From the NCBI RefSeq assembly GCF_019599295.1, contig NZ_JAIEWN010000003.1:240127-293849 (forward strand): 53,723 nucleotides of DNA, written 5' to 3'. Under the pieces are notes generated by a model, which did not search any database, was not told the DNA's origin, and saw only the letters and a list, made by a program, of their open reading frames with translations. The position numbers and the translations under genes are program-made. Positions 1-53,723 of this stretch are shown here, in pieces; the stretch's first letter is position 1; the number at the start of each line of letters is the position of its first letter. Source of the stretch: Oscillochloris sp. ZM17-4 (lineage in GTDB: Bacteria; Chloroflexota; Chloroflexia; Chloroflexales; Chloroflexaceae).

Positions 1-99
1 GCTGAATGTTGAATGGTCGATCGCCATTCAGCACAGGCGCCTGTTCAGGCCATTCAACATTCACACTTCAACATTCATAATTCATTTGAGGAGGCCATA
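1..99. repeat. Degenerate heptad (AATGTTG / CAACATT) spacer before dnaK
   Basis: The spacer holds AATGTTGAATG-type units and, further on, the complementary CATTCAACATTC units, so the two halves can pair. The same motif recurs at 26325-26398, 40478-40547 and 53146-53182. The dnaK ribosome binding site AGGAGG follows at about 89-95. Confidence 0.7.
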
Positions 100-1983
<1,884 letters not shown>

Positions 1984-1988
1984 AAGTA

Positions 1989-2037
1989 GGGGACAGGGGA
2001 CAGGGGACAGGGGACAGGGGACAGGGGACAGGGGACA
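1989..2037. repeat. GGGGACA heptad array, 7 copies
   Basis: Seven perfect copies of GGGGACA lie directly after the dnaK stop. Complementary TGTCCCC units occur at 2146-2172 and 2217-2243, and again at 47762-47790. Confidence 0.9.
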
Positions 2038-2101
2038 GGCAGCAGCCGTACGCCGGCTGTTGCCTGTTCTGCATTCATGTGGTAAGATTTCGCCGTTCGA
2101 G

Positions 2102-2243
2102 ATGACAGGGTAGTTCCCAGTGTATAGACGCGACAGATCAAACCTGTCCCCTGTCCGCTGTACCCTGTCCCCATGACGGGGTAGTTCCCAGTGTATAGAC
2201 GCGACAGATCAAACCTGTCCCCTGTCCGCTGTACCCTGTCCCC
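2102..2243. repeat. 71-bp direct tandem duplication
   Basis: Two adjacent 71-bp copies (2102-2172 and 2173-2243) differ at one base. Each starts ATGAC and ends in TGTCCCC units. The second copy ends 9 bases before the tRNA-Ser gene, so the unit may include part of the tRNA promoter region. Confidence 0.9.
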
Positions 2244-2252
2244 TCATCATAC

Positions 2253-2341
2253 GGGCAGGTCGCATAGTCTGGTCTAGTGCGCGGCACTGGAAATGCCGTA
2301 CAGCAGCAATGCTGTCGAGAGTTCGAATCTCTCCCTGCCCG
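2253..2341 (+). tRNA. tRNA-Ser(GGA)
   Basis: A complete class II tRNA can be folded by eye. The acceptor stem is GGGCAGG (2253-2259) with CCTGCCC (2334-2340). The anticodon loop CTGGAAA sits between CGGCA and TGCCG. The long variable arm is ACAGCA/TGCTGT, and the T arm is GAGAG-TTCGAAT-CTCTC (2317-2333). The following bases are GCC, so the CCA end is not fully encoded. Its 3' half is the attachment core of the adjoining integrated element. Confidence 0.95.
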
Positions 2342-2343
2342 CC
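2328..2343 (+). repeat. attL core (16 bp)
   Basis: TCTCTCCCTGCCCGCC, which is the 3' side of the T stem and acceptor stem of tRNA-Ser. It is identical to 20401-20416, while the flanking bases differ on both sides. Confidence 0.85.
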
Positions 2344-2419
2344 GATCTGCTGATTCGGGGTGCATATGCCGATCCTCAACCCCCATGCTACACTCGTGGT
2401 GAAAGGAAACGACACCACC

Positions 2420-2860
2420 ATGAGTATTGCCACTGAGCGCGTGGAGATTAGTCACGCATCCCGAATTCTCAACATCGATGACGTGATGCTGAGGCACCTT
2501 GTTACCGCCGGCGTCATTGCCGGCAATAAGCACATCTGCGATCTGAGCCAGGCCGCAGCGATAGTTGCCCGCCTTTGCGTTGCCCAGGATAGCGCTGCGG
2601 GCCAAGCTATCTATGTGACCGAGGCGGCCGAGAAGTACGACCTCGAACGCCGCTCGATCTACAACTGGATACGAGCTGGCTGGATTCAGGTCATCCAGCC
2701 TGAACCCCTCGTGCAGGTAGACGAAGGCGATCTGTGTGTGGCGCGGGAGTTGATCGCGCTGCTGGGCGGTCGGCAATCGGGAAGGCCCGTCTTCCCCGCA
2801 AGGCCGCGCAAGCGGGCACACAGCAGGCGCAAGCGGGCAGACGCGACCGCTGGCACCTGA
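2420..2860 (+). CDS. Two-HTH DNA-binding protein, possible excisionase
   Basis: A 146-residue basic protein and the first gene inside attL. Residues 64-92 (starting IYVTEAAEKY) read as a MerR/excisionase-type helix-turn-helix with the usual RSIYNWIRAGWI recognition helix. A related helical unit occupies residues 10-45, and the last 25 residues are Arg/Lys-rich. An in-frame ATG at 2360 would add 20 residues, but the ATG at 2420 gives a cleaner domain start; neither has a strong ribosome site. Its place beside the att site fits a recombination directionality factor, although the integrase lies 10 kb away. Transcriptional regulator is the alternative. Confidence 0.6.
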   Translation: MSIATERVEISHASRILNIDDVMLRHLVTAGVIAGNKHICDLSQAAAIVARLCVAQDSAAGQAIYVTEAAEKYDLERRSIYNWIRAGWIQVIQPEPLVQVDEGDLCVARELIALLGGRQSGRPVFPARPRKRAHSRRKRADATAGT

Positions 2861-2886
2861 TTCGCTCAGCGGCCTTCCTGGTGCGT

Positions 2887-3069
2887 CTAGCGGCCAATTG
2901 CGTGCAGCACGACCGCGATGATCTGCTGCATACTGCCATATTCGGCGATGCCGTACCAGATCACGCCGATTAAAACCGGGATGGCGAGCCAGGATGTGTG
3001 GCGGGCGGCGACCCGGCCGAGCTGGCGTCCGTAGCTGCGAGCGAATGAGCCGAAAATCGAGCGGAGCAT
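2887..3069 (-). CDS. Small membrane protein, 60 aa
   Basis: Basic N-terminus (residues 1-25) followed by hydrophobic stretches WLAIPVLIGVIWYGIAEYG and IIAVVLHAIG, so probably one or two membrane helices. AAAGGA lies 9 bases upstream of the ATG. No family recognised. It lies downstream of the 3278-6380 operon but is separated from it by the terminator at 3169-3210. Confidence 0.6.
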   Translation of the reverse strand: MLRSIFGSFARSYGRQLGRVAARHTSWLAIPVLIGVIWYGIAEYGSMQQIIAVVLHAIGR

Positions 3070-3168
3070 TGTGTCAGTCCTTTCGGTTGCGAACGTATAG
3101 CTTTACACTTGAGGCGGTAGCCACCAGGGCCAGTTTACCGCATTGGGCGTAACGCGACTGTAAAAAGT

Positions 3169-3210
3169 TAGCCCCCCGAGCGGTCTGAACCCAGACCGCT
3201 CGGGGGGCTA
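3169..3210 (-). terminator. Rho-independent terminator of the parB operon
   Basis: A 19-bp perfect stem with a 4-base loop. Read on the minus strand it is followed at once by ACTTTTTAC, giving the T tract. It ends the minus-strand operon whose last gene is 3278-3553. Confidence 0.9.
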
Positions 3211-3277
3211 TGTGCAACTTGTTTCCTACATATGTTGCGCTTGCAGGGGCGTCACGACGGCGAAGGTTTTACACCTA

Positions 3278-3553
3278 TCACTCATCCTCCGGCATAAACT
3301 GCCGCCCCAGGCCGATCATCTGGCGGATGATTGACTGGATCAGCACCAGGAAGACGACCACAATCTGCTGATCCCTCCCCGCCACACCCAGCCACATTAG
3401 CAGATCCAGTACTCGCCAGCGGGCCAGAGAGCCCAGGTAGGGCGACATTAGCCCCACCGATGCCAGGGCGACCAGACCCAGCAGTCCCCAGGAGAGGTAG
3501 AAGAGCGCGGCGATCGTGCGCTCAAACACCAGTTTCCAGCGTATTGCGGTCAT
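3278..3553 (-). CDS. Small two-helix membrane protein
   Basis: A 91-residue protein with hydrophobic helices at about residues 13-36 and 62-82 and an acidic end (MPEDE). Its ATG overlaps the stop of the ParB-like gene (TAATG), with GGAAGG just upstream, so translation is coupled. No family recognised. Last gene of the operon. Confidence 0.7.
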   Translation of the reverse strand: MTAIRWKLVFERTIAALFYLSWGLLGLVALASVGLMSPYLGSLARWRVLDLLMWLGVAGRDQQIVVVFLVLIQSIIRQMIGLGRQFMPEDE

Positions 3554-5463
3554 TACCTTCCCCCAATCATATCCACCAGGTCGTCAATGTCGCGCAATAC
3601 CTGCTCGTACTCCTCATCTGACACCCCCTCGTCATCAGTGAGCAGCTGGAGGTGATCGCCCAGGATCTCGATTGACTGCTCAATCGCAGCGCCTTTCTCG
3701 CCGGTCGTGATGCGGTTCCGCAGCTCGATAACCCAGTCTTTCAGCATTGGGAAGGGGATCGGCTCGCCGCTCTCCAGAGGGGTGAGCGCGGGTGTTTGCG
3801 CGCAAACATCGCCGTCGGCGCTCTCTGTCTCTGGCGACGCCGGCTGTAGGCTGTTGCGCAGCGTCTCGATCTGGCGCTGGTACGCCTCGGCCACATTCAG
3901 ATTGATCGTGGCGATCGTGGCGCATCGCTGCTCGGCCTGCTCCAGATAGGCGGGGGCGATCGGCAGCTCGCGCAGCTCGTGGGCGTCTGCGAGGAGCTTG
4001 CGCACCTGGGACACCTGATCCTCAAGCAGGTGAAAGAGCTGATCATCAGCTTCGGGCTGCGGCTGGTTCTTCCAGGGCAGCTCAATACCGGCCAGGGTCA
4101 GCATCTGCTCCAGCTTCTGGCGCGAGTCGTCGAGCCTGCCGGCGTCCTCATCGTATTTAATCTCTTCCCTCACCAGCTGCTCGGCGATCGCTGTGGCGAT
4201 CGTCGCGGCGCTGGCGTCGGGCGCAAGCTTCTGGCTGGCGCTGTAGTGCATCCGGCGCAACATCAGCCGCAGCATGCCCGCCGGTACGTCGGCCAGCGCG
4301 CCGGCCAGCGCGGCCTCGGCCGGCTCCTTGTACATCTGCCGGATCTGCTTCCTGTCGGCCTTCTTGCGCGCCGCGTCGCTCTTGGCCGGGTCGGCGCTCT
4401 TCTCTAGCGCGGCCTTGCACTGGCAGCGGGTTGACTTGCAGACCATGGAGTACCCGGTGTGGCCTTCAACCGGGTGAGCGCCATAGCTCACCTTGGCAAC
4501 CACCAGGTTGCTACAGCTGCGGTACTTCGCCTCTTTCTTGATATCCGACCGCTTGACCCCGCTGAGCGTGTCGTACTCGCCGTAGCCACCTACGGCATCA
4601 GCAGGCAGACCCTCCTTCGCGGCCGCGGCCGCGGCCGCGATGCGCCGCGCGGCTTTCTCTTTCAGCTCGGCGCAGAGCAGCGACGGGCAGCGGTTCGAAA
4701 CGCGCATCCGTATCGCGCACTCTTTGCAGTTCTGGTTCTGCACGCCGTCGACGGGCAGCGGCGCCTGCCAGGGCCAACTCACTTTTTCCAGGCTCACCGA
4801 TACCTTGTCTAGCAGATCATCGACGATGCGGCGCAGCTCGTCGGCCGGGATCTTGGAGATCAGCGGCACAATCTCACTCAGCGCGCTGATCTTGTTGCCC
4901 CTCACCCAGCATGAGATCGGCGTATCCCAGCTGTTGATGGGCAGCTCGGCCAGCGGCTTGAGCGCCATCATCTGGCGCTCGCTCAGTTCTCCGCCCGCGA
5001 ACAGGCGCAGCAGCTCGGCGGGCAGCTTTAGCAGGCCCACCTTGTTGGTGACTGTGGACCTGTCGATCCCCAGCTCCTCGGCCACCTGCTTATGGCTCCA
5101 GCCGAAGGCGCGCATGTAGTGATCAATCGCCCGCGCCTCTTCGTAGGGGCTGATGTCCCTCCGGTCTTTGTTCTCGCTCCAGGTCTGCTTGACCATGGCG
5201 CGGTCATCCAGCTCGCGGATGATCAGCGGCATCTGGGCGTAGGCCGGGTCGGTCTCGGCCAGCAGCGAGTATGCCCGGCGGCGGCGGTGCCCGAAGGCGA
5301 GCTGGTAGCGCTCGCCGACCTGGCGCGCCGTCGGGATCTGGAGCAGGCCGTTGGCCTTGATGCTCGCGGCTGTCTCGGCGATCGCCGCCTCGTCGTAGCT
5401 GAGCCGTGGTTGGTAGGGGTTGTCGTCGATAAGCGACAGGTGAACTAGGGTTGGGGTGATCAT
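3553..5463 (-). CDS. ParB/KorB-like DNA-binding protein
   Basis: 636 residues, twice the length of a chromosomal ParB. The N-terminus has the ParB/Srx motifs in order: NPYQPR (15-20), GHRRRRA (58-64) and ENKDRRDISPYEEA (97-110). A KorB/ParB helix-turn-helix follows at 122-146 (WSHKQVAEELGIDRSTV). The rest is unusual: Cys246, 249, 259 and 264 form a C-X2-C-X9-C-X4-C zinc-ribbon-like cluster, and there are further Cys at 317, 342, 347 and 349. The ATG at 5463 is chosen because AAGGAG lies 8 bases upstream and it overlaps the upstream stop (ATGA). The family binds parS-like palindromes and loads a CTP-dependent clamp. No ParA is visible in the element, so a KorB-like regulatory role is as likely as partition. 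A parS-like palindrome lies inside this gene (3793-3808). Confidence 0.9.
   Translation of the reverse strand: MITPTLVHLSLIDDNPYQPRLSYDEAAIAETAASIKANGLLQIPTARQVGERYQLAFGHRRRRAYSLLAETDPAYAQMPLIIRELDDRAMVKQTWSENKDRRDISPYEEARAIDHYMRAFGWSHKQVAEELGIDRSTVTNKVGLLKLPAELLRLFAGGELSERQMMALKPLAELPINSWDTPISCWVRGNKISALSEIVPLISKIPADELRRIVDDLLDKVSVSLEKVSWPWQAPLPVDGVQNQNCKECAIRMRVSNRCPSLLCAELKEKAARRIAAAAAAAKEGLPADAVGGYGEYDTLSGVKRSDIKKEAKYRSCSNLVVAKVSYGAHPVEGHTGYSMVCKSTRCQCKAALEKSADPAKSDAARKKADRKQIRQMYKEPAEAALAGALADVPAGMLRLMLRRMHYSASQKLAPDASAATIATAIAEQLVREEIKYDEDAGRLDDSRQKLEQMLTLAGIELPWKNQPQPEADDQLFHLLEDQVSQVRKLLADAHELRELPIAPAYLEQAEQRCATIATINLNVAEAYQRQIETLRNSLQPASPETESADGDVCAQTPALTPLESGEPIPFPMLKDWVIELRNRITTGEKGAAIEQSIEILGDHLQLLTDDEGVSDEEYEQVLRDIDDLVDMIGGR
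3793..3808. promoter_or_regulatory. parS-like palindrome 1 (TGTTTGCGCGCAAACA)
   Basis: Perfect 16-bp palindrome inside the 3' part of the ParB-like gene. It has the TGTTT-N6-AAACA outline of bacterial parS. Confidence 0.7.
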
Positions 5464-6176
5464 TGATTGACTCCTTGCTCTGCTGCGCGCCGCTCGGCGG
5501 CGTGCCTGCGACCGTGCTGCAATTGCTCGGCTTTGCTTAGCCCCTCGGTGCCACATTGGCGGCAGCGGTAGACGACCTTTGGCTCTTCTGGCGTATTGCT
5601 GTTATTGCCAGCTACGCCATCCGTATTGGCGTCGCTCTCCAATAGATTGACCAATAGCGGCTCAGTAAATTCCTCACGCGCCCAGGCCAGCGCTGGCGGC
5701 GCGGCCTCGGCTGGAGCATCGTCAGTCTCGGCGGTGGCGGCCAGCATCGTCGGCTCTGGCGGTGGCTCTTCGGCCAGGCGGTGGAGCAGCGAGGCCAGGG
5801 CGAAGGCCAGCCCGGCCAGCGGGGCCGACTCGGCCACCGACAGCGCCAGGGCCAGCGGATCGAACAGGTGCTGGGCAGCCAGCCAGTTCGCCAGCCCGCC
5901 CGGAACGCGGTGGGCGTAGTCGGCCAGGCCGTTGAGCGCGATCGCGGTGGCCACTGCGCCGAGGGCCACCGCGCGGGCCTGCCGGCGCAGATCGGGGCGC
6001 AGCGACAGTAGGCTGAGGCTCAAGTACGCCAGCTCGAACCCGCCAGCGGCTAGGGCGGATGCGATAGCCCCACGGGTCGGCTCCAGGGCGCGGAACACGC
6101 CGACAGCGGACGGTGCGGAGAGCAACAGCACGGCCAGCACGGCGATGCCGATCTTCCAGCGCGGGTTAATGTTCAT
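5460..6176 (-). CDS. Membrane protein with C-terminal C2H2-type zinc finger
   Basis: 238 residues from the ATG at 6176 (GGAAAG 8 bases upstream; an ATG at 6191 has poorer support). Four hydrophobic helices occupy roughly residues 8-135. A Pro/Glu/Ala-rich linker then leads to a cytoplasmic tail with Cys205, Cys208, His221 and His225, spaced C-X2-C-X12-H-X3-H, the spacing of a classical C2H2 finger. The stop overlaps the start of the ParB-like gene (ATGA), so the two are translationally coupled. A membrane-tethered DNA or protein adaptor for the ParB-like partner is a reasonable inference; no family recognised. Confidence 0.75.
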   Translation of the reverse strand: MNINPRWKIGIAVLAVLLLSAPSAVGVFRALEPTRGAIASALAAGGFELAYLSLSLLSLRPDLRRQARAVALGAVATAIALNGLADYAHRVPGGLANWLAAQHLFDPLALALSVAESAPLAGLAFALASLLHRLAEEPPPEPTMLAATAETDDAPAEAAPPALAWAREEFTEPLLVNLLESDANTDGVAGNNSNTPEEPKVVYRCRQCGTEGLSKAEQLQHGRRHAAERRAAEQGVNQ

Positions 6177-6239
6177 TGGTCGTCTTTCCATGCAAGGGGC
6201 GATGCCTTGGGGATGCCCATATAGTCCAGCTGACTATGA

Positions 6240-6380
6240 TCAGAGGCCCACCAACTCGCGGCAGTAGCCCTCACCTTTCCACGCCGGATCTGGCTCGTAG
6301 TGGCGGCAGGTGTCGCAGCGCATGCCGCGCCGCGGGCGCCGGGTGAGCAGGTTGCCCAGGAGTTCTTGCTCGCTGATCAT
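6240..6380 (-). CDS. Small CxxC zinc-ribbon-like protein, 46 aa
   Basis: A short gene with ribosome site GGAG 6 bases before the ATG. Residues 22-40 contain C-X2-C-X-H followed by a later Cys (CDTCRHY ... GYCREL), the look of small phage or plasmid zinc-binding proteins. It sits between the ATPase gene and the parB operon on the same strand. Confidence 0.6.
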   Translation of the reverse strand: MISEQELLGNLLTRRPRRGMRCDTCRHYEPDPAWKGEGYCRELVGL

Positions 6381-6389
6381 CGGTGTCTC

Positions 6390-6617
6390 CTATCTGGCCC
6401 GGCGCAGCTGCGCGGCGCCGTGGCGGGCCTCGGCCACCCGCTCGATGTGCCAGGCCAGAGCCTCGGCGGCCGGGGTGTCGTAGCAGCGCAGCGCGTCGAT
6501 CGTCGCGGTCGCTGCGGCCGGGTTGGCCGCAGCCAGGTCGTGCAGGATGTCTACGCAGCGCTGGATCGTGTCCATAGCGCGGGTCGCAGCCTGGGCGGTT
6601 GCGTCGGAAGTCTTCAC
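6390..6617 (-). CDS. Small helical protein of unknown function, 75 aa
   Basis: Starts at the GTG overlapping the upstream ATPase stop (GTGA), with AGGGG upstream. The product is Ala-rich and predicted helical (TIQRCVDILHDLAAANP). No recognised domain. The tight overlap suggests it acts with the ATPase. Confidence 0.6.
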   Translation of the reverse strand: MKTSDATAQAATRAMDTIQRCVDILHDLAAANPAAATATIDALRCYDTPAAEALAWHIERVAEARHGAAQLRRAR

Positions 6618-8062
6618 GGTGTTACCCCTTTTGGGCCTGGGGCCGCTCGCCACCAGGCGCGGGTTTCTTCGCTGCTGCCGCCCAGCTCGGCGAAGGCCTT
6701 GCGGTGTGATATCCCGACTGCCTTGCGGGCCTCATACGCAGCCCGCAGCTCGGCTTTCCTCTCATCCTGCTGTTGCTCCTGCGCCAGCTGTCGGCGCCGG
6801 TGCATATTCAGGCCACGGCCTCGGCGCGGGCGCACACGTCCAGGAGGTATGGCCTCAGCGCGGGCGTTGACGTTCAGGGTGATGCCCGGTGCGCCTGCGC
6901 CTGCGCCTGCGCCTAAGCTCATTACCACCCCTGCCGCGCCTGCGCCTGCGCCTGCTGTGTAAGTCGCAGTCGCAGTTTCAGTCGCGGGTGCGCCTACGCT
7001 TTGTGATGCGCTAGGCGCGGGTTCGGCCAGGAGGTACGCCAGCAAATCATCAGGCGCGATCTGAGTTGTCACTCCTTCTGCCGGTCGCGGCACTGCGACT
7101 GCCGCCGGGGTGGTGATCAGGCTCTCCGGGTCGGTGAGCTCGGGGATGGGCAGGCTGATCTTCTTGCCGCTCTCGGCGTCGCGCAGCACCGCCACCCGCC
7201 GCCCGTCGCGGCCCTTGAGCACGTCGGCGATCTGCAGGTTGCGCAGTACCTCGCTCTTGCCCTTCAGCCCCAGCGTGCCGACCATCTTGTCCTGAACCCC
7301 TACGGTCATACGAATATTCAATTTGCCGCCCCGACGGGCCACGTCCTCGAACAGCTCTAGGCCACCGTCGAGGGCGGGCAAAACGTCCTGGGCCTCATCA
7401 ATGACTAGGTGCAGCACCGGGAACCGGCGCACGCCCTGGGCGCGCTGGGCGCGGCGCTCGGCCACCTCTGCGTCGACAATCGTCAGCAGCTCGCCGATGC
7501 TCGCGATGTTGTCGCCGGCACCGCGCACCTCGCAGCCGGGCCAGAGGCCGGGCGCGGCGTCCGGGTCGCCCACCAGCACCCGCTCACCGCGCGCGGCCCA
7601 GTCGGTAGCCATGGCGTGGATGAGCGTCGTTTTTCCGCCGCGCGTGTGACCGATGATCAGCCGGTGCGGGGTATCTTCAAGCTGGCGCTGTAGCTCGCCT
7701 GCGGCCGGCTCCGCTTCCTGCTGCGCTGCCTGCGCCTTGGGCGTGCGCCCGGTGGCCGATGTTTGCGCGCAAACATCGGCCGGCGCCGCCGGCGCCGGCA
7801 GCGCCCGGCGCAGCTGGGCGGGCAGCTGGCGCAGCTGGGCGGGCAGCTGGCGCAGCTGCGCCGGCGCCGGCAGCTGCGCCAGGTAGGGGGTGATCTCCTG
7901 GCGCACCTCGGGCACGGTGAGCGCGCAGCCACCGACCGCAATCCCCGCCGGCACGATCCAGATCGGCGAGCCCGGCAGCGCAACCGTGCAGACGCCGGCG
8001 GCACCGCCGAATAGGCCGATCAGCAGCCCCCGGGCCAGCTCCTCTCCGGTGATCAGCGCCAT
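6614..8062 (-). CDS. FtsK/HerA-superfamily ATPase with N-terminal membrane anchor
   Basis: 482 residues. Two hydrophobic segments lie at about 11-50. A Pro/Gln-rich repeat (RQLPAQL units) occupies 63-88. Walker A GHTRGGKTT is at 138-146 and Walker B VLHLVIDEAQD at 216-226, followed by a sensor-like stretch TVGVQDK. The C-terminal 130 residues are an Ala/Gly repeat and a basic tail. Membrane anchor plus P-loop motor fits DNA pumping or virion assembly (TraD/VirD4-, FtsK- or phage pI/Zot-like); the sequence does not decide which. AGGGGG precedes the ATG. Codons 96-101 lie in a parS-like palindrome (7760-7775). Confidence 0.8.
   Translation of the reverse strand: MALITGEELARGLLIGLFGGAAGVCTVALPGSPIWIVPAGIAVGGCALTVPEVRQEITPYLAQLPAPAQLRQLPAQLRQLPAQLRRALPAPAAPADVCAQTSATGRTPKAQAAQQEAEPAAGELQRQLEDTPHRLIIGHTRGGKTTLIHAMATDWAARGERVLVGDPDAAPGLWPGCEVRGAGDNIASIGELLTIVDAEVAERRAQRAQGVRRFPVLHLVIDEAQDVLPALDGGLELFEDVARRGGKLNIRMTVGVQDKMVGTLGLKGKSEVLRNLQIADVLKGRDGRRVAVLRDAESGKKISLPIPELTDPESLITTPAAVAVPRPAEGVTTQIAPDDLLAYLLAEPAPSASQSVGAPATETATATYTAGAGAGAAGVVMSLGAGAGAGAPGITLNVNARAEAIPPGRVRPRRGRGLNMHRRRQLAQEQQQDERKAELRAAYEARKAVGISHRKAFAELGGSSEETRAWWRAAPGPKGVTP
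7760..7775. promoter_or_regulatory. parS-like palindrome 2
   Basis: TGTTTGCGCGCAAACA inside the ATPase gene. Perfect symmetry extends to 28 bp (7754-7781). Confidence 0.75.
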
Positions 8063-8071
8063 AGTAACCCC

Positions 8072-8680
8072 CTACTGCCGAATGATGACCGCCTCGGCCT
8101 GGCGCTTGCCGCCGCTCACCAGGGTGATCACCGCGAAGATGACGACGGTTATCGAGATGACCAGCAGCGCCTGCACGAAGATACTGAAGAAGGCGCAGAG
8201 CGGCACGGTGATCAGGAAGCGCACAGTGGGGTTGTCGACCCAGGTGCCGACGAGATCCCAGCTTTTCTGCCAGTCGGTGATGTAGTCGAAGATGATCGAG
8301 AGCCAGAGGATCAGGCTCAGCAGCGGGTGGGCGACGGTGGGGAAGGCTAGCTCGAACAGCGACGGCAGCAGAGTGAAGCTGGTTAGGATGATGCCGCTGA
8401 GCAGCGCCCCCACGCTCAGCTGGAGCAGTGATTCGGTCTGGGCGGACATCTGGCTGATCGCCGGCTCGGCGGCCGTGCGCAAGCCGGTGGTGAAGGTCCA
8501 GGTTGAGTTGAGGTCGAAGGTGATGTAGACGGGCGCCAGCAGCAGCGCTATCAGGCCGAAGACGAATAGCATAAACAGCGCGCTGGCCGGCTCGGCGTGC
8601 CGCATGCTGTTGCGCGCGGCCAGGACGAAATAGCGAATGTCCAGCAGGCGGGCGACACAACTGCGCGATTCGGTGTCCAC
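8072..8680 (-). CDS. Polytopic membrane protein, 202 aa
   Basis: Begins at GTG 8680, with AAAGGA 8 bases upstream. Hydrophobic segments lie near the middle and C-terminus (ALFMLFVFGLIALLLAPVYI, LLSGIILTSFTLLP, LLSLILWLSIIFDYI, FSIFVQALLVISITVVIFAVITLV), so about four helices. It is immediately upstream of the membrane-anchored ATPase, and the pair probably form a membrane complex. No family recognised. Confidence 0.7.
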   Translation of the reverse strand: MDTESRSCVARLLDIRYFVLAARNSMRHAEPASALFMLFVFGLIALLLAPVYITFDLNSTWTFTTGLRTAAEPAISQMSAQTESLLQLSVGALLSGIILTSFTLLPSLFELAFPTVAHPLLSLILWLSIIFDYITDWQKSWDLVGTWVDNPTVRFLITVPLCAFFSIFVQALLVISITVVIFAVITLVSGGKRQAEAVIIRQ

Positions 8681-8743
8681 AATGTTGTCCTTTCGTGGTA
8701 GATTGAGAGGGCCATTCAGGGTGCCATTCGTGGTACTGGCGGA

Positions 8744-8772
8744 GGCGCGGTGTGTAAGCACCGCGCCTTTTT
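8744..8772 (+). terminator. Plus-strand terminator-like hairpin
   Basis: GGCGCGGTG, a 6-base loop, CACCGCGCC, then TTTTT. It points along the plus strand although all nearby genes are on the minus strand, so it may end an antisense or small RNA. Confidence 0.6.
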
Positions 8773-8794
8773 CATTCCTCACGTTCTTCGGCCA

Positions 8795-9085
8795 TCACTC
8801 GCCTCCGATCATCAGCTCATCCAGCGCCTGCCGGACGGCTCGCTTAATCCACTCCGGGTCGTTCCGACCATCCTGGAGCTGCAGCAGCTTGCGCTCGCGC
8901 TCCAGGGCCGACTTGAACAGCATCTGGCACACCTCCGACTCGGCCAGCGGCCGGGCCTGCGCCATGCCGAGCTTGGCCAGCATCTGGTTGCTCTCGGCGA
9001 ACATCTGGTTCAGCTCCTGGTGGTGCCGGCGCAGCACGGCCTGCTCTTCGTCGCTCAGGTGCAGCTCGATCTGGATCGTTCGCAT
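8795..9085 (-). CDS. Small helical protein of unknown function, 96 aa
   Basis: Predicted all-helical, rich in Glu and Gln (LSDEEQAVLRRHHQELNQMF), with a C-terminal amphipathic helix (WIKRAVRQALDEL). The ATG follows the DnaA-like gene with GAGGA upstream and 0 bp between stop and start. Third gene of the replication operon. Helicase-loader or DNA-binding accessory roles are possible but not shown by any motif. Confidence 0.6.
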   Translation of the reverse strand: MRTIQIELHLSDEEQAVLRRHHQELNQMFAESNQMLAKLGMAQARPLAESEVCQMLFKSALERERKLLQLQDGRNDPEWIKRAVRQALDELMIGGE

Positions 9086-9361
9086 TTACATCCTCGCTAT
9101 CTGGCCCAACTTGTCCGAGTAGTCCTGATCACGCTTGGCCCGATTGGCGGCGGCCTGCACCGCCCACACCGCCGTCGAGTGGTCGCGGTAGCCCAGCGCT
9201 GCGGCGATGTCGCTGTAGGAGTGGCGCTGGTTGAAGTAGAGCATCCAGGCGGCGGCCTGCCTGGCCTGCACCAGGCGCGTGCTGCGGCTGCCGGCCTGGA
9301 GCTGCGCCGGCTCGACCTCGAACGCCAGCGCGACCCGGCTGAGAACCTGCTGTGTGTTCAC
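9086..9361 (-). CDS. Stand-alone DnaA domain IV-like protein
   Basis: A 91-residue protein matching only the C-terminal DNA-binding domain of DnaA: the AR-Q-AAW-L helix, SYSDIAAALGYRDHSTAVWAVQ with the DnaA signature (G-RDHST-V--A), then a basic helix. The AAA+ ATPase and domain I are absent. It starts at GTG 9361, which overlaps the initiator stop (GTGA), with AGGAGG 7 bases upstream. Known DnaA domain IV binds DnaA boxes, so this protein may recruit or compete with host DnaA at the element origin. That role is inference. Confidence 0.85.
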   Translation of the reverse strand: MNTQQVLSRVALAFEVEPAQLQAGSRSTRLVQARQAAAWMLYFNQRHSYSDIAAALGYRDHSTAVWAVQAAANRAKRDQDYSDKLGQIARM

Positions 9362-10230
9362 GCGGCTTCCTCCTCGATGTCTAGGTCCGATGTGTCGCCG
9401 CCTAGCCGCCAGCCGGGATTTTCGCGCTGCATCTTGGCGAACCATTCCGGCGTATACGGCTCAGGCTCAACCTCGCGCATGCCCGGCCTGGGCGGCGACT
9501 CGCGCCACGCCTTGACGATCCGGCCCGGGTACCAGCCCTGGGCGCGTCGTGCGAGGAAGTCGGCCTTGGCGGCCTCGAAGTCCAGGTGTGCGAATTCGCC
9601 GGCGGCGGATACGTGTTGTTCGAGCAGCCAGAAGTAGAGCGGGGTCGGTTCAAAATCGCGCGCGGCGCATGGAGTAGTAGTACCTTGATCAGAAGAATCC
9701 GAATCAAGAAGTGGTACTTCTTCTTCTACATGTGGGGGTGGACACGATCTTTTGATCGTGTCCCTCCCGGTTTGGCGCGTTGGGCTGCGCGATCTGGACA
9801 CGATCATTTGATCGTCCACGATCATTTGATCGTCCACGATCATTTGATCGTCCACGATCATTTGATCGTCCACGATCAAATGATCGTGTCCACCCCGTTT
9901 CTTGCGTTTAGGAAGCGGAGAATTGGGGTTGTAGATGAAGTAGAGCGCCGGACGATTTCCGCCGCGCGGTCGGCTCCTCACAATGCCGGCCTTGAGCAGC
10001 GGCTGTAGCTGGATCTGGACATTGCGGGGCGACTTGAGCCCCAGCAGCTCGGCGATGTCGGACTGGGTTGGCTCCTCCTTCAGGGTCTCGAACATCAGCA
10101 GGCTGATGACGATAAAGCGCTGGGTTGGGGTCAGATCGGTTCGGGCTATCAGCCAATGGGGGACGGTGGTTGATTCCTGCTGGAACCGTGAGATGGGGCG
10201 AATCTGGTCGTCTGGTTCCTCGTTGGCCAT
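9358..10230 (-). CDS. Winged-helix replication initiator with internal iterons (lambda O-like)
   Basis: 290 residues. Residues 28-95 form a winged helix-turn-helix (LTPTQRFIVISLLMF ... SDIAELLGLKSPRNV ... LLKAGIVRSR). Residues 115-145 are DDQMIV hexapeptide repeats encoded by five 18-bp iterons. A second domain (about 195-260, LYFWLLEQHV ... WYPGRIVKAW) resembles the tails of phage and plasmid initiators. Lambda O has the same plan: N-terminal winged helix, iterons in the middle of its gene, then an AT-rich stretch. The gene is first in an operon with the DnaA-like and 96-aa proteins. A parS-like palindrome lies 15 bp upstream of the ATG and may regulate it. Confidence 0.75.
   Translation of the reverse strand: MANEEPDDQIRPISRFQQESTTVPHWLIARTDLTPTQRFIVISLLMFETLKEEPTQSDIAELLGLKSPRNVQIQLQPLLKAGIVRSRPRGGNRPALYFIYNPNSPLPKRKKRGGHDHLIVDDQMIVDDQMIVDDQMIVDDQMIVSRSRSPTRQTGRDTIKRSCPPPHVEEEVPLLDSDSSDQGTTTPCAARDFEPTPLYFWLLEQHVSAAGEFAHLDFEAAKADFLARRAQGWYPGRIVKAWRESPPRPGMREVEPEPYTPEWFAKMQRENPGWRLGGDTSDLDIEEEAA
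9668..9888. other. Probable replication origin of the element
   Basis: Five 18-bp iterons (9799-9888), a 24-bp inverted repeat with 10-bp arms GGACACGATC/GATCGTGTCC (9740-9763) and a locally AT-richer stretch (9668-9735) lie in that order, reading along the minus strand, inside the initiator gene. This copies the iteron-then-AT-rich layout of the lambdoid origin. Confidence 0.65.
9799..9888. repeat. Five 18-bp iterons
   Basis: Units CACGATCATTTGATCGTC at 9799, 9817, 9835 and 9853. The fifth (9871-9888) has its centre inverted (CAAATG) and ends in GTG. Each unit is a near-palindrome CGATCA-TT-TGATCG. The array is framed by GGACACGATC and GATCGTGTCC, so the whole block is itself roughly symmetric. 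Confidence 0.95.
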
Positions 10231-10244
10231 AGGTCATCCCCTGA

Positions 10245-10260
10245 TGTTTGCGCGCAAACA
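10245..10260. promoter_or_regulatory. parS-like palindrome 3
   Basis: TGTTTGCGCGCAAACA just upstream of the initiator ATG (10230), a position suited to repression or origin marking. Confidence 0.75.
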
Positions 10261-10271
10261 TGGTGCGTAGG

Positions 10272-10444
10272 TCATAGTCCACACTCCTTGAGAAACACCG
10301 CGACCTGGGGGTCGCGGCGGTCGAGCAGGGCGGCGATTGCGCGCCGCCGGCGGCGGGCGGCGGCGCGCTGGCAGCGCTTTGAGCAGAACCGGGCTCGCGC
10401 GGGCGCAGCGCGCCGCCGCAGTGTTCGCAGCGTGTTGAAGCCAT
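10272..10444 (-). pseudogene. Frameshifted small double-CxxC zinc-finger gene
   Basis: Reading from the ATG at 10444 gives MASTRCEHCGGALRPR; one base out of frame the text continues ARFCSKRCQRAAARRRRR and ends at 10272. Together they form a familiar small protein with CxxC ... FCSxxC knuckles and an Arg-rich tail of about 58 residues. A single missing base near 10396 breaks it. Natural decay and an assembly indel are both possible. Confidence 0.55.
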
Positions 10445-10572
10445 ATACCAGCCTCTGGTAGCATGCGTGTCCTTCTGGCGTGTGATACAATCGACAGGCA
10501 ATTCTCTCTTTACGGCCTGCGCTTTGCCCAGCGCGGGCCGCGTTGGTATGGGGGGCGGGGAGGTACATCAAA

Positions 10573-10782
10573 ATGACGACGATGACGAGGGTTGAGAAGA
10601 TTAAAACGGCCATCCTCCGGTTGTCGGAGGAGGAGGCGCGGGCGCTGCGGGCCTGGTATGAAGAGCGGGATGCGCAGCAGTGGGATGCCGAGCTGGAGGC
10701 CGATGTTGCGGCCGGACGCCTGGACGCTCTGGCTGATGACGCTATTCGCGCCTTTCAGGCGGGCAACGCAACCGAGCTATGA
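10573..10782 (+). CDS. Antitoxin-like small protein, 69 aa
   Basis: Starts at ATG 10573 with GGGGAGG about 8 bases upstream. The sequence runs IKTAILRLSEEEARALRAWYEER, then WDAELEADVAAGRLDALADDAIRAFQAG, the layout of short addiction-module antitoxins of the 'addiction module component' type: a helical dimerisation part, a D-x-E-x-D-x-x-x-G-x-L-D-x-L core and a toxin-binding tail. The next ORF overlaps by ATGA and begins like a partner toxin but is truncated. It is the only plus-strand gene between 2860 and 11514. Confidence 0.7.
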   Translation: MTTMTRVEKIKTAILRLSEEEARALRAWYEERDAQQWDAELEADVAAGRLDALADDAIRAFQAGNATEL

Positions 10783-10808
10783 GGCATTTTGCAAGCCCAC
10801 CTCAATAA
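10779..10808 (+). pseudogene. Remnant of a toxin start (9 codons)
   Basis: ATG overlapping the antitoxin stop encodes MRHFASPPQ then TAA. From memory, partner toxins of this antitoxin type often begin M-[RK]-H-F-A-S-P. The rest of a toxin is not present before the terminator at 10843. Confidence 0.4.
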
Positions 10809-10842
10809 TCAGGCGATGTCGGCCTGAGAAAACGCACCTTCT

Positions 10843-10881
10843 GCGGCCCGCGCCATCCCCGGCGCGGGCCGCTTTGCGTTT
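10843..10881 (+). terminator. Terminator after the antitoxin gene
   Basis: Stem GCGGCCCGCGCC / GGCGCGGGCCGC (12 bp) with a 6-base loop, followed by TTTGCGTTT. Confidence 0.75.
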
Positions 10882-11120
10882 AGTTGAAATTCGGTTTAAT
10901 TGGTAAGGTGCGCCCCAGTGCGAGTTTGCCTAGTATAGCCGGTTTTGAGAAAGGTTATAATAAGCCATTCTCAAAACAATGCTTCGCCCACCCTACACAG
11001 AGCGTAGGGGCCGGGAGGGGGTTTTTCGCTTGGGGATGCTACAATCGCGGTGCGGTGTGCTGCTCAGGTTCCAATTGCTCAGCACAGTCGCTCACAGTCG
11101 AAACCCCTGCTGTTAGGTAG
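10882..11120. other. Spacer without a convincing gene
   Basis: Together with the toxin remnant and terminator this makes about 340 bp with no full gene. It holds an inverted repeat (10942-10977) and a G-rich stretch near 11006-11030. A 78-codon open frame here has neither a ribosome site nor protein-like composition. Confidence 0.6.
10942..10977. promoter_or_regulatory. Inverted repeat around a TATAAT box
   Basis: GTTTTGAGAA (10942-10951) and TTCTCAAAAC (10968-10977) flank a 16-bp centre containing TATAAT (10956-10961). This may be an operator covering a promoter. No good -35 is visible on either strand. Confidence 0.4.
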
Positions 11121-11363
11121 TTACGCGGCTAACAGCAGGGGCTGGCTGTCCCCCTCTTGCGCTGTTGGTTCTCCCCCAAACAAGTCGCTCACATTCACTT
11201 CCAAAGCCCGAGCAACGCGATCAAGCATCGGTCTATCGAGCTGCTTGGGCTTGTCATTCCAGAGTGCGTGAGCGCTGCTGTAGGATAGCCGCGCATTCCA
11301 AGAGAGCTGCTGAATGTTCCAGCCTTTTGCTTCAGCAAGCTCTTTTATTCGCAGGTACGTCAT
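11121..11363 (-). CDS. XRE-family repressor, 80 aa
   Basis: A Cro/C1-type helix-turn-helix fills residues 5-62 (IKELAEAKGWNIQQLSWNA ... LDRVARALEVNVSDLF). The ATG at 11363 is chosen for its near-perfect AAAGGAGG 5 bases upstream. The gene diverges from the antirepressor gene across a 150-bp region with a promoter for each side. In temperate phages and ICEs such a protein holds the dormant state; here that is inference from arrangement. Confidence 0.85.
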   Translation of the reverse strand: MTYLRIKELAEAKGWNIQQLSWNARLSYSSAHALWNDKPKQLDRPMLDRVARALEVNVSDLFGGEPTAQEGDSQPLLLAA

Positions 11364-11398
11364 GTCACCTCCTTTCTGCCTGCCATCTATCCGACACA

Positions 11399-11426
11399 AG
11401 GATACCACACAAGAATACATTGTCAA
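11399..11426 (-). promoter_or_regulatory. Promoter of the XRE repressor gene
   Basis: On the minus strand: TTGACA (11426-11421), 16-base spacer, TATCCT (11404-11399). The start codon lies 36 bases further on. Confidence 0.7.
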
Positions 11427-11443
11427 TATCTTAATCTTGTATC

Positions 11444-11471
11444 TTGACAGGAGATACAGCTATGGTATAAC
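11444..11471 (+). promoter_or_regulatory. Promoter of the antirepressor operon
   Basis: TTGACA (11444-11449), 16-base spacer, TATAAC (11466-11471). The two TTGACA boxes form an inverted pair, and GTATCT/AGATAC symmetry overlaps the plus -35, a likely repressor operator. Confidence 0.75.
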
Positions 11472-11513
11472 TCCTCTGAGAACAACTCACTCAACTGCAT
11501 CGAGAGGACACTA

Positions 11514-12317
11514 ATGAACGAGGAAACCGAGGCCGTAGAGGGTATGCCACGGGTGACGGCGATCACCCAGCGGGCGGTGGAGTTTTACGGCGACAACCTG
11601 GTTGCGGTACAGGCCGAAGGCGGGATCTATGTCCCGGTCAAGCGAGTCTGCGAGGCGCTGGGGATCGACTGGGAGTCGCAGCGCCAGCGGATTATGCGCG
11701 ACGAAGTTCTCAATTCAGTTGCCTGTGTAATACAGGCAACTGGAACCGATGGGAAGCGCTACGACATGGTCTGCCTGCCGGACGACATGCTGCACGGGTG
11801 GCTGTTCGGGGTGAGCGCGGAGCGGATCAAGCCGGAGAACCGCGAGCAGCTGCTACGCTACAAGCGCGAGTGCTACCGCCGGCTGCACGAGTCGTTCACG
11901 GGCGCAGACATCAGCGCGACCCGCCTGGCGGCGCTGGAGGCGCGGCTGGCGGCGCTAGAGGCCCGGCGGGGGCCAGCGCCGGCGGCGACGCGGGCCGCGC
12001 TGCCCGAGGTGGTGAGCAGCCGGGTGCGGCCGAGGGAGCGGACGGGGCGCATGGTGTACCGGCGGGTGACGGAGCGGATCACCGAGATCGTGGAGCTGGT
12101 AGACATCCCCGAGGCGCCGCGCACCGAGTCGGTGCTGGCGGCGCTGCGCCAGGCCGGGCGGCCGCTGCGGCCGCGCGAGATCACGGCGCTGCTCCAGGCC
12201 GCCGGGCTGGAGGTGGTGCCGGTGCAGGTATCGCAGGCGCTGTGGGCGCTGGAGCAGGCCGGGCGGGTGATCCGGCAGGACGACGGGGCGTACCGGGCGG
12301 AAGGGGGCGAGGGGTGA
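11514..12317 (+). CDS. P22-type phage antirepressor family protein
   Basis: 267 residues. Residues 18-128 match the P22_AR_N domain: FYGDNLVAVQ, YVPVKRVCEALGIDW, QRQRIMRDEVL, CLPDDMLHGWLFGV, and YKRECYRRLHESF. An Ala-rich coiled linker follows, then a winged-helix-like end (residues 205-262, SVLAALRQAGRPLRPREITALL). In P22-like phages this family inactivates the prophage repressor. Placement opposite an XRE repressor supports that role. GAGAGG precedes the ATG, and it is first of a plus-strand operon reaching the integrase. Confidence 0.8.
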   Translation: MNEETEAVEGMPRVTAITQRAVEFYGDNLVAVQAEGGIYVPVKRVCEALGIDWESQRQRIMRDEVLNSVACVIQATGTDGKRYDMVCLPDDMLHGWLFGVSAERIKPENREQLLRYKRECYRRLHESFTGADISATRLAALEARLAALEARRGPAPAATRAALPEVVSSRVRPRERTGRMVYRRVTERITEIVELVDIPEAPRTESVLAALRQAGRPLRPREITALLQAAGLEVVPVQVSQALWALEQAGRVIRQDDGAYRAEGGEG

Positions 12318-12610
12318 CACCGCTGATCATCGCCGGCGTCATTGTGATTGGCGCACTGCTGGCGCTGCCAACCGTGCGCTACTGGGGGCAGTCGGCATCT
12401 GCGGCTCTCACCGGCACCCTGCGCGCACTCCTGGCCACGCTGCGGACCCTGAACGCGATGCCGCTGCACGAGTGGGATGATGAGTACGTGGCTGCCGGGT
12501 TCTTTGTCGGAGTGCTTGTATTCATCGTCGTGTTTTGGAGTTGGATGAATGAGTCTATGCGGTCGGATTTTCTGCAAGACCTTGCGAGGTTCACAGGGGG
12601 CGAGCGGTGA
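12314..12610 (+). CDS. Two-helix membrane protein, 98 aa
   Basis: Starts at a GTG overlapping the antirepressor stop (GTGA). Helices are near residues 4-22 (LIIAGVIVIGALLALPTV) and 62-82 (AAGFFVGVLVFIVVFWSWM). The stop overlaps the next small gene's GTG. No family recognised. Confidence 0.65.
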   Translation: MTPLIIAGVIVIGALLALPTVRYWGQSASAALTGTLRALLATLRTLNAMPLHEWDDEYVAAGFFVGVLVFIVVFWSWMNESMRSDFLQDLARFTGGER

Positions 12611-12762
12611 AGACTAGCGCATTTATCATCGGCTTCAGCGTGGGCCTGCTCGGCCTGGTGTACGGCCTGCCGCTGGGCCTGCTTGTGGAGGCTGGTAATC
12701 AGCAAGGTGAGGGGGTAGGGGATGGGCAGCGATACAGTCGACCTGTACGACCTGAAGCTTAA
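12607..12762 (+). CDS. Tiny membrane peptide, 51 aa
   Basis: GTG start overlaps the upstream TGA. One hydrophobic helix at residues 5-27 (AFIIGFSVGLLGLVYGLPLG), then a polar basic tail that overlaps the start of the next gene in another frame. The overlap chain argues that it is translated, though nothing else is known. Confidence 0.5.
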   Translation: MKTSAFIIGFSVGLLGLVYGLPLGLLVEAGNQQGEGVGDGQRYSRPVRPEA

Positions 12763-13234
12763 GGCGTCAGACAAGAAAAGCTGGCATGAGCCAGGGAGGA
12801 TCTATCTGGAGTTTACGTGCCCGCGATGCGATACGTGCAACGACATTTCGCTATCGGCTGAGGAACTGCTCGGCGATGTAGAAATCGTATGCCAGCACCC
12901 CTACTGCGGCGGCAAGAAACATTTTCTCTTCACGATGAGGCTTGAGGGCAGCGGCTTCGCCACCTCAATACTGTCTCGCCCAGTGGGGAAGGGCAGTGGG
13001 ACGCTCTATCGGGTCACTGGCAAGATCACCTACCTCAATGCCGACAACTCGATCCACTCGATCGCTATCGTCAACCGCATTATCGAGGCCGACAACCCGG
13101 ACAGCGCGACTATGTCAGTTGTAGAAGCAGCGTATCCAGACGGTGCGGGCGGAAGCGAAGATGATCTCACAGCCAAGGCCATAGGCCCAACACTCCAGTC
13201 GATTGCGAAACGACGCCGTGGTGAGCAGGAGTAG
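12722..13234 (+). CDS. Zinc-ribbon protein of unknown function, 170 aa
   Basis: GAGGGGGTAGGGG precedes the ATG. Residues 32-63 carry CPRCDTC and CQHPYCGG, so two Cys pairs for one zinc. The rest looks like a beta-rich soluble domain. Its stop abuts the integrase gene. It may be a regulator or accessory protein of the integration module. Confidence 0.65.
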   Translation: MGSDTVDLYDLKLKASDKKSWHEPGRIYLEFTCPRCDTCNDISLSAEELLGDVEIVCQHPYCGGKKHFLFTMRLEGSGFATSILSRPVGKGSGTLYRVTGKITYLNADNSIHSIAIVNRIIEADNPDSATMSVVEAAYPDGAGGSEDDLTAKAIGPTLQSIAKRRRGEQE

Positions 13235-13239
13235 TGAGT

Positions 13240-14202
13240 ATGGAAAGAGCAATGACAGAGCCAACCGTACAGACCCGGCGCGAGCTGGTGCTGCTGCCGG
13301 CCGACCGGCCCGACGTGCGGACGCCGCTGCGCGACCTGGTGGAGCCCTTCCGGCGCTCGCTGGTGGCCAAGAAGCTGCGCCCGAGGGGTATCCGCACCTA
13401 CGTCTACACGCTGAACCTCTTCGTGGCCTGGATGGACGCCGACGCGACGATCAAGGATGTCACCAGCGCGGCGGTGCGGCGCTACCAGGAGAAGCTATCA
13501 GAAGACGACATGGCCGGGGCGACGATGGGCAACCGGCTGTCGTGCATCCGCGGCTTCTGCCGCTGGGCCCGGCGCGAGGGGATGATCGACGACGACCCGA
13601 CCCGCGACGTGGAATGGCCGAAGAAGAAGCTGACAGCGCCGCGGCCGCTCAAGCCGGCCCAGCTGCGCGAGCTGCTGGCCAGCCTGAAGCAGCCGCCGGA
13701 GAATCGCTATCACCACAGCATGTGGAAGCGCGGCCGGCTGGCGATCATCCTGATGCTCTTCTCGGGCCTGCGCCTGGCCGAGGCGGCGGCGCTGCGCTGG
13801 GAGCATATCGACCTGGATGACGGGCTGCTGATGGTCTACGAGGGCAAGGGCGGGAAAGACCGCAACGTGCCGCTGCACAGCATGCTCAGGCTGAATCTGG
13901 AGCACGTGCCCGAGGCCGAGCGCACGGGCAGCGTGCTGAAGAACATCGACGGCGAAGACATCAGCCGCCGCTCGCTGGAGTCGCTGATGCGGCGGCTGCC
14001 CAGGGTGCTGAACCTCTCGTACCGGTTCACCGCCCACCAGCTGCGCCACAGCTTCGCCACCCAGATCCTCAGGCACGGCGGCGACCTGCGCAGCATCCAG
14101 GTGCTGCTGGGCCACTCCAGCCTAGAGACGACCATGCGCTACATCCTGGTGGACCCGGAGCAGGCGCGGGCGGCGGTGGACTGCCTGCCGGCGGGGTGGT
14201 AG
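13240..14202 (+). CDS. int: Tyrosine recombinase (integrase of the element)
   Basis: 320 residues of XerC/D-like size. An N-terminal SAM-like core-binding domain (30-118) is followed by the catalytic domain with the full set of residues: Arg178 (SGLRLAE), Lys near 203-206 (GKGGKDR), His266-x-x-Arg269 (HQLRHSFA), His292 (LGHSS) and the nucleophile Tyr301 (TMRYILVD). It cuts and rejoins DNA at the att cores. Start 13240 is supported by AGGAG 8 bases upstream; GTG 13234 and ATG 13252 are alternatives. It lies in the middle of the element, not beside an att site. Confidence 0.95.
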   Translation: MERAMTEPTVQTRRELVLLPADRPDVRTPLRDLVEPFRRSLVAKKLRPRGIRTYVYTLNLFVAWMDADATIKDVTSAAVRRYQEKLSEDDMAGATMGNRLSCIRGFCRWARREGMIDDDPTRDVEWPKKKLTAPRPLKPAQLRELLASLKQPPENRYHHSMWKRGRLAIILMLFSGLRLAEAAALRWEHIDLDDGLLMVYEGKGGKDRNVPLHSMLRLNLEHVPEAERTGSVLKNIDGEDISRRSLESLMRRLPRVLNLSYRFTAHQLRHSFATQILRHGGDLRSIQVLLGHSSLETTMRYILVDPEQARAAVDCLPAGW

Positions 14203-14210
14203 GCAGGCAC

Positions 14211-14224
14211 GTTTGCGCGCAAAC
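14211..14224. promoter_or_regulatory. parS-like palindrome 4
   Basis: GTTTGCGCGCAAAC with CA at its right and C at its left; 8 bp after the integrase stop. Confidence 0.65.
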
Positions 14225-14240
14225 ATCGCCCAACACAAAG

Positions 14241-14261
14241 CCCCCTGGCAGTGCCAGGGGG
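14241..14261. terminator. Hairpin between convergent genes
   Basis: CCCCCTGG-CAGTG-CCAGGGGG, an 8-bp stem with 5-base loop. It separates int from the minus-strand HTH gene and is flanked on both sides by parS-like palindromes. Minus-strand reading continues CTTTGTGTT, a weak T tract. Confidence 0.6.
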
Positions 14262-14266
14262 CTGAC

Positions 14267-14280
14267 GTTTGCGCGCAAAC
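14267..14280. promoter_or_regulatory. parS-like palindrome 5
   Basis: GTTTGCGCGCAAAC, 56 bp from palindrome 4; only this pair is close together. Confidence 0.65.
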
Positions 14281-14285
14281 ATCGG

Positions 14286-14495
14286 CTAGGGAATCTCGTA
14301 CCGGTTGGGGATTCTGCCCTTCCCAGTCACCTTTTTAATCTGACCCCGCAACTCCAGACGCCTGATGGTGCGCTCAACGGTGCAGCGCGCAAAACTCGTC
14401 ACGATCGCAATATCCTGGAGGCTCTGCTGTGGATTAGAGCGCAGAGCCTTCAGGATATGGTCCTCAACACGAGGCGACGGTGATATGTCAGACAT
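14286..14495 (-). CDS. Winged-helix DNA-binding protein, 69 aa
   Basis: Starts at ATG 14495 after AGGAGGGG. The protein is one winged helix: VEDHILKALRSNPQQSLQDIA, then a recognition helix (RCTVERTIRRLELRGQIKKV) and a wing (GKGRIPNRYEI). Last gene of the long minus-strand block; probably its regulator. Confidence 0.7.
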   Translation of the reverse strand: MSDISPSPRVEDHILKALRSNPQQSLQDIAIVTSFARCTVERTIRRLELRGQIKKVTGKGRIPNRYEIP

Positions 14496-14640
14496 CTGGC
14501 CCCTCCTCATTATCATTGGCTAGGTGGAACGGAGAACGCAGCTGCCAGCCTCGCCGCGCCAGGAAGTAGCCCAGCGCGCCCCCCCACAGCGGCCCGGTGC
14601 AGAGACCCACACCGGCGATGGTGATCAGTATATCGCTCAT
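14488..14640 (-). CDS. Tiny membrane peptide, 50 aa
   Basis: One helix at residues 5-28 (LITIAGVGLCTGPLWGGALGYF) and an arginine pair, then a polar tail. GGAAG about 10 bases before the ATG. The end overlaps the start of the winged-helix gene. Confidence 0.55.
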   Translation of the reverse strand: MSDILITIAGVGLCTGPLWGGALGYFLARRGWQLRSPFHLANDNEEGPDV

Positions 14641-14647
14641 GTCGAGT

Positions 14648-14887
14648 CTACTTCCCGTGTATTACGGCAGGCAAAAACACAGTGTAGGAGGCAGATGATA
14701 CCACCGCAGCGCTCGGCGCGTTGCAGCCGTGCAGCATGGGGATGATCAGCGACCAGGCCGCGAGATTAGCCGCGGCGAATCGGATCAGATGAGACGTGCG
14801 CCGCTCGGCCCGGGCCGTGCCAATCAGCGCCTTCAGCTCGGCGCGCTGGCGCGGCACCGACGAGATTTCGAGGATATCGTGGCTCAT
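14648..14887 (-). CDS. Small membrane protein, 79 aa
   Basis: ATG overlaps the stop of the spike-like gene (ATGA). A basic, helical N-terminal half (RQRAELKALIGTARAERR) is followed by hydrophobic stretches (AAANLAAWSLIIPML and AAVVSSASYTVFLPAVI). No family recognised. By position after the spike-like gene it could be compared with pVI of filamentous phages. Confidence 0.6.
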   Translation of the reverse strand: MSHDILEISSVPRQRAELKALIGTARAERRTSHLIRFAAANLAAWSLIIPMLHGCNAPSAAVVSSASYTVFLPAVIHGK

Positions 14888-16200
14888 ATGAAGGGGATCA
14901 GCTCAATCAGCGCGAGCACCAGCCGGATCAGCTTGATGATCCAGTCGATGATCCACAGCGCGAGGCGGGCGAACGACGCGAACGCGAGCGCCACGAGCAC
15001 AGGCATGATCGGCAGCAGTGCGGGCTCCAGCGCCCAGAGCGGGCCACCATCCACCGACCAGGCCGGATTGTTGGGGTTGACGATCGCCATCCAGGACAGG
15101 GCCGGCTGGGCGATCGCCAGCGCCGTTGCGCCGGCCTGCTGGCCGGACGACCAGGAGAACGTGCCCGTCATCGTCGCGATGCCGGCCGCCGGCGTCTCCA
15201 CCCCGGCCAGGACCGTCTGCTCCAGGGCGATCAGCGCAGTGATGCTGATCATCGCCGTGCCGGTAATGGTGGCCGTGGGGGAGGCGCGCAGCGGGATCAC
15301 GAACGACAGGTTCGGCATCGCGTAGGAGATCACCGTCGCGGTGGCGGCCACAGGGATACAGTAGGCCGTGGGCACATCAACCGGGCCAGGTGTCCAGGTG
15401 GGCGCGCCGGTCGGCGTCAACGTGGCAGCCGTGCCGGCGCAGATCCACACCTCGGCCGGCCCGGTCAGCGAGTAGGCCGTGTACGGTCCGCTGGCCAGCT
15501 GCCAGGTGTACTGGCCAGCCTGGATTTCCCGCGCGGTGGCTCCGATGTTGAGCCAGATATTGGCGCCTGAGACGACGAACTGCACGCCTATCTCCATATA
15601 CAGCTGCGCAGTCCCCGGCGCAACCGGCACGCCGATCCGGTCGCCCACCGCGCACGGCAGCGGCGGCGCGGTGGGTCCGGCGAGATTGTATCCGGCGGAA
15701 AACCACAACAAACGAGATCCATCAGCAGCGACATTAACTGACGCCATTGAGCGCGCTGCTGATGTTCCATACGAAGGTGCCCCAACTCCAGATATTGGAG
15801 ATGCGAGATCAACGCCAGCATACGAACCTATCATCAGGACCGAATACGGCGAAGGTAGCGCGTAGTCAAATCGATAGGATGTAGGAACTCCGATACGGTA
15901 GTACGCCTGCGCCCAGTGCGTTCCGTTGTCAGCGCTTGAGATCAGCGTCCATCCAGTATCGAACGGGGAGACGGACACAATCGCATCGTATCCGACAAGT
16001 AAGGCGATCTGAATGGTTGACGCAGATACCCCCGCTGGTGCAACGCCGGTGATGTTCGTAGACGGCGCAGGATTGACAACACCCGTAAACGAGGGATTGG
16101 CAATAGCTGCACTCGAGGGAGTAGGATACGCACATACAAGCAGCGCAAGCAGCAGCAGCATGGACAGCAATGCGGACTGCCGTTTTTTCCAGCGCGTCAT
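14884..16200 (-). CDS. Secreted, membrane-anchored spike-like protein
   Basis: About 438 residues; ATG 16200, or the GTG at 16203 that overlaps the upstream stop. A clear Sec signal peptide (KKRQ, then LLLLALLVCAYPTPSSA) covers residues 1-31. The ectodomain (32-390) is beta-rich and Thr/Ala/Gly-rich; its first part (FDTGWTLISSADNGTHW, AYYRIGVPTSYRF, IGSYAGVDLASPI) resembles a domain common in phage tail and surface-binding proteins. The last 45 residues are hydrophobic with a charged hairpin, a C-terminal membrane anchor. This architecture is that of a pIII-like adsorption protein or a pleolipovirus spike. A plain surface adhesin is the alternative. Confidence 0.75.
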   Translation of the reverse strand: MTRWKKRQSALLSMLLLLALLVCAYPTPSSAAIANPSFTGVVNPAPSTNITGVAPAGVSASTIQIALLVGYDAIVSVSPFDTGWTLISSADNGTHWAQAYYRIGVPTSYRFDYALPSPYSVLMIGSYAGVDLASPISGVGAPSYGTSAARSMASVNVAADGSRLLWFSAGYNLAGPTAPPLPCAVGDRIGVPVAPGTAQLYMEIGVQFVVSGANIWLNIGATAREIQAGQYTWQLASGPYTAYSLTGPAEVWICAGTAATLTPTGAPTWTPGPVDVPTAYCIPVAATATVISYAMPNLSFVIPLRASPTATITGTAMISITALIALEQTVLAGVETPAAGIATMTGTFSWSSGQQAGATALAIAQPALSWMAIVNPNNPAWSVDGGPLWALEPALLPIMPVLVALAFASFARLALWIIDWIIKLIRLVLALIELIPFI

Positions 16201-16568
16201 CACTTAATCCTCAATCGGCGATTTCGCTGCTGAGCCTCACGGCTGGGCAGCGCTCTGCCAGCTCGCTGCCGGCGAAGAATGGCAATCTCGCGGGTCGAAA
16301 ATCCCTGGTCGCGCAGCTCGCGATAGCCAGAGCTGCGGATTGTCTGATACTGGACAATCGCATCTTCTCGATCGCTCCGCAGCGACTCCATTTCGGCCTG
16401 CATAGAGTCCATCCGCTCGCCCTTGGCCGTCGCTTTCGTCCAAACGAAAAAGCGCAAGAGGAGGAGGATGATCACGAAGGGCACCGCGATCTGGCCCACA
16501 TGCGACGACAGTGTGTTGTCGATAAGCCACTTCACCAGCGCATAAATCGCACCTTGAGTTGCGCTCAT
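16200..16568 (-). CDS. One-helix membrane protein with coiled coil, 122 aa
   Basis: Transmembrane helix at about residues 24-44 (VGQIAVPFVIILLLLRFFVW), then a charged coiled coil (MDSMQAEMESLRSDREDAIVQ) and a basic tail ending RRLRIK. First gene after the internal terminator. Its stop overlaps the start of the spike-like gene. Confidence 0.65.
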   Translation of the reverse strand: MSATQGAIYALVKWLIDNTLSSHVGQIAVPFVIILLLLRFFVWTKATAKGERMDSMQAEMESLRSDREDAIVQYQTIRSSGYRELRDQGFSTREIAILRRQRAGRALPSREAQQRNRRLRIK

Positions 16569-16589
16569 CTCCCCCCCTCCCCCTAAACA

Positions 16590-16626
16590 AAACAGGGCGG
16601 CAGGGTTGTCCCCTGCCGCCCTGTTT
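16590..16626 (-). terminator. Internal terminator after the coat-like gene
   Basis: 16-bp perfect stem with 5-base loop; on the minus strand it is followed by TGTTTAG. It divides the block into an upstream part with the coat-like peptide and a downstream part with the spike-like gene, so upstream messages would be more abundant. Confidence 0.85.
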
Positions 16627-16646
16627 GCGTGCAGTTCACCAGCGGA

Positions 16647-16848
16647 TTACCAGTTGGTGAACTTCTTGACGACGGCGATTGTGCCAAAGACGAGGGCGAC
16701 CAGAAGGCCGAAGTCGCTGATGACAGAGAGGGCAGTCGGCGTCGCAGGGAAGAGGATGCCGATGACCAGGTCGAACAGCGAGTTGAGCAGGAGCAGGAAG
16801 ACATCGAGGGCCGCCTGCAGTTCAGCGGGAAGGGTAGCTGTTGGACAT
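16647..16848 (-). CDS. Coat-like two-helix membrane peptide, start unclear
   Basis: The convincing reading frame begins at GAA 16823 (ELQAALDVFLLLLNSLF) and ends at 16647, giving two hydrophobic helices joined by PATPT and a Lys-terminated end VVKKFTNW. That end resembles filamentous phage major coat proteins (helix then KKF). No ATG, GTG or TTG is available in this frame. The nearest ATG (16848) lies one frame off, reads MSNSYPSR and stops at TGA; a +1 shift at CGC-TGA would join the two. AAGGAG touches that ATG, too close for normal initiation. Programmed shift, CTG start, decay or a base-call error are open. Confidence 0.55.
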
Positions 16849-16882
16849 CTCCTTGGGCTAAGAGCGGATATACAAGGGGCCG

Positions 16883-16957
16883 TGGGGCCAGGATCGGGAT
16901 TTGAACCCGCATTACTGCGTAACAGGCGCAGCGTGTTTCCAGTTACACTATCCCGGC
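16883..16957 (-). tRNA. Element-borne tRNA(-like) gene, Thr(UGU) or Asn(GUU), atypical
   Basis: GCCGGGA (5', 16957 down) pairs with TCCTGGC, followed by C and an encoded CCA (16885-16883). D arm GTGT/ACAC, anticodon stem CTGCG/CGCAG, T loop TTCAAAT. The fold puts CCTGTTA in the anticodon loop: strict numbering gives anticodon TGT but with C33 and T37, while sliding one base gives T33-GTT-A37 with a broken stem. The T stem has a G-A pair. It may be a degenerate tRNA, or an RNA-processing signal inside the operon, since it sits directly between two membrane-protein genes. Confidence 0.7.
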
Positions 16958-16958
16958 G

Positions 16959-17159
16959 CTATTGACCTCGCAACAACTTCCAGAGAGCGGCGCGCAATCG
17001 ATCCTCGGGCATCTGGCTCTGCGTGCGATACCAGCGCAGACCGCGCTGGAGCAGGCGCCGGATATCGAGCAACAGCGTAAACGTGATGATCAGCAGCAGC
17101 TCGTAGTTCAGTGCGTCCCCTGCAACAGCCGATAGGTACGCTGGTAGCTGAGAGAGCAT
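16959..17159 (-). CDS. Small membrane protein, 66 aa
   Basis: One hydrophobic helix (ELLLIITFTLLLDI, residues 20-33) and a basic amphipathic C-terminus. ATG overlaps the preceding stop (TAATG). Its stop is 1 bp from the tRNA-like gene. Confidence 0.65.
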   Translation of the reverse strand: MLSQLPAYLSAVAGDALNYELLLIITFTLLLDIRRLLQRGLRWYRTQSQMPEDRLRAALWKLLRGQ

Positions 17160-17263
17160 TAATCGTCCATTGGACCGAACAGCATATAGCCGATCGCGTC
17201 GAAGAACTCACTGAGCAGCAGCATGAGCGCGATCGCTGACAGGATCTGCTGAAGCGGGTGCAT
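17159..17263 (-). CDS. Tiny membrane peptide, 34 aa
   Basis: GGAGG lies 6 bases before the ATG and the stop is shared with the next start (TAATG), good evidence for translation despite 34 residues. Mostly hydrophobic: LSAIALMLLLSEFFDAIGYML. Similar in size to pVII and pIX of filamentous phages; homology cannot be judged. Confidence 0.65.
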   Translation of the reverse strand: MHPLQQILSAIALMLLLSEFFDAIGYMLFGPMDD

Positions 17264-17741
17264 CCGTGCCCTCCAGATCGAGCAGAAATTGCTCAACATC
17301 AGCTATCCGCCAGAGCCGTTCTCGTGACTGATTTGGACGAACCGCGACATACCCCTCGCTCTCTGCGATGCTCAGTGAGCAGCCGCGCGCCGCGCAGCGA
17401 GCCATCAGGATGTACTCGCGTTTTGTGACCCCCGCATCGGTGCTGAGATCGGCCACGATGTCTTTACAGGCATTCCAAGCAGCCACGAACGCGAGGCCGG
17501 TCACAAAAGCAGCTGGCATGGAAGCCACCACCGCGTGGTTCTCTACCGCGAGTCCGGCCAACATGAGATCCGAGAGCTGCGCCAGTACGCGGACGGCATC
17601 TGCGCGCAGGACATCGTCAAACCCTGGCGGCAGCAGCGTGGCGCCGACCAGCCCGACATAAACGGCGAGGATGAGGCTAAAAACGCGTAGGGATAGCTGC
17701 GCCGCAGTGCCGAAAACAAACCACCAGTTGATGCGCTTCAT
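17208..17741 (-). CDS. Membrane protein with cytoplasmic C-terminal domain, 177 aa
   Basis: Two to three hydrophobic helices in residues 5-40 and 58-92. The C-terminal half contains REYILMARCAARGCSLS and a possible excisionase-like fold (YVAVRPNQSRERLWRIADVEQFL). ATG overlaps the acetyltransferase stop (ATGA). The 3' end overlaps the 34-aa gene. Confidence 0.65.
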   Translation of the reverse strand: MKRINWWFVFGTAAQLSLRVFSLILAVYVGLVGATLLPPGFDDVLRADAVRVLAQLSDLMLAGLAVENHAVVASMPAAFVTGLAFVAAWNACKDIVADLSTDAGVTKREYILMARCAARGCSLSIAESEGYVAVRPNQSRERLWRIADVEQFLLDLEGTDAPASADPVSDRAHAAAQ

Positions 17742-18202
17742 AGACCGCGCTCCATCAGCTCATAGCGATAGCCGCCGCGCCAGATCTCGCCGACGGCGAC
17801 ATATCCAGCGCGCTGGTAGCAGCGGGCGGCGCGGATATTCTCCGCCGCCACATCCAGCTGCAGCGTGGACAACCCCAGCTGGCGGCCGACGACCAGCATC
17901 AGGCTCATCGCCTCGGTGCCGAGACCGGAGCCCAGATGTCCAGGGTGCAGCGCGATGCCGAGCCGGGCCGCGCTATCGCTGATCAGGAGGCTGATCCGCC
18001 CGGTCAGGTGTACGCCAAGCAGATCGACGGCATATGACAGCCGCTCACCGCTGGCGCGTGACGCTGCCAGCCAATGAGCGGGGAGAGTGGGGGTATACGG
18101 CGGCCAGTGGTCGATCTGCCGCCGATCATGGCGGCGATGCCACGGGCGAATGCCGATGCGGGAGGATTTTGCGAGGTAGGTTAAATGCGTGTGCGGTGCC
18201 AT
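17738..18202 (-). CDS. GNAT-family acetyltransferase
   Basis: 154 residues with the GNAT core: LGIALHPGHLGSGLGTEAM (acetyl-CoA loop, like R-Q-x-G-x-G/A), then LQLDVAAENIRAARCYQRAGYVAVGE typical of RimJ/L-type enzymes. Start at ATG 18202 lies inside the 49-aa upstream gene. No strong ribosome site, so coupling is likely. Substrate unknown; unusual cargo in a block of membrane proteins. Confidence 0.8.
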   Translation of the reverse strand: MAPHTHLTYLAKSSRIGIRPWHRRHDRRQIDHWPPYTPTLPAHWLAASRASGERLSYAVDLLGVHLTGRISLLISDSAARLGIALHPGHLGSGLGTEAMSLMLVVGRQLGLSTLQLDVAAENIRAARCYQRAGYVAVGEIWRGGYRYELMERGL

Positions 18203-18330
18203 AGATCGTAGATGTAGAGCGTCATCAGTGCCACCAACAGCAGGATGATAACGATCTGGCCCCAATCCATCGAACGATTCAGTATCGCCCAGGTCCCATC
18301 CGGCAACTGAATGAGGACGGTCGTGTCCAT
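18181..18330 (-). CDS. Tiny membrane peptide, 49 aa
   Basis: MDTTVLIQLPDGTW then a helix GQIVIILLLVALMTLYIY. First gene of the minus-strand block. No ribosome site; a TATTAT box (about 18341-18336) lies 6 bases before the ATG, so the message would be nearly leaderless if used. Confidence 0.5.
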   Translation of the reverse strand: MDTTVLIQLPDGTWAILNRSMDWGQIVIILLLVALMTLYIYDLWHRTRI

Positions 18331-18352
18331 ACGCCGATAATACAGCAAAGGT

Positions 18353-18396
18353 TTCACATTTGCAGCAGCCTCTTTTCACATTTGCAGCAGCCTCTT
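18353..18396. repeat. Perfect 22-bp tandem repeat, 2 copies
   Basis: Copies at 18353-18374 and 18375-18396, with core CACATTTGCAGCAGCCTC. It lies between the divergent block and the FtsK-like gene, so it may be a regulator site. Confidence 0.85.
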
Positions 18397-18411
18397 TTTG
18401 AAGAACTGACG

Positions 18412-18441
18412 TTGAGTATTGAAATGATGAACGGATAAAAT
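18412..18441 (+). promoter_or_regulatory. Possible promoter of the FtsK-like gene
   Basis: TTGAGT (18412-18417), 18-base spacer, TAAAAT (18436-18441) in a locally AT-rich stretch, followed by AAGGAG and ATG at 18476. Confidence 0.5.
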
Positions 18442-18475
18442 GATAATAGGAAAGATTCCAACCAAGGAGAACATT

Positions 18476-20311
18476 ATGCGCCTCCTCAAGTTGCTGTTCA
18501 CGCCAATTCGGGTTGTCATTTCTCCACTTACACGCTGGATCAACCAGTATCTGCGCAGCCACGACAGCGCCGCCGGTCGGCGGCGGCGCCAGGCGCAGCG
18601 CTACGCCGATGCGCTGCTGGCTGAGCTGGCGCGGCTTGGCTTCGCCAGCCGGGTCGTAATGAAGAAGGGCAAGGTCAAGCGGCGGCGGATGCGCTACGTC
18701 TACCCGCTGCTGATGACGCAGAATGAGCTATGGCTGCCGCTCGACCAGCGCAGCCTGCCCATCGGCCGCACCACCGACGAGCTGCGCGACGAGCAGATCA
18801 TCAACTCGCTGGTGGATCGGCTCAACGCAGGCGTGCGAGCAGACTATCTGGCCAGCGGCCAGTTCTGCTACGTGGTGTCGCTGGGCGGGGCGGCCTTCCC
18901 AGATGTCTACTCGCTCAACAGCTTTACGATGCCGCCCGATGCGCCGATCCTGGCGGTGCCGATGGGCATCGACAGCGCCGGCGATCAGGTTGTTGGCGAT
19001 CTGATGGAGTACAAACACTTCCTGATCGCCGGCGCGACAGGGGGCGGTAAAACGACGCTCTACCACAGCATCATCAATACATTCATCAGCCGCAACAGCG
19101 CGGACACGATGGAATTGTGGCTCGTTGATATGAAGCGCAGCGAGTTCTCGCTGTACCGCAGCCTGATGGGGAAGCGCGACCAGGCCGGCATCGTGCGCCA
19201 TATCGCGGTCGCCCCCGAGTCGGCGCTGAACCTGCTCGGCCAGGCATACAAGGAGATTGAGCAGCGCAACCGGATCTTCGAGCGCGCCGGCGTCACCTCG
19301 ATCGGCGCCCTGGAGCGCTCGACTGGCCAGAAGCTCAAGAGGATTGTTCTGTTAGTCGATGAGTTTGCAATTTTGACCACTGACACCACGAAGATTGGCA
19401 AGCAGTCGGTGGGCAGCTGGGCCAAGCTGCTGATGACCCGGATTGCATCACTCGGCCGGTCGGCCGGCGTCACGATCTGCATCGGCACCCAGATGGTGCA
19501 GAGCAAGGTGATCGACTCGATGATCACCGCGAACTTTGAGAACAGGATTGCGTTTTCTTGTGCGACCTGGCGCGAAAGCAATTTGATCATCCAGACCAGC
19601 GAGGCGGTCAATCTGCCTCCCGGCCGGGCCATCCTGCGCGTGGCCGGGCGCACCAGCGAGATCCAGACCTGCTATGTGACCCCGGAGCAGGTTACGCTAG
19701 AGGTATCGCGCGTCGCGGAGTTTGGACCAGACGGCGGCCTGGGCGACGCGGACGAGCGCCAGTTCGTGCGCAACGCGAAGCTGCTGCTTGATGTGGCCTG
19801 TCGGCAGCTGAACGGTGATTTTGTGCGCTCCAAGCTGCTGGCGATGGAGGGTATTCGCGGACAAATCTCCTGGGATATGTTTGACGAGATCGCACGGCGG
19901 CTGGAGCGAGACGGCATCTTAGAGCCAGCCCGATCGCGCTTCCCGCGTAAGGTGGCGCGAGCCTTCTTCGGCAACCCCAATCTGCTCGATGCCTTTTACG
20001 GCATGCTGGATGAACCTACGGCAGCCCGCACCACACCGCTACTCGGCACCCGCTCTGCATCCCATGGCGATTCGATGCGGAGTGGTGAAGATGCAATGCC
20101 GAGCGAGCATCAGGACGCGGAAAACAACATCATCATCATCGACACGGATGCGGAGTGTGGAGCGCCCGAATCGCCCGCGCATGCCAACACAGAGAACGAC
20201 GCCCGCGAACCCGAGGCCGCGACACTACCTCCAGAGTTCGAGAAGTTGTTCGAGAAGCTGGGCCAGGAGGAGAAGAAGCCAAAGAAGAAGCGGAAGAAGC
20301 CGGGCGAGTGA
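18476..20311 (+). CDS. FtsK/SpoIIIE-type DNA translocase
   Basis: 611 residues. Walker A GATGGGKTT at 186-194, Walker B IVLLVDEFA at 290-298, and the C-terminal motor part with IGTQMVQSKVI, ITANFENRIAF and GRAILRVAGR, all typical of FtsK/SpoIIIE and actinomycete TraB/TraSA motors. No multi-span membrane domain; only an amphipathic basic N-terminus (residues 1-30). The C-terminus is acidic and disordered, ending in EKKPKKKRKKPGE. ATG 18476 is chosen for AAGGAG 7 bases upstream. In AICEs one such protein moves double-stranded DNA between cells; in viruses related motors package DNA. No relaxase accompanies it here. Confidence 0.9.
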   Translation: MRLLKLLFTPIRVVISPLTRWINQYLRSHDSAAGRRRRQAQRYADALLAELARLGFASRVVMKKGKVKRRRMRYVYPLLMTQNELWLPLDQRSLPIGRTTDELRDEQIINSLVDRLNAGVRADYLASGQFCYVVSLGGAAFPDVYSLNSFTMPPDAPILAVPMGIDSAGDQVVGDLMEYKHFLIAGATGGGKTTLYHSIINTFISRNSADTMELWLVDMKRSEFSLYRSLMGKRDQAGIVRHIAVAPESALNLLGQAYKEIEQRNRIFERAGVTSIGALERSTGQKLKRIVLLVDEFAILTTDTTKIGKQSVGSWAKLLMTRIASLGRSAGVTICIGTQMVQSKVIDSMITANFENRIAFSCATWRESNLIIQTSEAVNLPPGRAILRVAGRTSEIQTCYVTPEQVTLEVSRVAEFGPDGGLGDADERQFVRNAKLLLDVACRQLNGDFVRSKLLAMEGIRGQISWDMFDEIARRLERDGILEPARSRFPRKVARAFFGNPNLLDAFYGMLDEPTAARTTPLLGTRSASHGDSMRSGEDAMPSEHQDAENNIIIIDTDAECGAPESPAHANTENDAREPEAATLPPEFEKLFEKLGQEEKKPKKKRKKPGE

Positions 20312-20314
20312 GGA

Positions 20315-20330
20315 TGTTTGCGCGCAAACA
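20315..20330. promoter_or_regulatory. parS-like palindrome 6
   Basis: TGTTTGCGCGCAAACA 4 bases after the FtsK-like stop and 70 bp from attR. Confidence 0.75.
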
Positions 20331-20359
20331 TCGCCGCAAACATCATCCAACAAAACACG

Positions 20360-20392
20360 AAACGCCGCATTCTAATGCAGAATGCGGCGTTT
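20360..20392 (+). terminator. Terminator of the FtsK-like gene
   Basis: 14-bp stem AAACGCCGCATTCT / AGAATGCGGCGTTT with a 5-base loop, ending TTTCTAG. Last structure before attR. Confidence 0.8.
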
Positions 20393-20400
20393 CTAGATTC

Positions 20401-20416
20401 TCTCTCCCTGCCCGCC
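20401..20416 (+). repeat. attR core (16 bp)
   Basis: TCTCTCCCTGCCCGCC, identical to 2328-2343. Chromosomal genes start 12 bp later. Confidence 0.85.
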
Positions 20417-20428
20417 ACACTCCCCTCC

Positions 20429-21418
20429 TCAGATCACCCCCACCCCACGCTCATAGATCCCGCGCACAATCGCCTCGATCTCCGGCTCCTCGACGGTCAG
20501 GTCGCGCACCGGGTAGCGCGCGGCCACCTCGGCGATCAGGGCCGCCGCGCTGGTGCGCTCGCGGTCGAAGCGCAGCCAGGCCCGCGGCCCCTCCTGGCGC
20601 ACCAGATCGGCCATCTCCACCAGCGGCGCGCATGATGCGTCGGCCAGATCCACCACCAGCGTGCGCCAGCGACCGTGGCGGGTCTTGAGCTGATCCAGAC
20701 CGCCGTCGTAGATCACCCGCCCGTGGTCGATCAGCACCACCCGCTGGCAGAGCCGCTCCACATCGGACAGGTCGTGCGTCGTCAGGATCACCGTCACCCC
20801 GCGCTCGCGGTTGATCTCGCTCAGGAATCCGCGGATGCGCTCGCGGGCCACCACGTCCAGCCCGATCGTCGGCTCGTCCAGAAAGAGGATGGCCGGGTCG
20901 TGCAGCAGCGCGGCGGCCAGGTCGGCGCGCATGCGCTGGCCCAGCGAGAGCTGGCGCACCGGCGTGTCGAGGAACGGCCCGAGCTCAAGCAGCTCGCTGA
21001 AGGCCTTGAGGTTCTCGCGGTAGCGCGCCATGGGGATCTTGTAGACGTGGCGCAGCAGCTCGAAGGACTCGATGGTCGGCAGATCCCACCAGAGCTGGGT
21101 GCGCTGCCCGAAGACGACGCCGATCCGGCGCACGTGGGCCACGCGCTGGCGGTGCGGCACCAGCCCGCCCACCTCGATCCGCCCGCCGCTGGGCACCAGG
21201 ATGCCGGTCAGCATCTTCATGGTGGTGGACTTGCCGGCCCCGTTCGGCCCCAGGTAGCCCGCCATCGCGCCCGCCTCCAGCGTGAACGAGACCCCCGCCA
21301 CCGCCTCCATCGTCACATACTCGCGGGCCAGCAGCCCGCGCAGGGCGCCGAGCCGCCCAGCCCGGCGCACCGGGCGGGAGAATGACTTCTGGAGATTCTC
21401 GACCTCGATCAAGGCCAT
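20429..21418 (-). CDS. ABC-2 type exporter, ATP-binding protein
   Basis: 329 residues, cytoplasmic. Walker A GPNGAGKST (57-65), Q-loop FGQRTQLWW, signature LSLGQRM, Walker B AILFLDEPTIGLD and the switch His in TTHDLSD. The pre-domain and C-terminal extension fit the COG4586-type ATPases that pair with two unlike permeases (COG3694, COG4587), and both lie just upstream. Start ATG 21418 follows GGAGGAAGG; a longer frame would read through a palindromic repeat. Substrate not predictable. Confidence 0.92.
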   Translation of the reverse strand: MALIEVENLQKSFSRPVRRAGRLGALRGLLAREYVTMEAVAGVSFTLEAGAMAGYLGPNGAGKSTTMKMLTGILVPSGGRIEVGGLVPHRQRVAHVRRIGVVFGQRTQLWWDLPTIESFELLRHVYKIPMARYRENLKAFSELLELGPFLDTPVRQLSLGQRMRADLAAALLHDPAILFLDEPTIGLDVVARERIRGFLSEINRERGVTVILTTHDLSDVERLCQRVVLIDHGRVIYDGGLDQLKTRHGRWRTLVVDLADASCAPLVEMADLVRQEGPRAWLRFDRERTSAAALIAEVAARYPVRDLTVEEPEIEAIVRGIYERGVGVI

Positions 21419-21436
21419 ACCTTCCTCCCCCTGTAC

Positions 21437-21500
21437 GGGCGCAGCAGGAAGATGAATGAGCGGCGGCGCGCCGCCGCTCATTCATCTTCCTGCTGCGCCC
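21437..21500. repeat. 64-bp perfect palindrome
   Basis: Two 32-bp arms with no loop, beginning GGGCGCAGCAGG. It fills the spacer between the ATPase and first permease gene. Members of the same GGGGCGCAGCAG family occur at 25531, 45513, 46620 and 53695. Confidence 0.95.
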
Positions 21501-22298
21501 TTACGATCCCGTCGACGCATACGTGCTCACCCCGAACCGCCAGAAGCGCAGGGCCGCGCCGAAGAAGACGGCGGCGGCCAGGGGCGCCAGCCAGGCCGAC
21601 CAGGCCGGCAGGCCGTGCGGGTCGGCGCGGCCCAGCAGGTAGAGCGCCGCCGGGTAGTTGCTAAAACCCACCGGGATGAGGAACAGGAACACCGCGCGCA
21701 GCCACTCCTGGTAGATGCTCAGCGGGTAGCTGGCCATCTGCTCGCCGCCGAAGGTGAAGACATTGATCACCTCGGGCGTGGTGGTCGTCCAGAAGCAGAA
21801 GGTCGCCCCGATCACGATCAGGGCCAGGTAGATCAGGAAGCCGGAGAGCACGGTGACGGGCAGCAGCAGCAGCCGATCGGGCGTCCAGACGATCGGGATC
21901 TGGCTGAAGGCGTAGGCCAGCACGAGGGCGGCCTGGGCGGTGCGGCCAAGCCGGCGCAGCTGGAAGTCGGCGGTGAGCACCTGGAAGAAGGCGCCGAGCG
22001 GGCGGGCCAGGACGCCGTCGAAGGCGCCCATGACCATCATGCGCTCGAAGGGCGAGTCGAAGCCGCGCCCCACCATCTCGGCCAGGCTGAAGGCGAAGGA
22101 GGTGAGCCCATAGAGCAGCGCCACCTCAGCCAGGCCCCAGCCGCCCACCGAGCCGAAGCGCCCGAGCAGGATGGCGATCGTCGCGAACTCCAGGCCGGTG
22201 ACGAGCAGAAAGCCCAGCAGCTCAAGCCAGAACGAGACGCGGTACTGCATCTGCGAGCGCACCCGCGCGCCGATGAGTGTGAGGTAGAGTTGGATCAT
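21501..22298 (-). CDS. ABC-2 family permease (COG3694-like)
   Basis: 265 residues with about six membrane helices. N-terminus MIQLYLTLIGARVRSQMQYRV and helix ELLGFLLVTGLEFATIAIL are typical of the shorter permease in this exporter type. The stop is immediately beside the 64-bp palindrome. With the ATPase and the following permease it should form a heterodimeric exporter in the cytoplasmic membrane. Confidence 0.88.
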   Translation of the reverse strand: MIQLYLTLIGARVRSQMQYRVSFWLELLGFLLVTGLEFATIAILLGRFGSVGGWGLAEVALLYGLTSFAFSLAEMVGRGFDSPFERMMVMGAFDGVLARPLGAFFQVLTADFQLRRLGRTAQAALVLAYAFSQIPIVWTPDRLLLLPVTVLSGFLIYLALIVIGATFCFWTTTTPEVINVFTFGGEQMASYPLSIYQEWLRAVFLFLIPVGFSNYPAALYLLGRADPHGLPAWSAWLAPLAAAVFFGAALRFWRFGVSTYASTGS

Positions 22299-22307
22299 TG
22301 TTCCTCC

Positions 22308-22335
22308 GTAGGGGCGGCTCGCGAGCCGCCCCTAC
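22308..22335. repeat. 28-bp perfect palindrome
   Basis: GTAGGGGCGGCTCG and its complement; overlaps the stop codon of the upstream permease gene by 4 bases. Confidence 0.9.
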
Positions 22336-23123
22336 CCCCCCTGCACGACAACTTTGCGCATCGCGGCGGCCTGCATGGCCAGCCCGAGGGCGGTGAGCGC
22401 CGCCGCCCAGGCCGCCTGGGTCGCCAGGGCGCGGGCGATCTGGGCGGGCGCGAGCTGGCCGAGGAAGATCTGCGTCGGCAGCCCGGTGATCGACTCGAAG
22501 GGCAGGGCGTGGACTAGCGCCTGGAGCGCCGGCGGGAAGAAGGCCACCGGCAGGATGAAGCCCGACAGGAAGGTCAGCATCACGTTTGACAGCAGGGTGA
22601 CCCCGGTGCTATCCAGCAGCCAGAAGGCCGTCAGGTTGACCATGAAGCTGAAGGCGAAGGAGACCTGCATGGCCAGGATGATCGCCGGCAGGAAGGCCAG
22701 CAGGTCGGCCGGCGCGGGCAGGCGCGCCCCGAAGTAGAGCACCCCGACCAGGTAGGTGAGCGCGCCGCGGACGAGCAGGTTGAAGGCCCGCTCGCCGAAG
22801 GAGCGGCTCAGCCAGTAGAGGTAGAAGCTCCAGGGGCGGGACAGGTCGGTGATCACGTCGCCCGAGCGGATGGACTGGGAGATGCCGGCGCTGACGATCC
22901 AGGCCCCGCCGATCGAGATCAGCGACTGGGTCGTCCACGCGTAGCTGATCGCGTCGTTGAGGCTCAGCCCGGCCACCCGCCCGCCGCCCGCGTAGAGCGC
23001 CTGGTACACAAAGCAGACCAGGGCGCCGAAGAAGGCGTTGGTGATGATCCCGGCCAGGTAGGCGCTGCGGTAGGTCGTGGCCCGCCGGAAGGAGCGCGCG
23101 GCGACCGCGAGGTACAGTTCCAT
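22332..23123 (-). CDS. ABC-2 family permease (COG4587-like)
   Basis: 263 residues from ATG 23123 (MELYLAVAARSFRR), with ATG 23135 as alternative. The longer open frame runs into an inverted repeat and is not credible. About six helices, opening with TYRSAYLAGIITNAFFGALV as in this family. First gene of the three-gene exporter operon. Confidence 0.85.
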   Translation of the reverse strand: MELYLAVAARSFRRATTYRSAYLAGIITNAFFGALVCFVYQALYAGGGRVAGLSLNDAISYAWTTQSLISIGGAWIVSAGISQSIRSGDVITDLSRPWSFYLYWLSRSFGERAFNLLVRGALTYLVGVLYFGARLPAPADLLAFLPAIILAMQVSFAFSFMVNLTAFWLLDSTGVTLLSNVMLTFLSGFILPVAFFPPALQALVHALPFESITGLPTQIFLGQLAPAQIARALATQAAWAAALTALGLAMQAAAMRKVVVQGG

Positions 23124-23145
23124 ACGGTCATCCATCTCAAAACTC

Positions 23146-23196
23146 GTAGTGTGGTACGGACATGCTGGCTTTGCCAGCATGTCCGTACCACACTAC
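23146..23196. repeat. Inverted repeat with 24-bp arms
   Basis: GTAGTGTGGTACGGACATG... and its exact complement around a TTT loop, just upstream of the permease start. Confidence 0.9.
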
Positions 23197-23345
23197 ATCT
23201 CCTCAACGCCGAGAGGCGCCAGGACAGCCCGAGGGGGTGTCGAGGCGCATGTGCAGTTCCGTCTGGCCGCGCAGCCGCAGCCAGCATACCCTAGCCCCAG
23301 AGGGCCGGCATCGGTCTGAAGGGCGATTGTCGCCGGCGCACGCCC

Positions 23346-23388
23346 AGATAGCCGCAGTGCGTAGCTGAGCTACACACAGCGGCTATCT
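23346..23388. terminator. Nested hairpin after the acetyltransferase gene
   Basis: AGATAGCCGC / GCGGCTATCT with an inner GTAGC/GCTAC stem, just beyond the end of the minus-strand gene at 23411. No clear T tract follows. Confidence 0.5.
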
Positions 23389-23410
23389 GGGGAGGCGGGC
23401 CGCGCGCAGG

Positions 23411-23959
23411 CTAGACGCGCACGAAGGCCGACATGATCACGATATCGTGGAGGTTGCCATCGCGGTCGATCGCGTGGCGGGCGAGCTGGCCCTCCACGGC
23501 GAAGCCGAGGTGGCTGAAGATCGCCTGGCCCGCCGTCAGGGCGGCCAGCATCTCCACCGTCACCTTGGCGGCGCCGAGCTCGCGGGCCGCATCGACGATC
23601 GCCTGGGCCATAAACATGCCCAGGCCGCTGCGGCGCCAGCCCCGGTCGACGATCAGGCGGATGTTCGCCACGTGGTAGGACCAGCCGGGCAGGCGCAGCG
23701 CGCCGCTGTACGCGACGATCGACCCATCGTCGGTGACGGCCACAACCTGCCGCCAGTTCTCAGCGGCGTTGGCATTGATCAGGCGGGTAATAATCTCAGG
23801 GTTCTGAAAATCATCCTCGAGGTACAGCAGATCATTTTTCGGCAGGCCCAGACCAAAGTTCGATAGAGCGGCGCGATCCTGCTCCATCAGCGGGCGAATG
23901 GTCACGGTCCGGCCATCTTTGAGTGCTACGCTGCCGACCGCCTCAATGCGCTGCGACAT
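23411..23959 (-). CDS. GNAT-family N-acetyltransferase
   Basis: 182 residues. Core motifs: ANIRLIVDRGWRRSGLGMFM (acetyl-CoA loop), AAKVTVEMLAALTAGQAIFSHLGFAVEGQL. Start ATG 23959 is set by GGAGA 7 bases upstream. The HLGFAVEG and HAIDRDGNLHDIVIM ending is common in single-domain GNATs. Substrate unknown. Confidence 0.85.
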   Translation of the reverse strand: MSQRIEAVGSVALKDGRTVTIRPLMEQDRAALSNFGLGLPKNDLLYLEDDFQNPEIITRLINANAAENWRQVVAVTDDGSIVAYSGALRLPGWSYHVANIRLIVDRGWRRSGLGMFMAQAIVDAARELGAAKVTVEMLAALTAGQAIFSHLGFAVEGQLARHAIDRDGNLHDIVIMSAFVRV

Positions 23960-24332
23960 GATCTGTCTCCTATGGAAATAGCGTTGGGGATGTTTCAGCT
24001 CTCGGGAAGTGAGATAGGTGAACTGTATCACAGATAGTTACACCTGAGTTACTTCGCTCGTGCGGTAGTCGCACCACCATTCTTTGCTGCACATAGCACA
24101 ATCTGTTGCAAATCCCCCCCTGCCCAGGCCAACAATACTGGTATAATAACACCTATCCCAGCTACGACAAGGCAACCGGCAAGAGAGAGCGCTGAATCGT
24201 GCGTGCCAGAGCACGCTGAGGGAGCACATTGCCTAAGCTATGCGCCGAGCAGGGGTTGTGCCCATTCACTCACGCCCATATTCGCCGTATGTCATGTGCT
24301 AGCGTGCCCGAAATCGACAAGGAGGTCATAGC
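23960..24332. other. Divergent spacer with an extended -10 promoter
   Basis: 373 bp without a gene. It contains TGGTATAAT (24139-24147) pointing to the thiolase operon; no -35 at the usual distance. It is less GC-rich than its surroundings. Nothing else is recognised. Confidence 0.6.
24139..24147 (+). promoter_or_regulatory. Extended -10 promoter (TGGTATAAT)
   Basis: TGn plus consensus TATAAT, about 190 bp before the thiolase ATG. Confidence 0.5.
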
Positions 24333-25520
<1,188 letters not shown>

Positions 25521-25530
25521 GAAGTCGTCG

Positions 25531-25559
25531 GGGCGCAGCAGTGTTGCGCTGCTGCGCCC
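25531..25559. repeat. GGGGCGCAGCAG-family palindrome
   Basis: Arms GGGCGCAGCAG and CTGCTGCGCCC around a 7-base loop, between the thiolase and reductase genes. Confidence 0.85.
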
Positions 25560-25580
25560 TTACAGAGAGGAGTTAGCGCA

Positions 25581-26324
25581 ATGGGCAAGCTTGACGGGAA
25601 GGTGGCGGTGGTGACGGGGGCGTCGCGGGGGATCGGGCGGGCGATCGTGGTGCTGCTGGCGAAGGAGGGCGCGCAGGTCGCCATCAACTACAACAACGAT
25701 ATCGCGGGCGCGCAGGAGGTGGCCGATGAGATCGCGGCCTTCGGGGGCACCGCGATGCTCGCCCAGGCGGATGTCTCAGACTCGGACCAGGCCCGCGCAA
25801 TGATCAAGAAGGTTGCCGAAACCTGGGGTCGGCTGGACGTGCTGGTGAATAACGCCGGCATCACCCGCGACAAGTCGATGCGCAAGCTGACTGATGATGA
25901 CTGGATGACGGTGCTCACCACCAATCTGAACAGCGTCTACTGGTGTACCTCGGCGGCCATGCCGATCATGATCGAGCAGAAGTACGGCCGGGTGATCAAC
26001 CTCAGCTCGTACGTGGGGCAGGCCGGCAACTTCGGCCAGGCGAACTACGCCGCGTCGAAGGGCGGGATCATCGCCTTCACCAAGACGGCGGCGATCGAGC
26101 TGGCCAAGTACAACATCACGGTCAACGCGCTGGCCCCCGGCTTCACCCTGACCGATATGCTCTCGAAGGTGGCCGAATCCGTCCAGGATCAGATCAAGTC
26201 CAAGATCCCGATGGGCCGCTTCGGCATGCCCGAGGAGATGGCCAAGGCGGTGCTGTTCCTCGCCGCCGACGCCGACTACATCACCGGGCAGCAGATCAAT
26301 GTGAACGGGGGGGTATTTATGTAA
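25581..26324 (+). CDS. phaB: Acetoacetyl-CoA reductase / 3-oxoacyl reductase
   Basis: 247-residue short-chain dehydrogenase. Cofactor loop TGASRGIG (12-19), NNAG (90-93), catalytic Ser142/143, Tyr156 and Lys160 (YAASK), and the NVNGGVFM end. Reduces acetoacetyl-CoA to (R)-3-hydroxybutyryl-CoA with NADPH in the polyhydroxybutyrate route. FabG is the alternative; the thiolase partner favours PhaB. GAGGAG precedes the ATG. No PHA synthase gene is in the window. Confidence 0.88.
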   Translation: MGKLDGKVAVVTGASRGIGRAIVVLLAKEGAQVAINYNNDIAGAQEVADEIAAFGGTAMLAQADVSDSDQARAMIKKVAETWGRLDVLVNNAGITRDKSMRKLTDDDWMTVLTTNLNSVYWCTSAAMPIMIEQKYGRVINLSSYVGQAGNFGQANYAASKGGIIAFTKTAAIELAKYNITVNALAPGFTLTDMLSKVAESVQDQIKSKIPMGRFGMPEEMAKAVLFLAADADYITGQQINVNGGVFM

Positions 26325-26398
26325 TGTTGAATGATGAATTGTGAATGTTGAATGTCGGACATTCAGCATTCAGCATTCAACATTCAACATTTAACATT
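26325..26398. repeat. AATGTTG heptads with inverted partners
   Basis: AATGTTGAATG units, a short GTCGGAC centre, then CATTCAGCATTCAACATT units; the whole can fold as one hairpin between convergent genes and may act as a terminator. Confidence 0.85.
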
Positions 26399-26400
26399 CT

Positions 26401-26694
26401 CTACTTCCCGCTCTTCTCAATGATCTCCTTGACGTCATCGGAGTAGCCCTGCCATGCCTGGCGCATCTCCCGGCTCAGGCGCTGCTGGGTTCTGATGGTG
26501 TCGGCGACAGCCTGCTCTGCGGAGTTGCGCAGGCTGCGGCTGTAGTCCCAGTTTTTCAGCACGACATCGAAGGCCATGTCGGTGCTGGTGGTCAGGAGAT
26601 CGTTCCAGGCCTGCACCGAGCGGAGCATCATATCGGCCGCGCCAGCGTAGGGCTGGCGCGGCTCCTCCTCCGGAGGCGTGGTATCATCGCTCAT
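26401..26694 (-). CDS. Phasin-like small helical protein, 97 aa
   Basis: Almost entirely helical and amphipathic (AWNDLLTTSTDMAFDVVLKNWDY, RTQQRLSREMRQAWQGY). Size and character fit phasins or PhaE-type granule proteins, and it lies beside phaA-phaB, convergent with them. Assignment rests on context, not on a firm motif. Confidence 0.55.
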   Translation of the reverse strand: MSDDTTPPEEEPRQPYAGAADMMLRSVQAWNDLLTTSTDMAFDVVLKNWDYSRSLRNSAEQAVADTIRTQQRLSREMRQAWQGYSDDVKEIIEKSGK

Positions 26695-26790
26695 GGCTTG
26701 TATCCCTCAAGAGTACAATAGCCCTATACAGGCCGCTCTATGTGATATACGTGTGTACGCCCCGGCGGCGACGCCGCCGGGCACAGGTGT

Positions 26791-29700
26791 ATGGTACGCC
26801 AGGTGGTTACAGATGAGTTCAGCGGCAACGGGGCCGGCGGGAGCGGGCTGCTGCTCACCCGCCTGACTCCGCCCGCCCAGCCCGCGCGACTGCTGCGCCG
26901 CAGCCGCGTGGAGGCGCTGCTCGCCGAGACGATGGAGTACCCGCTGACGACCGTGGCGGCGCCGGCGGGCAGTGGGAAGACGGTGGCGCTGGCGGCGCTG
27001 GCGATCTATGGCGGCTGGCCGGCGGCGTGGTGCCGGATCAGCGCCGAGGACGACCCGCGCCTGCTGCTGCGCCACCTCGCGGCCGCCTTCCGCCCGGTGG
27101 TCACGATCAACGAGGCGCGGATCGGCTCGCTGGCCGACTCCGGCAACCTGCCTGCAGCCCTCGACACCCTGGTGAACGAGCTGGCAGCCGCCCTCGATGA
27201 TGAGACGCTGCTCGTGCTCGACGACTACCACCTGGCGGATGATCGACCGGGGCTGCGGGCGATCATCGAGCGGCTGACGGCGGTGCAGCCCCTGCGCCTG
27301 CACCTGGCCCTATCCACGCGGGCCGCGCCGACTCTGCCGGGGATCGACACCGCGCGCCTGCGCGGCGAGCTCCTGGAGCTCGGGCCTGCGGATCTGGCCT
27401 TCACCTCGGCCGAGCTGAGAAACCTCTGCGCCCGGGCCAGCCAGCCGCCGCCCGCCGATGCCGATGAGATCGTCGCGGCCGCGTGCGGGTGGCCGCTCGC
27501 GATGCAGACCGCCCTCGGGGCCGGCGACTGGCGGGCCGCCCTCGGGCTGCGCGCCAGCGACACGCACGCCGCGCCCCTGGACGCCTACCTGGCCGATGAG
27601 GTGCTCGGCGATCTCCCCGGCGAGCTGCGCGGCTTTGTCCTGCGCGCCTCGGCGCTGCGCCGGCTTGAGCCAGAGGCCGCAGCGCTGCTGACCGACGGCG
27701 CCACGGCCGCCGAGCTGATCGCCACGATCCGACGGCGCAGGCTCTTCCTCTCAGACACGCCCGAGGGTCCCCCAACCTTCCAGCCGATCTTCCACGCCTT
27801 TCTGGTGCGCCGCGCCCGGGCCGAAGTCGCTAACTGGCACGATCTGCACCTGCGGCTGAGCGAGCACTACCGCGCCCACGCCGATGATGAGGCGGTGCTG
27901 CACCACCTGGCGGCCGCCGGCGACTCGCGGGCCGTGGGGGCGCTGGCGACGGCGGCGGAGGCCATGTTCGCCACCGGCCAGCCCGAGCGCGCCCTGGCCT
28001 GGGTGCGACACCTGCGCCCGCTCATGGGCGAGCCGCCGGCGCTGATCGAGGTGCAGGCGGCCGCCCTGCGCCACCTGGACGTCTTCGACGCCGCACTCGC
28101 CGCCTACGGCGCCGCCGAGGCGGCCTTCGCCGCCGTCGGCGATGTCGACGGCCAGGTGCGCGCCCTGCGCGGCCAGGCCGAGGTCTACCTCGACACCGTG
28201 CAGCCCGCCCCGGCGACCAACCTGCTCAAGCGGGCGCTGAAGCTGCTGCCCCGCGAGCGGGCCGCCAGCCGGGCCAGCATCCTGCGGCTCCAGGCCGAGA
28301 ACTGGGCCAACCGCGGTCGGGCCGATGTCGCGCTGATCCTTGAGCGGGCCGCGCGGGAGCAGGAGGCAGGAGGCAGGAGGCAGGAGGCAGGAGGCAGGAG
28401 GCAGGAGGCGAGCTCCGTCGAGCAGCTGCCGGCCCGCCTGCTGCTGCGCGCCGGGCGGCTCGACGAGGCCCGCAGGCAGCTTGAGGACCAGCTGCGCAGC
28501 GACGCGGCGGGCGACCCGGTGCGGCAGACTGGCGCCCACCGTGAGCCGCTGCTGCTGCTCTCGCTGATCTACGCCATGCTCGGCGGCGGCGCCCGCGCCC
28601 TGGCGATGGCCCGGCGCAGCCTGGAGGATGCCCAGCAGGCCGGGGCGCGGCTCACCGAGGCGATCGCCGAGCTGCGCCTCGGCCACGCCTATCAGCTTGT
28701 GGCCACCAGCGACACGGCCCCGGCCCAGGCCCGCTACACGGCCGGCATGCAGCTGATCGGCGAGGTGGGCGTGGCCCGCACCCGCGCCGAGGGGCTGATG
28801 GGGCAGACCCTGCTCCACGGACACGCCGGCGACCTGGTGCGCGCCGAGATCGAGGCCAAGGATGGGCTCCAGATCGCCGCCGCCGCCGGCGATGAGTGGA
28901 CCGCCGCCTGCCTGATGCTCGCCCTCGGCGGCGCGGCGGCCGCCATGGGCGATGAGCGCGCGGCCCACTGGCTCGACCAGGCCCATGCCCGGTTCGCCCG
29001 CGGCGGCGATGTCTACGGCCAGGCGATCGTCCACCTCTGGCGCGCCCTGAGCGCCCTACGCACCGCCGACACGGCCCGCGCCGACCCTGAGATCGTCGCC
29101 CTGCTCGACCTGGTGGCGGCCCAGGGCTATGTGGGCGTGCTGATCGCGCCCAGCCTGTTTGGCCCGCGCGATATGGCCACGATCGTGCCGCTCCTGCTGC
29201 GCGGGCGCGGCATCTCGCGCCACGTCGAGCTGGCCCGCCAGCTGCTCCGCCAGGGCTTCCCCAACATCGCCGCCGACGACGCGGTGGAGGACTACCACCC
29301 CGGCTACACGCTGCGGGTGCAGATGCTCGGCACCTTCCGCGTCTGGCGCGGCGCCCACGAGATCCAGGCCCGCGAGTGGCAGCGCGAGAAGGCCCGCCAG
29401 CTCTTCCAGCTGCTGCTCACCTACCGCGGCCACTGGATCCAGCGCGAGCAGATCTGCGCCTGGCTCTGGCCCGAGGCCGACCTCGACGCCGCCGAGCGCC
29501 AGTTTAAGGTGACGCTGAACGCCCTCAACGCCGCCCTGGAGCCGCACCGCCCGCCGCGCGTCCAGCCCTTCTTCATCCGCCGCCAGGGCCTCGCCTACAG
29601 CTTCGCCCCATCCTACGGCGTCTGGATCGATGTGGACGAGTTCGAGCTGCGCGTGGCCGGAACCGCCGCCCGCGATGACCCCGACTTTGCCCGCCGCAAC

Positions 29701-30072
29701 GCCCAGATCGCCGTCCAGCTCTATCGGGGCGACTACCTGGCCGAGTCGCTCTACGACCTCTGGACGATCGAGGAGCGCGAGCGCCTGATCGCCCGCTACC
29801 TCGCCACCGCCGTCGGCCACGCCCAGCGGCTCAGCGACGACGGTGAGCAGGCCCAGGCGATCCAGCTCTGCGAGCGGGTGCTCCGCCACGACAGCGTCTA
29901 CGAAGAGGCCTACCAGACCCTCATGCGCGCCCACGCCCGCGCCGGGAGCCGCTCTCAGGCGATGCGCAGCTACACCCGCTGCGCCCAGACGCTCCGCAGC
30001 GATATGGGCATCGAGCCGCTCCCCGAGACGGTCGCCCTCTATGAGAGGGTCAAGCGTAATGAGCCGATCTGA
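26791..30072 (+). CDS. MalT-type ATPase / SARP-type transcriptional activator
   Basis: 1093 residues. Walker A APAGSGKT (57-64) and Walker B LLVLDDYHLADD (about 140-151) open a MalT/STAND-type NTPase. TPR-like helices fill roughly 340-800. The C-terminus (about 840-1090) is an OmpR-like winged helix (LRVQMLGTFRVWRG ... KARQLFQLLLTYRGHWIQREQI) plus bacterial transcriptional activation domain (LYRGDYLAESLYDLWTIEERERL), as in AfsR/SARP regulators. It likely senses a ligand and activates transcription. Residues about 523-540 (QEAGGRR repeats) come from a 7-bp repeat array. Start ATG 26791 lacks a strong ribosome site. Confidence 0.88.
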   Translation: MVRQVVTDEFSGNGAGGSGLLLTRLTPPAQPARLLRRSRVEALLAETMEYPLTTVAAPAGSGKTVALAALAIYGGWPAAWCRISAEDDPRLLLRHLAAAFRPVVTINEARIGSLADSGNLPAALDTLVNELAAALDDETLLVLDDYHLADDRPGLRAIIERLTAVQPLRLHLALSTRAAPTLPGIDTARLRGELLELGPADLAFTSAELRNLCARASQPPPADADEIVAAACGWPLAMQTALGAGDWRAALGLRASDTHAAPLDAYLADEVLGDLPGELRGFVLRASALRRLEPEAAALLTDGATAAELIATIRRRRLFLSDTPEGPPTFQPIFHAFLVRRARAEVANWHDLHLRLSEHYRAHADDEAVLHHLAAAGDSRAVGALATAAEAMFATGQPERALAWVRHLRPLMGEPPALIEVQAAALRHLDVFDAALAAYGAAEAAFAAVGDVDGQVRALRGQAEVYLDTVQPAPATNLLKRALKLLPRERAASRASILRLQAENWANRGRADVALILERAAREQEAGGRRQEAGGRRQEASSVEQLPARLLLRAGRLDEARRQLEDQLRSDAAGDPVRQTGAHREPLLLLSLIYAMLGGGARALAMARRSLEDAQQAGARLTEAIAELRLGHAYQLVATSDTAPAQARYTAGMQLIGEVGVARTRAEGLMGQTLLHGHAGDLVRAEIEAKDGLQIAAAAGDEWTAACLMLALGGAAAAMGDERAAHWLDQAHARFARGGDVYGQAIVHLWRALSALRTADTARADPEIVALLDLVAAQGYVGVLIAPSLFGPRDMATIVPLLLRGRGISRHVELARQLLRQGFPNIAADDAVEDYHPGYTLRVQMLGTFRVWRGAHEIQAREWQREKARQLFQLLLTYRGHWIQREQICAWLWPEADLDAAERQFKVTLNALNAALEPHRPPRVQPFFIRRQGLAYSFAPSYGVWIDVDEFELRVAGTAARDDPDFARRNAQIAVQLYRGDYLAESLYDLWTIEERERLIARYLATAVGHAQRLSDDGEQAQAIQLCERVLRHDSVYEEAYQTLMRAHARAGSRSQAMRSYTRCAQTLRSDMGIEPLPETVALYERVKRNEPI
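28356..28409. repeat. GCAGGAG heptad array inside a coding sequence
   Basis: About seven units, in frame, coding EAGGRRQ repeats (21 bp = 7 codons) in the linker region of the large regulator. Confidence 0.9.
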
Positions 30073-30115
30073 GCGCTGAGCGCTGAGTGCTGAGCGTTGA
30101 GCGTGTTACGCTCTG
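30073..30115. repeat. GAGCGCT-type degenerate heptads
   Basis: GAGCGCT / GAGTGCT / GAGCGTT units directly after the regulator stop. Confidence 0.7.
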
Positions 30116-30131
30116 CGCTCTCCTATGTGGG

Positions 30132-30187
30132 TTGACAACTTCTCGTGAATGTTGTAACTTAGTCACTAATAGTCAAACCTGACTATT
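30132..30187 (+). promoter_or_regulatory. Promoter with overlapping operator-like inverted repeat
   Basis: TTGACA (30132-30137), 17-base spacer, TAACTT (30155-30160). An inverted repeat AATAGTCA-AACC-TGACTATT (30168-30187) covers the expected transcription start of the following membrane-protein gene. Confidence 0.6.
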
Positions 30188-30239
30188 ACAGCGACACGTG
30201 ACAGACGCATAGGTGCCGAAAGGCCGAGAAAGTCCTGGT

Positions 30240-30647
30240 ATGCTGCTCATCTTCAACATCCACCGTATCTTTGGGGAGATGATCCTGCCGCTGCTCATCG
30301 TCGCGGTGGCGATCTACATGACCGTGGTGTACAAGCCGGGGGCGGCCCGCGGGCCGATCGAGCGATTCTTCCCGGTGCTCGTCGACCTCCAGGTGACGCT
30401 CGGCGTCATCTACTGGGTCTTTCTGCTGACTCTGCCAGGGGGGATGGCGCGCTACATGGGCTTCCCCTTCATCCTGCACCCGATCCTGGGCCTGATCGCG
30501 GCCGGGCTGGCGCACATGGCCCTGGGCGCCAAGAACCCCCTGCGCGCGCTCGGCCGCTGGGCGCCGATGGCCTCCCTCGTCGTGCTGCTCATCCTGGTGC
30601 TGAGCAATATCATGATCGCGGTCATATCGAGGGGCGGCCCAGCCTAG
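30240..30647 (+). CDS. Four-helix integral membrane protein
   Basis: 135 residues from ATG 30240 (GTG 30213 possible). Four hydrophobic helices: IFGEMILPLLIVAVAIYM, LVDLQVTLGVIYWVFLL, PILGLIAAGLAHMAL, MASLVVLLILVLSNIMI. His residues (HRIF, LHP, AHMA) recall small cytochrome- or heme-binding membrane proteins, but no motif is decisive. Separate transcription from its own promoter is likely. Confidence 0.7.
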   Translation: MLLIFNIHRIFGEMILPLLIVAVAIYMTVVYKPGAARGPIERFFPVLVDLQVTLGVIYWVFLLTLPGGMARYMGFPFILHPILGLIAAGLAHMALGAKNPLRALGRWAPMASLVVLLILVLSNIMIAVISRGGPA

Positions 30648-30663
30648 TGCGCTTTCAGCGCAG

Positions 30664-30693
30664 GGGTTAGGAGTTGGGAGTCGGGGGTTAGGC
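30664..30693. repeat. GGGGTTA-type heptads
   Basis: GGGTTAGGAGTTGGGAGTC-type units with 7-bp period in the spacer after the four-helix gene. Confidence 0.6.
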
Positions 30694-30818
30694 GTCACGA
30701 TGAGACAGCACGCAGCATCTTGTCCAAAAAGGCTGCTTGAATCTACACGAGACACCCTGCCCGAGGCCCACACCACCCGCACCGGGGCCGGCGCCACACA
30801 CATGGTGCCGGCCCCTTG

Positions 30819-31226
30819 CTACTCCCCGCTCTGGCGATCATAGTTCCGCAGGATCATCCCGCTGTACGGGCGCATGCCCAGCCGCTCATAGAAGGGCTGC
30901 ACGTCGGCGTCGCAGATCAGGTCGATCATATAGATCTGCCGCAGCGCAGCGAGCATGCGCCGCAGCAGCTCGCTGCCGACTCCCCGGCCCTGGTGGCCCG
31001 GCAGCACCTCCAGGTGCGGGATGTAGGCGCAGGAGACCCCGTCGCTCACGGCGGTGATGAAGCCGACGACCGGCCCACGCTCGCCCTCGCGGGCCAGCAC
31101 CACATGGCTGCTGCCGGCCAGGATGCGCAGGTGGGTCGCCGGCGCGGGCGGGCTCGGCCAGCCGACGAAGAAGCCCTGGAGATGCGAGGCGTCCACGCCG
31201 GTGAGGCTGTTCTGGTACATGACCAT
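30819..31226 (-). CDS. GNAT-family acetyltransferase, 135 aa
   Basis: Short GNAT with IPHLEVLPGHQGRGVGSELLRRML (acetyl-CoA loop Q-G-R-G-V-G) and the C-terminal motif DADVQPFYERLGMRPY. Substrate unknown. It lies just downstream of the pxpC gene on the same strand but ends separately. Confidence 0.85.
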   Translation of the reverse strand: MVMYQNSLTGVDASHLQGFFVGWPSPPAPATHLRILAGSSHVVLAREGERGPVVGFITAVSDGVSCAYIPHLEVLPGHQGRGVGSELLRRMLAALRQIYMIDLICDADVQPFYERLGMRPYSGMILRNYDRQSGE

Positions 31227-31265
31227 CTTGGTGCTCCACGTTTGCTCTGCGCTCTGCGCCCTGCT

Positions 31266-32282
31266 CTACCCCCCGGCCAGGGCGGCCAGCAGATCGCCCT
31301 CGCCAGGGTCGGGCCGGCGGCTCAGGGCGGCGGCCTGCGCGCCCAGTGCATCGTAGGCCTCGTCCAGGGTCGTCGGCCGCATGCGCAGGGTGTCGCCGGG
31401 GAGCAGCTGGGCCGCCAGGGGCATGTCGGCGCTGATCAGCGCGCCGATCACCGGGTAGCCCCCGGTGGTCTGGGCGTCAGCCATGAGCAGGATGGGCGCG
31501 CCGTCGGGGGGCACCTGGATGGTGCCGGGGATGACGCCGAGCGAGGGCAGGCTGCACGGCCGGGCGTAGGGCAGGCGCAGGCCCTCCAGGCGGTAGCCCA
31601 TACGGTTCGACGTATCGCTGACCCGCAGGGTCGCGGCGGCCAACGTAGACAGGGCGTCGGACGCGAAGCACTCCAGGTGCGGCCCGGGGATGATCCGCAG
31701 TCTCGGCTCCGCGCAGTAGGGCGGGCGGGCGGACTCGGGCCAGCGCTGGCCGATCAGGGGGACGAGGCTGGCCGCCGTATCGCCCAGCGGCAGCTGGTCG
31801 CTGGCGCGGAGCGGGCGGCCGTCCATGCCGCCGAATCCACCGGCGAGGTCGGTGGCCCGCGAGCCGAGGACAAGCGGCACGCCCACGCCGCCGGCGACGG
31901 CCAGGTAGGCCCGCGCGCCCCACGCATGCCGGCGCCCCTCCAGCGTCAGGGTCGCGCCGGCGCTGACGAAGACCGCCGTCCAGAGCGGGATGGGCCGGCC
32001 GTCCAGGCGCGCCCCGAGGTCGGCGCCGGCCAGGGCGATGATCATCGAGCGCTGCATGAGCAGGCGCGCCCCGCCGGCGGTGATCTCGACCCCGGCGGCG
32101 GCGAGCGGGTTGCCCACCAGCTCGTTCGCGGCGGCGAGGGCGAAGGGGTCGAGCGCGCCGCCCGGCGAGACCCCGTAGCGCCGTGCGCCGGGCCGGCCGA
32201 TGTCCTGGACGGTCATGAGCGGGCCGGCGGAGATGATCTCGATTGCAGATTGCAGATTGTAGATTGCAGATTGTTCGGGCAT
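31266..32282 (-). CDS. pxpC: 5-oxoprolinase subunit C (biotin-dependent carboxylase-like)
   Basis: 338 residues. Family landmarks: LMTVQDIGRPGARRYGVSPGGALDPFA at the N-terminus, NPLAAAGVEIT, PIPLWTAVFVSAGATL, and SNRMGYRLEG. With PxpA and PxpB it cleaves 5-oxoproline to glutamate using ATP. ATG 32282 is set by GAGGAGG upstream. Residues 4-15 (QSAIYNLQSAIE) are encoded by an ATTGCAG heptad array, an intergenic-type repeat caught in the coding sequence. Confidence 0.88.
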   Translation of the reverse strand: MPEQSAIYNLQSAIEIISAGPLMTVQDIGRPGARRYGVSPGGALDPFALAAANELVGNPLAAAGVEITAGGARLLMQRSMIIALAGADLGARLDGRPIPLWTAVFVSAGATLTLEGRRHAWGARAYLAVAGGVGVPLVLGSRATDLAGGFGGMDGRPLRASDQLPLGDTAASLVPLIGQRWPESARPPYCAEPRLRIIPGPHLECFASDALSTLAAATLRVSDTSNRMGYRLEGLRLPYARPCSLPSLGVIPGTIQVPPDGAPILLMADAQTTGGYPVIGALISADMPLAAQLLPGDTLRMRPTTLDEAYDALGAQAAALSRRPDPGEGDLLAALAGG

Positions 32283-32344
32283 TGGGTCCTCCTCGTCTGG
32301 GCGATCTCTTGTGCAATCTGCAATCTGCAATCTGCAATCTACAA
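32242..32344. repeat. ATTGCAG heptads and inverted CTGCAAT partner
   Basis: Units at 32241-32273 lie within the start of pxpC. The complementary CTGCAAT units at 32315-32341 cover the end of pxpB and the spacer. Confidence 0.85.
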
Positions 32345-32986
32345 TGACACAAACTGCACCATATCGCCGGGGGCGAGGGCGGCGGGGGGGCGGGCCTGCG
32401 GGTCAAACAGGCGCACGTCGGTGCGGCCGATCAGGTGCCAGCCGCCGGGCAGCCGGGCGGGGTAGATCCCGCTCAGGCCGGCGGCGATCGCCACGGAGCC
32501 GGCGGGCACAGCGCTGCGCGGGGTGGCCCGGCGCGGGATGCGCAGGGAATCGGGCAGCGGGCCGATGTAGGGGTAGCCCGGCGCAAAGCCGATCATCATC
32601 ACGCGGTAGGGGCCGGCGCAGTGGAGCGCGACCAGCTCGGCGGGGGAGATGTCGAGGGTCCTGGCGGCGCCCTCCAGATCAGGCCCGTCGTCGCCGCCGT
32701 AGCGCACCGGGACGCGCACCACCCTCCCGGCGCCCTGGTCGCCGGCGGAGACGCCGGCGGAGACCAGGGCGCGCAGGTGGCACTCGACGCCGGCGTAGCT
32801 GACCGCGAGCGGGTCGAAGCAGACGAGCAGCGAGGCGATGGCGGGCACGACGGCGCGCAGCCAGATCGGCGGGCCGGCCTCAAGGGCGGCGGCCAGATCG
32901 AGGGCGGCCCGGTTGGCCGCCCCGCCGTCGTCCTCGGCCTCCATCAGCAGTGCGGAGTCGCCCATCGGGCGGAAGATCCAGCTCAT
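32339..32986 (-). CDS. pxpB: 5-oxoprolinase subunit B (KipI-like)
   Basis: 215 residues. Conserved stretches: FRPMGDSALLME, GFAPGYPYIGPLPDSLRIPRR, AGSVAIAAGLSGIYP, GGWHLIGRTDVRLFDP. Partner of PxpC and PxpA in ATP-dependent 5-oxoproline hydrolysis. It starts at ATG 32986; the longer frame enters a palindromic repeat. It precedes pxpC on the minus strand. Confidence 0.9.
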   Translation of the reverse strand: MSWIFRPMGDSALLMEAEDDGGAANRAALDLAAALEAGPPIWLRAVVPAIASLLVCFDPLAVSYAGVECHLRALVSAGVSAGDQGAGRVVRVPVRYGGDDGPDLEGAARTLDISPAELVALHCAGPYRVMMIGFAPGYPYIGPLPDSLRIPRRATPRSAVPAGSVAIAAGLSGIYPARLPGGWHLIGRTDVRLFDPQARPPAALAPGDMVQFVSL

Positions 32987-32997
32987 ATAGATATCAT

Positions 32998-33054
32998 GTA
33001 GGGCCGAAGCATCAGGGTTGGCGCAGAGCGCCAACCCTGATGCTTCGACCCTAC
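32998..33054. repeat. GTAGGGCCGAAGCAT-family inverted repeat
   Basis: 27-bp arms with one mismatch and a 3-base loop (AGA), beginning GTAGGGCCGAAGCATC. A second member is at 39501-39571. Confidence 0.9.
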
Positions 33055-33056
33055 CT

Positions 33057-33704
33057 TTAAATCACATACAGCAAGATCGCGAAGAAGTGCAAGGTGCTGC
33101 CCGCCAGCACAAAGAGGTGCCAGATCGCGTGGTGGTAGGGCAGGCGGCGCCAGACGTAGAAGATCACGCCGAGGGTGTAGGCCAGGCCGCCCGCCGCCAG
33201 CAGGATGACCCCGGGCAGCGACAGGGCGTCCAGCAGCGGGCGGGCCGCGATCACCACCGCCCAGCCCATACCGATGTACAGGGCGAGCGAGATCGCGACG
33301 TGCCGGCGCAGCAGGGTGGTCTGGAAGGCGACGCCGAAGAGGGCCAGCCCCCAGACGATCCCGAAGAGCGTCCAGCCGAGCGTGCCGCGCAGCGTGACCA
33401 GGGTGAAGGGCGTGTAGGTGCCGGCGATCAGCAGGAAGATCGCCGAGTGGTCGAAGACGCGCAGCGCCTGGCTCACCCGCGGCCCCTGGATGCTGTGGTA
33501 GAGCGTGGAGAAGAGGTAGAGGAAGATCAGGGTGGCCCCGTAGATGCTGACGCTGACGATCTGCCAGGCGTCGCCGTTGAGGCTGGCGAAGGCCACCAGC
33601 ACCGCGAGCCCGGCGATCGAGAGCGCCGCCCCGATCCCGTGGGTCACGGCATTGGCGATGATCTCGCCCAGGCTGAATCGCGATGCGTTGCCGGTTGTCT
33701 GCAT
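33057..33704 (-). CDS. Hemolysin III / TrhA-type membrane protein
   Basis: 215 residues with seven hydrophobic helices. The hallmark residues of the AdipoR/hemolysin III superfamily are visible: ANAVTHGIGA, FSTLYHSIQG, FDHSAIFLLIAGTYTPF, and the final HHAIWHLFVLAGSTLHFFAI, whose His residues form the metal site. Cytoplasmic membrane. It interrupts the 5-oxoprolinase genes, which suggests a chance neighbour. Confidence 0.92.
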   Translation of the reverse strand: MQTTGNASRFSLGEIIANAVTHGIGAALSIAGLAVLVAFASLNGDAWQIVSVSIYGATLIFLYLFSTLYHSIQGPRVSQALRVFDHSAIFLLIAGTYTPFTLVTLRGTLGWTLFGIVWGLALFGVAFQTTLLRRHVAISLALYIGMGWAVVIAARPLLDALSLPGVILLAAGGLAYTLGVIFYVWRRLPYHHAIWHLFVLAGSTLHFFAILLYVI

Positions 33705-33778
33705 AGAGACACCTCTTTCATAGGTCAGGCGAGCTCTGCCGGTTTGACGCGGCGCGTCGTAGATTGTTGCACAACCCT

Positions 33779-34534
33779 TCAGTAGGGGCGGATCTCGATG
33801 CCAGCGGCGACGAGCCCCGCGCGCAGGGCGGCGGCCCGCGCGGCGGCGCCGGGGGTGTCGCCGTGGATGCAGAGGGTGTCGGCCCAGATCGGCACCTGGA
33901 GCCCATCGACGCTGAGGGCGAACCCGCTATCGATAATACTCATGGCCTGCTGCAAGTTCCGGGCCGGGTCGGTGATCAGCGAGTCTGGCAGGCTCCGGCT
34001 GCGCAGGCTGCCGTCCGGCTCGTAGGCCCGGTCGGCGAAGGCCTCGCGGGCCACCCGCAGGCCGGCCTCCTCGCCGGCCGAGATCATCGCGGAGCCGGCC
34101 AGCCCCACCAGCACCAGGTCGCGGCTGAAGGCGGCCACGGCGCGGGCGATGGCCTGGGCGATCAGCGGGGCGCGCGCGGCGTCGTTGTAGAGCGCGCCGT
34201 GGGCCTTCATGTGGCGCAGCTCCACGCCCTCGGCGCGGGCGATGGCGTGCAGGGCGCCGAGCTGGGCCAGCACCATATCCTCGATCTCGGCGGGGTCCAT
34301 CGGGATGCTGCGCCGCCCGAAGCCCTGCAGGTCGGGGTAGCCGGGGTGGGCGCCCACGGACACGCCGAGCTCCTTGCAGCGCCGCACCGTCCGCCGCATG
34401 GTCGCCGGGTCGCCGGCGTGGCCGCCGCAGGCCACGTTCGCCGAGGTGACGTGGGGCAGCAGCGCGGAGTCGTCGCCCATGGGCCAGGGGCCGAAGCTCT
34501 CGCCACAGTCGCAGTTCAGGTCGATAGCTGGCAT
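33779..34534 (-). CDS. pxpA: 5-oxoprolinase subunit A (LamB/YcsF family)
   Basis: 251 residues. Typical motifs: [11 protein letters not shown] at the start, [35 protein letters not shown]-like [10 protein letters not shown], and CIHGDTPGA near the end. First-transcribed member of the oxoprolinase set, separated from pxpB and pxpC by the hemolysin III gene. Confidence 0.94.
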
Positions 34535-34612
34535 AGGTGTTGCGTGTTAGGTGTTGAGCGTTGAGTGTGACTCGTCGCTCAATCTGCAATCTGCAATCTG
34601 CAATCGCACAGG
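34535..34612. repeat. Degenerate heptads (GTGTTGA, AATCTGC)
   Basis: Two families side by side: GTGTTGC/GTGTTAG/GTGTTGA/GCGTTGA, then three AATCTGC units. Confidence 0.75.
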
Positions 34613-34643
34613 GGAGGGTAGCACAGGGCCGGGATTTGCGCAA

Positions 34644-34652
34644 TGGTATACT
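34644..34652 (+). promoter_or_regulatory. Extended -10 promoter (TGGTATACT)
   Basis: 44 bp before the Uma2-family ATG. Confidence 0.5.
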
Positions 34653-34695
34653 GAGGAATAGAGATGGCCAGCAGCCCTCACCCAGGAGGACACAC

Positions 34696-35313
34696 ATGGC
34701 AGTGGCGATGGAGAAAACCCGGATGAGCATGAAGATCGCCGGCGAGGAGACCGAGATTGACCTTGCCATCCTCCAGGGCTCGTGGAGCGTTGAGCAGTAC
34801 CTCGGGCTGACCGACCAGACCAATCGCCTGATGGAGTATACCGACGGGGTTATTGAGGTGCTGCCGATGCCGACGCAACAACATCAGATGATTCTGGCAT
34901 TTCTCTACCGGATGTTTTTTGCCTTTGTTGACCAGATGAACGGCACGGTGCTCTTCGCCCCGCTGCGCGTCCAGATCCGGCATGAGCGGTACCGCGAGCC
35001 CGACCTTATGCTGCTTCGCAGCGCCGACGATCCGCGCGCCCAGAACCGCTTCTGGCTCGGCGCGGATCTCGTGGTCGAGATCGTCAGCGATGATCACCCG
35101 GAGCGCGACACGGTGGAGAAGGTGGCGGACTATGCCGAGGCTGGCATCCCCGAGTACTGGATCGTCAGCCCGCTCGGCGGGACGATCAGCGTGCTGACGC
35201 TGGTCGGCGATGCCTATGTGGCCCACGGGGTGTTTCGCTCTGGCGAGCGGGCCGACTCAATGCTGCTGGACGGCTTTAGCGTGAGCGTCGATGAGGTGTT
35301 CGCCGCCAGGTAG
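34696..35313 (+). CDS. Uma2-family (DUF820) putative endonuclease
   Basis: 205 residues. Restriction-endonuclease-like core: LMEYTDGVIEVLPMPTQQHQ (conserved Glu), then YREPDLMLL (PD), and DLVVEIVSDDHPERD (E-x-V/I-S). This is the PD-(D/E)XK Uma2 family, widespread in cyanobacteria and Chloroflexota; its biological role is not established. CAGGAGGA precedes the ATG. Confidence 0.88.
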   Translation: MAVAMEKTRMSMKIAGEETEIDLAILQGSWSVEQYLGLTDQTNRLMEYTDGVIEVLPMPTQQHQMILAFLYRMFFAFVDQMNGTVLFAPLRVQIRHERYREPDLMLLRSADDPRAQNRFWLGADLVVEIVSDDHPERDTVEKVADYAEAGIPEYWIVSPLGGTISVLTLVGDAYVAHGVFRSGERADSMLLDGFSVSVDEVFAAR

Positions 35314-35360
35314 ATTGTCATCTGCGCGATGAGCCGCCTGACAGCAGCAGAGTTTTGCTG

Positions 35361-35369
35361 TGCTATACT
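35361..35369 (+). promoter_or_regulatory. Extended -10 promoter of purF (TGCTATACT)
   Basis: 72 bp upstream of the purF ATG. Confidence 0.5.
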
Positions 35370-35440
35370 TTCGTTAAAGGGCTTAACCAATTATTGAGGA
35401 AAGGTTGCGGGCGCGTGGCGCCTGCGGAGGATCACGCACC

Positions 35441-36889
35441 ATGGAGAGCACCCGCACGCGGGAAGCGATGCCCGAGTTTGACCCGTTCGAGCGCGACGAC
35501 AAGCCCGCGCACGAGTGTGGCATCTTCGGGATCGTCGCCCCCGACGCCGATGTCGCACGGCTGACCTTCTTCGGCCTCTACGCGCTCCAGCACCGCGGCC
35601 AGGAGAGCGCCGGCATCGCCGTGTCAAACGGCCGCGGGCTGCGCTACTATAAGCAGATGGGCCTGGTCTCGCATGTGTTCAACGAGGACAACCTGCGCCC
35701 GCTGGTCGGCCACTTCGCCATCGGCCACACCCGCTACTCCACCACCGGCTCCTCAAAGCTGGAGAACGCCCAGCCCTTTGTGGTCGAGAGCGCCCTCGGC
35801 CCGCTCGCCGTGGGCCACAACGGCAACCTGAGCAACGCCGCCGCGCTGCGCCGCGAGCTGCTCCTGCGCGGCGTGGGCCTGACCAGCACGAGCGACTCGG
35901 AGGTGATCACCCAGATGCTCGCCGGCGGCGAGGGCCGCACCTGGGAGGAGAAGCTGCGGGTGTTTATGGTGCGCGCCCAGGGGGCCTACTGCCTGACGGT
36001 GCTGACCCGCGACGCGCTCTTCGCTGTGCGCGACCCCTGGGGCCTGCACCCGCTCTGCCTGGGCCGCCTCGGCGACCGGGGCTGGGTGGTGGCGTCCGAG
36101 AGCTGCGCCCTCGGCACGATCGGCGCACAGTTTGTGCGCGAGGTGGAGCCGGGCGAGATCCTGATGCTTACCGAGGAGGGGCCGCAGGTGATCGCGCGCA
36201 TGCCGGCCGCGCGGTCGGCCGCCTGCCTCTTCGAGTATATCTACTTCGCCCGCCCCGACAGCGTGCTGCAGGGGGCCTCGCTGCACGCCGTGCGCGTCTC
36301 GCAGGGCCGCGAGCTGGCCCGCGAGTCGCCCGCCGATGCCGACGTGGTCATCCCGGTGCCCGACAGCGCCGTGCCCGCCGCGATCGGCTACGCCCAGGAG
36401 TCGGGAATCCCCTACTCCGAGGGCCTGATCAAGAACCGCTACATCGGGCGCACCTTCATCCAGCCCGACGACCAGCTGCGCAAGGTGGGCATCTCGCTGA
36501 AGTTCAACGCCCTGGCCGAGAACCTGGCCGGCAAACGGGTGGTGCTGATCGACGACAGCATCGTGCGCGGCAACACCTCCGGCCCGATCGTGCGCCTGCT
36601 GCGCGAGGCCGGCGCCACCGAGGTGCATATCCGCGTCTGCTCGCCGCCCATCCGCCACCCCTGCTTCCTCGGCGTCGATATGGCCAGCTACCCCGAGCTG
36701 ATCGCCCACCGCATGAGCATCCCCGAGATCCAGCGCCACCTCGGCGCCGACAGCCTGGCCTACCTCAGCCTCGACGGCCTCATCCGCTCGACCCGCCGCG
36801 AGCCGGGGAACTTCTGCAAGGGCTGCTTCATCGGCGAGTACCCGGTGGATATTGAGGTGCTGGATAAAGAGCTGTTTGAGGTGAGGTGA
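35441..36889 (+). CDS. purF: Amidophosphoribosyltransferase
   Basis: First step of purine synthesis: PRPP plus glutamine gives phosphoribosylamine. 482 residues. The N-terminal nucleophile is Cys26 (HECGIFGIV) after a propeptide to be removed; starting at the ATG at 35468 would shorten it to 16 residues. The Fe-S type cysteines of the B. subtilis class are present (AACLFEYIYF, HPCFLGVDM, NFCKGCFIGEYP). PRPP loop VVLIDDSIVRGNTS. Oxygen-sensitive regulation is known for this class. Confidence 0.96.
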   Translation: MESTRTREAMPEFDPFERDDKPAHECGIFGIVAPDADVARLTFFGLYALQHRGQESAGIAVSNGRGLRYYKQMGLVSHVFNEDNLRPLVGHFAIGHTRYSTTGSSKLENAQPFVVESALGPLAVGHNGNLSNAAALRRELLLRGVGLTSTSDSEVITQMLAGGEGRTWEEKLRVFMVRAQGAYCLTVLTRDALFAVRDPWGLHPLCLGRLGDRGWVVASESCALGTIGAQFVREVEPGEILMLTEEGPQVIARMPAARSAACLFEYIYFARPDSVLQGASLHAVRVSQGRELARESPADADVVIPVPDSAVPAAIGYAQESGIPYSEGLIKNRYIGRTFIQPDDQLRKVGISLKFNALAENLAGKRVVLIDDSIVRGNTSGPIVRLLREAGATEVHIRVCSPPIRHPCFLGVDMASYPELIAHRMSIPEIQRHLGADSLAYLSLDGLIRSTRREPGNFCKGCFIGEYPVDIEVLDKELFEVR

Positions 36890-36890
36890 A

Positions 36891-36933
36891 GAGAGAGGTA
36901 TGGAGAGAGTTTCACTCTCTCCATACCTCTCTC
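36891..36933. repeat. Inverted repeat GAGAGAGGTATGGAGAGAG
   Basis: 19-bp arms around a short TTTCA loop, directly after purF. It could serve as terminator or spacer element. Confidence 0.85.
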
Positions 36934-36949
36934 TGAGGAGCGAAGCGAC

Positions 36950-38008
36950 ATGACGCGCGCCCGCGATCTTGGCATTGCTATCGGCGACCTGCCGACCGGC
37001 CCGTTGAACGCGATCACCGACGTGCCGGGGGTGCTGGTCGGCCACACCACCCTGATCTACGACCAGCCGCGGGTGGCCCGCACCGGCGTGACGATGATCG
37101 TCCCCCGCGACGGCGGGATCTGGTCGGATCACGCCTTCGCCGCCTACCACGTCTACAACGGCAACGGCGAGATGACCGGCCTGCCCTGGATCGATGAGTC
37201 GGGCATGATCGGCGCGCCGATCGGGATCACCAACACGCACCAGGTGGGCGTCGTGCGCGACGCGATCATCCGCTATGCGGTGGACCGCGAGCTCTACGAG
37301 AGCTTCTTCCTGCCGGTGGTGGCGGAGACCTACGACGGCCACCTGAACGACATCGGTGCCTTCCACGTGACGACGGAGCACGCGATCGCGGCGATCGATG
37401 CGGCCCGCGGCGGCGCGGTGGCCGAGGGCAATGTGGGCGGCGGCACCGGCATGAACTGCCACGAGTTCAAGGGCGGCATCGGCACCGCCTCACGGGTGGC
37501 CCAGACGCAGAGCGGCCCCTTCACCGTGGGCGTGCTGGTGCAGACCAACTACGGCCTGCGCGGCGATCTGCGGGTGGACGGGGTGCCGGTCGGGCGGCTG
37601 ATCGGCCCCGAGGTCGTGCCGACGCCCTGGCCCAGACACGACTCGTCCAGCTCGATCATCGTGATCATCGCCACGGACGCGCCGCTGCTGCCGGTGCAGT
37701 GCCGGCGGCTCGCCCAGCGCGCCACCACCGGGCTGGCCCGCGTGGGCGGCTACGGCCACAACTCCAGCGGCGATATCTTCCTGGCCTTCGCCACCGGCAA
37801 CCACCTGCCGGCCGGCCCCGCCGGCCCCTACAACCTGCGCATGCTGCCCCACGAGCAGATCGACCCGCTCTTCCACGGCGTGGCCGAGGCCACCGAGGAG
37901 GCCATCCTCAACGCCCTCTGCGCCGCCGAGACGATCACGGGCTTCCAGGGCCGCGTCTCCCGCGCCCTGCCCCACGACCTGCTGCGCGAGATCATGGCGG
38001 GGAGGTAG
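36950..38008 (+). CDS. P1-family (DmpA-like) aminopeptidase
   Basis: 352 residues. N-terminal nucleophile hydrolase type: NAITDVPGVLVGHTT, PIGITNTHQVG, EGNVGGGTGM, then the autoprocessing region where SSSSIIVIIATDAPL aligns with the DmpA Gly-Ser cleavage site; the nucleophile would be Ser235, with Ser in place of the usual Gly before it. GHNSSGDIFLAFATGN follows. Cleaves N-terminal or beta-amino residues from peptides. Confidence 0.88.
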   Translation: MTRARDLGIAIGDLPTGPLNAITDVPGVLVGHTTLIYDQPRVARTGVTMIVPRDGGIWSDHAFAAYHVYNGNGEMTGLPWIDESGMIGAPIGITNTHQVGVVRDAIIRYAVDRELYESFFLPVVAETYDGHLNDIGAFHVTTEHAIAAIDAARGGAVAEGNVGGGTGMNCHEFKGGIGTASRVAQTQSGPFTVGVLVQTNYGLRGDLRVDGVPVGRLIGPEVVPTPWPRHDSSSSIIVIIATDAPLLPVQCRRLAQRATTGLARVGGYGHNSSGDIFLAFATGNHLPAGPAGPYNLRMLPHEQIDPLFHGVAEATEEAILNALCAAETITGFQGRVSRALPHDLLREIMAGR

Positions 38009-38093
38009 GACGCAGCACGCTGCGTCCCTACGCGCCGCCCCCACACCGATAACCTCCGCTTAACATCTCCTTCACGGGCCGATCACACACCGG

Positions 38094-38102
38094 TGCTACA
38101 CT
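38094..38102 (+). promoter_or_regulatory. Extended -10 promoter (TGCTACACT)
   Basis: About 150 bp before the ABC importer operon. The intervening leader (38103-38250) shows no other recognised element. Confidence 0.45.
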
Positions 38103-38250
38103 CGGCTGCACTGTGTTTGCGCGAGGCAGTTCGAGCCGTGCCGCTCACCGAGACGCGCCCCCACCAGGACAGAGCTGTCTGTGGGCGGCCCGGCTGATCG
38201 TGCCCGCCGGCGCAGCAGATTCTCTACGCTGTCCGAGAAGGAGAGAACCC

Positions 38251-39495
38251 GTGAGCACCGACGATACCCTGAAGAAGAAGCGCGTGCTGGAGCTGAGCCG
38301 CCGCCAGTTCCTGCGCCTGAGCAGCCTGAGCGGGATGGGCATCGCCCTGGCGGCCTGCGGGGCCGCCCCGGCGGCCCCGGCCGCCACGACGGCCCCGGCC
38401 GCCGCCGCCGCCACCGCCGTCCCTGGCCCGCTCCCGGCCGCCCCGGCCGCCGGCCCGATCGACCTCGCCGCCGCCGGCGGCATGGACAAGCTGATCGAGC
38501 TGGCCAAGGCCGAGGCCGAGCTCTCGACGATCGCCCTGCCCGACAGCTGGGCCAACTATGGCGAGATGAAGAAGGCATTTCTCGCCAAGTACCCCTTCCT
38601 CACGCACAACGACCTCAACCCCGACGGCAGCTCGGCCCAGGAGGTCGAGGCGATCAAGGCGAACGCCGGCAACAGCGGCCCGCAGAACCCCGATGTGATC
38701 GACGTCGGCTTCAACTGGGGCAGCCAGCTCAAGGCCGACAAGCTCGTCCAGCCCTACAAGGTGGCCACCTGGGACAGCATCCCGGCCACCCTGAAGGACC
38801 CCGACGGCTACTGGGTCGGCGACTACTACGGCGTGATGGCCTTCGAGGTCAACACCCAGGTGATCGCGAACCCGCCCCAGGACTGGGCCGACCTGCTGAA
38901 GCCCGAGTTCAAGGGCCAGATCGCGCTCGGCGGCGACCCGACCGGCGCGGCCCAGGCGATCTACTCGATCTGGGCGGCCGCCCTCTACAACGGCGGCTCG
39001 CTCGATGACCCCATGCCCGGCCTGGAGTTCTTCAAGAAGCTCAACGACGCCGGCAACCTACTGCCGGTGGTGGCCAGCCCGGCCACGGTGGCCAAGGGCG
39101 AGACGCCGATCACGCTACGCTGGACCTACAACGCCCTCAGCAACCGCGACCAGAACAAGGACGGCGTGGACATCGCGGTGATCATCCCCAAGAGCGGCTC
39201 GCTGGCCGGCCCCTACCTGCAGGCGATCAGCGCCTACGCGCCCCGCCCCCACGCCGCCCGGCTCTGGATGGAGTACCTCTACTCGGACGAGGGCCAGCTG
39301 ACCTGGCTGAAGGGCTACGCCACCCCGGTCCGCTTCGACGACCTGAAGGCGCGCAAGGCCATCCCGCAGGATCTGCTCGACAAGCTGCCGACGACCGACG
39401 CCCCGGTGGCGGTGCCCAGCGAGGCCCAGATCGCGGCGGCCTTCGACACGATCGCCAAGGGCTGGCCCACCGTGGTCGGCGCGACGGTGAAGTAA
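38251..39495 (+). CDS. ABC importer substrate-binding lipoprotein
   Basis: 414 residues from GTG 38251 (AAGGAG 7 bases upstream). SRRQFLRL (16-23) is a twin-arginine motif and LAAC (Cys36) a lipobox, so it is probably a Tat-exported lipoprotein. An Ala/Pro linker (37-72) precedes the binding domain of the family-1 solute-binding type (PotD/AfuA-like): NPDVIDVGFNWGSQL, VGDYYGVMAFEVNTQV, LYSDEGQLTWLKGYATPVR. Ligand could be polyamine, Fe3+ or similar. Confidence 0.88.
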   Translation: MSTDDTLKKKRVLELSRRQFLRLSSLSGMGIALAACGAAPAAPAATTAPAAAAATAVPGPLPAAPAAGPIDLAAAGGMDKLIELAKAEAELSTIALPDSWANYGEMKKAFLAKYPFLTHNDLNPDGSSAQEVEAIKANAGNSGPQNPDVIDVGFNWGSQLKADKLVQPYKVATWDSIPATLKDPDGYWVGDYYGVMAFEVNTQVIANPPQDWADLLKPEFKGQIALGGDPTGAAQAIYSIWAAALYNGGSLDDPMPGLEFFKKLNDAGNLLPVVASPATVAKGETPITLRWTYNALSNRDQNKDGVDIAVIIPKSGSLAGPYLQAISAYAPRPHAARLWMEYLYSDEGQLTWLKGYATPVRFDDLKARKAIPQDLLDKLPTTDAPVAVPSEAQIAAAFDTIAKGWPTVVGATVK

Positions 39496-39500
39496 ATAGT

Positions 39501-39571
39501 GTAGGGCCGAAGCATTCGCAGCGGAAAGCCAGGTGTGCGGAGTCGCATGGCGGCGAATGCTTCGGCCCTAC
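39501..39571. repeat. GTAGGGCCGAAGCAT-family inverted repeat
   Basis: 19-bp outer arms GTAGGGCCGAAGCATTCGC around a 33-base centre; ends 1 bp before the permease ATG, so it could affect translation. Confidence 0.85.
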
Positions 39572-39572
39572 T

Positions 39573-40472
39573 ATGGCGCAAATGATCTCCACCGAAACGA
39601 CATATACGCCCGGGCCGCGCGCGGCGCCCAGGTGGCCCGGCATGGCCTGGCTGGGCGTGGTGCCCTTCCTGGCCTTCATCGTGGCATTCCTGCTCTGGCC
39701 GGCGGCATCGATCGTAGTGCGCAGCTTTCTCGATCAGCAGGGCCGGCTCACGCTCCAGAATATCGCCGACCTGAGCCAGCCCTTCATCGTCAGCTCGTAT
39801 ATCTACACCATCGAGCTGAGCGCGGTGACGGCGGCCGTGGGCGGGCTGTTCGGCCTGCTGCTGGCCTACGCGATCACGGTGGGCGGCCTGCCGAGCTGGG
39901 CGCGGGCCGGCCTGCTCGGCTTCTCAGGCGTGGCCTCGAACTTCGCCGGCATCCCGCTGGCCTTCGCCTTCATCGCCACCCTCGGACAGCTCGGCCTGGT
40001 GACCCAGTGGCTGAAGGGGATGGGGGTCAGCCTCTACCCGGCCTTCAGCCTGTACAGCTTCTGGGGCCTGGCGATCACCTACGTCTACTTCCAGATCCCG
40101 CTGATGGTGCTGATCATGGCCCCGGCCCTCGACGCGATGCGCCGCGACTGGCGCGAGGCCGCCGAGGGCCTGGGGGCGACCGGCTGGCAGTACTGGCGCT
40201 TCGTCGGCCTGCCCATCCTGCTGCCGGCGATCCTCGGCACCATGGCCCTGCTCTTCGGCAACGCCTTCGGCGCCCACGCCACCGCATTCGCCCTCACCGG
40301 CGGCGGCAGCCAGTCCAGCGTGGTCACCATCCTGATCGGCGCGCAGATCAGCAGCGACGCCCTGGCGAACCCCGGCCTCGGCAACGCCCTGGCCCTGGGC
40401 ATGATCGTGATCATGACGATCACGATCGGGCTGTACTCCTGGCTCCAGCGGCTCTCGGAGCGGTGGAAGTAG
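39573..40472 (+). CDS. ABC importer permease 1
   Basis: 299 residues, six helices. The cytoplasmic EAA loop reads REAAEGLGATGWQYWRFVGLPILLPAI. PotB-like position in the operon. The start lies at the edge of an inverted repeat and has no ribosome site; ATG 39582 is an alternative. Confidence 0.88.
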   Translation: MAQMISTETTYTPGPRAAPRWPGMAWLGVVPFLAFIVAFLLWPAASIVVRSFLDQQGRLTLQNIADLSQPFIVSSYIYTIELSAVTAAVGGLFGLLLAYAITVGGLPSWARAGLLGFSGVASNFAGIPLAFAFIATLGQLGLVTQWLKGMGVSLYPAFSLYSFWGLAITYVYFQIPLMVLIMAPALDAMRRDWREAAEGLGATGWQYWRFVGLPILLPAILGTMALLFGNAFGAHATAFALTGGGSQSSVVTILIGAQISSDALANPGLGNALALGMIVIMTITIGLYSWLQRLSERWK

Positions 40473-40477
40473 TACAA

Positions 40478-40547
40478 ATGTTGAATGTTGAATGTTGAAT
40501 GAGCACTGCGGCATTCAACATTCAACATTCAACATTCAACATTAATT
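40478..40547. repeat. AATGTTG heptads, inverted pair
   Basis: Three AATGTTG units, centre GAGCACTGCGG, then four CATTCAA units: a hairpin between the two permease genes. Confidence 0.9.
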
Positions 40548-41336
40548 ATGAAGCGCGCATCTTTTTGGCCCTGGCTCTGGCTGGCCCTCGGGGCGGCCTA
40601 CTTTATCATCCCGCTGGCGGCGACGATGCAGTTCTCGCTCCAGGCCAAGCGCGGCACGCTGGGCTTCACGGCCTACGCCAACATCTTCCGCGACGGCAAC
40701 TTCTTCAGCAGCTTCGCCTTCTCCTTCCAGACGGCCATGGCGACGATCCTGATCAGCGTGCTGCTGATCGTGCCGACGGCCTACTGGGTGCAGCTGCGCC
40801 TGCCGCAGGCCCGCCGGCTGATCGAGCTGCTGACCCTGCTGCCCTTTGTGGTGCCGGCGGTGGTGCTGGTCTTCAGCCTGGCCCGCACCTATAACGGCAC
40901 GCCGCTGACGAATAGCCGCGAGGGCCTGCGCGTGCTGCTGACCGGGGCCTACGTGGTGCTCTCCTTCCCCTACATGTACCGCTCGGTGGACACCGGCCTG
41001 CGGGCGATCAACGTGCGCGCGCTGACCGAGGCGGCCCAGATCCTGGGCGCCGGCTGGCCGACCATCCTGCTGCGGGTGATCTTGCCGAACGTGCTGCTCT
41101 CGGTGCTCAGCGGGGCATTCATCACTTTCGCGATCGTCATGGGCGAGTTCACGATCGCCTCGCTGCTGGCCCAGCCCGCCTTCGGGCCGTACATCAGCCT
41201 GCTGAGCAGCAGCAAGGTCTACGAGCCCTCGGCGCTGGCGGTGGTCAGCTTCGCGCTGACCTGGGCCTCGATCGGGCTGATCCAGTTCCTCAGCCGGGGC
41301 ACGCCCGGCCAGGGCCAGATGGCCGGGCCTCGCTAG
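40548..41336 (+). CDS. ABC importer permease 2
   Basis: 262 residues, six helices. EAA loop TEAAQILGAGWPTILLRVILPNVLLSV. PotC-like partner of permease 1. ATG 40548 follows TTAATT with no strong ribosome site. Confidence 0.88.
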   Translation: MKRASFWPWLWLALGAAYFIIPLAATMQFSLQAKRGTLGFTAYANIFRDGNFFSSFAFSFQTAMATILISVLLIVPTAYWVQLRLPQARRLIELLTLLPFVVPAVVLVFSLARTYNGTPLTNSREGLRVLLTGAYVVLSFPYMYRSVDTGLRAINVRALTEAAQILGAGWPTILLRVILPNVLLSVLSGAFITFAIVMGEFTIASLLAQPAFGPYISLLSSSKVYEPSALAVVSFALTWASIGLIQFLSRGTPGQGQMAGPR

Positions 41337-41364
41337 GCGATTGCAGATTGCAGATTGCAGATTG
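41337..41364. repeat. ATTGCAG heptads, 3 copies
   Basis: GATTGCAGATTGCAG-type units between permease 2 and the ATPase gene. Confidence 0.9.
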
Positions 41365-41380
41365 GCGGCGGGTATAACCT

Positions 41381-42457
<1,077 letters not shown>

Positions 42458-42550
42458 GGCGCTGAGGATGATGAGTGCCTCAGCTCCTCAGCGCCTCAAC
42501 TCCTCAGTGCCTCAGTGATTCCGTGCCTCAGTGATTCCGTGCCTCAGTGA
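42458..42550. repeat. CCTCAGTG-type octad repeats
   Basis: CCTCAGCT/CCTCAGCG/CCTCAACT/CCTCAGTG units pair with GAGGCACTGAGGCGC-like units on the left. TGGTATCAT (42556-42564), an extended -10, follows 9 bases before the next ATG, which would make that message leaderless. Confidence 0.7.
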
Positions 42551-42572
42551 TGCTGTGGTATCATGGCCGGCT

Positions 42573-43823
42573 ATGGAAGAACTAACGCTTGATATTCACG
42601 GGATCGCCCAGGGCGGCGACGGGGTTGGCAGAGTGGACGGCATGGTCGTCTTCGTCACGGGCGCGCTGCCCGGCGAGACGGTGCGCGTCCAGATCAGCGA
42701 GCGCCGCCAGAGCTACGCCCGCGGGTCGGTGGTCGAGGTGCTCCACGCCTCGCCCGACCGGGTCGATCCCATCACTGCCGACGACGGCCACGCCGCCTGG
42801 CAGCATATCGCCTACCCGGCCCAGCTGCGCCTGAAGGAGCAGATCATCCGCGAGCAGCTGGCCAAGCTGGCCGGCCTGAGCGCGCCGCCGGTCGCGCCGA
42901 TCATCGCCGCCGCGCAGCCCTGGGGCTACCGCAACACCGCCCACCTGCACGTCGAGGGCGACCGGATCGGCTACCACTACTCCGGCAGCCGCCACGTCTC
43001 CGACCTGGAGCACGACCCGCTGCTGCTGCCGGCGCTGAACGAGGCCCTCGCGGGCCTGCGCGAGGTGCTGCCCACCTTTAAGTCGGCCGTCGAGGGGGTG
43101 ACGCTGCGGGCCAGCGCGGCCTACGGCTACGCGGTGGGCCTGCTCCACGGCCACGACCGCTCCTCCCCGGCCAATCTGGCCGACCTGGCGGCGGCCTGGA
43201 TCCTGCGCACACCCATCATGGCCGGTGTGGCCGTGGACGCGCCGGGCTACGATCAGCCGGCCCCGGTGGACATCCACGACGAGCTGGGCGGGGTGGCCTT
43301 CATCCTCAGCCCGGAGACCTTCTTCCAGGTGAACGCGCCCCAGGCCGAGCGCATGCTCGGCGTGATCCGCGAGCAGCTGGCCCTCCAGCCGGGCGAGCGA
43401 CTGCTCGACGCCTACAGCGGCGCGGGCGCCTTCGCCATGCCGCTCTCGGCCGGCCTGGAGCGGGTGGTGGCGATCGAGGAGAGCCCCTCGGCGGTGGCCG
43501 ACGGGGCGCGCAGCCTGCCCTACAACGGCATCGTCAACGTCGAGTTCATCCAGGCCGCCGCCGAGCGCGCCCTGCCCCGCATCGAGGGGCCCTTCGACGC
43601 GGCGATCGTTGACCCGCCCCGCCGCGGCTGCCACCCCGCCGTGCTGGAGGAGCTGGCCCGCCTGTCCCCGCAGCGGATCGCCTACATCTCCTGCCACCCC
43701 GGCATCCTCGCCCGCGACCTCGGCCCGCTCCTGAACGTCGGCTACCGGCTGGACCTCGTCCAGCCCGTGGATCTCTTCCCGCAGACGCCGCACGTCGAGT
43801 GTGTGGTTATCCTGCGGAAATAG
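42573..43823 (+). CDS. TrmA/RlmD-type RNA (uracil-5-)-methyltransferase
   Basis: 416 residues. N-terminal TRAM domain (1-57, IHGIAQGGDGVGRVDGMVVFVTGALPGE). SAM-binding LLDAYSGAGAFAMPL, VDPPRRGCHP, and the catalytic Cys in AYISCHPG. Methylates uracil C5 in rRNA or tRNA via a covalent Cys adduct. The Fe-S cluster cysteines usual before QH-Y in RlmC/RlmD proteins are replaced (DDGHAAWQHIAY), so this member probably lacks the cluster. Confidence 0.9.
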   Translation: MEELTLDIHGIAQGGDGVGRVDGMVVFVTGALPGETVRVQISERRQSYARGSVVEVLHASPDRVDPITADDGHAAWQHIAYPAQLRLKEQIIREQLAKLAGLSAPPVAPIIAAAQPWGYRNTAHLHVEGDRIGYHYSGSRHVSDLEHDPLLLPALNEALAGLREVLPTFKSAVEGVTLRASAAYGYAVGLLHGHDRSSPANLADLAAAWILRTPIMAGVAVDAPGYDQPAPVDIHDELGGVAFILSPETFFQVNAPQAERMLGVIREQLALQPGERLLDAYSGAGAFAMPLSAGLERVVAIEESPSAVADGARSLPYNGIVNVEFIQAAAERALPRIEGPFDAAIVDPPRRGCHPAVLEELARLSPQRIAYISCHPGILARDLGPLLNVGYRLDLVQPVDLFPQTPHVECVVILRK

Positions 43824-43896
43824 CCGATAGCCGATAGCCGATAGCCGATAGCCCGGTCGCAATATCGGCTATCGGCTATCGGCTATCAGCTATCAG
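43824..43896. repeat. CCGATAG heptads, inverted pair
   Basis: AGCCGAT units x4, centre CCCGGTCGCA, then ATCGGCT units; lies between convergent genes and could act as terminator. Same family at 50213-50386. Confidence 0.9.
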
Positions 43897-44633
43897 AAGC
43901 CCGCCGTCATGTCGGCGACCTGGAGGTAGCGATCCTTGATCGCGGCGAGCAGCGCCTCGTCCACCTCGGCGGCGTTGCGGTAGACCTGCTTGTCCAACAT
44001 GCGCGCCTTCTCGCCGCCCGGCCAGATCCGCCAGGAGTCGTTGTCGATCACGTCGGCGACGATCAGTTCGCCCCCGGCCGGGCGGCCGAACTCGATCTTG
44101 AGATCGACCAGGGTCACGTCCTGCCTGGCCCAGGCCCGCGCCAGGGCCGCGCAGACCTCGCGGCCGACGGCGATCATGCGCTGGACATCCTCGGCCGAGG
44201 CGATGCCCTGGGACACGATCTCGCCCTCGCTGATCTGCGGGTCGTGGGCGGCGTCGTCCTTGAGGAAGAACTCGACCAGGGGCGGGTCGAAGGGCTGGCC
44301 CTCGGCGACGCCGGGGTTGCGGCGCAGGTAGGAGCCGGTGGCCAGGCGGCGCATGACCACCTCCAGGGGCAGCATCGCGCAGCGGCGCACCACGGTCATG
44401 TCGTCGGCGGGGGCGCCCACGAAGTGGGTGGCGATGCCCTCGCGCTCCAGGTAGGCCAGCACGTTAGCGGCGGTGCGCCCGGCGATCGCGCCCTTGCCCA
44501 CGATCTCGCTGCGCCGCGCCCCGTCCCCCGCCGTGATCCCGTCCTTATGAAAGAGCACCACCAGTTCGGGGTCGTCCGGGTGGGCGTAGATACCCTTGGT
44601 CTTGCCCTCGGCAAGCTTCGCTCCCAGCTGCAT
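43893..44633 (-). CDS. purC: SAICAR synthetase
   Basis: Phosphoribosylaminoimidazole-succinocarboxamide synthase of purine synthesis. 246 residues from ATG 44633 (GGAGG upstream). Landmarks: AEGKTKGIYAHPDD, VVMRRLATGSYLRR, PLVEFFLKDDAAHDP, LVDLKIEFGR, DNDSWRIWPGG. Same strand as purM but separated by an acetyltransferase gene. Confidence 0.96.
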   Translation of the reverse strand: MQLGAKLAEGKTKGIYAHPDDPELVVLFHKDGITAGDGARRSEIVGKGAIAGRTAANVLAYLEREGIATHFVGAPADDMTVVRRCAMLPLEVVMRRLATGSYLRRNPGVAEGQPFDPPLVEFFLKDDAAHDPQISEGEIVSQGIASAEDVQRMIAVGREVCAALARAWARQDVTLVDLKIEFGRPAGGELIVADVIDNDSWRIWPGGEKARMLDKQVYRNAAEVDEALLAAIKDRYLQVADMTAGF

Positions 44634-44654
44634 ATCCGCCTCCATTATATTCTC

Positions 44655-44693
44655 GCTCTGATGGGCGCGAGCTGCGCTCGCGCCCATCAGAGC
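44655..44693. repeat. Inverted repeat with 18-bp arms
   Basis: GCTCTGATGGGCGCGAGC and its complement around TGC; it includes the last codons and stop of the acetyltransferase gene. Confidence 0.9.
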
Positions 44694-45502
44694 ATGATCT
44701 CCATCTCGTGCTGCTCATCGGCCACCACAAAGCCGGCCCGGTGGAAGGCCGCCGTCAGCGGGCTCTCGGCCGGCTCATTGACGCTGATCAAGCTGCGCGA
44801 CCGGGCCTGGAGGCCGCGCAGCAGGGCGTAGGCCCCCTCGGCATCCCGCGCGCCCAGGTCGGCGATGCGCAGGCTCTCGGCGTCGCCGGAGACGAGGGCG
44901 TAGGCCAGGGCGGGGTCGGGCAGGGACAGGCCGCGCCGGCCGCCGGCCACCAGGAGGGCCGGCAGGTCGCGCTGCCAGGCGACGGGTGCCGGGTGCAGGG
45001 CGGCGAACTGGGAGAGCAGCGCCTCGGGCGGCATCTCGACGAGCGGCAGATCTGCGGGCTGCCAGTCGTCGCCGGGGCGCCAGCTCATGATCAGCAGGCG
45101 ACGGGTGATCGCCAGGCCGGCGCGCTGGTAGGCCCGGATGGCCCGCTCGTTGCGGGTCAGCACCTCCAGGGTCAGCCTCCGCGCGCCGGATGACCGCGCG
45201 CGGGAGACCATCTCGGCGGTGAGGGCGTGGGCGAGGCCGAGGCCACGTTGGGCGGCCACCACGCCGAAGCCGCCGCACCAGGTCCGATCCCCGCGGCGGG
45301 CGATCAGCGTGATCCCGGCCGGCTCGCCGTCGGCCAGCAGCACCGGAGATGACCACAGGTCGATCTGCTCGACGCGCACGCGCACCGCCAGGGCCTCGGC
45401 CGTGGTGACGCCGGGGTAGTAGTAGCCCTCAAAGGAGCGGGTGAACAGGTCGGCGAGCGCCTCCAGCGAGAGCGCCGCCGCCGAGGTGTATGTTATGTCC
45501 AT
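44687..45502 (-). CDS. Double GNAT-domain acetyltransferase
   Basis: 271 residues. N-terminal GNAT half has FGVVAAQRGLGLAHALTAEM (acetyl-CoA loop) and LEVLTRNERAIRAYQRAGLAITRRL; the C-terminal half is a weaker GNAT-like domain ending FHRAGFVVADEQHEMEIML. Substrate unknown. Located between purM and purC, possibly cotranscribed. Confidence 0.82.
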   Translation of the reverse strand: MDITYTSAAALSLEALADLFTRSFEGYYYPGVTTAEALAVRVRVEQIDLWSSPVLLADGEPAGITLIARRGDRTWCGGFGVVAAQRGLGLAHALTAEMVSRARSSGARRLTLEVLTRNERAIRAYQRAGLAITRRLLIMSWRPGDDWQPADLPLVEMPPEALLSQFAALHPAPVAWQRDLPALLVAGGRRGLSLPDPALAYALVSGDAESLRIADLGARDAEGAYALLRGLQARSRSLISVNEPAESPLTAAFHRAGFVVADEQHEMEIML

Positions 45503-45512
45503 GGTATGCCCC

Positions 45513-45583
45513 CGTAGGGGCGCAGCAGTAGGATCGGCTCTGGCGCATAGCGCCAGAGCCGATCCTACTGCTACACCCCTACG
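45513..45583. repeat. GGGGCGCAGCAG-family long inverted repeat
   Basis: About 34-bp arms starting CGTAGGGG and ending at GGCGC, loop ATA. It overlaps the last codons of purM. Confidence 0.9.
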
Positions 45584-46593
45584 AGCAATACTCCGGCGGT
45601 GGCCGTGACCTCGCCGACGTGGCGGGCCTCGGGGACGGAGGCCAGGGCGGCGGGCACATCCTCGGCGGGCACGATGGCAAGCATGCCCAGGCCCATGTTT
45701 AGGGCGTGGAAGGCCTCGCCCTCGGCCACCCCGCCCCGCTCCACCAGGTAGGTGAAGATCGGCGGGATGTCCCAGCTGCCCCGGCGGATCGTGGCCCCCA
45801 TGCCCTCGGGCAGCGCGCGCGGCAGGTTGTCGAAGAGGCCGCCGCCGGTGATGTGGGCCAGGCCCTTGATCGTCACAGCGGCGCGCAGGGCGTCCACCTC
45901 GGCCAGGTAGCTGCGGTGGACGGCCAGCAGGGCCTCGCCGACACTCTGGCCGCCGAGCACCGCCGGCCGGGCGTCGTAGCCCTCGCCCGCCTCGGCGATC
46001 CGGCGGGCCAGTGAGTAGCCGTTGGTGTGCAGGCCAGATGAGGGCAGGGCCAGCACCGCGTCGCCGAGGGCGATGTCGGGCCGGGGCAGCAGCTGGGCGC
46101 GGCCCACCACGCCGATGATCGTGCCGGCCAGGTCGAAGGCCCCGGCCGCGTACACATCGGGCATCTCGGCCGTCTCCCCGCCGAGCAGGGCGCAGCCCAC
46201 CGCCCGACAGGCCGCCGCCGCCCCGCCGACCACCGCAGCCACCTGCTCGGGGTCGAGCCGCGCCGAGGCGATGTAGTCGAGGAAGAAGAGCGGGCGCGCG
46301 CCCTGGACGAGGATATCGTTCACGCAGTGGTTGACCAGGTCCTGGCCGACGGTGTCGTAGCGGCCGAGCGCGGCGGCGACCAGGGTCTTCGTGCCGACGC
46401 CGTCGGTGCTGGCGACCAGGACGGGCTCCTCGATGCCGGCCAGAGCCAGGCCGGCGTCGAAGCAGCCGCCGAAGGCGCCCATGCCGGCCAGGACGGCCGG
46501 GCCGTGGGTGGCGCGCACCGAGGCGGCCATGAGGTGCTTGGCCCGGGTGGCCGCCGCGATATCGACGCCGGCGGCGGCATATGTGTCGCTCAT
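45571..46593 (-). CDS. purM: Phosphoribosylformylglycinamidine cyclo-ligase (AIR synthetase)
   Basis: 340 residues from ATG 46593 (AGAAGGAG upstream). Landmarks: VLVASTDGVGTKTLVAA, DLVNHCVNDILVQGARPLFFLDYIA, ALLGGETAEMPDVY, DAVLALPSSGLHTNGYSL, HITGGGLFDNLPRALP. Makes aminoimidazole ribotide with ATP. Followed by the GNAT gene and purC on the same strand. Confidence 0.96.
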   Translation of the reverse strand: MSDTYAAAGVDIAAATRAKHLMAASVRATHGPAVLAGMGAFGGCFDAGLALAGIEEPVLVASTDGVGTKTLVAAALGRYDTVGQDLVNHCVNDILVQGARPLFFLDYIASARLDPEQVAAVVGGAAAACRAVGCALLGGETAEMPDVYAAGAFDLAGTIIGVVGRAQLLPRPDIALGDAVLALPSSGLHTNGYSLARRIAEAGEGYDARPAVLGGQSVGEALLAVHRSYLAEVDALRAAVTIKGLAHITGGGLFDNLPRALPEGMGATIRRGSWDIPPIFTYLVERGGVAEGEAFHALNMGLGMLAIVPAEDVPAALASVPEARHVGEVTATAGVLLVGV

Positions 46594-46619
46594 AGGGGCT
46601 CCTTCTAGGAAGTCTGTCA

Positions 46620-46648
46620 GGGCGCAGCAGCGCGGCGCTGCTGCGCCC
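46620..46648. repeat. GGGGCGCAGCAG-family palindrome
   Basis: 14-bp arms GGGCGCAGCAGCGC around a single G, filling the purM-hisG gap. Confidence 0.9.
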
Positions 46649-47659
46649 TTACTCCGCGAGCGCGGCGAGCAGCCGCGCGTAGGCCTCGCTCTGCGACTGG
46701 AAGACGTGCTGGACCTGGACGGTGGTGATGCTGAAGGCGCCGATCTCGCGCAGGTGGTCGATGGCGGGCAGCAGCTCCTCCTGGGGCACGGCCACATTCA
46801 CCGCGTACCAGGGCGGCTCGGAGACACCCTCGGCGGCGAACTTGCTCCAGACGGGGGAGATCGTCGGCCCCTGGAGGCCGGCCAGCCCCTGGCGCGCCGT
46901 CACCTTGCGGCCGACGGCCTCGACCGAGGTGCCGGGCACGTTGGCGGTGAGCGAGTAGAACAGGCGCCCGCGTCGGCGGGCCTCGATCAGCTCCAGCAGC
47001 TGGCGGACGGGGGCCAGCTTGCTCGGGTCGGCCCGCAGGCTGCGCCGCGAGCCGATCATCACCGCCTGCGACTTCAGCATCGATCCGCCGACAATCTTCA
47101 GCTTATTCTCGCGGATGGCCGAGCCCGTCTCGGTGATATCGGCGATGATGTCGGCGTAGCCCAGGCCGGGGGCGGCCTCGGTGGCCCCGTGGGACTCGAC
47201 AAGCTCGAAGACGTTGATCCCGTGGCTGTAGCAGAAGCTGCGCACGGTGTCGATATACTTGGTGGCGATGCGCAGCCGCCGGCCGCGGCCCTGCATCTCC
47301 ACCGCTAGGTCGGCCAGGTCCTGCCAGGAGCTCACATCCACCCAGCCCTGGGGCACGGCGAAGACCAGCTCGGCCCGCCAGAAGCCCAGGTCGTCGAAGA
47401 TCACCAGCAGGTTCTCGTCGTCGCCGCGCTGCTCGTGTGCAAGGTCAAAGCCGCTCACGCCGATATCGATGCCGCCCTCGGCCACCTTCTCGACGATATC
47501 GGCGGGTCGGTGCAGGAGCACCTCGGTGTCGGGCAGGCCGCGCAGGGTGGCGGTGTACTGGCGCGGGTTGGCCCGCGTCACCCGCAGGCCGCAGCTCTCC
47601 AGCAGGGCCAGGGTGGCGTCGTAGCCCGCGCCTTTTGAGGGAATGCCGAATCGTAGCAT
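46649..47659 (-). CDS. hisG: ATP phosphoribosyltransferase
   Basis: First step of histidine synthesis. 336 residues, the long form. Landmarks: MLRFGIPSKG, DIGVSGFDLAHE, RIATKYIDTVRSF, ATEAAPGLGYADIIADITETG, then the C-terminal regulatory ACT-like domain (PPWYAVNVAVPQEELLPAIDHLREIG). Long HisG is normally feedback-inhibited by histidine on its own, which matters for the HisS/HisZ question at 48743. Confidence 0.93.
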   Translation of the reverse strand: MLRFGIPSKGAGYDATLALLESCGLRVTRANPRQYTATLRGLPDTEVLLHRPADIVEKVAEGGIDIGVSGFDLAHEQRGDDENLLVIFDDLGFWRAELVFAVPQGWVDVSSWQDLADLAVEMQGRGRRLRIATKYIDTVRSFCYSHGINVFELVESHGATEAAPGLGYADIIADITETGSAIRENKLKIVGGSMLKSQAVMIGSRRSLRADPSKLAPVRQLLELIEARRRGRLFYSLTANVPGTSVEAVGRKVTARQGLAGLQGPTISPVWSKFAAEGVSEPPWYAVNVAVPQEELLPAIDHLREIGAFSITTVQVQHVFQSQSEAYARLLAALAE

Positions 47660-47660
47660 A

Positions 47661-47744
47661 GGGTTCAGGGTTCAGGGTTCAGGGTTCAGGGTTCAGGGTT
47701 CAGGGTTCAGGGTTCAGGGTTCAGGGTTCAGGGTTCAGGGTTCA
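47661..47744. repeat. GGGTTCA heptad array, 12 perfect copies
   Basis: The longest uniform heptad array in the window, beginning 1 bp upstream of the hisG ATG, so it occupies the 5' leader. Followed at 47762-47790 by TGTCCCC heptads. Confidence 0.97.
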
Positions 47745-47794
47745 AAAATGGCCGCTCTCCGCCTGTCCCCTGTCCCCTGTCCCCTGTCCCCTCG

Positions 47795-48610
47795 TCAGCC
47801 GCCCGCCGGCTTCTCCTGTGTCAGATCGTCCCACCAGGCACGGGTAGCGCGCTCGCCATCGCTGCCGAACCGCTCGACAAAGGACTCGTAGCGCGCGCGG
47901 CGCTGGGCGTAGAGGGCGCGGAGCGGAGCCATGTTATCCGTCTCGCGCAGCTCGATGACGGCGGCAGCGAGCCGCTCGGCGGCCAGGTTGAGCGCGCTCA
48001 CACCGATCGATGCCGACGCAGTGTCACGCGGGTCGCGCCCGATCACCGCGCTCGTCTCGATGCGCAGGGGCTCGCGCCCAAGGGCATCAAGCCGCACCAG
48101 ATCCGGCCGCAGGGCCATGGCCAGGGATGTCTCCCAGAGGGCGGCGTGGTCGAGCATTGTCTCATCGACCAGGGCCAGGGGCGGGACGGCCAGGGCGAGC
48201 AGGCCGTGGCGGGAGATCGCCCGCTCGGCGGCGTCGATCATGGCCAGCTCGTGGGCGTGGCCGTGGTGGCCGCTGACGATGACGGCCACTCGCCAGCCGG
48301 CCGCCGCGAGCTGGGCGAAGAGGCCGTCGAGCAGATCGCCGAGCGAGGCTCCGGCGGCGCTGAGCGAGCTGGGGTGGGGCAGGGCGCCGGCCGGCCACCA
48401 GGTGGTCGGCAGCAGCACGCCGCCGGTGCGCCGGATGGCCCGGCTCGCCACCGCCTCGGCCACGACCCCGTCCAGGCCGAGGGGCAAATGCGGCCCGTGC
48501 CACTCAAGGGCGCCCCAGGGGAGGTAGGCAACCGGCACCTTGTCGCAGATCGCCGCGAGGTCGGCCGGGCGAAGCTCGAAGTAGCGCCCCCACACGGGCG
48601 GATCGCCCAT
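47795..48610 (-). CDS. Creatininase-family amidohydrolase
   Basis: 271 residues. The two-metal site of the family is visible: Glu-x-His and Asp in GALEWHGPHLPLGLDG, His pair in SGHHGHAHE, and Glu in VDETMLDHAALWETS. Members hydrolyse cyclic amides such as creatinine or open precursors in cofactor synthesis; the substrate here is unknown. Confidence 0.88.
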   Translation of the reverse strand: MGDPPVWGRYFELRPADLAAICDKVPVAYLPWGALEWHGPHLPLGLDGVVAEAVASRAIRRTGGVLLPTTWWPAGALPHPSSLSAAGASLGDLLDGLFAQLAAAGWRVAVIVSGHHGHAHELAMIDAAERAISRHGLLALAVPPLALVDETMLDHAALWETSLAMALRPDLVRLDALGREPLRIETSAVIGRDPRDTASASIGVSALNLAAERLAAAVIELRETDNMAPLRALYAQRRARYESFVERFGSDGERATRAWWDDLTQEKPAGG

Positions 48611-48623
48611 CAGATACTCCTGT

Positions 48624-48760
48624 GATTGCAGATTGCAGATTGCAGATTGTAGATTGGGCTCACCCTACGCTTCATAAGCTCGCATCGACGAATGGCGCTG
48701 CAATCTGCAATCTGCAATCTGCAATCTGCAATCTCATCGCAATCACCAATCTGCAATCTC
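48624..48760. repeat. ATTGCAG heptads with inverted CTGCAAT partner
   Basis: Four units at about 48624-48652 and six or more inverted units at 48699-48735, plus one at 48750-48758, with a unique centre between. They occupy the spacer and the last codons of the HisS-like gene. Confidence 0.9.
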
Positions 48761-50194
48761 ACCGAGGGCGACCCGCCGCTCATCGCGGCTGGCCAGGTCG
48801 CGCCAGACGAAACTGGCCTGGGCGCGCTCCTCGGCGCCGACGACGGCCAGGTAGCCGACCCCGCGCCGGGCTGCGTCGCGCAGGTTGGTGGCGAGCGTGC
48901 GCCCGCGCACATCGACCGTGGCGATGAAGCCGCGCAGGCGCAGGCGGCGGGCCACATCCAGGGCGTAGGCGTAGTCCTCGTCGGAGACGGGCGCCACCAG
49001 GGCGACGCGCTCCTCGGGCGGGGGGGGGGCGGCGGCCACGGCGGCCACGCGCTCCAGGCCGTAGGCGAAGCCCACCGCCGGGACAGGCTGGCGCCCACCG
49101 AGGGCGGAGACCAGGTCGTCGTAGCGGCCGCCACCGCAGAGCTGCATCTGGTCGCCGTCGTAGATCTCAAAGATCAGGCCGGTGTAGTAGTGCAGGCCGC
49201 GCCCGAGGCAGAGGTCGATCTCGACCCGGCCCTGGTCGACGCCGTGGTCGGCGAGGAGCGCGAGGATGGCCCGCAGCTCGGCGTAGGCCGCCGACTGGAG
49301 GCCGCTCTGCGCGATCAGGTCGGCCACGAGCGGGAGCACCTCGGCGGGTGCGCCGCGCAGCTGGCCGAGGCGGGAGAGCAGATCGAGGGCGCGGTCGATC
49401 TGGGGCTGCTGGTCGCCCCGGCGCAGCTTGCGCAGCAGGCGGGCCACCACATCCTGCGGGCTGCGCGTGCCGGTGCTCAGGTCGATCCGCATCGCGTCGA
49501 GCATGCCGAGCAGCCAGGCCGCCGCCTGGTCGTCGTCGAGGCCGGCGGGCAGCTCAAGCCCGGGCGGCGGGGCCGCGATCGTCTCGCCGAGCCGCGCGCG
49601 CACCGCATCCAGGCCATCGACACGCATGCGCTCCATGCTCCAGACGAGCACCCCCTGGGTGCGCTCCTCCAGGCCGAGCCCGACGAGCAGCTCGCGGATC
49701 AGGCCGATGTGGCCCACCACCACCCGGTAGCCGCCCACGCCTGCGGCGTCGAGGCCGGCGCAGGCCAGGGCCAGGGCCTCGGCGTCGGCGCGGGGCGCCG
49801 GCCCGCCCACCAGCTCCACGCCAACCTGGGTGAACTGGCGGTAGGTGCCGCGCTGCGGCCGCTCGTAGCGGAAGACCGGGCCGCTGTAGGCGATCCGCAG
49901 GGGCAGCGGCTGATCCTGCATGTTCGCCACGTAGGCCCGCAGCAGCGAGGCCGTCCACTCGGGGCGCAGGGCCAGCTCACGGCCACCGAAGCTAAACTCG
50001 TAGACCTTGCCGACCAGCTCCTCGCCCAGCTTGCGCAGGTAGAGCTCGCGCTGCTCCACGATCGGCAGGTCGATCGGCAGGTAGCCGTGGCCGGCCAGGG
50101 TGCGCTCCAGGGCGGCGCGCACATAGGCCGTGGCCCGCTGCTCGTCCGGCAGCACATCGCGCATCCCGCGCACCGCCTCAATCGGGCTGCTCAC
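48743..50194 (-). CDS. Histidyl-tRNA synthetase-like protein (HisS or HisZ)
   Basis: 483 residues, class II synthetase fold. Motif 1 region VRGMRDVLP, motif 2 FRYERPQRGTYRQFTQVGVEL, His-binding loop CLGRGLHYYTGLIFEIY, GGGRYDDL, motif 3 VGFAYGLERV, and a C-terminal anticodon-binding domain (about 395-483). The anticodon domain favours a true HisS; TYRQFTQVGVELVG and the nearby hisG recall HisZ. The hisG here is the long form, which does not normally need HisZ. A run of ten G (49020-49029), coding APPPP, is a slippage hot spot. Confidence 0.8.
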   Translation of the reverse strand: MSSPIEAVRGMRDVLPDEQRATAYVRAALERTLAGHGYLPIDLPIVEQRELYLRKLGEELVGKVYEFSFGGRELALRPEWTASLLRAYVANMQDQPLPLRIAYSGPVFRYERPQRGTYRQFTQVGVELVGGPAPRADAEALALACAGLDAAGVGGYRVVVGHIGLIRELLVGLGLEERTQGVLVWSMERMRVDGLDAVRARLGETIAAPPPGLELPAGLDDDQAAAWLLGMLDAMRIDLSTGTRSPQDVVARLLRKLRRGDQQPQIDRALDLLSRLGQLRGAPAEVLPLVADLIAQSGLQSAAYAELRAILALLADHGVDQGRVEIDLCLGRGLHYYTGLIFEIYDGDQMQLCGGGRYDDLVSALGGRQPVPAVGFAYGLERVAAVAAAPPPPEERVALVAPVSDEDYAYALDVARRLRLRGFIATVDVRGRTLATNLRDAARRGVGYLAVVGAEERAQASFVWRDLASRDERRVALGEIADW

Positions 50195-50212
50195 CCCGTG
50201 GCCCTTCCCATG

Positions 50213-50386
50213 ATATAGCCGATAGCCGATATATCGATAGCCGATAGGCCGGCTATTTCCTGCCGCTCAGGTGCCGCCAATTGTACCCGATGCCTTGATC
50301 GGCGACAAGGCGACGCAGCGGCCAGCTACTCCGCCGGCTATTGGCCGTCACCATGCGCCTATCGGCTATCGCCTATCGGCTATTGA
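50213..50386. repeat. CCGATAG heptads with inverted partner
   Basis: Units at 50214-50246 and inverted units at 50363-50386, separated by about 115 bp of unique sequence. Confidence 0.8.
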
Positions 50387-51892
50387 TCAGTGCGCCGCCA
50401 CCGCGCCCTCGGCGGCGGCCGCGTCCTCGGCGGCCCGGCGGCTGCGCAGGTCGCCGACATTGCCGCGCGGGGCCAGGAAGGTCACAGCCAGGGCCATGAT
50501 CGCGATCCAGAGGGTCGAGCCGAAGGTGTGCGAGAGGGCGGTGGCCAGGGCCGCCCGCGCGCCGCCCTCCAGGGAGGCCGCGCCGCCGCCGCCGAGCAGG
50601 TCGCCCAGGGGCACCGAGTCGGGGGCGATGCCGGAGGCCTGCAGGGCGGCGGTGAGCGAGGTGGCCAGGATGACGCCGAGCACCGCCACGCCGAAGGTGC
50701 CGCCGATCGTCCGGCTGAACTGCACGGTGGCCGTGGCCGAGCCCAGATCCGTGCGGGCCACACTGCTCTGCACAGCGATCAGGAAGGAGGGGATGGATGC
50801 GCCCATGCCGAAGCCCATCAGGGACAGGGCCACCACCAGCTCCAGCTGGCCCATGTCGGGGCGCACCCGCGAGAGCAGGAAGGTGCCCAGCACAAAGCCG
50901 AGCATGCCGGTGATCGCCAGCGAGCGGTAGCTGAAGCGCAGCATGAGCCGGCTGGCCACGATGCTGGTGACCACCCAGCCCAGCAGCATGGGCGTCAGGG
51001 TCGAGCCGGCCTGGGTGGCGGTGGTGCCGAGCACGCCCTGCACAAACAGCGGCACGTAGGACATGCTGCCGAAGAGCACCCATCCGGCCAGCACGCCGTG
51101 GGCGCAGGCCACGGCGAACATGCGGTCGCGCATGATCAGGCGCACCGGCAGGATGGGCGCGGCCGCCCGCAGCTCCACGACGATCAGGGCCGCCGTGGAG
51201 GCCGCCGCCGCCGCCAGCAGGCCCCAGCTCAGCGGCGAGCTCAGGTCGCTCAGGCCGAGCAGCAGCGTCACCACGCCCACGCTCAGCAGCGCCGCGCCGG
51301 CGTAGTCGATCGCCGGGCGCTTCGCCTCGCCGCGCTCCGGGTCCTGCCAGGCCGTCCAGACCAGGGCCGCCGCGATCAGGCCCGGCGGGATGTTGATCAG
51401 GAAGACCCAGTGCCACGAGATCTGGTCGACCAGAAAGCCGCCGATCAGCGGACCGATCACCGAGCTGACGCCCCAGACCCCCGAGAAGAGGCCCTGCACC
51501 TTGGCACGCTGCTCGAAGGTGAAGATATCGCCGACGATGATGAAGGCCAGGGGCAGCAGGCCGCCCGCGCCGAGGCCCTGGAGCGCCCGCGCCGCGATCA
51601 GCATCGGCATGCTCATGGCCGCCCCGCAGAGCAGCGAGCCGGCGATGAACAGCGCGATCGCCGCCATGTAGATCGGCCGCCGCCCGTAGATGTCCGAGAG
51701 CTTGCCGAAGATCGGCCCCGCCGTCGTCGAGGTGAGCATGTAGATCGCGAAGACCCAGCTGTAGCTGGCCAGGCCGCCCAGCTCGCCCACGATCGTCGGC
51801 ATCGCCGTGGCGATCACCGTGCTCTCCATCGAGGCCATAAACAGGCTCATCATCACCCCGATGGTGATCAGCACCACGCGCTGACGTGTCAC
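50387..51892 (-). CDS. DHA2-family MFS drug exporter (EmrB/QacA type)
   Basis: 501 residues from GTG 51892 (AAGGAG 6 bases upstream). Fourteen helices by hydropathy. Family motifs: motif A GKLSDIYGRRPIY, motif B region ALQGLGAGGLLPLAF, motif C VSSVIGPLIGG. Proton-driven export of drugs or metabolites. A LysR gene lies upstream on the same strand beyond a 270-bp spacer and might regulate it. Confidence 0.93.
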   Translation of the reverse strand: MTRQRVVLITIGVMMSLFMASMESTVIATAMPTIVGELGGLASYSWVFAIYMLTSTTAGPIFGKLSDIYGRRPIYMAAIALFIAGSLLCGAAMSMPMLIAARALQGLGAGGLLPLAFIIVGDIFTFEQRAKVQGLFSGVWGVSSVIGPLIGGFLVDQISWHWVFLINIPPGLIAAALVWTAWQDPERGEAKRPAIDYAGAALLSVGVVTLLLGLSDLSSPLSWGLLAAAAASTAALIVVELRAAAPILPVRLIMRDRMFAVACAHGVLAGWVLFGSMSYVPLFVQGVLGTTATQAGSTLTPMLLGWVVTSIVASRLMLRFSYRSLAITGMLGFVLGTFLLSRVRPDMGQLELVVALSLMGFGMGASIPSFLIAVQSSVARTDLGSATATVQFSRTIGGTFGVAVLGVILATSLTAALQASGIAPDSVPLGDLLGGGGAASLEGGARAALATALSHTFGSTLWIAIMALAVTFLAPRGNVGDLRSRRAAEDAAAAEGAVAAH

Positions 51893-51992
51893 GCCGCTCT
51901 CCTTACGTGCGCCGCATAGCGCCACTTATCTGCTTTGTCCAATATTGACCGTCTGAAGAATACCTGAGATCGGCGGCGCAGGCAAGGGGCTA

Positions 51993-52164
51993 GAGGCGGA
52001 GTCCACGGCTGATGCAATGTCGCCGCATGGCGGGGGTTTGGGGGTGGCGAAGCCACCCCCAAAGATTTTTGTTGAGGTTTTGGCGGCTTCGCCGCCAAAA
52101 CCTCAACAAAAAGTAGGGTCTGGGGCGCAGCCCCAGGATGTTGCAACAGCCCTGAGGCGGAGTC
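51993..52164. repeat. MITE-like multi-hairpin element with 11-bp direct repeats
   Basis: Direct repeats GAGGCGGAGTC at 51993-52003 and 52154-52164 flank about 150 bp with three perfect hairpins: GGGGGTGGC/GCCACCCCC, a long TTTTTGTTGAGG...CCTCAACAAAAA stem, and CTGGGGC/GCCCCAG. Confidence 0.65.
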
Positions 52165-53095
52165 AGGCCGGCGCGAGGATGCCGGCCTTGTTCAGCAGCG
52201 CGCGGCACTGCGGGCCTGCGAGGAAGTCGTAGAGCGACTGGACGGCGCGGGGCAGGCCGCGCTCGCGGGCGCGCACCAGGTACCACTCCTGCTGGAGCGG
52301 CTGGCCGGCGAGATCGATCGCGCCGAGGCCCTCGCCGCGGCCGGGCACACAGATCTTCGGCACAAAGGCCAGGCCGAGGCCCGAGCGCACGCCCTGCACG
52401 ATCGCGGTCATGCTGTCGGCCTCCAGGGAGACCCGCAGGTCGGCGGCGGCCACGCCCCGGCGGCGCAGGCTCTCCTCGATCAGCCGGCGCAGGGGCGCGC
52501 CGGCGCGCGGCAGCAGCAGGCCGTGCTCGCGCAGCACGCCGGGCGGCACCTGCTCCTGCTTGAGCAGCGGGTGGGCGTTGGGTGCCAGCAGCGACAGGGG
52601 CTCGGCGCCGATGGCCTGCGACTCCAGGCCGCGGCGGCGCTGCTGCTCCTCCAGCAGCAGCAGCGAGAGGCGGCGCTCGCCCAGCCCGTCGATCAGGGCG
52701 TCGGCCTGAGCTACCTCCAGCTCCACGCTCACGGCGGGGAACTGCTCACGGAAGGCGGCCAGCAGGCGCGGCAGCAGCCGCTCGCCGCTGCTCGGCGTAC
52801 ACCCAACCAGCACCCGCCCCGTCACCTGGCCGCGCAGGGCGATGATGCTCTGTGCGGCCCGCTCGGCGAGGGCCACCAGCTCGCGCGCGCTGCCCAGCAG
52901 CTCCTCGCCGGCGTGGGTCGGCACCATGCGCTGGCCGACCCGCCGGAACAGCCGCACGTCGCCGAGCTGCTCCTCCAGTGCGCGGATCTGCTGGCTCACC
53001 GCCGGCTGCGACATGTGCAGCCGCTGGGCCGCCGCCGAGTAGCTGCCCTCGTCGACAACGGCCAGGAAGGTTCTGAGGTGGAAGGTGCTCAGCAT
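52163..53095 (-). CDS. LysR-type transcriptional regulator
   Basis: 310 residues. N-terminal winged helix HLRTFLAVVDEGSYSAAAQRLHMSQPAVSQQIRALEE (5-41) and a periplasmic-binding-type effector domain from about 90. Start ATG 53095; the open frame upstream is AAAAGGT heptad repeat, and no ribosome site is seen. Target unknown; the DHA2 exporter downstream is a candidate. Confidence 0.92.
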   Translation of the reverse strand: MLSTFHLRTFLAVVDEGSYSAAAQRLHMSQPAVSQQIRALEEQLGDVRLFRRVGQRMVPTHAGEELLGSARELVALAERAAQSIIALRGQVTGRVLVGCTPSSGERLLPRLLAAFREQFPAVSVELEVAQADALIDGLGERRLSLLLLEEQQRRRGLESQAIGAEPLSLLAPNAHPLLKQEQVPPGVLREHGLLLPRAGAPLRRLIEESLRRRGVAAADLRVSLEADSMTAIVQGVRSGLGLAFVPKICVPGRGEGLGAIDLAGQPLQQEWYLVRARERGLPRAVQSLYDFLAGPQCRALLNKAGILAPA

Positions 53096-53097
53096 GT

Positions 53098-53182
53098 CAA
53101 GGTAAAAGGCAAAAGGTAAAAGGTAAAAGTCGCACGTATGATGCGCCAATTCAACATTCAACATTCAACATTCAACATTCAT
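53098..53182. repeat. AAAAGGT and CATTCAA heptad arrays
   Basis: Four AAAAGGT/AAAAGGC units touch the LysR start; five CATTCAA units follow at 53148-53182. Confidence 0.9.
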
Positions 53183-53183
53183 C

Positions 53184-53684
53184 CTAGCGCCGTAGCGTCG
53201 CCCGCTGCATAATCGTCACCGGCTCGACGCCGATCAGCGCGCCGATTCGCTCGATGCCGCCGGTGCCGTAGGCCACCACATAGTAGGGGGTCAGCGACAG
53301 GCGCTCGCCGGAGCGCAGCCGCAGCTCAATGCGGTGCTGGGCCCGCCGCAGCACGCGCACGTCCATCCCCACCACCTCGCTCAGCGGGCGGGTCTGCACG
53401 GCCCGCCCGTGCAGGCCGTAGCGCGCGATCCGCACCTGGTCGCCGCCCCGGTCGAAGGTGCAGACCACGAACTGCCCGGCGGCGACGGCGACGAAGAGCA
53501 CCAGCGTGATCAGGCCGGCCAGCCCGAGGGCGGTGCCGCCATCCATCGCCCGCGACCCGGCGGCCAGCTCGGCGACGAGCGTCCCGACGCCGTAGAGCGT
53601 CACCCCAATGAATAACCAGGCCAGCAGCGGCAGGTAGCGTATGGTGAGGCGGCTCTCGCCGCCCTGCATCAGATTGATTGTCAT
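53184..53684 (-). CDS. Two-helix membrane protein, 166 aa
   Basis: Helices at about 17-42 and 50-74, then a cytoplasmic beta-rich domain (DQVRIARYGLHGRAVQTRPLSEVVGMDV ... SLTPYYVVAYG) like bacterial PH-type domains. AGGAA lies 5 bases before the ATG. No firm family. Confidence 0.65.
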   Translation of the reverse strand: MTINLMQGGESRLTIRYLPLLAWLFIGVTLYGVGTLVAELAAGSRAMDGGTALGLAGLITLVLFVAVAAGQFVVCTFDRGGDQVRIARYGLHGRAVQTRPLSEVVGMDVRVLRRAQHRIELRLRSGERLSLTPYYVVAYGTGGIERIGALIGVEPVTIMQRATLRR

Positions 53685-53694
53685 AGGGTTCCTG

Positions 53695-53723
53695 TTGGGG
53701 CGCAGCAGCGCCGCGCTGCTGCG
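53695..53723. repeat. GGGGCGCAGCAG-family palindrome, cut by window end
   Basis: Arm GGGGCGCAGCAGCGC and most of its complement before the sequence ends. Confidence 0.8.

Follow-up and report, generated by a model that had tools for sequence, protein, structure and literature searches.

In an integrated element of Oscillochloris sp. ZM17-4, a gene for a small coat-like membrane protein has no ordinary start codon, and the codon at a fixed distance from its Shine–Dalgarno (SD) sequence is the exact cognate of the tRNA encoded just upstream. The same match is found in all three elements that we compared. Given these sequences, we propose, at a probability of about 50%, that translation of the element's major membrane protein begins at an ACN codon by means of a dedicated tRNA which the element provides. 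The element, 18.1 kb long, lies in the analyzed window of 53,723 nucleotides, is integrated into a tRNA-Ser gene between 16-bp att direct repeats, and contains the block of surface genes to which the coat-like gene belongs (Table 1).

Table 1. Features of the element and its integration site (window coordinates)
Feature	Position	Strand	Evidence
Host tRNA-Ser (GGA), integration target	2253..2343	+	ARAGORN/Rfam
att repeat TCTCTCCCTGCCCGCC, element left end	2328..2343	+	16-bp direct repeat of tRNA-Ser 3' end
ParB-like protein	3553..5556	-	TIGR00180 5e-34
Membrane-anchored P-loop ATPase, FtsK/EccC/HerA-like	6614..8062	-	Weak family matches; 57% identity in L017
P22_AR-type antirepressor	11514..12317	+	1.2e-33
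Tyrosine integrase	13234..14202	+	Phage_integrase 2.9e-32
Winged-HTH protein	14286..14516	-	53% identity in L019; HTH_24 5e-4
50-aa TM peptide	14488..14640	-	50% identity in L019
79-aa small membrane protein	14648..14887	-	Conserved in L019 and L018
439-aa secreted spike-like protein, N-terminal signal helix, C-terminal anchor helix	14884..16203	-	
122-aa one-TM protein	16200..16568	-	51% identity in L019
Terminator-like hairpin 3' of coat-like gene	about 16589..16626	-	Folding energy of region -44.9 kcal/mol
64-aa coat-like protein ending KKFTNW, ACA (16841-16839) as proposed start	16647..16841	-	Cognate codon at SD+7
SD AGGAG of coat-like gene	16849..16853	-	Conserved in 3/3 elements
tRNA-Thr-type gene, anticodon UGU	16883..16957	-	ARAGORN; Rfam 47.5 bits; syntenic in L019 and L018
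66-aa TM protein, stop codon 1 nt before tRNA	16959..17159	-	62% identity in L019
34-aa TM peptide	17159..17263	-	Homologue in L019
177-aa membrane protein	17208..17741	-	32% identity in L019
GNAT acetyltransferase, N-terminus approximate	17738..18196	-	Pfam Acetyltransf_1 6.6e-10; conserved in L019 and L018
49-aa one-TM peptide	18181..18330	-	Conserved in L019 and L018
FtsK/TcpA-type DNA translocase, 623 aa	18440..20311	+	Pfam FtsK_SpoIIIE 1.7e-16; PDB FtsK 2e-51, TcpA 7e-38
att repeat, element right end	20401..20416	+	Second copy of 16-bp repeat

A coat-like gene without a canonical start

The element is syntenic in two further Chloroflexaceae genomes, L019 and L018. Gene order and sequence of the surface block are conserved in L019 and partly in L018, with amino-acid identities to L019 of 68% for the coat-like protein, 59% for the GNAT protein and 60% for the ftsK translocase (45% in L018), and the block is more than a chance arrangement. 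The original prediction had correctly listed minus-strand TM peptides of 49, 34 and 66 residues, a strong terminator, a one-TM protein followed by a secreted, C-terminally anchored protein, and then small TM proteins; it had missed the tRNA-Thr, the GNAT acetyltransferase and the 177-aa membrane protein. It had also described a coat-like peptide ending KKFTNW. The hydrophobic open reading frame (ORF) with its stop at 16647 is present, and codon-position differences from L019 of 15/15/36 of 63 mark it as a real gene. However, its frame contains no ATG, GTG or TTG when traced back over 39 codons as far as the preceding stop, so the earlier 5' end at 16823 is baseless. All three elements lack these codons at 3–12 nt past the SD. 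The encoded protein has two hydrophobic segments in each element, instead of the single segment of pVIII. The tRNA, a short leader and the hairpin bound the coat-like unit in all three; the counterpart hairpins fold at -53.7 (L019) and -31.2 kcal/mol (L018).

In the window, the position indicated by the conserved SD is occupied by ACA (16841-16839). Exactly 7 nt past AGGAG, the codon reads ACA, ACA and ACU in the window, L019 and L018, and the anticodons encoded upstream are UGU, UGU and AGU, respectively; in each case this codon opens a frame of 63–65 codons. Complementarity reaches beyond the triplet: the mRNA base before it is paired by position 37 of the tRNA (U-A, U-A, C-G), and the G after it by position 33 (C-G, U-G, U-G). 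Anticodon and start-position codon have changed in concert in one of the three elements. With n=3 and two elements sharing ACA/UGU, this amounts to about two independent observations. Among 99 viral tRNAs with AGGAG-N7-ACN downstream, a single one was cognate to the ACN codon, the frame of which spans 3 codons. In a first control set of 25 viral matches, no cognate-codon frame exceeded 43 codons, and most had an ordinary start within reach. The tRNA-SD layout was confined to these three elements among 158 genomes of the class, with 0 control matches.

Two other starts were considered and rejected. An ATG or GTG with a +1 shift (ATG-TCC-AACA in the window, GTG-TCC-AACA in L019) abuts the SD without a spacer and is replaced by GCA in L018. 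For a start within the ORF, no codon is conserved among the three elements, and the SD would go unused. A sister lineage, represented by two contigs that are circular and measure 17.1 and 18.3 kb, has no tRNA, and its related small genes start with ATG; relatives of the coat-like N-terminus are fused there to a ddrB-ParB protein (weak similarity, hhalign P = 0.005).

The upstream tRNA and its putative role in initiation

The tRNA gene lies 41 nt upstream of the coat-like start in the window and 41–50 nt across the three elements. Its cloverleaf is 98.4% paired with 6 pairs changed on both sides, compared with at most 47% for slid controls, indicating structural selection. No variation is seen in the terminal GCCCCA-3', the T-loop or G1:C72/C2:G71. 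In the window copy, CCA is encoded and the anticodon loop reads C32 C33 UGU U37 A38, with positions 34–36 at 16924-16922. Position 33 is C/T/T and position 37 T/T/C in the window, L019 and L018, compared with T33 and A/G37 in the remaining tRNAs that were called for the host. C33, as in the window copy, is unusual for any tRNA working on the ribosome, which counts against the proposed role. Of the traits of an elongator tRNA-Thr, the anticodon NGU with G1:C72 and C2:G71 is present. We take G1:C72, C2:G71, G35 and U36 to be identity elements of ThrRS, and the tRNA is probably charged with threonine. Two elongator traits differ: U33 is replaced by C33 in the window copy, and, given U37/U37/C37, the U36-A37-A38 motif for t6A, a modification universal at position 37 of ANN-decoding tRNAs (PMC9654439), is absent.

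The anticodon stem, which has been linked to start-codon choice (PMC11497404), is GGG/CCC in L018, GGG/CUC in L019 and GCG/CGC in the window, the initiator form being G29-31:C39-41. Within the tRNA set compared, the stem of L018 otherwise occurs only in tRNA-fMet, which favours an initiator role; that the full GGG/CCC stem is confined to one of the three element tRNAs speaks against it. The mismatch at 1:72, found in 98.6% of bacterial initiators (PMC5143459), is also absent. With G1:C72 and U11:A24 paired in these tRNAs, formylation and recognition by IF2 would be poor.

In our putative model, translation of the coat-like gene would begin at an ACN threonine codon instead of ATG, GTG or TTG, with the tRNA from the gene just upstream, presumably acting in trans, pairing with this codon in the ribosomal P site. 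The two-segment protein, which may be a major structural component, would be made from a short, probably abundant unit of tRNA, SD, ORF and hairpin, and cutting the tRNA out of the operon transcript would also yield a short coat-like mRNA. That this 4- to 5-base loop pairing with a private tRNA is the only route to initiation has, in our estimate, an even chance.

An alternative that we consider unlikely is an ordinary phage-type tRNA, which supplies threonine codons or replaces tRNAs cleaved by anticodon nucleases of the host, and/or provides an RNase P site that generates the short coat-like mRNA, the gene starting at another rare codon and the match being coincidental. ACA is used 7.2 times per 1000 codons in element genes against 0.8 in host genes, a 9-fold enrichment which makes codon supply a possible partial role. 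Furthermore, altered anticodon loops are frequent in phage tRNAs (PMC10264068), and the delimited coat-like unit is compatible with an RNA-processing site. Nevertheless, a cognate codon at SD+7 has a background of about 1 in 99, no alternative start is conserved across the three elements, and a tRNA without the t6A37 motif, with C33 in the window, would be a poor elongator. Codon supply as the sole role is contradicted by L018, in which ACU is used least of the threonine codons (13 versus 49 ACA), yet the tRNA reads ACU; its AGU anticodon fits the start codon and not the codon usage.

It is still less probable that the tRNA-shaped leader acts in cis, staying in the coat-like mRNA and positioning the ribosome by pairing of its anticodon loop with the start region, so that translation would begin at the paired codon or beside it. 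Five contiguous pairs including wobble, extending to bases 33 and 37 in every element, and the proximity of the tRNA to the start would suit such a leader, but host RNase P is expected to excise the tRNA from the transcript, an SD is conserved, and the invariant 3' end, T-loop and first two acceptor pairs answer the needs of a processed, charged tRNA rather than of an IRES. The precedent is the dicistrovirus intergenic IRES, in which a tRNA-like pseudoknot pairs with the start region and translation starts at an adjacent non-AUG codon (PMC8002689); in contrast, the present element is bacterial and has a true tRNA gene with CCA, and an SD.

Initiation by the dedicated tRNA most resembles that by engineered or mutant bacterial initiator tRNAs, which with a changed anticodon start at the matching non-AUG codon after an SD. 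Unlike these, the element tRNA is natural, is encoded beside its only apparent target, has the elongator-type G1:C72 and extends its pairing to bases 33 and 37. It shares loop changes with other mobile-element tRNAs of phages, but is single and fixed upstream of one gene without a start codon. Our search of open-access PMC papers found no natural case in which a gene is initiated by a non-methionine tRNA dedicated to it. If the model is correct, this would be such a bacterial gene, the synthesis of a major membrane protein would hang on the element's own tRNA and not on fMet-tRNA, and a mobile element would have a way to free one gene from the host initiation machinery. It would also hint at a role for some of the tRNAs that mobile elements bear, and supply an orthogonal start system ready for use.

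The nature of the element

The block may form the surface or dissemination module of a capsid-less DNA element that integrates and circularises in Chloroflexaceae. A temperate-type integrative element had been predicted, in agreement with the tyrosine integrase, P22_AR antirepressor, HTH repressor and att repeats; family searches showed DnaA-C, Rep-like wHTH and ParB in place of any rolling-circle or transposase replication family. The original prediction saw no icosahedral capsid or terminase, and searches of Pfam, PHROGs and NCBIfam likewise detected neither in the element, nor a Zot/pI ATPase or relaxase; where tail and terminase profiles were matched, it was by generic domains within them. 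Of the capsid-less or filamentous virus then inferred, a conserved cell-surface module without a recognisable icosahedral capsid or terminase stands. Relatives sought in phage, plasmid and IMG/VR collections did not go beyond generic FtsK domains, and profiles of ftsK, the spike and the coat-like protein gave no match in IMG/VR. The element family, with an FtsK motor, variable anchored surface proteins and no capsid, has no description in these collections and may represent a bacterial virus or transfer element of a new kind. Three sets of candidates were set aside: the IMG/VR ftsK matches L291-L301 have the motor domain alone in common, the ftsK relative L034 differs in its upstream region, and the tRNA-Thr beside an ATPase relative in L085 is an unrelated attachment-site tRNA.

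Whatever the role of the tRNA, a conjugation-like transfer element driven by an FtsK/TcpA-type motor comes close to an even chance. In this reading, the adhesin, the polytopic protein with an NlpC/P60 hydrolase domain and the small TM proteins would together make up a mating channel, while the ddrB-ParB protein known from the sister lineage would accompany the DNA. The translocase matches the coupling protein TcpA and FtsK about equally, but FtsK itself scores higher. In the sister lineage, the translocase matches plasmid TraB (9e-15), and Tn916-type hydrolases are among the many matches of the NlpC/P60 domain; this domain is absent from the window element. No relaxase, VirB4 or MOB family was found in the element; AICE do not require a relaxase and VirB4 ATPase. 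Like pCW3 and AICE, with FtsK/TcpA- or TraB-type transfer, the element combines an FtsK-like translocase, tRNA integration and small TM proteins; it differs in its large variable adhesin-like proteins.

Also independent of the tRNA question, and somewhat less probable, is a capsid-less temperate virus in which membrane vesicles would carry the two-segment protein inside, anchored spikes outside and FtsK-loaded DNA. Pleolipoviridae have an anchored spike, small membrane proteins, no capsid and a small genome. In its gene content the element resembles them, and its fast-varying anchored spike proteins (439–1040 aa), single delimited small-protein unit, repressor/antirepressor switch and circular 17–18 kb relatives fit this reading. 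However, it has a bacterial host, an FtsK motor and no detected homology to that family; profiles of VP3/VP4-type virion proteins had no match, no virion protein was matched by profile or structure, relatives in the phage collection and IMG/VR did not go beyond generic FtsK, and the AF2 model of the spike-like protein has a pLDDT of 35.

A filamentous phage with the order VII-IX-VIII-terminator-III-VI is very improbable: small TM proteins, a coat-like protein ending KKFTNW, a strong hairpin and a large secreted anchored protein do recall VIII-terminator-III of Ff inoviruses, but the element has no pI/pII homologues, rolling-circle initiator or inovirus PHROG or Pfam match, its motor is FtsK/TcpA-like, and its coat-like protein has two segments and a tRNA leader.

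The AF2 model of the membrane ATPase (pLDDT 43) has EccC/FtsK/HerA-type motors as its best fold matches, which are too weak to tell viral from conjugative use. A profile of the spike-like protein matched PDB sequences only by T/P-rich or chance similarity. Homologues of it are 684–1040 aa long. Its relatives occur in four other genomes of the family, with one further copy in its own genome.

Matching anticodon and putative start codon at the coat-like gene

In the window, just upstream of the coat-like gene, which encodes a small two-segment membrane protein, lies a tRNA-Thr gene that begins 1 nt past the stop codon of the preceding gene. A tRNA occupies the matching place in the two related elements, L019 (in genome G003) and L018 (in G004). 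In the cloverleaf of the three element tRNAs, 98.4% of cells are paired and six pairs are altered on both sides; only 1 of 500 shuffles was equally good, and slid versions reached at most 47%. As the pairing and the two-sided changes exceed these controls, the element tRNA is under selection as an RNA. Apart from it, tRNA-Thr and tRNA-Tyr were not found in the host genome (G000), probably owing to an assembly gap in this 6.7-Mb draft of 182 contigs. The host also has a mobile-element-like array in which low-scoring tRNAs for Arg, Gln, Phe, Pro, and Ser are densely packed.

The window's coat-like frame contains no ATG, GTG, or TTG from the upstream stop to the ORF, and no canonical start lies 3–12 nt from the Shine-Dalgarno (SD) motif AGGAG in the window, L019, or L018. 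Sequence comparison with L019 revealed 15/15/36 differences at codon positions 1/2/3, and the frame is flanked by the conserved AGGAG before it and a conserved hairpin after it; it is thus a coding gene. The codon exactly 7 nt past AGGAG is ACA in the window and L019 and ACU in L018, and the respective tRNA anticodons, UGU, UGU, and AGU, are cognate to it in all three. This codon opens a coat-like frame of 64, 63, and 65 codons, respectively. Moreover, tRNA base 37 pairs with the mRNA base preceding the ACN codon (A, A, and G), and base 33 pairs with the G following it in the three elements.

Among 158 genomes, the pattern of a tRNA 3' end and SD occurs three times, only in these elements. As a viral control, we examined at least 120 sites in IMG/VR at which AGGAG-N7-AC follows the 3' half of a tRNA; among the matches listed, a tRNA was called at 99 sites, of which one was cognate, with a frame of 3 codons. 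In a second control of 25 sites defined by the exact 3'-end pattern, none had a frame longer than 43 codons at a cognate codon. Given a background near 1%, the match is unlikely to have arisen by chance (in the order of 1e-4 when the window and L019 count as a single case), a rough figure resting on few, related cases (three elements in draft genomes).

Coordinates of the features, in the window unless a locus is named
Feature	Position	Strand	Remark
71-bp tandem duplication	2102-2243		99% identical; directly upstream of target tRNA-Ser
Target tRNA-Ser	2253-2343		16-bp 3'-end sequence repeated directly at 20401-20416
Element	about 2328-20416		18.1 kb
Palindromic motif	3789, 7756, 10241, 14206, 14262, 20311		GTTTGCGCGCAAAC (core TTTGCGCGCAAA); six copies within element
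Tandem repeats	9799-9888		four 18-bp repeats, CACGATCATTTGATCGTC
Spike gene	14884-16203	-	439 aa
Coat-like gene	16647-16841	-	
tRNA-Thr	16883-16957		called by ARAGORN and Rfam
Host tRNA array	L132 (G000:C95:215200-216400)		
ddrB-ParB protein gene	L017:6619-8541, L099:8061-9998		
Circular relatives	L099:1-17193, L020:1-18363		complete
Degraded relic	L035:378-469 and 6131-6958		ftsK and integrase pieces

A putative dedicated tRNA for initiation

Most likely, the dedicated tRNA starts the coat-like gene at ACN, each step beyond the match itself being putative. The tRNA would most likely be cut out of the operon transcript and then charged, probably with threonine given G1:C72, C2:G71, G35, and U36. 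The charged tRNA would pair with the ACN codon, which the strong SD would position in the P site, and the extra pairing at bases 33 and 37 may make up for the absent initiator features. The main mechanistic rival to such a dedicated tRNA is a tRNA-shaped leader acting in cis.

Other roles fit less well. Phages are known to have tRNAs whose altered loops evade anticodon nucleases (PMC10264068), and such a change would leave the match of anticodon to start unexplained. The window element is enriched in ACA, yet codon supply misfits L018, where the tRNA reads the rarest Thr codon. A standard initiator is rejected as position 1:72, mismatched in 98.6% of bacterial initiators (PMC5143459), is G:C in all three tRNAs; the three G-C pairs gripped by the P site (PMC11497404) are complete only in L018. 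Nor is it a normal Thr elongator, with C/T/T33 and T/T/C37 versus T33 and a purine 37 in the other called host tRNAs; the t6A motif U36-A37-A38 of ANN-reading tRNAs (PMC9654439) is missing.

Gene content and nature of the element

The return of the tRNA-Ser 3'-end repeat delimits the element. It encodes ParB, a DnaA C-terminal domain protein, a translocase of the FtsK type, and a further P-loop ATPase anchored in the membrane. The palindromic motif, not found in the relatives checked, is possibly a ParB or regulator site. The tandem repeats, within a Rep-like gene adjoining the DnaA-C protein, are iteron/origin-like.

The identity of the element is a separate question from the tRNA mechanism, and both a virus and a transfer element stay as readings. 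A tyrosine integrase, a P22_AR antirepressor, and an HTH repressor bear out the temperate type of the original prediction. Family and profile searches of the element gave no match to capsid, terminase, Zot, relaxase, or VirB4: the lack of an icosahedral capsid and terminase noted there was confirmed, and the proposed filamentous phage is unlikely, having no Zot match. For a transfer element, the FtsK profile reaches TcpA in the PDB at 7e-38 (FtsK itself at 2e-51); against it stands the absence of relaxase and VirB4 matches. The surface proteins vary in length from 439 to 1040 aa, a variability also typical of receptor-binding proteins or adhesins. Predicted models of the spike and the membrane-anchored ATPase were too poor in quality to separate the two readings.

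Related elements

When 158 genomes of the class were searched with the spike, a secreted, C-terminally anchored protein, six of them (the window's own among them) had relatives, the G143 member being a weak match within an unrelated gene. Relatives bearing the surface-protein block belong to uncultured Chloroflexaceae and Oscillochloris. L019 keeps the window's order: ftsK, 49-aa peptide, GNAT, 177-, 34-, and 66-aa membrane proteins, tRNA, coat-like gene, 122-aa protein, spike, small proteins, and wHTH. In L018, ftsK, the peptide, GNAT, the tRNA, and the coat-like gene recur, as do the spike and the gene after it. Both have additional spike-like and polytopic genes.

L017, in the window's own genome, forms a sister lineage with L020, L021, L038, and L099. 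This lineage encodes FtsK, a related spike, an NlpC/P60-polytopic protein, and a ddrB-ParB protein whose N-terminus is small and hydrophobic. Owing to 77-bp terminal overlaps, L020 and L099 represent circles of 18,286 and 17,116 bp, and both carry DnaB helicase besides the NlpC/P60-polytopic and ddrB-ParB proteins. In L017 and L099, the ddrB-ParB 'polyvalent' protein, a strong match to phrog_5143, contains TolA-like repeats, and its hydrophobic N-terminus has two segments. Between the window's lineage and its sister, the small genes show only weak likeness (hhalign P = 0.005, probability 7%), and we thus do not claim their homology. A degraded relic of a related element lies in genome G002, on a contig carrying tRNA-Ser(GGA), the same tRNA as the target of the window element.
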